Source: a virus
IMG/VR virus record: IMGVR_UViG_3300030101_000341
Span: 1 to 36,503 of that record
Length of the DNA stretch: 36,503 nucleotides
Strand: one strand, 5' to 3'
Position 1 is the first letter of the stretch, and every line of letters begins with the position of its first letter. Below, in pieces: positions 1 through 36,503 of this stretch. The translations under genes and the position numbers were made by a program. The notes under the pieces are model-generated. The model was not told where the DNA came from. It worked only from the letters and a program-made list of their open reading frames with translations, and did not search any database.

Positions 1-6224: not shown

Positions 6225-6600
6225 AATCGTATAGCATGCCATTGTGAGCAAAACAGTTGTGTATATCTTTTCTATTATTTGCCTCCAAGCAGCCACACGG
6301 ACAACCGTCTACGTTCAACCAATCCAGCACCTCCTCCAAAAGCTCTTGCTGTGTTCCAAAACTTTCTGTAAACACAGATGGATTTACATGGTAGGACAGT
6401 CCACCATTTCTATGATGGTTAGGACACAACGGTATAGTTTCAAAATGACTAGCTTTTGAGCCCATTCTAAATTTACCTTTTATATGATGTATCTCAGCAG
6501 GACTGTCATAGATCCCTAACTTGGCGCAGGCAATACACCCAAGATCTACAACCGCTTGCAAATGTTTACGCTCCTGCTTTGTCATACTTTTTTTAGCCAT
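6223..6600 (-). CDS. Ref-like HNH endonuclease
   Basis: A 125-aa protein resembling the phage P1 Ref (recombination enhancement function) / DUF968-type HNH nucleases. Visible elements are CIAC (22-25), EIHHIKG (36-42), ASHFETIPLCPNHH (50-63) with the HNH metal and catalytic histidines, and an unusual extra cluster CPCGC near 100-104 with another Cys at 116. P1 Ref cuts DNA at RecA-made D-loops. The location at the end of the replication cluster fits recombination-linked replication. The ribosome site is weak, and translation is probably coupled to the upstream gene, which overlaps it by 8 bases. Confidence 0.78.
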   Translation of the reverse strand: MAKKSMTKQERKHLQAVVDLGCIACAKLGIYDSPAEIHHIKGKFRMGSKASHFETIPLCPNHHRNGGLSYHVNPSVFTESFGTQQELLEEVLDWLNVDGCPCGCLEANNRKDIHNCFAHNGMLYD

Positions 6601-6931
6601 AGTTTTTTCTCTCGATAGTGTTGTTTATCATTTCAGTTTTCCATTTCTCAAAATTGATCTCAACAATCTTTTTTTCCCACGCCCATTTCAGTTCGTTCTC
6701 TATAGCAATACCCAGTGCCTCGATATGTTTCTTATATCTATCGTCTGCCCTAGCTTCACGATCCTGCCCTGCAACCGTCTTCTCTCCTTGCAAAAGATAC
6801 TCTTTCATTAGATCTGCCAGCAATATTTGTCTGCCATGCTCCAACGTAGTTAGTTGTTTTTTTGCCTCTGCATGTTTTATTCCTATCTCACGTAGTCCGT
6901 GTAGGATCTTTTCCTTATTCGTATCCTGCAT
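6593..6931 (-). CDS. Coiled-coil replication-cluster protein of unknown function
   Basis: A 112-aa, strongly helical, charged protein with AGGAGGT ahead of its start. Its C-terminal part (ARADDRYKKHIEALGIAIEN, then ELKWAWEKKIVEINFEKWKTE) fits a recurring phage family that I recall lying beside recombination or helicase genes. No enzymatic motif is present. It overlaps both neighbours, the helicase and the Ref-like nuclease, so it is expressed with them and may act as their partner. Confidence 0.7.
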   Translation of the reverse strand: MQDTNKEKILHGLREIGIKHAEAKKQLTTLEHGRQILLADLMKEYLLQGEKTVAGQDREARADDRYKKHIEALGIAIENELKWAWEKKIVEINFEKWKTEMINNTIERKNYG

Positions 6932-8399
6932 AGTTACCTCCTTTAGCGTTTTTTATATACAAGTGTTTAATGTAACCTTCAACTTCTTTGCTGATAGGTT
7001 TTGGAAAAACTCTTTTTGAATGTGGGAAGTGGCCAAACTTTTTTCTGAATGTATGACTTGCCCAACCTTCTTTGTAACCTTTTTGTTTTGCAAAGTACAG
7101 CAGTTGCGCGTACCAGTCTTTTTTGTTTACTAACTTTACTTCAATACTCTCAACCTCTACTAGCCTGCCTTGTTTTACTAAAACTTTTTTATCAATATCG
7201 TTTAATACATATCCACAGTTAGGACATTCTCTATTATACCTGCTTGGCTGATATACAGTGTTACACTTTACACATGTGAAAGGTTGTTTTTCTATCGGTC
7301 TATTACGTGGCTCTTGAGATCTTTTTATTTTACTTTTTGTAAGCTCCCATTCTGGCGTATCCGCTGGGAAACCATGTTCGTAAACACAGCCAGCATGATC
7401 TAATATTAGTGTATCCTCTTTATCCTCTGCTGGTCTTAAACTTCTGCCTACCATTTGTAAATACATACCATAAGATTTTGTCGGTCTAGCCAACACGACA
7501 CAAGACACTATGGGCATATCCCAACCCTCTGTAAGCACTTGGCAGTTAGACAATACTTTTATATGGCCCACTTTTAGATCATGCAAGACGCGTTCTCTTT
7601 CTAACTCGTCCATCTCTCCATCAATATGCCCAGCTGGTATACCGTTCTCATTAAATATTTTAGCTATGTATTTACTGTGCGCTATGGAAACTGCAAAGAC
7701 TACAGTTGTTCTATCTTTGGCATGACGTAACCAGTGTGTAACAAGATCACCTACTAACTTAGGCGTGTTCACTCTCTTGTCTAATCCACGGTTTTCGTAA
7801 TCGCCAGCTAACATACGTAGTCCTTGCAGATCTGGTAGTGTTGGCGCAATAATTTTTGTAGGCACGAGGAAACCAAGTTCTGTGAGCTCTTTTATGTTAC
7901 TGCACTCAACCATTTCTGTGTAAATAGATCCAAGTCCTTTACCGTCATTGCGACATGGTGTCGCTGTCAAACCTATAAACATAGCGTTGGGATAAAGATC
8001 CATAAGATCTTGGAATGACTTGCTGGCACTTCTGTGTGCCTCGTCAAGTATAATCAGTGTAGCCTCTGGTTTTATAAAATCTTCTTTTTTACTTCGTATT
8101 GTAAATGTTTGTATGCTGGCAACTTGTGTTTTTGCTCTGGGGGTTGCTGATTTGCCTGCCATAATTACGCCATGATTGACATCAAAGTCGTGTAGTTTTT
8201 TACTGCACTGCATAATCAACTCTCGTCTATGCGCAACAAACAAACACTTGTGTCCCTTTTCTAACGCTACTTGTATCAGCGCACTAGCTATCACAGTTTT
8301 ACCGCTGCCAGTCGGTGCCACCAATAATATTTTTTTGTGCTTCCAGCCTTTATCGGCCACATCACTCATTGCTTTTAGTTGGTATTCTCTTAGCTTCAT
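6915..8399 (-). CDS. SF2 DEAH-box helicase with C-terminal zinc ribbon
   Basis: A 494-aa ATP-driven helicase. Motif I is APTGSGKT (28-35), motif II DEAH (119-122), motif III TAT (144-146) and motif VI QMVGRSLRP (314-322). A four-cysteine zinc site follows (C375, C378, C391, C394), and a basic C-terminal tail may bind DNA. The layout matches the phage helicases of the RadD/type-III-restriction-helicase kind. In a phage with no DnaB-type helicase it is the likely replicative or origin-melting helicase, loaded with the primase encoded just upstream, which it overlaps by 38 bases. The GGAG site supports the start. Confidence 0.93.
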   Translation of the reverse strand: MKLREYQLKAMSDVADKGWKHKKILLVAPTGSGKTVIASALIQVALEKGHKCLFVAHRRELIMQCSKKLHDFDVNHGVIMAGKSATPRAKTQVASIQTFTIRSKKEDFIKPEATLIILDEAHRSASKSFQDLMDLYPNAMFIGLTATPCRNDGKGLGSIYTEMVECSNIKELTELGFLVPTKIIAPTLPDLQGLRMLAGDYENRGLDKRVNTPKLVGDLVTHWLRHAKDRTTVVFAVSIAHSKYIAKIFNENGIPAGHIDGEMDELERERVLHDLKVGHIKVLSNCQVLTEGWDMPIVSCVVLARPTKSYGMYLQMVGRSLRPAEDKEDTLILDHAGCVYEHGFPADTPEWELTKSKIKRSQEPRNRPIEKQPFTCVKCNTVYQPSRYNRECPNCGYVLNDIDKKVLVKQGRLVEVESIEVKLVNKKDWYAQLLYFAKQKGYKEGWASHTFRKKFGHFPHSKRVFPKPISKEVEGYIKHLYIKNAKGGNYAGYE

Positions 8400-9207
8400 A
8401 TCTACTCCATATATCGTTTAGTTGGAACATGACTTCACGTATGTCCTCTGGTGGATCACACGCGTTTGCAAATGCAATAGCTTCGTTCCTTGCATACTCT
8501 AGTGTTTCGCCACGTAATCTCATAGAGATCAACATTCTAACTAGTGTTTCGTGTCTGTTGCCTTTTGACGCTCCGTTTATGATACCGTTGCGCTTGTAAG
8601 TTGTGGTTCTCGGTAACATTCTACCGATAATCATTTTACTTTTTGGACGTTCTAATTTTAGTTTATCACGTATTTCATCTGTATGGTATGGTTTGTTTGT
8701 ATTATATTCCTCTACAATTTTTATAGGATATGGTTTGTGTTTGTTGTGATAAAAACCAGCTACCCTCATAACTCTTGGCAAGTCTTTCACGACTGGATCG
8801 CTGTTAAATTTTAATGCTAACGCCTCTTGATACAGTACAAAACTTTGCAATGGCATGTCATCAACTAACCAGTAACAATGATATTTATCTGGTGATGTGT
8901 TGACAATCAAATTTGGCTGTAACTCAAATCTCGTAGGCAATGGCGTACCGTCTAAATCTATAAACACTGCACGTACAGACTTTATATTCTTTGTCGTCCT
9001 ACCATGCAGATCTGTACGGTTTACTGTAAAAAATACACCAGCACCTTTTTTGTTTAGATCCTGCAACTTGTCTACATGCTCGTCAATCGTGCCATGCAGT
9101 TGCTTTATTAATCTTTTGTCTAGTCCTTTATCGCCAAAAGTCTGGAAACTATGATGTGTGCCAAAACTATTTAGAAACCTAGAGTATTGTTTAATCTGAT
9201 CTGTCAT
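8362..9207 (-). CDS. RepB-like DNA primase / replication initiation protein
   Basis: A 281-aa protein starting at ATG 9205-9207 (a GTG lies one codon earlier). It contains FFTVNRTDLHGRTTKNIKSV then AVFIDLDG (residues about 80-87), the acidic metal-binding motif of the RepB-like/AEP primase domain, and KYHCYWLVDD, where the His-containing strand completes the site. Such primases start DNA synthesis at plasmid and phage origins. The C-terminal third is helical (RHETLVRMLISMRLRGE), resembling the primase-C helical domain. It lies between the DUF1376 gene and the helicase, overlapping both. Confidence 0.82.
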   Translation of the reverse strand: MTDQIKQYSRFLNSFGTHHSFQTFGDKGLDKRLIKQLHGTIDEHVDKLQDLNKKGAGVFFTVNRTDLHGRTTKNIKSVRAVFIDLDGTPLPTRFELQPNLIVNTSPDKYHCYWLVDDMPLQSFVLYQEALALKFNSDPVVKDLPRVMRVAGFYHNKHKPYPIKIVEEYNTNKPYHTDEIRDKLKLERPKSKMIIGRMLPRTTTYKRNGIINGASKGNRHETLVRMLISMRLRGETLEYARNEAIAFANACDPPEDIREVMFQLNDIWSRYEAKRIPTKSNE

Positions 9208-9562
9208 CACCCCACCTTACTTCTGCGCCTTTTTTACCTGCTTTTTGTTTCTTCAATCTGTTCTGTGTTTGTCGCTCACGTTCTTCCTCTGCTTGCACAC
9301 AGTGTATGTAACCATCTTCTACGTAAAATAAATGTGCCATGTTGGGCCATGCACGTTTCATAACACCGCTAGTTGTATTGCAGATCTTTGCTAATACTTT
9401 GTTGTCGTGTGGAAGTTTGTAGACACGCCAGCAGTGGCAATACAATAGTATGTATATACCTTGCTCGTCTAATGACATGTTTAGTCTATTTGTGTCGCTG
9501 ATCCAATCGTTCGCGTAAAATTGAAACGCTGGCGATTGCTCGTCATTGTATCTTTTTCTCAT
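9191..9562 (-). CDS. DUF1376 (YdaU-like) replication protein
   Basis: A 123-aa protein whose first 80 residues show the DUF1376 pattern: PAFQFYANDWISDT, then LNMSLDEQGIYILLYCHCWR, then KIC with a helix ending in WPNMAHLF. This winged-helix-like domain is typical of phage replication initiators, where it often fuses to a DnaC-like loader; here it stands alone with a charged, Glu/Arg-rich tail. It is the first gene of the replication operon, with GAGG seven bases before ATG 9562 and a strong promoter upstream. Confidence 0.88.
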   Translation of the reverse strand: MRKRYNDEQSPAFQFYANDWISDTNRLNMSLDEQGIYILLYCHCWRVYKLPHDNKVLAKICNTTSGVMKRAWPNMAHLFYVEDGYIHCVQAEEERERQTQNRLKKQKAGKKGAEVRWGDDRSD

Positions 9563-9581
9563 ATCTTAACCTCGATTAACG

Positions 9582-9609
9582 ATTTTAGTCATCAGTTAAC
9601 CAATGTCAA
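9582..9609 (-). promoter_or_regulatory. Promoter of the replication operon with GTTAAC in the spacer
   Basis: On the minus strand TTGACA (9604-9609) is perfect, the spacer is 16 bp and TAAAAT (9582-9587) is the -10. GTTAAC (9595-9600) lies in the spacer and ATTAAC and CTTAAC just downstream, so the Cro-like protein could repress it. It drives the DUF1376, primase, helicase and Ref-like genes. Confidence 0.72.
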
Positions 9610-9745
9610 GCGTTTTATGTATTATATGTATTACTATCTTGTTCGTAGTTGCAGGTGCAGTTGAAGAGCTATACTTTGCCATTGGCAAAAACATAGCAAA
9701 TTATAGCAGATCAATAGCAGTGCCATACACATAAGTCATTGAAAT
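9610..9745. other. Non-coding region with iteron-like ATAGCA repeats (possible origin)
   Basis: No gene is visible. Three ATAGCA copies begin at 9693, 9703 and 9714, about one helical turn apart, and a perfect inverted repeat TTTGCC-ATT-GGCAAA lies at 9675-9689. Another 7-bp inverted repeat (ACACATA/TATGTGT) spans the end of the Cro-like gene. Short phased repeats next to an initiator operon are typical of replication origins; here that is inference. Confidence 0.4.
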
Positions 9746-9964
9746 CTATGTGTTTATTGACAATGCCTCAATTAGATCTGGCCTCATATACTCCAAGTCA
9801 TAATCGCCCAAGTGTGCAATCTGATAAGCTCTTAATGGTGGTATAACTTCCCACTTAGAAACAGCAGGGTGGCTAATGTTCAAGATCCTAGCTAAATTTC
9901 TCCCACCATATTTTGACACAATCTCTATCTTGCGCTCTTTAGCTAGTTCGTATAATTCACTCAT
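9746..9964 (-). CDS. Cro/YdaS-like helix-turn-helix regulator
   Basis: A 72-aa protein that is mostly one DNA-binding domain. The helix-turn-helix runs GGRNLARILNISHPAVSKWE (about residues 20-39), followed by IPPLRAYQIAHLG, the pattern of Cro- or YdaS-like proteins. These bind operators as dimers and switch between transcription programmes. It is transcribed away from the SSB-like operon and has GAGGT before its start. It is probably the repressor of the divergent promoters beside it; without an integrase in the genome it need not mean lysogeny. Confidence 0.85.
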   Translation of the reverse strand: MSELYELAKERKIEIVSKYGGRNLARILNISHPAVSKWEVIPPLRAYQIAHLGDYDLEYMRPDLIEALSINT

Positions 9965-9989
9965 AATGTTACCTCATGTTAATAAACAT

Positions 9990-10018
9990 ATACTATAAAA
10001 TAACTTAATTAAAGTCAA
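9990..10018 (-). promoter_or_regulatory. Leftward promoter of the Cro-like gene
   Basis: On the minus strand TTGACT (10013-10018), a 17-bp spacer and TAGTAT (9990-9995) form a good sigma-70 promoter, with GTTAAT (9978-9983) near the start site. It is back to back with the rightward promoter at 10027-10054. Confidence 0.68.
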
Positions 10019-10026
10019 CTATTGTA

Positions 10027-10054
10027 TTGACTTAACGTTAATAATCATCATAAT
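10027..10054 (+). promoter_or_regulatory. Rightward promoter of the SSB/exonuclease operon with palindromic operator
   Basis: TTGACT (10027-10032), a 16-bp spacer and CATAAT (10049-10054) match sigma-70 at 10 of 12 positions. The perfect 10-bp palindrome TTAACGTTAA (10032-10041) sits in the spacer and is the best candidate operator for the adjacent Cro-like protein. Confidence 0.68.
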
Positions 10055-10092
10055 AATCCACATAATAGTAAATATAAAAAAAGGATAAAACA

Positions 10093-10710
10093 ATGAATAT
10101 TATAGCTACAACTAACGAACAACAATCAACATTTCCACAAGTGCCAACTGGCGTGCATAAGGCGAGGTGTGTAAATGTCATAGATCTTGGTACACAAGAG
10201 AATAACTATGACGGCAATGTTACATACAAAAGGCAGTGCATGATTATCTGGGAAGTGCCAGCACATAAAAATGATATGAACGGAGAGCCGCTTACACTAA
10301 GCAAGTTTTACACATTATCATTACACGAGAAATCTAATCTTGGTGCAGACTTATCTGCATGGAGGGGCAGGGCATTTACAGAAACAGAAAAAAAAGGATT
10401 TGATATTACTAAACTGTTAGGCGTGCCATGTTACCTTAACATTATGGAGGGTAAAAACGGTAGGCCAAGAGTTGCCTCTATCATGCCTTTGCCAAAAGAA
10501 GAGGCTATGGATGACCAGCACCATGACAGCATAATGTTTTCTATAGACGATTATCAAAAAGGTGATCGTGATAGTTTTAATCAGCTATCAGAGGGCATAA
10601 GAAACATTATACTTAGGAGCAAAGAACTTTCTGGCTCGCATGATTTTGGAGATGCTAATAATGGTACAGACTTGCCAGACTTCACAGATTCTGATCGCGT
10701 ACCGTTTTAG
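10093..10710 (+). CDS. Putative single-stranded DNA-binding protein
   Basis: A 205-aa protein. Its body (FPQVPTGVHKARCVNVIDLG, then FYTLSLHEKSNLGADLSAWR, then DITKLLGVPCYLNI) matches a widespread phage family encoded beside RecB-like exonucleases and usually described as SSB-like. The C-terminus is disordered and acidic and ends DFTDSDRVPF, close to the DDDIPF tip with which bacterial SSB recruits partner proteins. It would coat ssDNA during replication and recombination. It opens the rightward operon, with AGGA nine bases before the ATG. OB-fold structure is expected but cannot be seen directly. Confidence 0.72.
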   Translation: MNIIATTNEQQSTFPQVPTGVHKARCVNVIDLGTQENNYDGNVTYKRQCMIIWEVPAHKNDMNGEPLTLSKFYTLSLHEKSNLGADLSAWRGRAFTETEKKGFDITKLLGVPCYLNIMEGKNGRPRVASIMPLPKEEAMDDQHHDSIMFSIDDYQKGDRDSFNQLSEGIRNIILRSKELSGSHDFGDANNGTDLPDFTDSDRVPF

Positions 10711-10725
10711 TAAGGAGTTGGGAGT

Positions 10726-11616
10726 ATGGAACTTACTAATACACAAAAGCTGCCACAAGCAATTGTACGCGCAGTAGCTAACGATCCTTACGATTCACAA
10801 GGTAGCGACATATCTGCTACAAGATTGCTAAAACCACCACGTATAAGAGTGTTGGAACAAAGGTTTTGGGAAGTCTTGCAAGAGGATGTGTCTGATAGGA
10901 TATGGAGTTTGCTGGGACAGTCTGTCCATCACATTATTGAACGTGCTTCTGAAAACACAGAGGACATAACAGAACGTAGGGTGTTTGTTAATAACGAGAT
11001 AACAAATGGTTGGAAACTATCTGGCACATTTGATTACTTGTCAAAAGACGGACAACTTATTGACTTCAAAGTTACCTCTGCATGGTCTGCTATGGATGCG
11101 CTAACCACTGGTAAAACAGAATGGGAGGCGCAACTAAACATACTAGACTGGCTAATAAGAAACACAGATGACAAGATTAAGATCAAAGTAAAATCATTAC
11201 AGATCATGGCTATATTACGTGATTGGAGTAAGTTAAAGTCAATGACTTCTGAAAACTATCCAAAGCAACAAAGTGTTATGATACCTATAAAACGTTGGAA
11301 ACCAGAAGAGCAAGACGCTTACATCAAAGAACGTATACGTCTACATCAACGAGCAGAAACTCAAGAAGAACCGCCTATATGTACTCCAAAAGAACGTTGG
11401 CGTAAAGACGATCAGTATGCTGTAATGAAAGATGGCAGGAAGTCAGCTGTTAGATTGTTGCCTACATTAGAGGAGGCTAAAGAATACATGGCCAACAATA
11501 ATATGACAGAAGGCAAAGGATGTTTGATTGTGCTACGTAAAGGTGAGGACACTCGTTGCACTCACTATTGCGCAGTCAACAAGTTTTGTTCACATTGGAA
11601 TAACACGGAGTTTTAA
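10726..11616 (+). CDS. PD-(D/E)XK exonuclease (RecB/Cas4-like) with probable Fe-S cluster
   Basis: A 296-aa nuclease. GQSVHHIIE (64-72) gives the histidine motif, then E, then GTFDYL with D103, then LIDFKV with D113 and K115, and Q136: the RecB-family order. Four C-terminal cysteines (C219, C278, C282, C288) match the Fe-S staple seen in AddB/Cas4-like nucleases. It should resect DNA ends for recombination, working with the SSB-like protein encoded 15 bp upstream. AAGGAG precedes the ATG. Confidence 0.85.
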   Translation: MELTNTQKLPQAIVRAVANDPYDSQGSDISATRLLKPPRIRVLEQRFWEVLQEDVSDRIWSLLGQSVHHIIERASENTEDITERRVFVNNEITNGWKLSGTFDYLSKDGQLIDFKVTSAWSAMDALTTGKTEWEAQLNILDWLIRNTDDKIKIKVKSLQIMAILRDWSKLKSMTSENYPKQQSVMIPIKRWKPEEQDAYIKERIRLHQRAETQEEPPICTPKERWRKDDQYAVMKDGRKSAVRLLPTLEEAKEYMANNNMTEGKGCLIVLRKGEDTRCTHYCAVNKFCSHWNNTEF

Positions 11617-11834
11617 TGACAGATTTTAAACTTACAAAAGATCCGCTAGTAGCATCTATAATAGAACGCGCAAACGACAGAGCAAACAACGGTATGGTTA
11701 CATACGGTGATACTATGAAAGATGCTACTAAACGCACAACACATTGGATAGAAGACATCCAAGAAGAATTGTGGGACGCAATAGTTTACCTTGAAAAACT
11801 AAAAGATTTAATCAAGAATGATCCTGATCTTTAG
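11616..11834 (+). CDS. Small MazG-like helical protein
   Basis: A 72-aa helical protein with IIERANDRANNGMVTYGDTM and then HWIEDIQEELWDAIVYLEKL. The E-x-x-E-E/D spacing resembles the short MazG-like or dUTPase-like helical proteins common in phage nucleotide clusters, which would hydrolyse nucleotide triphosphates. The full catalytic set is not evident, so this is tentative. Its start overlaps the exonuclease stop (TAATG), and its 3' end overlaps the convergent zinc-ribbon gene by 23 bases. Confidence 0.6.
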   Translation: MTDFKLTKDPLVASIIERANDRANNGMVTYGDTMKDATKRTTHWIEDIQEELWDAIVYLEKLKDLIKNDPDL

Positions 11835-11967
11835 GTAAAAAGGTCAACACAAAGGCATTGCAGTTGGGGCATGATAAGTTTGTTTCCATAACATACTCTT
11901 CATCCTCTTCTTCAATGTCAAAGTCGCCACCCCAGATAAGATCGTTAGCGCAATACCAACACTTCAT
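11812..11967 (-). CDS. 51-aa acidic zinc-ribbon protein
   Basis: The ORF starts MKCWYCANDLIWGGDFD at 11967, overlapping the stop of the upstream gene (ATGA), and ends at TGA 11812-11814. Two CxxC pairs (C3/C6 and C33/C36) are spaced as in a zinc ribbon, separated by an acidic stretch. Such small ribbons bind nucleic acid or an RNA-polymerase surface. It is the third gene of a tiny coupled operon, and its end overlaps the convergent MazG-like gene. Confidence 0.72.
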   Translation of the reverse strand: MKCWYCANDLIWGGDFDIEEEDEEYVMETNLSCPNCNAFVLTFLPKDQDHS

Positions 11968-12119
11968 TTTCTTTTCTTTGCAGTTTTTGCAGCTCTTCTA
12001 AAGTTAGCCTCTGTTGGTGCTCCTTTAGCACCTTTTTTTCTCATACGTTCTCCACTACCTGCCGCTATTCTTTTACGCTTGGCATGTATGTTAGCGTATA
12101 GTCCTCTTTTTGCAGCCAT
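11964..12119 (-). CDS. 51-aa highly basic protein (marine-phage type)
   Basis: Begins MAAKRGLYANIHAKRKRIAA and is about one third Lys/Arg, with a GAPTEANF segment. I recognise the pattern as a recurring small protein of marine podoviruses of unknown function, probably nucleic-acid binding. Start and stop both overlap the neighbouring genes (TAATG and ATGA), which argues strongly that it is translated. Confidence 0.75.
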   Translation of the reverse strand: MAAKRGLYANIHAKRKRIAAGSGERMRKKGAKGAPTEANFRRAAKTAKKRK

Positions 12120-12247
12120 TATTTTTTCTTTGATTTCATAATTGCTTTTTTGAGTGCTGGTGGTAATGTCTTTTGTTTTTTAGTCATACCACTTTTCTTT
12201 GCTGGCCTACCTCTTTTTGAGCCATAAGTTCCTTTACCCATAGGCAT
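12119..12247 (-). CDS. 42-aa highly basic protein (marine-phage type)
   Basis: Begins MPMGKGTYGSKRGRPAKKSG and ends in a Lys-rich helix. The GRPAKK segment resembles an AT-hook-like minor-groove-binding motif. AAGGAGG lies upstream of the start, and a promoter with TATAAT is in the divergent gap. It leads the three-gene operon of tiny proteins. The role is unknown; DNA compaction or virion assembly are possibilities. Confidence 0.75.
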   Translation of the reverse strand: MPMGKGTYGSKRGRPAKKSGMTKKQKTLPPALKKAIMKSKKK

Positions 12248-12261
12248 ATTAACTGTCCTCC

Positions 12262-12290
12262 TTGTTATTAGTTACGAACAGTGTTATTAT
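12262..12290 (+). promoter_or_regulatory. Rightward promoter of the metallophosphoesterase gene
   Basis: TTGTTA (12262-12267), a 17-bp spacer and TATTAT (12285-12290) form a reasonable sigma-70 promoter that overlaps the leftward one. Confidence 0.5.
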
Positions 12291-12313
12291 AACATAAATT
12301 GCGAGGAGGGCAA
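12286..12313 (-). promoter_or_regulatory. Leftward promoter of the tiny-gene operon
   Basis: On the minus strand TTGCCC (12308-12313), a 16-bp spacer and a perfect TATAAT (12286-12291) with an upstream TG. Its -10 overlaps the -10 of the opposite promoter, so the two cannot fire together. Confidence 0.6.
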
Positions 12314-12314
12314 T

Positions 12315-13013
12315 ATGAATAGATGCGTGCTAGTAATTTCAGATTTGCATATTCCTTACCATCATAAGGATAGCTTTGATTTTTTACGAGAAATAAAAAA
12401 ACAATTTAAACCAGATTTTGTAGTTAACATAGGCGATTTGCTTGATTTTCATGCAATAAGTTTCCATGAACACAATCCAGATCTACCGTCTATAGGAGAT
12501 GAGCTTACAATATCTAAAGATTATATTAAAGAATTAGAATCAATATACCCAAATGTAACCGAAGTACACAGTAACCATAGTTCTTTAGTGTATAGAAGAG
12601 CTATAAAATATGGTATGTCAGCACAGTTTTTGCGACCATACGGTGAGTTTCTTGGTACAAAAAAATGGCAATGGGTGGACGATCTAAAACTAGAAATGAG
12701 CAATGGTAAAAGTGTATACTTTACGCATGGCAGATCAGCAGATGTATTAAAAGTATCACAAACTATGGCTATGAACTGTGTGCAAGGACACTATCATACA
12801 AAATTTAGTATCGGATACTGGGCCAACCCAGATGATTTGTACTGGGGTATGCAGGTTGGTTGCCTTATCAATCAAAAATCTATGGCATTTAGTTATGCTA
12901 AAAATTTTTCCACAAGATTTGTATTAGGATGTGGCATAATTATAGAAGGTATGCCAAGATTATTGCCTATGGTACTAAATGATGATGGCGACTGGATAAA
13001 AAATATAGTTTAA
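12315..13013 (+). CDS. Calcineurin-like metallophosphoesterase
   Basis: A 232-aa two-metal phosphoesterase. Motifs are SDLH (9-12), GDLLD (40-44), SNH (86-88, in place of the usual GNH), FTHG (136-139) and GHYH (158-161), so the metal ligands are all present. Substrates in phages include cyclic or 3'-phosphate nucleotides and DNA; this one cannot be told. GGAGGG precedes the ATG. It stands alone on the plus strand and converges with the DUF1937 gene, overlapping it by four bases. Confidence 0.88.
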   Translation: MNRCVLVISDLHIPYHHKDSFDFLREIKKQFKPDFVVNIGDLLDFHAISFHEHNPDLPSIGDELTISKDYIKELESIYPNVTEVHSNHSSLVYRRAIKYGMSAQFLRPYGEFLGTKKWQWVDDLKLEMSNGKSVYFTHGRSADVLKVSQTMAMNCVQGHYHTKFSIGYWANPDDLYWGMQVGCLINQKSMAFSYAKNFSTRFVLGCGIIIEGMPRLLPMVLNDDGDWIKNIV

Positions 13014-13375
13014 CCATTCAATACAAATTCATTAGGCTCTATAAATAATAAAGGAATGTGATTTTCTTTTGCGTAATCTATCTCCGCTAGTACACCAGTG
13101 CTAACTTCCCAATCATCTAACATTAAAACATACATATCTTTGCAGTGTTGCAAGTAAGCACAGTCGTATTTCATCCACTGTCTGGTTGTTAAATCTATTC
13201 TGCCATATCTTTGTATTGTGTGATGTAATGTAACAGGACTGTAAATGTTAATACCTTGTTTAAATAATAGCCATGCCTGTCTAGTTATCATAGCGTATCT
13301 TTGCATCCTGTCGTATTCAGTGCTAATGCCACCTAAACTATATGGTGCTGCCAAATAGCTAATATCTACGACCAT
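13010..13375 (-). CDS. DUF1937 / nucleoside 2-deoxyribosyltransferase-like protein
   Basis: A 121-aa protein with YLAAPYS at the N-terminus, a helix, then INIYSPVTLHHTI, then MYVLMLDDWEVSTGVLAEID with the acidic catalytic-type region. This is the Rossmann-like pattern of DUF1937, related to nucleoside 2-deoxyribosyltransferases, which swap bases on deoxynucleosides or act on nucleotide signals. A role in nucleotide salvage or anti-defence is inference. It is the last gene of the minus-strand late block. Confidence 0.8.
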   Translation of the reverse strand: MVVDISYLAAPYSLGGISTEYDRMQRYAMITRQAWLLFKQGINIYSPVTLHHTIQRYGRIDLTTRQWMKYDCAYLQHCKDMYVLMLDDWEVSTGVLAEIDYAKENHIPLLFIEPNEFVLNG

Positions 13376-13632
13376 TTAGTTTTGTTTGCCCAATACGCAG
13401 CCGACATTGGGCCTCTTGCTATATTTCTAGCATGACGCGCTTTAAATGACTTTGCTCTTGGTGTCATAGTCTTATCGCCTGTTTTGCCTTGTTGTCCAAA
13501 ACGTATTGTTTTTATTTTGTCGCCTTTTTTAGCAACAACCACATGTGATTTTTTTGGGTGGTTAGGTGTCCTTTTTGGTTTATTGTAACCACTGACACCT
13601 GCTCTTACTAGTCTTGGATCTTTCTTGGCCAT
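13366..13632 (-). CDS. DUF6321-like small basic protein
   Basis: An 88-aa protein with LVRAGVSGYNKPKRTPNHP, then a VVVAKKGDKIKTIRFGQQG strand region and SFKARHARNI...SAAYWANKTKW at the end. I recognise this as a conserved phage and marine-virus family (DUF6321 type) of unknown function. It is strongly basic, suggesting nucleic-acid contact or a virion role. The ribosome site is poor. It overlaps the DUF1937 gene downstream. Confidence 0.78.
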   Translation of the reverse strand: MAKKDPRLVRAGVSGYNKPKRTPNHPKKSHVVVAKKGDKIKTIRFGQQGKTGDKTMTPRAKSFKARHARNIARGPMSAAYWANKTKWS

Positions 13633-13636
13633 TTTA

Positions 13637-13783
13637 CTACGCTAAAAATAGAATTAGTCCTAGAACAGCCAGAGCAACCCACACAGCGCGTTTGTATTTT
13701 TTGTAACCACAAGCACATTTATCGTACCAAACGTGGCTGTATGGCAATTTATGGGCGATTTCTCTTAGTTTTTCTAAAATCAT
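13637..13783 (-). CDS. 48-aa membrane protein of the lysis/membrane cluster
   Basis: MILEKLREIAHKLPYSHVWY, then a CACGYKKYKR segment and one hydrophobic C-terminal segment (AVWVALAVLGLILFLA). GGAG precedes the start. The topology, a cytoplasmic N-terminus and one membrane span, together with the neighbours (holin-like, secreted and coiled-coil membrane proteins) suggests a lysis or membrane role. No family is recognised. Confidence 0.65.
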   Translation of the reverse strand: MILEKLREIAHKLPYSHVWYDKCACGYKKYKRAVWVALAVLGLILFLA

Positions 13784-13791
13784 ATTTACTC

Positions 13792-14145
13792 CTATCTCAT
13801 CATTGGATTGCTGTTTTCTAATTTCATCTCTTCTATTTGTGTTTGCATTAAGTCTATTCTAGTTTCTAATATACCTAGATTGTTTGCAGACACATTTAAA
13901 TCATTTTGTATTGCTGTAATACGATCTGTAACAGCTACATAATTGTCGTTAATCTTGTTATTTGTATCAGTTAGATCTACTGTTTCATTTATTACATATT
14001 GCTTGGTTTCTAAGTCAGCAACTTTTTCTTCGAGGGAAGATATATTCCCAAGTAGTTTGCCATAAGTAGTAAATCCTGCGCCTATTGCACCTACTACACC
14101 GATTAAACTAACTATACCAGCTAAATTGTTTTTTAGTTTCTCCAT
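13792..14145 (-). CDS. Membrane-anchored coiled-coil protein (117 aa)
   Basis: The N-terminus has one membrane segment (NLAGIVSLIGVVGAIGAGF, about 7-25), followed by a long coiled coil with regular hydrophobic spacing (LLGNISSLEEKVADLETK, then LETRIDLMQTQIEEM). This topology resembles spanin or haemolysin-type phage envelope proteins. It overlaps the acidic secreted protein by 13 bases. An envelope-disruption role at lysis is plausible but unproven. Confidence 0.68.
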   Translation of the reverse strand: MEKLKNNLAGIVSLIGVVGAIGAGFTTYGKLLGNISSLEEKVADLETKQYVINETVDLTDTNNKINDNYVAVTDRITAIQNDLNVSANNLGILETRIDLMQTQIEEMKLENSNPMMR

Positions 14146-15401
14146 TGCATACTCTCTAATTTTTGTATTAATTCTTGTTGCCGCTCTATATTCCCTACAA
14201 TTAAATTATTATGCACAGTTAGTGGATCATTAGCGACATAGCTAATATTACCATATATTTGTCTGTCGTCAAAGATTGTAATTTGATCTGGATAAATATT
14301 TATTGGTGCATAAAAATTAGCGTCTTGCATTATAGGTTGTTCCTGTAACATAATACTTAGTGTAACTTTGTCTACCTCTATTGTTTGTGCAAATACTGTT
14401 TTGCCTATTGTTATATCACCTTGCTCTGGGCCACCTGCGTCTATCTCTTCTGGCTCTTCTTGCATGCTAGGCTCTTCGCTAATCTCCTCTGGCTCATCAT
14501 CAACTATTTCTTCTGGTAGTTCTTCAATGACTTCTTCTGTTATTTCTTCTTCGACCACTGGCATATCATCTTCACTCGGCATTTCTTCTGGTATCATTTC
14601 TTCTTCAACAAAAAAATTTTCTTCTTCGATCACTTCCATTTCTTCTTCTGGTAACTCTGGCAAGGATTCATACTCAACATACATATCATCAGCTATTTCG
14701 TAATAGTCTGTAAAAAATAAAGTTTCAAAAGGTTCATCATCATAAAACTCATCTTCGAACAAGAACTCACTAGAATCAAAATCATCTATATATTGTTCTT
14801 CAAAGTCATCTAACCATTCATCTACATCTAATGTAGTTTCAATATCAATATCTAATGTTTCATAAGTTACAAATAATTCTGGATTACGTACATCAGCGGC
14901 ATAATGATTGTTAGGTTGAGATGGTACAGAAAAACTAAATCGTGCAGTTATATCATAGTCATCAGCCATATCATTAATAATAATTGTATTAGTAGGAGAA
15001 TCTTCATACCCACATCCATTCCATGAACTACAAGAACCAGACATTGTAACATTATTAGAATACTCAATCCCATTTGAATCTACTATCTCTTGTGTTAGTG
15101 TTACCGATTGATTATACTGATTCCAGAACCACACCTCGGTTTGCAGCTGTGATTGTGTTATACCTTGGATCTCATAAGTTTCGAGATGATCCGAAAGGGT
15201 AATAGTTTGCTCACGATACTCATTATGCACACCAGCCAATACATTAGGGCCATGAAAATGATCGTTAGTACCACTCCAGTCATCATAAAAATTATTAGAA
15301 AGTAAGTTATCACTGATGGTTGATGTATTCGCCGCATTGGTAAATCCTGCCATTAATAACAATGTAACCCCTAATCCAATATACCATTTTGCTTTACTCA
15401 T
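14133..15401 (-). CDS. Secreted, extremely acidic protein of unknown function
   Basis: A 422-aa protein with a clear signal peptide (hydrophobic 7-22, AxA-type end TNA at 21-23). Residues 24-183 look beta-rich and hold a cysteine pair (C123 and C130). Residues 184-321 are an extraordinary Glu/Asp tract, with Pro, Met and Ile spaced between acidic runs. The last 100 residues form a separate domain (TVFAQTIEVDKVTLSI...). The export signal and lysis-cluster context suggest action in the periplasm. No catalytic motif is visible; calcium or peptidoglycan binding, or an adhesive role, are guesses. Confidence 0.75.
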   Translation of the reverse strand: MSKAKWYIGLGVTLLLMAGFTNAANTSTISDNLLSNNFYDDWSGTNDHFHGPNVLAGVHNEYREQTITLSDHLETYEIQGITQSQLQTEVWFWNQYNQSVTLTQEIVDSNGIEYSNNVTMSGSCSSWNGCGYEDSPTNTIIINDMADDYDITARFSFSVPSQPNNHYAADVRNPELFVTYETLDIDIETTLDVDEWLDDFEEQYIDDFDSSEFLFEDEFYDDEPFETLFFTDYYEIADDMYVEYESLPELPEEEMEVIEEENFFVEEEMIPEEMPSEDDMPVVEEEITEEVIEELPEEIVDDEPEEISEEPSMQEEPEEIDAGGPEQGDITIGKTVFAQTIEVDKVTLSIMLQEQPIMQDANFYAPINIYPDQITIFDDRQIYGNISYVANDPLTVHNNLIVGNIERQQELIQKLESMQWRN

Positions 15402-15610
15402 TTTTCAATCTTTATACACTCATGTCCAATAGTAAGTTGTAAAGTATTTATAACCTCACTACCTTGTTCACGTAATATTTGTTGACCTTCAGCATATCCA
15501 GTTAATGCACAAGAGTAATAATCAGCAAATTGCAAATGATGTTCTTGTGGTTTACTACAATCATCCATCATCAAACTACACATATGTATTAACAATATAT
15601 ATTCTGCCAT
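15398..15610 (-). CDS. Small Cys/His-rich protein of unknown function (70 aa)
   Basis: MAEYILLIHMCSLMMDDCSK is followed by a helical HLQFADYYSCALTGYAEG and ends IGHECIKIEK. Four cysteines and no cytoplasmic-type basic tail could suit an exported or membrane-associated protein; the N-terminal hydrophobic stretch is short. It overlaps both neighbours (ATGA with the acidic protein; one base with the Ser-rich protein). No family is recognised. Confidence 0.65.
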   Translation of the reverse strand: MAEYILLIHMCSLMMDDCSKPQEHHLQFADYYSCALTGYAEGQQILREQGSEVINTLQLTIGHECIKIEK

Positions 15611-16242
15611 TATCTACCAGTATCATACATAATTTGTTCAGCTTGTATCTTCTCTTTTGTTTCCATTCTTTCTTTGTACTCCTTGTAGTCTGGTCTTAGC
15701 AGATCGTATTTAGACCATAATCTAGTTGCGTCAGCGCCAATTTGTCCCTCGAATGGACACGGTGTTCCAGCTGCTTCCATTGCACTAAATACTCTAGGAT
15801 CTTGACAGAGTATTGCTATGCCTGCAACTTTCATCTGATGCACAGTCGCTAACTCTCTTGCTAATTTGATACGTTCACATGTTTCGTCAGTATGATTACC
15901 ACTAGAACTCAATCCAATAAAAGAACTTTGTACTCCTAGTGAGTGTCCTAAATTGCATACGTCAATACCACTGCTGGCAGGAGGTGCAGTAGCTGTAGGA
16001 GGGTAGCTTTTAATATTAGAGGTATTATTTGTAGTGCTAGAAGTACTTGTGCTAGACGAACTGCCAGATTCATAAGTTGTACTTGAGCTGGAAGTATATC
16101 CTCCAGATATAATAGTATTATCACCAGAAACATTTGTGTTCTCGTTTGCCTCTGTAGGTACAATTATAATAACAAGTATCCATACAATTATTATTGCCCA
16201 AGCTATCCAAGACAAGATCCTATCTAGCTTTGACTGTTTCAT
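15610..16242 (-). CDS. Membrane-anchored Ser/Thr-rich protein with conserved Cys domain (210 aa)
   Basis: I start it at ATG 16240-16242, which overlaps the holin stop (TAATG); an in-frame ATG four codons earlier is less likely. One membrane segment (IAWAIIIVWILVIIIVP, about 8-24) is followed by a Ser/Thr/Gly-rich linker (about 40-85) and a C-terminal domain with CNLGHSLG, ETCERIKLAREL and CQDPRVFSAMEAAGTPCPF. The Cys-containing domain recurs, to my knowledge, in marine phage lysis regions. It may reach across the periplasm to the wall or outer membrane. Confidence 0.72.
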   Translation of the reverse strand: MKQSKLDRILSWIAWAIIIVWILVIIIVPTEANENTNVSGDNTIISGGYTSSSSTTYESGSSSSTSTSSTTNNTSNIKSYPPTATAPPASSGIDVCNLGHSLGVQSSFIGLSSSGNHTDETCERIKLARELATVHQMKVAGIAILCQDPRVFSAMEAAGTPCPFEGQIGADATRLWSKYDLLRPDYKEYKERMETKEKIQAEQIMYDTGR

Positions 16243-16652
16243 TACTTTTTCCATTTAGTCAGTGTAGATACACCAAATGATCCAGCTACTATTGTTAACA
16301 CTATATACCAGAACTCTGTTGGCGCGTTACCTAATAATTCCCATCCCACTACCATGTGTGGCTGTGTGTATGGGACAAAATGAGCTATCAATATTCCAGA
16401 AAACACAATAGTCAATAGCTCATCTTTCCACGATTTTGAGCTGGCCTTTACTTGCTCTTTCATCACAGATTGTTGTGCTTTTGCAATAGCTTCTTCTTTT
16501 TTTATCTGTGCAAAATCTGTTTGTGCAATAGCTTGTATCTCTGCTTCTCGAACCATCTTCTTCTTTTCCATAGCATGGCTTGCCGCTCCTATTACTTTAT
16601 CTGCGACTAGCTTTGTTATTGGATTAGAAAGTAAACCTAAAAATGGTATCAT
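16242..16652 (-). CDS. Holin (Holin_3TMs-like)
   Basis: A 136-aa protein with an N-terminal amphipathic/hydrophobic stretch (MIPFLGLLSNPITKLVADKV), a charged Ala/Lys/Glu helix (about 25-80) and two membrane segments (LLTIVFSGILIAHFVPY and FWYIVLTIVAGSFGVSTL). The end is basic (TKWKK). This matches the three-transmembrane holin family, which forms the inner-membrane holes that time lysis. It is translationally coupled to the Ser-rich protein gene. Confidence 0.82.
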   Translation of the reverse strand: MIPFLGLLSNPITKLVADKVIGAASHAMEKKKMVREAEIQAIAQTDFAQIKKEEAIAKAQQSVMKEQVKASSKSWKDELLTIVFSGILIAHFVPYTQPHMVVGWELLGNAPTEFWYIVLTIVAGSFGVSTLTKWKK

Positions 16653-16653
16653 G

Positions 16654-16854
16654 TTATCCTCCGTTGAATATTCTCATAAGACCTAGGACAACAGCAATAC
16701 ATCCTCCTATCCATGCAACTGACTTAACAGCACCACGACCATAGGACATCTCAAGTTGTAGCTTGTGTATGTCTGCTGAGTTCTTCTCAATATCGGAGTG
16801 CATATGATCTAACTTTTCACTTATCATCTTCATTGATACCCTATTGTCTGACAT
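16654..16854 (-). CDS. XhlA-like small membrane protein (66 aa)
   Basis: The first 45 residues form a coiled coil (ISEKLDHMHSDIEKNSADIH), followed by one C-terminal membrane segment (SVAWIGGCIAVVLGLMRIF). This layout is that of haemolysin XhlA-type proteins, which assist holins at the inner membrane. The start codon overlaps the tail-fibre stop, and the holin gene follows at once, so it belongs to the lysis cassette. A minor tail or antiholin role is an alternative. Confidence 0.7.
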   Translation of the reverse strand: MSDNRVSMKMISEKLDHMHSDIEKNSADIHKLQLEMSYGRGAVKSVAWIGGCIAVVLGLMRIFNGG

Positions 16855-19454
16855 TATACTATTTCCTTATGGTCAGTTATTAATACATTACTCCCATCTA
16901 AGCTAACCAGTCTTAGATAAGAAGTTGTGCTAGGGTCTGGGCCATCACCAAATGCAGCAGGTAGACTACTTACACTGCTTGGTAATGCAACTTCAAAATT
17001 ACCAACTATATCATAATTTCTTACAATAGCGTTATCAGCATTACCTGATTGATATTCATTATAAAAGAAAAACTTTCCATTAGGTGTTGTTCTTACATTA
17101 TAAATGTTGGTTGCATTAGAGTTAGCAGTAGTTATATCGGCTGATCCAATATGTGATGCAGTAGATAAATCCCATGGAGTTGTAAGATAATACTTATGCA
17201 CTCTACTTACACCACTAGCTACTGTTTCCTCTACAGCGACAATAGCAGTCCCATCATAGGCTATATCAGAATATACATTTGATGCGGCAGTTTTAAAATA
17301 TTCATCAGCACCATAATCAAATGTTGATAGTAATGTTAATGTAGAATCAATATCATATGCAGTGCTAAGACTAATGATAAAGCCACTCTTTGTAGTAGCA
17401 TAAGAAGATTGACCAGAGTGTCGCATATTACCTAAATATGCTAGTGTGCCATTAGCATTAAATCTTATGTTAACAAAATAAGCATGAGCAGAACTATCTA
17501 AACTAAGAGGTGTATCCATAACAATACTATGATTTGCTGTACCAGATACTGTGCTAATATCATATGCACCAGTCAAAGTATACTCATATAAATCATTACC
17601 TTGTGCGGCTATTAATGCTGTACCATCACCATTAAAATGTAATCCATGTATTCTTACAGATGAACCAAAAGATGGTGATACCTTACTATCATAAGATGCT
17701 GTGCTAACATCATAAGCAGTAGATAGGGAATACTGATGTATTGAGTAACTACCATCTTCACCTGCAAGATAAAATTTTGTACCATCATTGTTAAATAAAC
17801 TACCCTTAATTCTTTCATTGCCTTTTTGCCCATCAAAATCTTCATTAGTTGCGGCATTTAACGATAAGAAATCATGTGTTTTACCTACATTTTTTAAAAA
17901 TAATTCTATCTCACCACCACTTGGTACATTAGAAAAACTATATGTAGTGTTTGCAGCTAAGGTTTGACTAAAAGCTGTAGCACTCGACCAATCTATTGTA
18001 GGTGTTGTACCAGATAATGCTGATGCTAAACTAAATCCACCACCACTAGGTGCTTCTGCCCATGTCAATCCACCTGTATTACCAGACTGCGCTGTCAACA
18101 TGTAACCATTTACAGGTGAGTTACTTACTTGCAGTTTTGCTTCGTTTATTGCTTCGTTTGCAATCTTAGCTTGTGTAACATTTAAATCTGCAATATGTGC
18201 TGTATCTATAGATCCGTCTGTGTAATGCTCACTGTTTATAGCATCATCAGCAATCTTTGCTCCTGTTATTGCGTCATTTGCAATAGTCAACGCACCAGTA
18301 TCAGCTAGTGTAGCATCACCGCTAATAACGTTGTCAATGTATTTTGATGTTCCTGTATCATACAATAGCAATGATCCGTCTGCTGGACTTGTAATGTTTG
18401 TATCTGTTAAATCACTTATTGTAGTGGTTGCTGTTATTGCTACCCAAGTACTACCTGTGTAGTATTTTAGAGCATCACTAGATGTATTAAAATATAATGC
18501 TCCTGCAGCTAGTGCATCACCATCATTATCTACACTTGGATCGCTTGACTTTGCTCCTAGATATACATCATCAAAACTGTCCAATGATGCAGCAGCAGCT
18601 GTTGCACTACTAGCGGCAGCAGTAGCACTACTGGCAGCATTACTAGCAGATGTAGAGGCGTTTGATGCTTGTGTTGTTGCTGTGTCTTTGTGGCCAGACG
18701 CTGTTGACGCAGACGAGGCAGCTGCTGTAGCAGAGCTTGCTGCGGCTGTTGCTGATGTAGCTGCTGCGTTTTGACTTGTTGTAGCACTAGCGGCATCTAC
18801 TAATAGATCCCACTTCCCACTATCTGTGTTTGTTGTAAGAGGTTGTGATCCAGATGATGTGTGTGCTGTCTTTGCTATAAATATATTGTTAGTGCTTGTG
18901 TCTTTTACTATATCTCTGACAGCGTATGTCGTTGATGCTGCCCAGTTACCTTTAAATGTTCCTATTTCTTGTGTAACTGCTAACTCACCACTACTGTCAA
19001 ACGCTAATACTTTGTTTGCTCTATCAGTTGCAGAGGTAGTAAAGTCTGTAGAAGTCATAGTGTTTGTGCGTGAAATTTTTAGTGATCTGTCAACTTGTTC
19101 CTGCAACTCTTGTGCTAGTATGATAGATCTGTCAAAAGCAGTTTCTACTGTTTCTGCTGTAAATGGATCGTTTTCTACAAGATCAACAGTTTGTGTTTGT
19201 GTAGTAGCTCTTCTGATAACAACTGTTACACCAGATGCAGGTGCAGATCCAAATGTTACATTACCACCAGTTGCTGATCCTACACCTGATACACTATAGT
19301 GTGTTGTTATTTCTTGTACTGTTTCTGTTCCTGTAGACGATCTAAGGATTACTTGCAAATCGCCTTGTGCAAGTATTTTAAACTGGTACGCAAATACCGT
19401 TGTACTTCCGTTGCCAGAGTAACTGTTTTTAGCTATGGTAGTTGTTATGGTCAT
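16854..19454 (-). CDS. Tail fibre protein with T7-like N-domain and propeller-like tip
   Basis: 866 aa. Residues 1-155 match the T7 gp17 N-terminal domain that docks the fibre on the tail (SYSGNGSTTVFAYQFKI...). Residues 221-291 are an Ala/Ser/Thr stalk of near-regular repeats. A beta-rich module (298-341) and ISGDATL/DGSIDxxHIAD repeats (375-440) follow. Residues about 552-815 hold imperfect repeats of the form FNxDGT...YxLSTAYDxST, consistent with a beta-propeller that would bind the receptor. It follows the large virion protein with AGGAGG before the start. Confidence 0.9.
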   Translation of the reverse strand: MTITTTIAKNSYSGNGSTTVFAYQFKILAQGDLQVILRSSTGTETVQEITTHYSVSGVGSATGGNVTFGSAPASGVTVVIRRATTQTQTVDLVENDPFTAETVETAFDRSIILAQELQEQVDRSLKISRTNTMTSTDFTTSATDRANKVLAFDSSGELAVTQEIGTFKGNWAASTTYAVRDIVKDTSTNNIFIAKTAHTSSGSQPLTTNTDSGKWDLLVDAASATTSQNAAATSATAAASSATAAASSASTASGHKDTATTQASNASTSASNAASSATAAASSATAAAASLDSFDDVYLGAKSSDPSVDNDGDALAAGALYFNTSSDALKYYTGSTWVAITATTTISDLTDTNITSPADGSLLLYDTGTSKYIDNVISGDATLADTGALTIANDAITGAKIADDAINSEHYTDGSIDTAHIADLNVTQAKIANEAINEAKLQVSNSPVNGYMLTAQSGNTGGLTWAEAPSGGGFSLASALSGTTPTIDWSSATAFSQTLAANTTYSFSNVPSGGEIELFLKNVGKTHDFLSLNAATNEDFDGQKGNERIKGSLFNNDGTKFYLAGEDGSYSIHQYSLSTAYDVSTASYDSKVSPSFGSSVRIHGLHFNGDGTALIAAQGNDLYEYTLTGAYDISTVSGTANHSIVMDTPLSLDSSAHAYFVNIRFNANGTLAYLGNMRHSGQSSYATTKSGFIISLSTAYDIDSTLTLLSTFDYGADEYFKTAASNVYSDIAYDGTAIVAVEETVASGVSRVHKYYLTTPWDLSTASHIGSADITTANSNATNIYNVRTTPNGKFFFYNEYQSGNADNAIVRNYDIVGNFEVALPSSVSSLPAAFGDGPDPSTTSYLRLVSLDGSNVLITDHKEIV

Positions 19455-19472
19455 ATTGCCTCCTATTATACA

Positions 19473-22400
19473 CTATTCGATTACATTTTGAAGTACATTT
19501 TCTACTCCACCGCTATCTTTTATTTGTTGGTAAATTTCTGAAAAAATGTTACTTGCACCTTCTCCATGTATAGACATGTCTGGCTCTAAGAATCGAATTA
19601 ATATTGCAAGTTGTTCTTTTTTATTAGCTTGTAAATAATATTCCACGTAATCAGGGCCACCAAATGCCCTAACTAAAGCTCTTTTAACAACAGAATTAGA
19701 TTTAATATATTTTGAGTTTTTAACTAGCATTTCCAATTCTCTTGGTGTAAAAGATTCCATAGCGTAAGGATCGGTTAATTTAACTAGAGCGTCTTTGTAA
19801 ATAACTCTATCCGTTGCTTCTGCAGTTGTTAAATCTCTTACCCTTTCTCTTGCAGCAACTTCTTTTGGATCATTGCCGACCATTAAATAGTTTTGTATTT
19901 GTCTACCTATTATTGGAAAATTTAATACCTCTTCTAGTTCAGAAGCTAATTCTTCTAAATTATCACTTTTAAATTGAAAACCTACTGTGCCTCCAATATT
20001 ATTATCAAATTGATATTTTAAATAATCTGTTACTTTTCTCAAATGTAAATCAGAGTTAAATACATCTTCATCTAATATTTTTGTTTGTGTGTATGGATCT
20101 ACTGGATTTTCACCACCTACCATTACTTTGTAAGTGTTACTTAGAAACTGAATAACTGGTGAAAATGATGGTAATGTTTCTGTACCTACATTTAGTATAT
20201 CCCTTATTTTACCACCACCACCTATTGCGTCAGCAGTTGTAAAGAAAAGTCCTGCAAAAAATCTTGCAGTTTCATCCATTGGTATTCTTAAATAATATGA
20301 CCTACCAGTTGATGTAAAACCTAATGGTATAATATGATAATTTAATTTGTCATATTCTCTAACGCCACCGTACACTGCTTCTAAATAACCACCTAAAACA
20401 CCTATTTTTGCTAAATACTCAACCATCTTTGGTAGTATTTGATATTTCATGTGTTTGCCTAGTATGTCTACTGGATCACCTTTTATAACACCTAAATCTC
20501 TTCTCCATCCTTGTGTAAATGCGTTACTAAATAAAAGTAGATTGTTTGTTATTGGATGTAGTTGACCGTGTAATCCAAATGGTGGCGATCCAAAATCAGA
20601 CACTGTTCGTAAATACAATTCATCTCTTGTCATTGGAGGTATTGTTCCATTATCAATCATTTTTTTTGCTTGAGTGTATCCTCCTAATTTATTAGCTCTA
20701 TCGTAAAAAATTGCTATTTTACCTATGTAATCATATAAAGGCCCAAAAACTTTTTCGTAGAATTTTTCTCGTGTTCTCATGCCCATTTTTGCTTCAATTT
20801 GCTCTCTATAATATAGATCTCCTTGTAATTCACCTTGCTTGTTTCTATATTTTAAATGTTTTCTACCTGCGTTTGTTCTGTAACCATCAGTGATTGGTAG
20901 CCAATAACCTTCTCTATTAAACATTCTTGTTACATCATCACCTTCTCCAAATACTGATTTCCAAGCTGGTTTTAATGATTTTATCAGTGTAGGTACGTAT
21001 GCAGTGTCTTTACCAAAAAAGAAAGTTGCTTTTGGTAGGTTAGTTACTGTAGCTCTTGCATCTTTTACAATTTCTTTGTTCCAAAAAACAGGATTGTATT
21101 GTGTAAATATTCCTCTAAGAAACGCGTTACCTGTACTAATCCATTCCATAAAACCAACATATTGTTCTGGATTTCGTTTAAAAGCTATTGCAGCTTGTTT
21201 ATTAAAATAATAATGCACATACTTACCACCAGATAGAAATGATACCGTTTCCATACCCAATGGTGCTGGAGCTAGTGTGCCTTTTTCGTCTTTTGTTTTT
21301 GCTTTTTGTATTATTCTATCTTTCCAGTTTGGGACAAGTTTTTGCATTTCTGCTGATCCAAAATCTTCTAGCATCTTTTTATTTTGTATCATCCAATTTG
21401 CCATATCGTGTATTAGTGCGTTTCTTTTTAGTTCACCAATAATTAAAAGATCTTTTTCTATTGTTGATTGAAAAGGATTTATTATATCTTGTAATGTTCC
21501 TATAGTTGGTTTCATAAATGCAGCAGTTAAAGTTTTATTGCCACCGCTTTCTTGCATAACTTTAATTGCTTGCTCTGTTACGTTATAATTTACATATTCT
21601 AAATTATTTTCTAGCATTTCTAGTTGTTTTTTGTTAAATGCTTTGCTTTCACGAAACAATGGTATTACATACTCTTTTCTAACTTTGTAAAACTCTTCTA
21701 CTAATTCATCTAATAATGGATTGTCTTTTATTAATATTTCATAAGCTTCTGCAGGATTTCTTAATTTATCCTTATGCTTTGCTGCAAAAGCTTTTCCATC
21801 TGCATCTCTTTCTAACATTGCCCACATGCCAGTTGGATTTGCTACTTTGCTTCTTTGCGTTGAATTTGCTAAGTTTCTTAACAACAATGCTGTACCTAAT
21901 TGCTCTATATCACCGCGACCAGATTTTTCTAGCTTTGTTAAAATTTTACCCATCTGAGTTATGTATGATTCTAATACAACTGGCCTGTATTGATATGCTT
22001 TTAATTTAGCGTCTACTGCCATTGTTGCTTCATCCATCCATCTGTTTCTCATAATATTATCAAAACCAAATGCTTTACCACCACCACTTTTTCTATTTAA
22101 AAACCAACCAGCAGTGTCAACATAATGTATCATAAAAGTGTCATAAACATTTTTGCTTTCTCTGTATGCGTTTGTTTTTGCTTCAAGCAATTTTTGATTA
22201 CTGTCTGAAAACATATTAGCCATGTCTACAAAGAATTGACCATAGCGTTCACTTTTTGGTGCTTGTAAAATATTTTGTGTACGCTCATAGGCAAACCTTA
22301 CATCTGGTCTAGTATACATGTGATTGTAAAATAGTTGTGTTGCCTTTGGTGCATGTAGCATAGTCCATCTAGGCCTTGTAAGTATAGCCATCATAAAATC

Positions 22401-25400
22401 TGCCATTAGTTCTGGAGAGCTTTCCCTGTATTTTACAAAATCTGGATCTTGCCTCAACATTTCTTGTTTGTCGTAAGGTTTCCATTTTTCTGATAAAGAT
22501 ATTAATTCTTGTGTTATCTCTTGTCTGTTTACTAGTCCTCTAGCACGCATTTCAGCTTCGACTTTTCTAGCAAATATTTCTTCTGCTTTTGCCATTATTT
22601 CGGCAGTATGTTTTACATTAGCTCCAGAGTATTTATCTACTAATGGTTTTATGTATGGATCAATAATACCTTTGAAAGCACTTTTTAATATTTGTGTTCT
22701 TAGTGCGTCTGACAAATTTAAAAATTCATCATAAAAATTAGGATTTAATTTAGATCTAAACTCTGGATCATTAATAATACCTTTAATGTCATCTGCTGTA
22801 ATTCCTGTTTCTTCTTCTAAATCTTTTTTGTTTTTTTCGTATAACTTTTCCGCGTCTGCTTCTGCCTCTTTTTTTATACGTGCTATTTCTTTTTTATTCA
22901 ATGGACTAGCACCATCTGCTTTTGCACCTATCCATTCGTTCATATAACCTTTTAATCCAGCTAATCTTCCTAATAAATTATCTTTGTCTTTTATGACACC
23001 TTCTGGCAATGAATCAATTAAATGACCTATTTCGTGTGCAAGTGTCATAGTAAATTTTTCTGGATCTTCTTGCAAAGCACGTACTACTTGTATTCTTAAT
23101 TCTTTATCAGTCCTTTTTTTGTTACTGCTTGCGTATCTAAAAACACCAAGCGCTTCGCCTTTTCCAGTTCTTATTACGTTTTTTAATTGAGGAGTGTTTT
23201 TTGTTAAAGTTTTTACCAATGCAACAAGATCTACTACCTCTAAACCTTTTGCACTATTAAAAAATCTTTCGTATGATTCAGCAGTTCTGTATGATGGATC
23301 TTCTTCTTTGAATATAGATTCTGGCTCATCTGGCATTTTTCTTTGGCCAATATCAGCATTTGTGTTGTTGGTATCTGGAAATACTTTATCATCACGTTTT
23401 GTGTATCTTTCGTAATAAGTATTAGCTTGTGTGTTTATTTTCGGATCTACTTTTTTTGCTTGTAATACAGCAATAACTTTATTTGCAACTTCGTCATAAG
23501 CTATTAATAAATTTTTATCATAAGCTAATGTTGCTTTTGCTTTTACCTCAAAATTATCTAAAGTGTATGTATACTCTTTTATATTTGCATACATTTGTGC
23601 TGGCACTTCAACAAAATCACCTTTGTTTGTTCTTAGTATAATTTTATTGTAAGGACTGCCGCTTGATCCATTTTTTCTAATGCCAAAAACTTCATCTACT
23701 TTTGACATTTTAGATAAGTTTAATTTTTTAAAATATGTATTAATAACGTTGTCTGTTTTACCTGCTTTCTTTTTAGTGCCACCTAAATAGTTTTTCATTT
23801 CTGCAAATAACTCTGGGTATGCTTTTTTGTTTATAAAATATTTAGACGTACCAAATGTTTCAGTACCGCTAACAACATAATCATTGGTTGTATAGTTTGT
23901 AATTTCACCTTCTATTTCATTTAAGTTTCTTTTTAAAAATTTGTCATCTTTTCTGGTTTCTACTATATCTCTATTAAAAGCTCCATCTTTTTGTTTTATC
24001 TGAAAATCCTTTTCAACTTTTGGTTGTATGTTAATGCTTTCTCCAACAATTTCTATATCAAGTTTGTCTTTTGGCATTGCCATGTAAGAAGATTCTTCAG
24101 GTATATCTATTCTTTCTATATCTGATTCTTTAGATTTGCCTCGTTGCTCTTCAATCTGTTTTTTAGTTTTTGCAATTTCTATTTCTTTTTTTATTATTCC
24201 TTCAACTCTATTTCCCAGATACAGTGAATCTGGGTTTTCTATAAGTTCTAAATCTTTTTCTTGTCTGCGTAAATCTTCTTCTAATTCTTTTAATTTTGGA
24301 TCATTGTTGCGTTCAACTTTAATTACTGTTTCTCCATAATCTGTTGTTTGTCTATCAACAATTTTGTAACGCTCTGTTGAGCTTTCTGTTTTTATGTCAG
24401 CTCCTATATTATTTTTTGGTGGATCAACAATTTTAGTGTTAGTTGCGTCAGACAATCCAGATACATAAGCTTCGTTCATATCAATTAATATTTGTGGCGC
24501 ATCCATATCTGTATCTAATAAATCAGCTAAAATTTCTGGATTTTCATCTGCTGCTTTTCTTAGATTTTGTGGTGGTATACCGTATTTTTTATAAATATTG
24601 TATAGTTTATTAGTGCCTCGTGAAACACCATGTATTCCATATATCATAACTGCAGCGTTTAAAAAATCTTTTCTGCTAGGGACTTGACCTTCTAATGCAG
24701 ACAAAACAGAAACCATTGTTACAGTTTCAACTCCTAGTGCTGCAGTATTACCATATTTTCTTCTTGTAAAAACACCAGCTGTTCCTGTTGCTGCACCTGT
24801 AACTGTAAATTTACCACCAGATATTGCTGTTTTTACATTAATTAATTCATTCATAAAGTCTTGAAAATCATCTACTTCATCATTTAACATAGCTCTCATG
24901 TAAACATCTCTAAGTGTTTCTGGCACTGCAAAACCACCTGTAATAGCAATTATTGGTGTTGCTGGCCCTCCTGCTACCCCACCAACAAAACCTAATGTTG
25001 CTCCTGCTGCTATGGCAGGTGAATCACCTGCAACTTGTGCAGCCATTGTAATTAAATCTTGACCGAAATTTTTTGTTTGAAACATAAAAGAATTTTCTAG
25101 TGCTTCTTTATTTGTAAAACCATATTCGTTTTTTTGTTGTTGAAAATCTAAAAATAATCCCATAACAGAAGTTTGAAATCCATTACCGAAAGGACTATAA
25201 GCACCTTGACCACCACCTGCTTCAATAATTTTTTTACCAATATTACTTTTTTCTAGTGCATTTGTAATTAATCCATCATCTTTAAAAGTTGACAGTCCAG
25301 CCATAACATATTCATAATCAAATGTTGACCAAGATCCATAGTATTCTTTTGCTTTTAAAAATTTATCTGGATTGTCAATTAATGAAGTATCATAATTTTC

Positions 25401-26504
25401 TAACAATAAAGTTTCTAATGCTTCTACGTTTCCTTGTGATGCAGCTACAATTAAATCAGGGGCATCTACATTTTTTGTCAGTTTTATTAAAGCAAGACTT
25501 CTTTGCACATCTACAGGTAATACGTCAGCTTTTTTATGACCATAGGCTTTATTCCACCATGTTGGTCTTTTGAAATCTGGATCGTAAGAAACCATAATAT
25601 CATTTAAGTCATTTAATAACCCTATCATTTCATCATTTCTTATTTGAAATAATCCGCCTGCACTGTCGTCTGCGCTTCTTTTGTTTGTATTATCGCTAAC
25701 TATTCCAGACAAAACGCTTAGATTAAAATTTAATGTATTTATTTCATTTTCATTTAATGCGTAATTTATTTGTGTATCATTCATTACACTTTTTGTGTAT
25801 AATCCAGTAGAAGCTGTTTCATCAAGCACTTTTAATTTAGCTCTTTCTTCTTCTTCTCTTTGCTTTCTTAATCTTTGTGCGTTTATTATAACCTCTACTG
25901 GTTTGCCATCTATTTCTAGCTTTCCACCATTTTTAGAATAATCTTGTTTTTGTTGGTCAGTTAAACGATCAAAATAAATCTTGCCTTTAGACAACATAAT
26001 TTTAGCAGCAGTATCCTCAACCTCTTGCCGTATCGCTTCATCTTTAATATTTTTGTATAAATCTATGTTATATGATGTTGCGTTTGTACCATCTATAATA
26101 GGTTTGACATATTCTTCTTCTGTATTACTTTCTGTAGAATTTGCTTTTGTAACTGGTATTTTATCATCAGGATTTACTACAGTATCTTTTTCTGGGACTA
26201 TTTCTTGTGAGGTATCAACATTTTGGCCTTCTTTTACTTTTTTTTCTAATACATTAATGTCATCTGTATTTACTTGATCGTCTGCATTGACAGATTGCAA
26301 CATACCTGTTGAGTTGTTATTTTCATCTCCTATTAATGATTTTGATATTGTTGATGATTTTTCTATACCAAAAAAATTATTTATTTGATAATCACTAAAA
26401 CCAACGCTTTTGTATCTATCGCGTTCATTCTCAATGTGTTCAATAATTGATTCTTCAGTAAAACCAGCAGCTCTTAATTGTGCTGCAGTAACTCTTCTAC
26501 TCAT
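19473..26504 (-). CDS. Giant internal virion protein with transglycosylase-like and metalloprotease motifs
   Basis: 2343 aa, nearly twice T7 gp16 (1318 aa) and in the same place. The N-terminus has two GF(T/S)-type short repeats (residues 13-47). SAGGLFQI (281-288) resembles the soluble lytic transglycosylase motif. A Gly/Ala hydrophobic stretch lies near 488-525. HEIGH (1157-1161) is a zinc-protease HExxH. The region from roughly 1780 to 2100 (NPVFWNKEIVKDARATV..., LFSNAFTQGWRRDL) resembles the polyvalent-protein LPD38 type. It is probably ejected with DNA to cross the envelope. Domain calls are from motifs only. Confidence 0.85.
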   Translation of the reverse strand: MSRRVTAAQLRAAGFTEESIIEHIENERDRYKSVGFSDYQINNFFGIEKSSTISKSLIGDENNNSTGMLQSVNADDQVNTDDINVLEKKVKEGQNVDTSQEIVPEKDTVVNPDDKIPVTKANSTESNTEEEYVKPIIDGTNATSYNIDLYKNIKDEAIRQEVEDTAAKIMLSKGKIYFDRLTDQQKQDYSKNGGKLEIDGKPVEVIINAQRLRKQREEEERAKLKVLDETASTGLYTKSVMNDTQINYALNENEINTLNFNLSVLSGIVSDNTNKRSADDSAGGLFQIRNDEMIGLLNDLNDIMVSYDPDFKRPTWWNKAYGHKKADVLPVDVQRSLALIKLTKNVDAPDLIVAASQGNVEALETLLLENYDTSLIDNPDKFLKAKEYYGSWSTFDYEYVMAGLSTFKDDGLITNALEKSNIGKKIIEAGGGQGAYSPFGNGFQTSVMGLFLDFQQQKNEYGFTNKEALENSFMFQTKNFGQDLITMAAQVAGDSPAIAAGATLGFVGGVAGGPATPIIAITGGFAVPETLRDVYMRAMLNDEVDDFQDFMNELINVKTAISGGKFTVTGAATGTAGVFTRRKYGNTAALGVETVTMVSVLSALEGQVPSRKDFLNAAVMIYGIHGVSRGTNKLYNIYKKYGIPPQNLRKAADENPEILADLLDTDMDAPQILIDMNEAYVSGLSDATNTKIVDPPKNNIGADIKTESSTERYKIVDRQTTDYGETVIKVERNNDPKLKELEEDLRRQEKDLELIENPDSLYLGNRVEGIIKKEIEIAKTKKQIEEQRGKSKESDIERIDIPEESSYMAMPKDKLDIEIVGESINIQPKVEKDFQIKQKDGAFNRDIVETRKDDKFLKRNLNEIEGEITNYTTNDYVVSGTETFGTSKYFINKKAYPELFAEMKNYLGGTKKKAGKTDNVINTYFKKLNLSKMSKVDEVFGIRKNGSSGSPYNKIILRTNKGDFVEVPAQMYANIKEYTYTLDNFEVKAKATLAYDKNLLIAYDEVANKVIAVLQAKKVDPKINTQANTYYERYTKRDDKVFPDTNNTNADIGQRKMPDEPESIFKEEDPSYRTAESYERFFNSAKGLEVVDLVALVKTLTKNTPQLKNVIRTGKGEALGVFRYASSNKKRTDKELRIQVVRALQEDPEKFTMTLAHEIGHLIDSLPEGVIKDKDNLLGRLAGLKGYMNEWIGAKADGASPLNKKEIARIKKEAEADAEKLYEKNKKDLEEETGITADDIKGIINDPEFRSKLNPNFYDEFLNLSDALRTQILKSAFKGIIDPYIKPLVDKYSGANVKHTAEIMAKAEEIFARKVEAEMRARGLVNRQEITQELISLSEKWKPYDKQEMLRQDPDFVKYRESSPELMADFMMAILTRPRWTMLHAPKATQLFYNHMYTRPDVRFAYERTQNILQAPKSERYGQFFVDMANMFSDSNQKLLEAKTNAYRESKNVYDTFMIHYVDTAGWFLNRKSGGGKAFGFDNIMRNRWMDEATMAVDAKLKAYQYRPVVLESYITQMGKILTKLEKSGRGDIEQLGTALLLRNLANSTQRSKVANPTGMWAMLERDADGKAFAAKHKDKLRNPAEAYEILIKDNPLLDELVEEFYKVRKEYVIPLFRESKAFNKKQLEMLENNLEYVNYNVTEQAIKVMQESGGNKTLTAAFMKPTIGTLQDIINPFQSTIEKDLLIIGELKRNALIHDMANWMIQNKKMLEDFGSAEMQKLVPNWKDRIIQKAKTKDEKGTLAPAPLGMETVSFLSGGKYVHYYFNKQAAIAFKRNPEQYVGFMEWISTGNAFLRGIFTQYNPVFWNKEIVKDARATVTNLPKATFFFGKDTAYVPTLIKSLKPAWKSVFGEGDDVTRMFNREGYWLPITDGYRTNAGRKHLKYRNKQGELQGDLYYREQIEAKMGMRTREKFYEKVFGPLYDYIGKIAIFYDRANKLGGYTQAKKMIDNGTIPPMTRDELYLRTVSDFGSPPFGLHGQLHPITNNLLLFSNAFTQGWRRDLGVIKGDPVDILGKHMKYQILPKMVEYLAKIGVLGGYLEAVYGGVREYDKLNYHIIPLGFTSTGRSYYLRIPMDETARFFAGLFFTTADAIGGGGKIRDILNVGTETLPSFSPVIQFLSNTYKVMVGGENPVDPYTQTKILDEDVFNSDLHLRKVTDYLKYQFDNNIGGTVGFQFKSDNLEELASELEEVLNFPIIGRQIQNYLMVGNDPKEVAARERVRDLTTAEATDRVIYKDALVKLTDPYAMESFTPRELEMLVKNSKYIKSNSVVKRALVRAFGGPDYVEYYLQANKKEQLAILIRFLEPDMSIHGEGASNIFSEIYQQIKDSGGVENVLQNVIE

Positions 26505-28341
26505 TATTTTGACCTAAATTTTTTTTAAATGTTAATGAGCTAACATCTACAGTATCTGGGAAATATTGTATGCCAAACGGTGTGCTAATAACTCCAACTC
26601 TATCAACATATTCTTCGATAGTTTCACCATCTCTTGCAGCGTATTCAGTTGGTATTGTTGCATTTAGTGTATTTAAATATAATGCTGGTTTTATTCTAAA
26701 TTCGTTATCTCCAAAACCTAAATACTCTTTCTCCTTTAACATCTCTTGTGCTTCTTGTTCTGCCGCACTTTCTATTGCCTCAAATTTTTTATTTTCATAG
26801 ACTTCTATTATATCATCTACAATGTAATTATCGCTTGCTACATTTGTTAACAAGTCATCTATCGGTATACCTTCTTTTACTGCTCCTTCTACTATTTCGT
26901 TCATGTTGTTTACTGCTTCATATATTAGTAAATGATCTGCATTTGAATCTAACAGAGCCATCATACTGGTCATTCTATCTGCTGGAGCGGTTCCTGTGTC
27001 TTGTTGTATTTCTTCCATAAGTTGAAACAAATCTTGATTTCCTAATCTTTTTGCTATAGTTCTTGCTGCTGCTATAGTTTTCTTTACGTATATTTTACCT
27101 TTTTCTCTTTGCACATTTTCTGCTCTATTTAGCATAGAATTGTAAGTTTCTTGATCTATAAGATTTTGTATGTACGCATTACTTATAAGGGCCATTTCTT
27201 CTGGATCGTTGTAAGAAATAGCTCCTGAATCTATTAAATTATTTAATACAACTTCTGTGTTTCTACCTGCCTGTGTATCTACATAAGGTTGATCCATATT
27301 TGTTTGTAATGCTAAATAATCATTAACTAGTTGGTCTTTTCTAGCTGGTGTTAAATCTGAATCTCGTACACGATCAATATAATTTTCATCTAATTTTTTG
27401 CTTTGTTTGAAGTCTATTAATTCGTTTGTCAAAGTAGAGTTATCTGCATCTGCTAATCGATTTCTTTCTGCTGTATCATTTTGTGATTGTGTGTTTGCTA
27501 ATGTTGTATAATTTGTTATTAACTCTTGCCTTAATTCACTTGTAATAGGAACACTATTACCGTCAACATCTGTGAAAGTAAAATCTTCATCTCCTAATGT
27601 AGATGCTATTTCTCTAGCATTTAATGTTGTATCACCAAATTCATTTACATAGGTTGGCAAAGTTCCGTTCCCTACTGCAAATAATGCTAATTGTTCGTTT
27701 GTACGTTTTTTTACATTTTCAAATGACTTATTGATTTCAGCTGGCTCAAAAATCTCATTGTCTTTGTGTTCATTGTATATAGCTTCATAAGTTCTGTAGA
27801 GCGATTGTGCATGTGCAACAGTAGTTGCATTGCCTATGTTTCTTATTGCATCACTAGTTGTTGTTTCGTAAGCTGTTATAGTTGTGTGATTAAATTTCTT
27901 TTTTGCTATTTTATTTATTTCAATTTTGCCTGTAACAAATTGTGTTGACATATCTGCAAGGTGTGCGTTCCATGCTATTTCATCAACTACACCATTTAAT
28001 GTAAAGTGTTTTTTCTTTAATTCTTTTCTCCATACTTCAACATCTTTTTCGTATAAAGATCCGTACATTTCATAATCATCTCTAGCCTCGAAACGTTGTT
28101 TTTGATCTTCAATCCATTGATTTGTTTCAGCTTGCGCTAACAATCCTTTGTTTCTTATTTCTTGATCTCTAATTTTTTGTTGTAGTGCAATTTTTTGTTC
28201 ACCAAATTGATTTAGGTTTTGTTGTATTTCTTTTCCTAAATTCATTAGTGCATTAGCACCACTAGTGCCAGTTCTTATATTTCTGCCACTTCTAATTGGT
28301 GATGTTCCTAGCGATCCTTCGTATCTTGGTATTCTAACCAT
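26497..28341 (-). CDS. Internal virion protein (T7 gp15-like position)
   Basis: A 614-aa, mostly helical, charged protein beginning MVRIPRYEGSLGTSPIRSGR. A conserved-looking N-terminal helix (LGKEIQQNLNQFGEQKIALQ) leads into long helical stretches without membrane segments or catalytic motifs. T7 gp15 is 747 aa and also helical, and forms the ejected core with gp14 and gp16. The call rests on order: gp14-like gene upstream, giant gp16-like gene downstream (8-base overlap). Sequence similarity to gp15 itself cannot be judged by eye. Confidence 0.72.
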   Translation of the reverse strand: MVRIPRYEGSLGTSPIRSGRNIRTGTSGANALMNLGKEIQQNLNQFGEQKIALQQKIRDQEIRNKGLLAQAETNQWIEDQKQRFEARDDYEMYGSLYEKDVEVWRKELKKKHFTLNGVVDEIAWNAHLADMSTQFVTGKIEINKIAKKKFNHTTITAYETTTSDAIRNIGNATTVAHAQSLYRTYEAIYNEHKDNEIFEPAEINKSFENVKKRTNEQLALFAVGNGTLPTYVNEFGDTTLNAREIASTLGDEDFTFTDVDGNSVPITSELRQELITNYTTLANTQSQNDTAERNRLADADNSTLTNELIDFKQSKKLDENYIDRVRDSDLTPARKDQLVNDYLALQTNMDQPYVDTQAGRNTEVVLNNLIDSGAISYNDPEEMALISNAYIQNLIDQETYNSMLNRAENVQREKGKIYVKKTIAAARTIAKRLGNQDLFQLMEEIQQDTGTAPADRMTSMMALLDSNADHLLIYEAVNNMNEIVEGAVKEGIPIDDLLTNVASDNYIVDDIIEVYENKKFEAIESAAEQEAQEMLKEKEYLGFGDNEFRIKPALYLNTLNATIPTEYAARDGETIEEYVDRVGVISTPFGIQYFPDTVDVSSLTFKKNLGQNNE

Positions 28342-28350
28342 GTTTTACCT

Positions 28351-28836
28351 CTAAAATATACCTGACATAGGAGTAGACATAGGGCCAGAAGCATAAATGC
28401 CACTACCAAATGTACTTGCTTGTTGCATCCTTGACGCTTGATTAGCACCTTGCATAAATCCACCTAATATACTAGATCCTGCATTATAGGTTGTTGCTGC
28501 TATTTCTCCTGCTAACTCTGCATCTCTTGTCTTACCCTCTACCCATAATCCTTTTTCCATGTACCATAAATCTGTTTCAAACTCTTCCATGTCAGCGTTC
28601 ATAGCAATCAGACTACTACCAGTTCCTACTACTATTCCAGCAGCCGCACCTCTTGCTCTTTGTTCACTTAATAACTTTCTTTGTTCAGTTAATCTTTTTT
28701 GTTTTTCATAATGATGATTTAATTCTGATTCGTATTTTTGCCAAGCTGCGTTTGCTTTCATCATTTGTATTTGTTGTCGTGCAGCACTCATTGTAAATGC
28801 TGCGTTTATTAATGATCCAAATAATCCAAAAAACAT
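28351..28836 (-). CDS. Internal virion protein (T7 gp14-like)
   Basis: 161 aa. A short hydrophobic N-terminus (MFFGLFGSLINAAFTMSA) precedes a helical region (YESELNHHYEKQKRLTEQ) and a Gly/Ala/Ser segment (GAAAGIVVGTGSSLIAMN), then a low-complexity Gly/Ser/Met tail. This is the usual pattern of the small internal core protein of podoviruses (T7 gp14, 196 aa), which inserts into the outer membrane on ejection. It lies between tail tube B and the gp15-like gene. Confidence 0.78.
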   Translation of the reverse strand: MFFGLFGSLINAAFTMSAARQQIQMMKANAAWQKYESELNHHYEKQKRLTEQRKLLSEQRARGAAAGIVVGTGSSLIAMNADMEEFETDLWYMEKGLWVEGKTRDAELAGEIAATTYNAGSSILGGFMQGANQASRMQQASTFGSGIYASGPMSTPMSGIF

Positions 28837-28845
28837 TTTATTCTC

Positions 28846-31308
28846 CTAATCGCTTGTTACTAGTGTACCAGTTATTCCTAGCACTGTCATTGGTAAAGGT
28901 TGTGTTTGCTCAATCGTTACTTGTCCGTCTGTATCCCATCCTAGATTAGTTACTTTTTTATCTCCTGTAAACTCTGGGATGTTTTGACCGACTGGTGTAG
29001 ATGATGATCTAAAAGGTATCTGGTCGCCATTTATTGTTACACCTACAGTTTCGTGTAATCTCACTGCTATTTCGTTAAATCTTTTTGGCCTGTTTTGTGC
29101 AGTGCCAGCATTTGCTCCTGCTTCTATTTTCATAGTTACTAATTTACTAGTATAACCTAAACCAACCTCTACTAAATGCTGCCCACTTGTTGATGGTAAA
29201 GTTACTGATATTTGTCCGTTACTTACAGTTTGATTTGGGTACACAGCATCACCTACAAGTATTTGTACGCTTTCACCCTCTAAGTGATCCAGATTTGTCA
29301 ACGTGCCATCAGCACCATTTATCAAACCACTTAATGAGCTATCCATATTTAGTGTGCTATCTAAATATTCTACATATTGTACTCTTGATCCATCTATAAT
29401 TCTTTCCACAATAACGTAGACTTCATTTTCAGTATCACTAGAAACAGATGCTATAGATTTAACTTTTGCATGATTTTTAAATATGTGTGTGCCAGATCCA
29501 ACAGCGGTTAGTTGTTGCACTGTCCTGTCAATTGCTTGTTGATAAGTCCTAGCAAGATTTATTGTGTTTGCGTCTATAACATACACATAATATGTCCTGC
29601 CATCATCTAATCCTGTTATAGCAGTGTTGCCATTAGCATCATATACAACTGCATCTCCTGTTGTGTAACCGTGTGATGATATTGTTATCTTGCCATTTTT
29701 TAATGTGTCTGATCCACTCGCTGTTATTGCAGTTCCTGCGTTAAAAGAGTGTTTGACAAATCCACCTAGTATGTGTCTGTGCCATGCTATAATATCTTCT
29801 TCACGTTTATATGTCATACCTAGCAATATTCCATCATCACGCACTGCCCAATAAATACTTTCTGGCTCTTGCGCCCATGCTATGTCATATACACCTGTGC
29901 CAGTAACATGCTCTGCAAGTATTGTCATGTCTGGTGCAGAATATGCGTCATCATCAAATCTGTACGCAAACTCTCTAATTTTTTTTCTTTGTTTTTGCAC
30001 GAATAAAATTACGTTGCCAATTTGCACTGCCTCTGTTGTGTTGCCTCCATAAGTTGTTTGTAATGTTATATTAACATTATCTGGTTTTAGTGGCTCACCT
30101 ACAGGCTTGCCTACTCTAAACTCACCACCTGCTGTACCTACAATTAAATCTCTTGCAGGTGCTAACCATCTTATAACATTTACTTTGTTTGCAGCAATCG
30201 TGTATATAAAAGCGTCAGCCGCAGCTGATGTACCAACATCAAAGTTTGTATACAGTCCTGATTGTGATGCAAATATAGTTTGTGGAAATGATGTTGTGCC
30301 AGCAAATACTAACCTTTGTTCAAAAAATGTAACTGTTCTAGGGAATCCTAGCGTTGATACAAATGTTCCTAGTTGCCAATCTGTTGTAGCTGTGCTAGCA
30401 GATAATGTTGCTAGTATTTCTATTGTAACATTTTGTGCATCTGTAAACGCTGTAATTTTAGCATGACCACTATGTAATTTTACTAACCTACCTACATCTG
30501 TTGCAGCAAATAAATCAGCTGATGCAACCAACGCAACACCTGTAGCTATTGCTGTAGATGCAGGATTTAGTGTTGTAGATGTAGTATTAGCGTCTAAATA
30601 TGGGCCATTTTCTAACACTTCATTAGTTATGCTCCATGATGTATGACCAGTTCTTGTAAGTTTTTGCGGTGCTAATGTTTCATGCACAATATACATAATA
30701 TCTGCTGATTGTGTATGTTGTATTTCATATAATATAGATTCTGTAATAGTAGTTGTAATTTCGTATATTTTATTAGCGACACCTGCAGATCCGTATGCAG
30801 TATGGCTAGTGCTGTTTATGTTTACACCAGCTAGTGTTTGTAATTCAAAAGTGTTTGTAGTTTTGTTTGCAACTTTAAATCTTTTTCCGTTTACTTCTGT
30901 CATGCCTACAACACCTGTAATTATAACCTCATCACCGTTTGTATAACCATGTGATGTTGCAGTTACTACAGCAGGATTAGCTTGTGTTATACCACTTATA
31001 GTTTTGTTAGATTCTGTAATTATACCTTCGTCTTTATAAAATCTTATGTATTGGTGTCCAAACTCTAATATGTAAGTTTGTTCATCATTAAACTCAAAAG
31101 GTATTAGTCTTGTTGTTTTTGTGTGATCTTTAACTGGGCCTATATATCTTGTGCCATATCTTCGTGCTGCTCCGCCTTGTGGAAAAACAGTCATGTTCTC
31201 TAATGTTTCTACACCATTAGCGTATTTTTTAAAGTCAATTTGTCCAGCTAATTTAGGACTTAATTCACCAGCAGTAAAATTTGATTGAAAAGGGTGTACT
31301 CTTGCCAT
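28846..31308 (-). CDS. Tail tubular protein B (nozzle)
   Basis: 820 aa, close to T7 gp12 (794 aa). The N-terminus shows the family signature FTAGELSPKLAGQIDFKKY, followed by GVETLENMTVFPQGGAARRYGTRYIG. A repeated module, GYTNGDEVIITGV (about residue 120) and GYTTGDAVVYDANG (about 545), marks two small beta domains inserted in the body. The protein forms the end of the short tail below the tail-tube A ring. The gene overlaps its tail tube A neighbour at the start codon. Confidence 0.92.
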   Translation of the reverse strand: MARVHPFQSNFTAGELSPKLAGQIDFKKYANGVETLENMTVFPQGGAARRYGTRYIGPVKDHTKTTRLIPFEFNDEQTYILEFGHQYIRFYKDEGIITESNKTISGITQANPAVVTATSHGYTNGDEVIITGVVGMTEVNGKRFKVANKTTNTFELQTLAGVNINSTSHTAYGSAGVANKIYEITTTITESILYEIQHTQSADIMYIVHETLAPQKLTRTGHTSWSITNEVLENGPYLDANTTSTTLNPASTAIATGVALVASADLFAATDVGRLVKLHSGHAKITAFTDAQNVTIEILATLSASTATTDWQLGTFVSTLGFPRTVTFFEQRLVFAGTTSFPQTIFASQSGLYTNFDVGTSAAADAFIYTIAANKVNVIRWLAPARDLIVGTAGGEFRVGKPVGEPLKPDNVNITLQTTYGGNTTEAVQIGNVILFVQKQRKKIREFAYRFDDDAYSAPDMTILAEHVTGTGVYDIAWAQEPESIYWAVRDDGILLGMTYKREEDIIAWHRHILGGFVKHSFNAGTAITASGSDTLKNGKITISSHGYTTGDAVVYDANGNTAITGLDDGRTYYVYVIDANTINLARTYQQAIDRTVQQLTAVGSGTHIFKNHAKVKSIASVSSDTENEVYVIVERIIDGSRVQYVEYLDSTLNMDSSLSGLINGADGTLTNLDHLEGESVQILVGDAVYPNQTVSNGQISVTLPSTSGQHLVEVGLGYTSKLVTMKIEAGANAGTAQNRPKRFNEIAVRLHETVGVTINGDQIPFRSSSTPVGQNIPEFTGDKKVTNLGWDTDGQVTIEQTQPLPMTVLGITGTLVTSD

Positions 31309-31886
31309 TATGTTCTAAAGTCCGTAAATGTTGTTGAAACAAAGTCATCTACAAATCCTTCCATTCCATCAACACTTCTGGCTTCAGATAGTTTATCTCT
31401 ATATAGTTTTTCCATTTGTGATTGCAACTGCACACTGCCTGTTATTGGATAAGCAAGATCGGCAGATAATTTTGCTGTTAATGTTTCTGTAAACATTGAA
31501 TCAAATAATGTAGGATTTGTAATTTTTGCTATGTAAAGTATTTTTGCTGTGCTTTCATCTGTCAACAATACTCTACCGTTTGTAGCGTCATTCTCTATTT
31601 TAAATATATAATCAACAAATTCCATTTCTAATACACGCAGACAATATGGATCTGTTGGCAGTGCATACATGTAGTCGAATCCGTATGCTGGAGTTGTGCT
31701 AAGTTGTGCTAATGTAGCTCGTGTAATAGCAAAATTCCACGGATGTGAACGCAATGTAAGATCTCTTGCATCTTCGTAAAACGCATTACACAATCTCGCT
31801 CTTTCTGTATCATCTGTTAAGCTAGTGATAGGATCATCACCTAATCGCCTTAGTGCGTTACTGCATATAGAAACTTCTGTTACCAT
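31308..31886 (-). CDS. Tail tubular protein A (adaptor)
   Basis: 192 aa, against 196 for T7 gp11. The N-terminus VSICSNALRRLGDDPITSL, then ARLCNAFYEDARDLTLRSHPWNFA, is the clear family pattern of podovirus adaptor proteins. It forms the ring between portal and nozzle. Two adjacent ATGs exist (31889 and 31886); I chose the second because the AAAGGTG site is six bases from it. A G/C-run hairpin lies just upstream. Confidence 0.93.
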   Translation of the reverse strand: MVTEVSICSNALRRLGDDPITSLTDDTERARLCNAFYEDARDLTLRSHPWNFAITRATLAQLSTTPAYGFDYMYALPTDPYCLRVLEMEFVDYIFKIENDATNGRVLLTDESTAKILYIAKITNPTLFDSMFTETLTAKLSADLAYPITGSVQLQSQMEKLYRDKLSEARSVDGMEGFVDDFVSTTFTDFRT

Positions 31887-31904
31887 CATACACCTTTGTA
31901 GTTA

Positions 31905-31927
31905 GGGGGGATGTTACTCCCCCCCCC
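31905..31927 (-). terminator. G-run/C-run hairpin between head and tail genes (possible attenuator)
   Basis: Six G and nine C flank an 8-base loop (AGTAACAT on the minus strand), giving a stem of six G-C pairs. No U-run follows on the transcribed strand, so full termination is unlikely. It could slow polymerase, protect the 3' end of capsid messages, or lower tail-gene expression relative to capsid. Confidence 0.5.
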
Positions 31928-31939
31928 ATGTTGTTGTTC

Positions 31940-32404
31940 TTAGTCAAGAACGTAGTACATAGTCAATTCAATTGTACCTGTACCAGCAGCTCCACCCATA
32001 ACAACAGTAATAGGAATACCATCTTGGTTAGCGTCTACGACACTGTTTCTTCCTAATGCTGATGTTGCTGCAACTGCCACCGTAGTGATAGATGTAGAAG
32101 CAGCTGCTGCAAAGTATTCGTCAACATCTAATGCAACTGTTGCACCTGCAGAGCTTGTATAAGCTGCGTGTCCAACAGATAGTGTTGTACTACTACCTAG
32201 AGCATCATGGGTAAGTGTACCTTCTAATATTCTAGCACCGTTAGGTAGATTGAACATTTCAATAACATCTCCTGATGCAAGGCTTGATGCTTCGTATAGT
32301 GCATAAGCAATACGTAGCCTTCCGCCTTTTTCATTCGTGTTAATTTTTTCAGAAGGGTTATTCTGCGACCATTTTGTTTTTTGTACTGAATAAACTGTAG
32401 CCAT
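31940..32404 (-). CDS. Capsid decoration-like protein
   Basis: 154 aa beginning MATVYSVQKTKWSQNNPSEK. The rest is rich in Ala, Ser, Thr, Gly and Val with alternating hydrophobic residues, suggesting a beta-rich fold, and has no catalytic motif. Its place directly after the major capsid gene and before the tail adaptor, with a good spacing (12 bp), is where decoration or minor head proteins are usually coded. It might instead be a head fibre or stabiliser; I cannot assign a named family with certainty. Confidence 0.7.
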   Translation of the reverse strand: MATVYSVQKTKWSQNNPSEKINTNEKGGRLRIAYALYEASSLASGDVIEMFNLPNGARILEGTLTHDALGSSTTLSVGHAAYTSSAGATVALDVDEYFAAAASTSITTVAVAATSALGRNSVVDANQDGIPITVVMGGAAGTGTIELTMYYVLD

Positions 32405-32416
32405 TTTTCAATCCTC

Positions 32417-33277
32417 CTATTCTGTGCAAGCTATTTCAACGACTTTTTCGTCCTCGATACGTGTAGCACCGATAGTCATTGATAGGAATACTTGCGTTGC
32501 ATAGTTCTTATCTGCACGTTCGCTGATGCGAGTGTTCACATCTTGACCGACAGCAAGTCCTATTCCTGATGAAGTGAAAGCTAACACTTGGCGATTACCA
32601 TCACTGTCAGTACCTAGACGTTGAGTTCTGATAAAATTAAAACCTAAGAAAGTGTTAATTTCGCCTTGCACAAGTGCTTTCACACTAGAAAAATCTGCTG
32701 AAGTTACTTGTGTTACTCCTAACAAATCAGTTAATTGGCCTGCAGTAACCACGCAAAATCTTGGCTCATCTGGATCAACATCATTAGCATCAAGAATTTC
32801 TTTAGCTGATAATAGTTTTGCCAGTGTTAAACCTGCAGATCCGTGAGCAACTTTTTGACCAGCTGGAAGAGCCACACTAGTTCCGCCACTTACACCGCCA
32901 AAAGCTGTGCCTGTAGCTGCACTAATAATTGAATCATCCATTGCTCGGCCCATTGCCCATGCGCCTGCCATTGCGTATTCTGATTGAGGCGAAATAAGCA
33001 TACGTACCTTATCCTCGTTATCAATCAAGTCTGCCCAGTCGTAATCGTCCATAGTTACTTTACGTCTGGAGTGTGGTGTATCCATTCTTGGTGTGTCAGC
33101 ATGGCGTGATGTTCTACGCTCTGCTGCAGCAGTACCGATTCTTTCAAAGAAATGAGCTTTACCAACAACCGTTTCTGATCTAACCGCATCTCTTAATCTT
33201 GAACCTTTTTGCTGTGCCAAGTGGAACACGTTGCTTTTGTATTGCTCGACAAAAGCTGTAGTGATTTCTATTGACAT
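32417..33277 (-). CDS. Major capsid protein
   Basis: 286 aa, beginning MSIEITTAFVEQYKSNVFHL. The RDAVRSETVVGKAHFFERIG and TPRMDTPHSRRKVTMDDYDW segments match the capsid proteins of marine podoviruses and related phages, which have the HK97 fold but are shorter than T7 gp10 (345 aa). It self-assembles on the scaffold encoded upstream. AGGAGA lies six bases before the ATG. The gene has its own promoter and a long, structured leader, fitting the high output a capsid protein needs. Confidence 0.9.
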   Translation of the reverse strand: MSIEITTAFVEQYKSNVFHLAQQKGSRLRDAVRSETVVGKAHFFERIGTAAAERRTSRHADTPRMDTPHSRRKVTMDDYDWADLIDNEDKVRMLISPQSEYAMAGAWAMGRAMDDSIISAATGTAFGGVSGGTSVALPAGQKVAHGSAGLTLAKLLSAKEILDANDVDPDEPRFCVVTAGQLTDLLGVTQVTSADFSSVKALVQGEINTFLGFNFIRTQRLGTDSDGNRQVLAFTSSGIGLAVGQDVNTRISERADKNYATQVFLSMTIGATRIEDEKVVEIACTE

Positions 33278-33455
33278 AATAGTTCTCCTGTTAAGTTAAA
33301 GTTAAAACGGTTTTTATCCTGTAACACAGGGAAACCTTACAGATAACGCACTGTCATGCGGATTTTAAGGCATCATACCCACAGTGCAAGTTATCCGTCT
33401 GGGCCTGCAAATGTTAAACTAGTATAACATGAAACATTTAGATTACAAATCTTAA
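33278..33455 (-). promoter_or_regulatory. Structured 178-nt leader of the major capsid gene
   Basis: The gap between scaffold and capsid genes contains a promoter (33421-33448), a long hairpin (33339-33398: 16 pairs with one TT bulge, one G-U) and a second hairpin (33309-33336: CCTGT/ACAGG inside GGTTT/AAACC). The second ends about 20 bases before the AGGAGA ribosome site. The structure could stabilise the capsid mRNA or control its translation. Confidence 0.6.
33421..33448 (-). promoter_or_regulatory. Promoter of the major capsid gene
   Basis: On the minus strand TTGTAA (33443-33448), a 16-bp spacer and TATACT (33421-33426) match sigma-70 at 9 of 12 positions, with TG two bases before the -10. 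It lies just after the scaffold stop and points at the capsid gene. Confidence 0.62.
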
Positions 33456-34277
33456 TTATCGTCCGTAAACTTTTTCATGTAGTTGTCTGACTTTTTCTAC
33501 AGCGGCTCTATGATCTGGATGTGATCCGTTGAAATACGGATGTTCTGGATTAGAATATATATCAGAAATTTCATCTTGTGCGTCTAGTCGTGAAGTTGCT
33601 AGATTATTGTTCTGTGTATTCTGTGTCATATCCTCTGTTACTTCTGCACCTAATCTTGCAAATAATTTTACTACAGCAGGATTGTTACCAGCTGTTGTAT
33701 TCATTAGCTCCATTATTTCTGGATCTCCATACACTTGCAATGCTCTTTGTGCAGCTCGTACATTTTTATCGTAATCAAGGCCCCATTCTTGTTTCAGCAC
33801 ATTTTCTGTTTCTTCTTTTTGCGCTGCCAGTATTGACGGTTGATTATCTATTTCAGCTGTAACCATACTTGCTTGGTATTCCATTAGTGCATTTACTTGA
33901 TTTTGGCTTAATCCAATATTGTGCGCTACGTTTCTAAACTCGCCCATAATATTATCATTAAAATAAGCATCCATACCTTCTGGTACTTTCATCTCGTATC
34001 CTGCTGGCTCATCTGGTCTGCCTAATTTTCCATACAATTCTTTGTATTCATCATCTGTTTTTGGTAGTGGTATTCTACTGCCCATTTGTTTTTGTTGATG
34101 AACAACTGTTTTTGCAAGACTTTCTACGTCTTTAAATTGTGCTATTGTAGGATCATTAGCAAGATCAGATGGTAGTGATGATTTCCAATCTAGGTTATCG
34201 CTATCAACTTCAGATCCAAGTACAGTGCTGTCTTGGGTTGCCTGTGTTTCCATATCGGCCTGTTCTTCTGGGTACAT
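33456..34277 (-). CDS. Capsid assembly scaffolding protein
   Basis: 273 aa, acidic at the N-terminus (MYPEEQADMETQATQDSTVL) and helical in the middle, with a Gln-rich coiled-coil-like region and a short basic C-terminus (VEKVRQLHEKVYGR), where scaffolds touch the capsid. The segment LGRPDEPAGYEMKVPEGM is a recurring scaffold feature in podoviruses. It lies immediately before the capsid gene, the standard order. It should be absent from mature virions. Confidence 0.85.
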   Translation of the reverse strand: MYPEEQADMETQATQDSTVLGSEVDSDNLDWKSSLPSDLANDPTIAQFKDVESLAKTVVHQQKQMGSRIPLPKTDDEYKELYGKLGRPDEPAGYEMKVPEGMDAYFNDNIMGEFRNVAHNIGLSQNQVNALMEYQASMVTAEIDNQPSILAAQKEETENVLKQEWGLDYDKNVRAAQRALQVYGDPEIMELMNTTAGNNPAVVKLFARLGAEVTEDMTQNTQNNNLATSRLDAQDEISDIYSNPEHPYFNGSHPDHRAAVEKVRQLHEKVYGR

Positions 34278-34505
34278 TTACTCTTTCCTTTGTTCTGTTA
34301 AACGTGTTATGCGTAAGTAAAGGCTACGCTGACCTTCTTTAAAGGCTGTGTGGTACGGATCTTGTTCATAACTTAATCTGTCGCCATAAGCAGCTTTCAA
34401 ATCCTCTAATACTTTTTTGCCTGCGTCAGTATCAAAACATTGTCTGTAGTTTTCTACGAGTTCGATATGATCTCTTTCGTAATCATCCATTTGATCTATT
34501 GTCAT
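34278..34505 (-). CDS. Bbp19-like small head protein
   Basis: 75 aa. YRQCFDTDAGKKVLEDLKAA and TAFKEGQRSLYLRITRL match the pattern I know for Bbp19-type proteins, which lie between portal and scaffold genes in many podoviruses. The function is not established; a connector or assembly role is likely. Its start overlaps the portal stop by four bases, and the scaffold start follows directly. Confidence 0.72.
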   Translation of the reverse strand: MTIDQMDDYERDHIELVENYRQCFDTDAGKKVLEDLKAAYGDRLSYEQDPYHTAFKEGQRSLYLRITRLTEQRKE

Positions 34506-36178
34506 GTTAATGCTTCTGCTTGTGCCTGTGCTTCTTGTATAGCTCTTTGTGCGTCTGGATCAGCAAGTGCTTTAGCTGCGTCTGCCTGCGACTGTGTAGT
34601 TTGCGCTGCCTGCTGCTCTTGCATCATTTGCTGTTGTAGCATTTGTTGCTGTGCTTGTGCTTGTCGAGATTCTTCTACATCATCTCTGCTAACCAGTATA
34701 CTGTTTGGTACACCTAGTAGTTTTGCTCTCATTCTTACAGCTTCGTCATGGTTTATAATTTCCATAACAGCAGGATTTATTTGTGCAATGTTCATAGCAA
34801 GCTGATACAATCTGTCTATTGCATTAGCTTCTTCCATTCTTTGAGATCTTGCTAGTGGCCCAACGTACTCAATGTCCATCTTTGTTTCCTGTATGCTATC
34901 AGGGGGAGGGAGTAACGCCCCTGCTCTTAGCATAATGCCAAAAATACGTTCAATTAACGGATTTAGAAACTCTGATTGGAATCTACCTAGCGTTGGGCCA
35001 AGCAATCTTTGCATAAGCTCATAACGAACTTGCACTTCAGTGGCAGTCATTTGAGGGCCATCCTGCAACTGCAACTGATCTGAATAATAGGCTTGCCTTA
35101 TAGCTGTACGTAATTGGGTTTCTTTCATGTCAGTTATTTGCCAATTAGTGCCTATCTGTAACGGTTTGATTGCACCATCATTTCTGATAACAGTTATACC
35201 AGCTGGTGTTGTCCTAACACGACCTATAACACCGTCATCTTGTACTAATAATGGTGGATCTATAGCTTTGGCCCATGCTTTCAGTCCTATCTCTACAGCC
35301 TTGTTTAATGTTTTTATATCTGGCAAAGCATTATATGATGGGCTGCGACCATATGTTTCACCAGTCGCTTTTGCCCACCGAGGTACGAGATATGGAAATT
35401 CGTTGTAACCACCAGATCGGACAATCATCTTGTCATCTTCACAAGCATGGCAACTATGAAACTTTAACTTAGTATTACTTTCACCTGTCATGCGTGTATA
35501 ATCTTCTGCTGGCTCAACAGCATGGATAAAAACAAACTCTTTTTCTGGTTTCGAGTGCGCTGCCTCTTTTACCTTTTGACCGAGATTGTCCTCACCAAAC
35601 TCTTGCAAGGCTTGTCGTGCTGTCATTTTGTATTTCCGATAGACAGTATCAACATAACCATTTACGTTTTCTTGTATGTAAAATTCATTTATGTGTAGTG
35701 TTTTAAAATGTATGCCACCCTCTGCAAAACCTTTTGCGTTTTCTTCTACGAACAAACATCCTGTACCGATAGATGTAAGATCAAGATACATCTCGTGTAC
35801 TTCTGTGTTAAAGTTCGCGTCATTAAATGCGTCATACATGCGTCTAGCTGTATCTTCTAACCACAGCTGTGCATCTCTTTGTTCATTTAATTCTTTGTCG
35901 CGTAGTTTTATAGAAAACCACGGTAGTGATGGTGATGTAAGTGTGCCTTGTAAACTTGCAGCAAGTAAAGTGTTAGCTGTTATAGCTGTACTATCGTAAA
36001 GTATTTCTGTTCTTTTTTCGCCTTTTGCACGCACCAGTGTTACGTCTGCTTTTCTTGGCATGACATAATCTAGTATTTCTTGCCAATGATCTTCCCAAGT
36101 TTCTCTTGAGCTAGTCATTGCGCTCATACGTTTTTTTAGATAATCGTATGGTGCAAGTGTTTCTTTTGCAACAGCCAT
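34502..36178 (-). CDS. Portal (head-to-tail connector) protein
   Basis: 558 aa, near T7 gp8 (536 aa). The N-terminus YDYLKKRMSAMTSSRETWED, the LPWFSIKLRD segment, and the LRTAIRQAYYSDQLQLQDGP, then MTATEVQVRYELMQRLLGPT stretch are the family signature. The C-terminal 60 residues are a Gln/Ala-rich helical tail (barrel-like). Twelve copies form the ring through which terminase packages DNA. Its start overlaps the upstream 70-aa gene by three bases. Confidence 0.95.
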   Translation of the reverse strand: MAVAKETLAPYDYLKKRMSAMTSSRETWEDHWQEILDYVMPRKADVTLVRAKGEKRTEILYDSTAITANTLLAASLQGTLTSPSLPWFSIKLRDKELNEQRDAQLWLEDTARRMYDAFNDANFNTEVHEMYLDLTSIGTGCLFVEENAKGFAEGGIHFKTLHINEFYIQENVNGYVDTVYRKYKMTARQALQEFGEDNLGQKVKEAAHSKPEKEFVFIHAVEPAEDYTRMTGESNTKLKFHSCHACEDDKMIVRSGGYNEFPYLVPRWAKATGETYGRSPSYNALPDIKTLNKAVEIGLKAWAKAIDPPLLVQDDGVIGRVRTTPAGITVIRNDGAIKPLQIGTNWQITDMKETQLRTAIRQAYYSDQLQLQDGPQMTATEVQVRYELMQRLLGPTLGRFQSEFLNPLIERIFGIMLRAGALLPPPDSIQETKMDIEYVGPLARSQRMEEANAIDRLYQLAMNIAQINPAVMEIINHDEAVRMRAKLLGVPNSILVSRDDVEESRQAQAQQQMLQQQMMQEQQAAQTTQSQADAAKALADPDAQRAIQEAQAQAEALT

Positions 36179-36390
36179 TACTGTGATCCTGTTCCTAATA
36201 CAGTTTTACCAACATTTGCTTCGTCAGTTACGCCTTGTCCGCCTGTCATAATACTATAACCTAGACCTGATTTACCTGCCTTTATCATTCTTTGTCTTTC
36301 TTTTTCTAACGCTGCTTCTTTTTCAGCAGTTCTATCTGTAACAGACGTATCAATTTGTGGCGGCATTTCTGGTTTCATCTTCATACCCAT
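36178..36390 (-). CDS. 70-aa protein sharing a C-terminal motif with the 85-aa protein
   Basis: AAGGAG precedes ATG 36390. The N-terminus is charged and helical (AEKEAALEKERQRMIKAGKS), and the last 26 residues read YSIMTGGQGVTDEANVGK then TVLGTGSQ. The same IMT...EAN(V/I)G(K/R)TVLGxGSQ tail occurs in the protein at 509-766. The stop overlaps the portal start, so it is co-translated with the portal and may bind it. No named family is known to me. Confidence 0.75.
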   Translation of the reverse strand: MGMKMKPEMPPQIDTSVTDRTAEKEAALEKERQRMIKAGKSGLGYSIMTGGQGVTDEANVGKTVLGTGSQ

Positions 36391-36503
36391 TTACATTCTC
36401 CTTTTAACATTCCGTATAAAGCTGCATTTACATACTTATTATTTACTAACATTGCTTGTCTAATTACACCTTCTTTTACAAAACCAACACCTTGCAGTAA
36501 TCT
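36381..36503 (-). CDS. GNAT-like N-acetyltransferase, C-terminal 41 codons (runs off the right edge)
   Basis: This is the 3' end of the gene that begins at 405 on the circular unit. The part unique to this edge reads KGECKWV and then TGA. The stop overlaps the start region of the next gene (ATG at 36390) by ten bases, so the two are probably translationally coupled. Upstream sequence is missing only because the window ends. Confidence 0.7.
   Translation of the reverse strand, partial: RLLQGVGFVKEGVIRQAMLVNNKYVNAALYGMLKGECKWV
36405..36503. repeat. Right copy of 99-bp terminal direct repeat
   Basis: Exact copy of bases 1-99. Removing one copy gives a unit of 36,404 bp in which the acetyltransferase-like gene is intact. 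All coordinates near either edge therefore describe the same locus twice. Confidence 0.95.

Follow-up and report, generated by a model that had tools for sequence, protein, structure and literature searches.

Does the gap that precedes the major capsid protein (MCP) gene of this virus hold a conserved RNA and, if so, what might that RNA do for the capsid message? The window, by which we mean the whole stretch of DNA analysed, is a 36,503-base virus record with its late genes on the - strand, in the order portal-like (head-tail adaptor), small ORF, scaffold/protease-like ORF, MCP, and tail genes. The original prediction, read from this one sequence, placed a promoter and a leader RNA with two hairpins in a 178-nt gap (33278-33455), and exactly 178 nt do lie between the ORF at 34277-33456 and the MCP ORF at 33277-32417. 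The nearest named phages include Pelagibacter phage Baldr EXVC032P, with an MCP 77.6% identical to that of the window, and the Pelagibacter phages of the HTVC010P group (57-62% identical). The viruses that carry the leader described below are common in the ocean and akin to viruses that infect SAR11 bacteria. According to the available text of one report, HTVC010P-type phages rank second in abundance among the known pelagiphage groups (PMC12753301).

Some other features of these records stood out. A 2343-aa ORF of the window (19473-26504, - strand) has no PHROG match at E 0.001, and a 614-aa ORF (26497-28341, - strand) has no PHROG or Pfam match; a pattern-based scan of viral contigs returned only two relatives of the latter. 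A helicase-like protein (6915-8399, - strand) contains ResIII and Helicase_C domains and, at its C-terminus, weakly matches a TFIIB-type zinc ribbon (E 0.0037, which falls short of the cut-off), and its ORF is adjoined by that of a RepB-like primase (8362-9210). The locus tags of the Baldr EXVC032P record (OQ414636.1; L001) read EXVC031PHodr, an annotation oddity.

Upstream gaps of related capsid genes

Related loci were collected by a scan with the window's MCP protein, from which the best 80 were taken. The upstream gap is measurable in 76 of these and spans 111-209 nt in 75 of the 76; that of L076 is 29 nt, a short reading frame having been counted there. Further scans used the MCPs of HTVC010P and Baldr (best 80 rows each). 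Among the matches listed, 343 sequences have an MCP match, 339 of them with a usable start, and these yield 171 distinct leaders, those shorter than 130 nt being left out. For 101 of the 171, the best match is the MCP of the window or of Baldr. Two leaders with one motif each (L343 and L074) were excluded from both the anchored tests and the census of motifs; by eye, L074 carries a compensated C-G to G-C change in its H4 hairpin.

Anatomy of the conserved leader

From 5' to 3', leaders of this family contain an extended -10 element, a hairpin (H1), an H-type pseudoknot, an optional hairpin (H3), a further hairpin (H4), an AU-rich spacer, a Shine-Dalgarno (SD) sequence, and the ATG (Table 1). 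H1 and H4 share one motif, ordered as stem, C, CC-loop-GG, AYAA, stem. Across the family, H4 reads GGTTT-C-CC-loop-GG-AYAA-AAACC, and the pseudoknot consists of a hairpin that leads into an A-rich tract and then into 3-4 letters able to pair with the hairpin's loop. Two or more copies of NCC-loop-GGA(Y/G)AA are present in 99 of the 101 leaders. Among the 78 distinct two-motif leaders, the letters CCC/GGAYAA occur in 70 H1 and 77 H4 copies, and 22 of the 156 motif loops are GNRA tetraloops. The two motifs are found once each in the window (33391-33404 and 33314-33332), against chance expectations of 0.30 and 0.26. H3 is often 6 bp long with a CGT-type loop elsewhere and is missing from part of the family.

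Table 1. Positions of the leader features and neighbouring genes in the window.
Feature	Position	Strand	Basis or remark
Scaffold/protease-like ORF	34277-33456	-	upstream neighbour of MCP
Extended -10 element TGtTATACT	33421..33429	-	sequence; relatives' box before H1
H1 hairpin, near expected 5' end	33385..33409	-	stem TGCAGG/CTTGCA; C, CC-loop-GG, ATAA
H-type pseudoknot	33361..33380	-	co-varying S2 partners in relatives
Pseudoknot S1	33377-33380 with 33368-33371	-	
Pseudoknot loop ATGAT	33372-33376	-	
Pseudoknot A-rich L3	33364-33367	-	
Pseudoknot S2	GAT 33372-33374 with ATC 33361-33363	-	
H3 optional hairpin	33339..33354	-	ACAG/CTGT in window
H4 hairpin	33309..33336	-	GGTTT-C-CCTGT-loop-ACAGG-ATAA-AAACC; motif copy two
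AU-rich spacer, H4 to SD	33290..33308	-	sequence; relatives
Shine-Dalgarno-like AGGAG	33285..33289	-	sequence; 7 nt before MCP start codon
Major capsid protein gene (286 aa)	32417..33277	-	phrog_3437 major head protein, E 1e-96
Long hairpin (alternative fold)	33339..33398	-	strong in window's own clade

The 108-nt leader (33305-33412) folds better than its shuffles (z -2.52; 2 of 200 as stable); the wider 221-nt region is not clearly above them (z -1.30; 20 of 200). H4 is the second, shorter hairpin of the original prediction, and it is present as described (-8.0 kcal/mol, z -1.83, 11 of 200 shuffles as stable).

Covariation beyond phylogeny

H1 was examined without an alignment, by anchoring on the motif, in 96 of the 101 leaders; three leaders with three motifs were left out here, yet kept for the phylogenetic test. 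The 54 distinct arm combinations are 81.8% paired over six positions, whereas 2000 permutations average 52.7% and never exceed 60.5%. In 400 simulations of unlinked evolution along an MCP-gene tree (67 distinct rows; 96 of 99 leaders had a full MCP), pairing reached at most 54.5% and double-changed cells at most 70, against 81.8% and 130 observed. When the partners were shifted by one base, the values were ordinary.

The remaining elements were assessed mainly on A1, a sequence-only alignment of the 34 leaders with H3, for which the simulation tree was a quick one built from the leaders themselves; A1 shifts H1 one column out of register in many rows. S2 of the pseudoknot is 94.1% paired on A1 and 14 of its cells are double-changed, whereas 200 simulations never go above 88.2% and 12; all three of its pairs show two-sided changes, and its partners include GAT/ATC, GCA/TGC, GTG/CAC, AAT/ATT, GAA/TTC, and ATG/CAT. 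Under one fixed rule, which judging by eye misread L337 and L152, 40 of 59 leaders are fully paired in S2, whereas 5000 permutations average 20.2 and never exceed 32; seven of the 66 parsed leaders were set aside and one more could not be parsed. Counting only the 17 distinct S2 combinations gives a weak test, in which eight are fully paired and 36 of 5000 permutations do as well. The S2 pairing is absent from AGTC..GACT-type leaders, which make up part of the family. S1 exceeds all simulations in pairing (82.2% against a maximum of 81.3%), but its double changes are matched by 8 of 200. H3 is 92.5% paired with 47 double-changed cells, beyond the 61.0% and 24 reached at most in 200 simulations. 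H4, 97.9% paired in the anchored set, has only five double changes, matched by 95 of 400 simulations; its helix is nearly invariant and thus demonstrates conservation rather than covariation.

A3, an alignment of 85 distinct rows fitted to the structure of R1, our covariance model of the window-type leader, has 94.2% of its cells paired and two-sided changes in 20 of 25 pairs, while partners slid by one to three columns pair at most 47.4%. Pair-by-pair tests against a phylogenetic null, which have little power here, give two pairs at E <0.05 on A1, both within the structure, and one significant pair, in H1, on the anchored set. Relative to expectation, G-U pairs have been retained far more often than A-C mismatches (127 of an expected 183, compared to 18 of an expected 83), which points to an RNA read from the sense strand. 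In the simulations, H1, S2, and H3 show compensatory changes beyond those that phylogeny accounts for, as expected of a conserved structured RNA that forms a new family.

A competing long hairpin

The other hairpin of the original prediction, with 16 pairs, is real in the window (-25.4 kcal/mol, z -3.82, 1 of 200 shuffles as stable) but is not well supported as a shared element. It is part of the window's best predicted fold (-32.6 kcal/mol) and, together with H4, amounts to -25.8 kcal/mol compared to -19.5 for the family fold, the energy of the pseudoknot being excluded. On A1, 65.8% of its cells are paired across the 34 relatives, a value reached by none of 500 shuffles and above the 54.0% maximum of 200 simulations, and its covariation score exceeds those of 500 shuffles, although the hairpin had been read off one of the aligned sequences. 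Two-sided changes occur in 5 of its 15 pairs, equal to the shuffle mean of 5.0, and double changes affect 24 cells, a count attained in 7 of 500 shuffles and in 31 of 200 simulations.

Because the long hairpin takes the 3' arm of H1 as well as H3 and spans the pseudoknot, the two folds cannot coexist. H1, the pseudoknot, and H3 beat it on every measure except the double changes of S1. Between the regions that would form it, minimum-energy structures place at least eight pairs in 14 of the 56 leaders with H3 and fewer in 42. We have therefore set it aside as a shared element, without regarding it as disproved, since it has no clear two-sided excess and excludes the better-supported fold; energy models suggest that in the window and its nearest relatives it could serve as a second state peculiar to that clade. 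Compensatory changes in homologous gaps do bear out the idea of a conserved leader RNA upstream of MCP in marine podoviruses. Of the two stems that had been proposed, H4 is nearly invariant and the long hairpin lacks a clear excess of such changes.

Promoter and spacer

On its own, the sigma-70-like site at 33448-33421 (TTGTAA, 16 nt, TATACT, with TG before the second hexamer) is no better than chance, as 42 such sites occur in 24000-36503 compared to a shuffle mean of 46.0. Among the relatives, 71 of 76 distinct upstream sequences have a box that matches TATAAT in at least five of six positions and is placed 8-22 nt ahead of H1 (200 mononucleotide shuffles average 31.9 such sequences, with a maximum of 43). 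The distance from box to H1 is 10 or 11 nt in 44 of the 76, and 66 have the extended form TGnTAnnnT. The proposed promoter before the capsid gene is thus supported by the relatives and not by the single-sequence scan. For it, as for the second hairpin, the relatives carry more of the evidence than the energetics of one sequence, because neither stands out alone. The RNA of the relatives would be expected to begin a few nt before H1, and that of the window presumably near 33414, given the usual -10 spacing.

Downstream of the fold, an SD-like match is present in 95 of 99 leaders, at a median distance of 23 nt (14-76) from H4. Spacer length differs among leaders, and the median A+T content is 82%. 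By eye, a further hairpin seems to intervene between H4 and the SD in four leaders (L049, L043, L072, and L001).

Specificity and distribution

The H4 pattern has 91 matches in viral contigs, and every one of them precedes an MCP-like ORF. In a search of 100 sources, which did not include L091, R1 matched every source once and only once (E from 7e-20 to 0.036). It also gave one match in 17 of 20 records searched whole, the misses being HTVC010P, HTVC028P, and a contig with a degraded-looking H1. The record of Baldr, a phage that infects SAR11 strain HTCC1062, is among those that carry the RNA. The H1 pattern alone is unspecific. It occurs in at least 120 stretches, 117 of which were examined; all 79 that lie before an MCP have a second motif, two are leaders cut by contig ends, and 36 are unrelated by eye. 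Rfam 15 gave no match at the gathering score in the whole window, three matches at E <=5 in the leader region (best E 0.1, all below gathering), and none at E <=0.5 in 14 related loci.

An origin in host genomes was considered and rejected: of 14 H4-pattern matches in genome contigs, only L349 is convincing by R1 (39.5 bits, E 6e-7; the next best, L352, has E 0.006). That leader (3112-3189) is on a contig filed under a Verrucomicrobia MAG (TMED56), which is probably a misbinned phage contig.

Leaders of HTVC010P-type phages

In the named HTVC010P-type isolates examined, the MCP gene comes after an additional small ORF (about 60 aa). The gap contains a CCYT/ARGG hairpin, then AGTCT-AAA-AGACT-TTTAAAT, and also a GCC-stem-G-ARAA-C hairpin within an AGAGA/TTTCT stem. 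This structure is 95.4% paired over 37 sequences (at most 56.0% with slid partners), with two-sided changes in 11 of 20 pairs compared to a shuffle mean of 4.7, and no S2 pairing was seen by eye. The corresponding pattern has at least 120 matches; among those listed, 115 lie before an MCP and five at contig ends. In three leaders (L192, L205, and L221), the ORF of about 60 aa has seemingly been lost, by eye, upstream of the leader, where there is instead a long AT-rich hairpin whose arms resemble AATCCCTT/AAGGGATT.

R1 scored in none of 71 sources with HTVC010P-type or more distant leaders, so their kinship with the window-type leader is argued from position and shared parts. By these, the two types appear related, but they are not proven homologous.

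Possible functions of the leader

The reading that we rank first, tentatively, is a 5' leader that binds a factor and thereby protects and boosts the capsid message. A promoter within the late operon would give a message whose first ~100 nt are folded almost from the 5' end, as H1, the H-type pseudoknot, the optional H3, and H4. The C/AYAA internal loops of H1 and H4 could be two docking sites for one trans-acting phage or host protein; it is from the equality of these two loops that we infer a bound factor. The folded or bound 5' end would shield the capsid message from decay that depends on the 5' end, the open AU-rich stretch and SD would be left for ribosomes, and the capsid protein, the one most needed, would be made in excess of the other late proteins. 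What sequence comparison shows is the promoter motif, the covarying fold, its position, and its association with MCP; transcription, the bound factor, protection, and the gain in output are predictions.

Several observations fit this scheme. The leader always precedes an MCP among the H4-pattern matches in viral contigs, and it covaries at the level of RNA with a bias toward G-U pairs. H1 follows closely behind the -10 box, and the fold stops before the AU-rich spacer and SD; a structured 5' end beside an open spacer would favour protection combined with good translation. The corresponding position in HTVC010P-type phages is occupied by a simpler form that also covaries. CCC/GGAYAA is near-invariant while the stem letters of H1 vary freely, which suggests recognition and not only stability. 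On the other hand, a plain mRNA stabiliser needs neither two invariant internal loops nor a pseudoknot, and a scan of 24 window ORFs did not reveal a binding partner. Also unfavourable are the window's best predicted fold, in which the long hairpin is far more stable on paper, the small extra ORF that HTVC010P-type leaders follow, and the absence of S2 pairing from the AGTC..GACT-type part of the family.

A somewhat doubtful alternative, suggested by analogy, is an antiterminator of the HK022 put type, in which the folded RNA would bind the transcribing host polymerase and make it resist pausing and termination across the virion operon. The layout resembles putL, a stem-loop RNA just downstream of a promoter, and putL RNA acts far downstream, according to the available portions of the source (PMC9378689). 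Such a device would suit phages without a polymerase of their own: none of the 24 window ORFs scanned matches an RNA polymerase, and Skadi-1, an HTVC010P-type phage, is reported in the accessible text to encode none (PMC10504331). Hiding of the ribosome-binding site (RBS) is unlikely, because a median of 23 nt separates the end of the fold from the SD and no nearby terminator was found; in the regions examined, no platform of either kind is visible, which again favours antitermination. However, the leader stands before the MCP gene and not at the head of the late block, and R1 found on HK022 (NC_002166) only one 21-nt match (E 1.8). Terminator-like sites in 24000-36503 occur at chance frequency (7 compared to a shuffle mean of 7.1), leaving a need for read-through unproven.

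Less likely still, and likewise by analogy, the leader might be a translational operator, with a phage capsid, scaffold, or single-strand binding protein binding the pseudoknot and hairpins. The bound protein would spread over the AU-rich spacer and block the RBS, so that capsid output would sense free protein or assembly. In the portions available, control of T4 gene 32 is described as using a pseudoknot at the 5' end and, after it, an open A+U-rich stretch that contains UUAAA units (PMC535899, PMC3014915). Here too an AU-rich spacer lies downstream of a pseudoknot, whose L3 is UUAAA-like. The T4 operator, as far as those texts describe it, reaches the RBS, whereas the fold here ends well before the SD; the spacer varies from 14 to 76 nt, and no candidate repressor was identified.

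A riboswitch for a small metabolite is very improbable. Aptamers often have a pseudoknot with an A-rich L3 and near-invariant letters, and the leader has all of these. Yet we saw no expression platform: the conserved fold does not pair with the SD, and no terminator stands out in the scan of 24000-36503. Moreover, all of the H4-pattern matches precede a structural gene, and there is no credible Rfam match. That the gap has no RNA function, being a DNA element or a set of chance hairpins, is scarcely conceivable, since the wider 221-nt region does fold little better than its shuffles but the idea is contradicted by phylogeny-aware covariation and by the bias of G-U over A-C.

Novelty and comparison with known systems

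No earlier description of the leader was found in the open-access literature, subscription journals being largely outside that scope; the available portions of PMC2864571 and PMC12753301 contain none, and the Skadi paper, in its accessible text, states that no terminators or ribonucleotide switches were identifiable in that phage (PMC10504331). A conserved, knotted leader without a known RNA family suggests an unstudied control of shell production. The timing and dosing of late genes in phages reported to lack their own RNA polymerase seem to have been little studied, and a covarying capsid-gene leader offers a concrete handle for telling effects on stability and translation from antitermination. 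Should its target be the polymerase or the ribosome, the leader would be a rare case of phage control by RNA alone. More boldly, and in our view rather unlikely, the leaders of the window's group and of Baldr, with a simpler form in HTVC010P-type pelagiphages, may constitute a new class of cis-acting RNA, a particle in which two identical internal-loop hairpins flank a pseudoknot and which reprograms the host RNA polymerase or ribosome for capsid production.

Among characterised systems, HK022 put, as described in the available text, is likewise a cis-acting RNA of hairpins that works away from any RBS. Its putL lies just behind a promoter read by the host polymerase, as a -10-like box precedes H1 here, and putR lies ~270 nt downstream of its promoter (PMC9378689). 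The put sites, however, stand behind early promoters and consist, in that account, of two stem-loops with a triplex, whereas the leader has a pseudoknot and a repeated C/AYAA motif and serves a late gene.

The gene 32 operators of T4, T2, and RB69 resemble it, as far as the accessible descriptions go, in an H-type pseudoknot in the leader, UUAAA-type letters, and an open AU-rich stretch; gene 32 may be the only case of a viral pseudoknot in translational autoregulation, according to the portions available (PMC3014915). Here another gene is involved, extra conserved hairpins flank the pseudoknot on both sides, the spacer lies outside the conserved element, and there is no known repressor.

The 5' stabiliser of E. 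coli ompA combines a hairpin near the 5' end of the RNA with an unpaired leader and an SD before the gene of a highly made protein. In the phage leader, by contrast, motif letters and a pseudoknot are conserved, and the arms of H1 covary across a phage group. In T7, a private promoter and leader (phi10/gene 10) precede the capsid gene of a podovirus; that promoter belongs to T7's own polymerase, whereas the one seen here is of the sigma-70 type with an extended -10.
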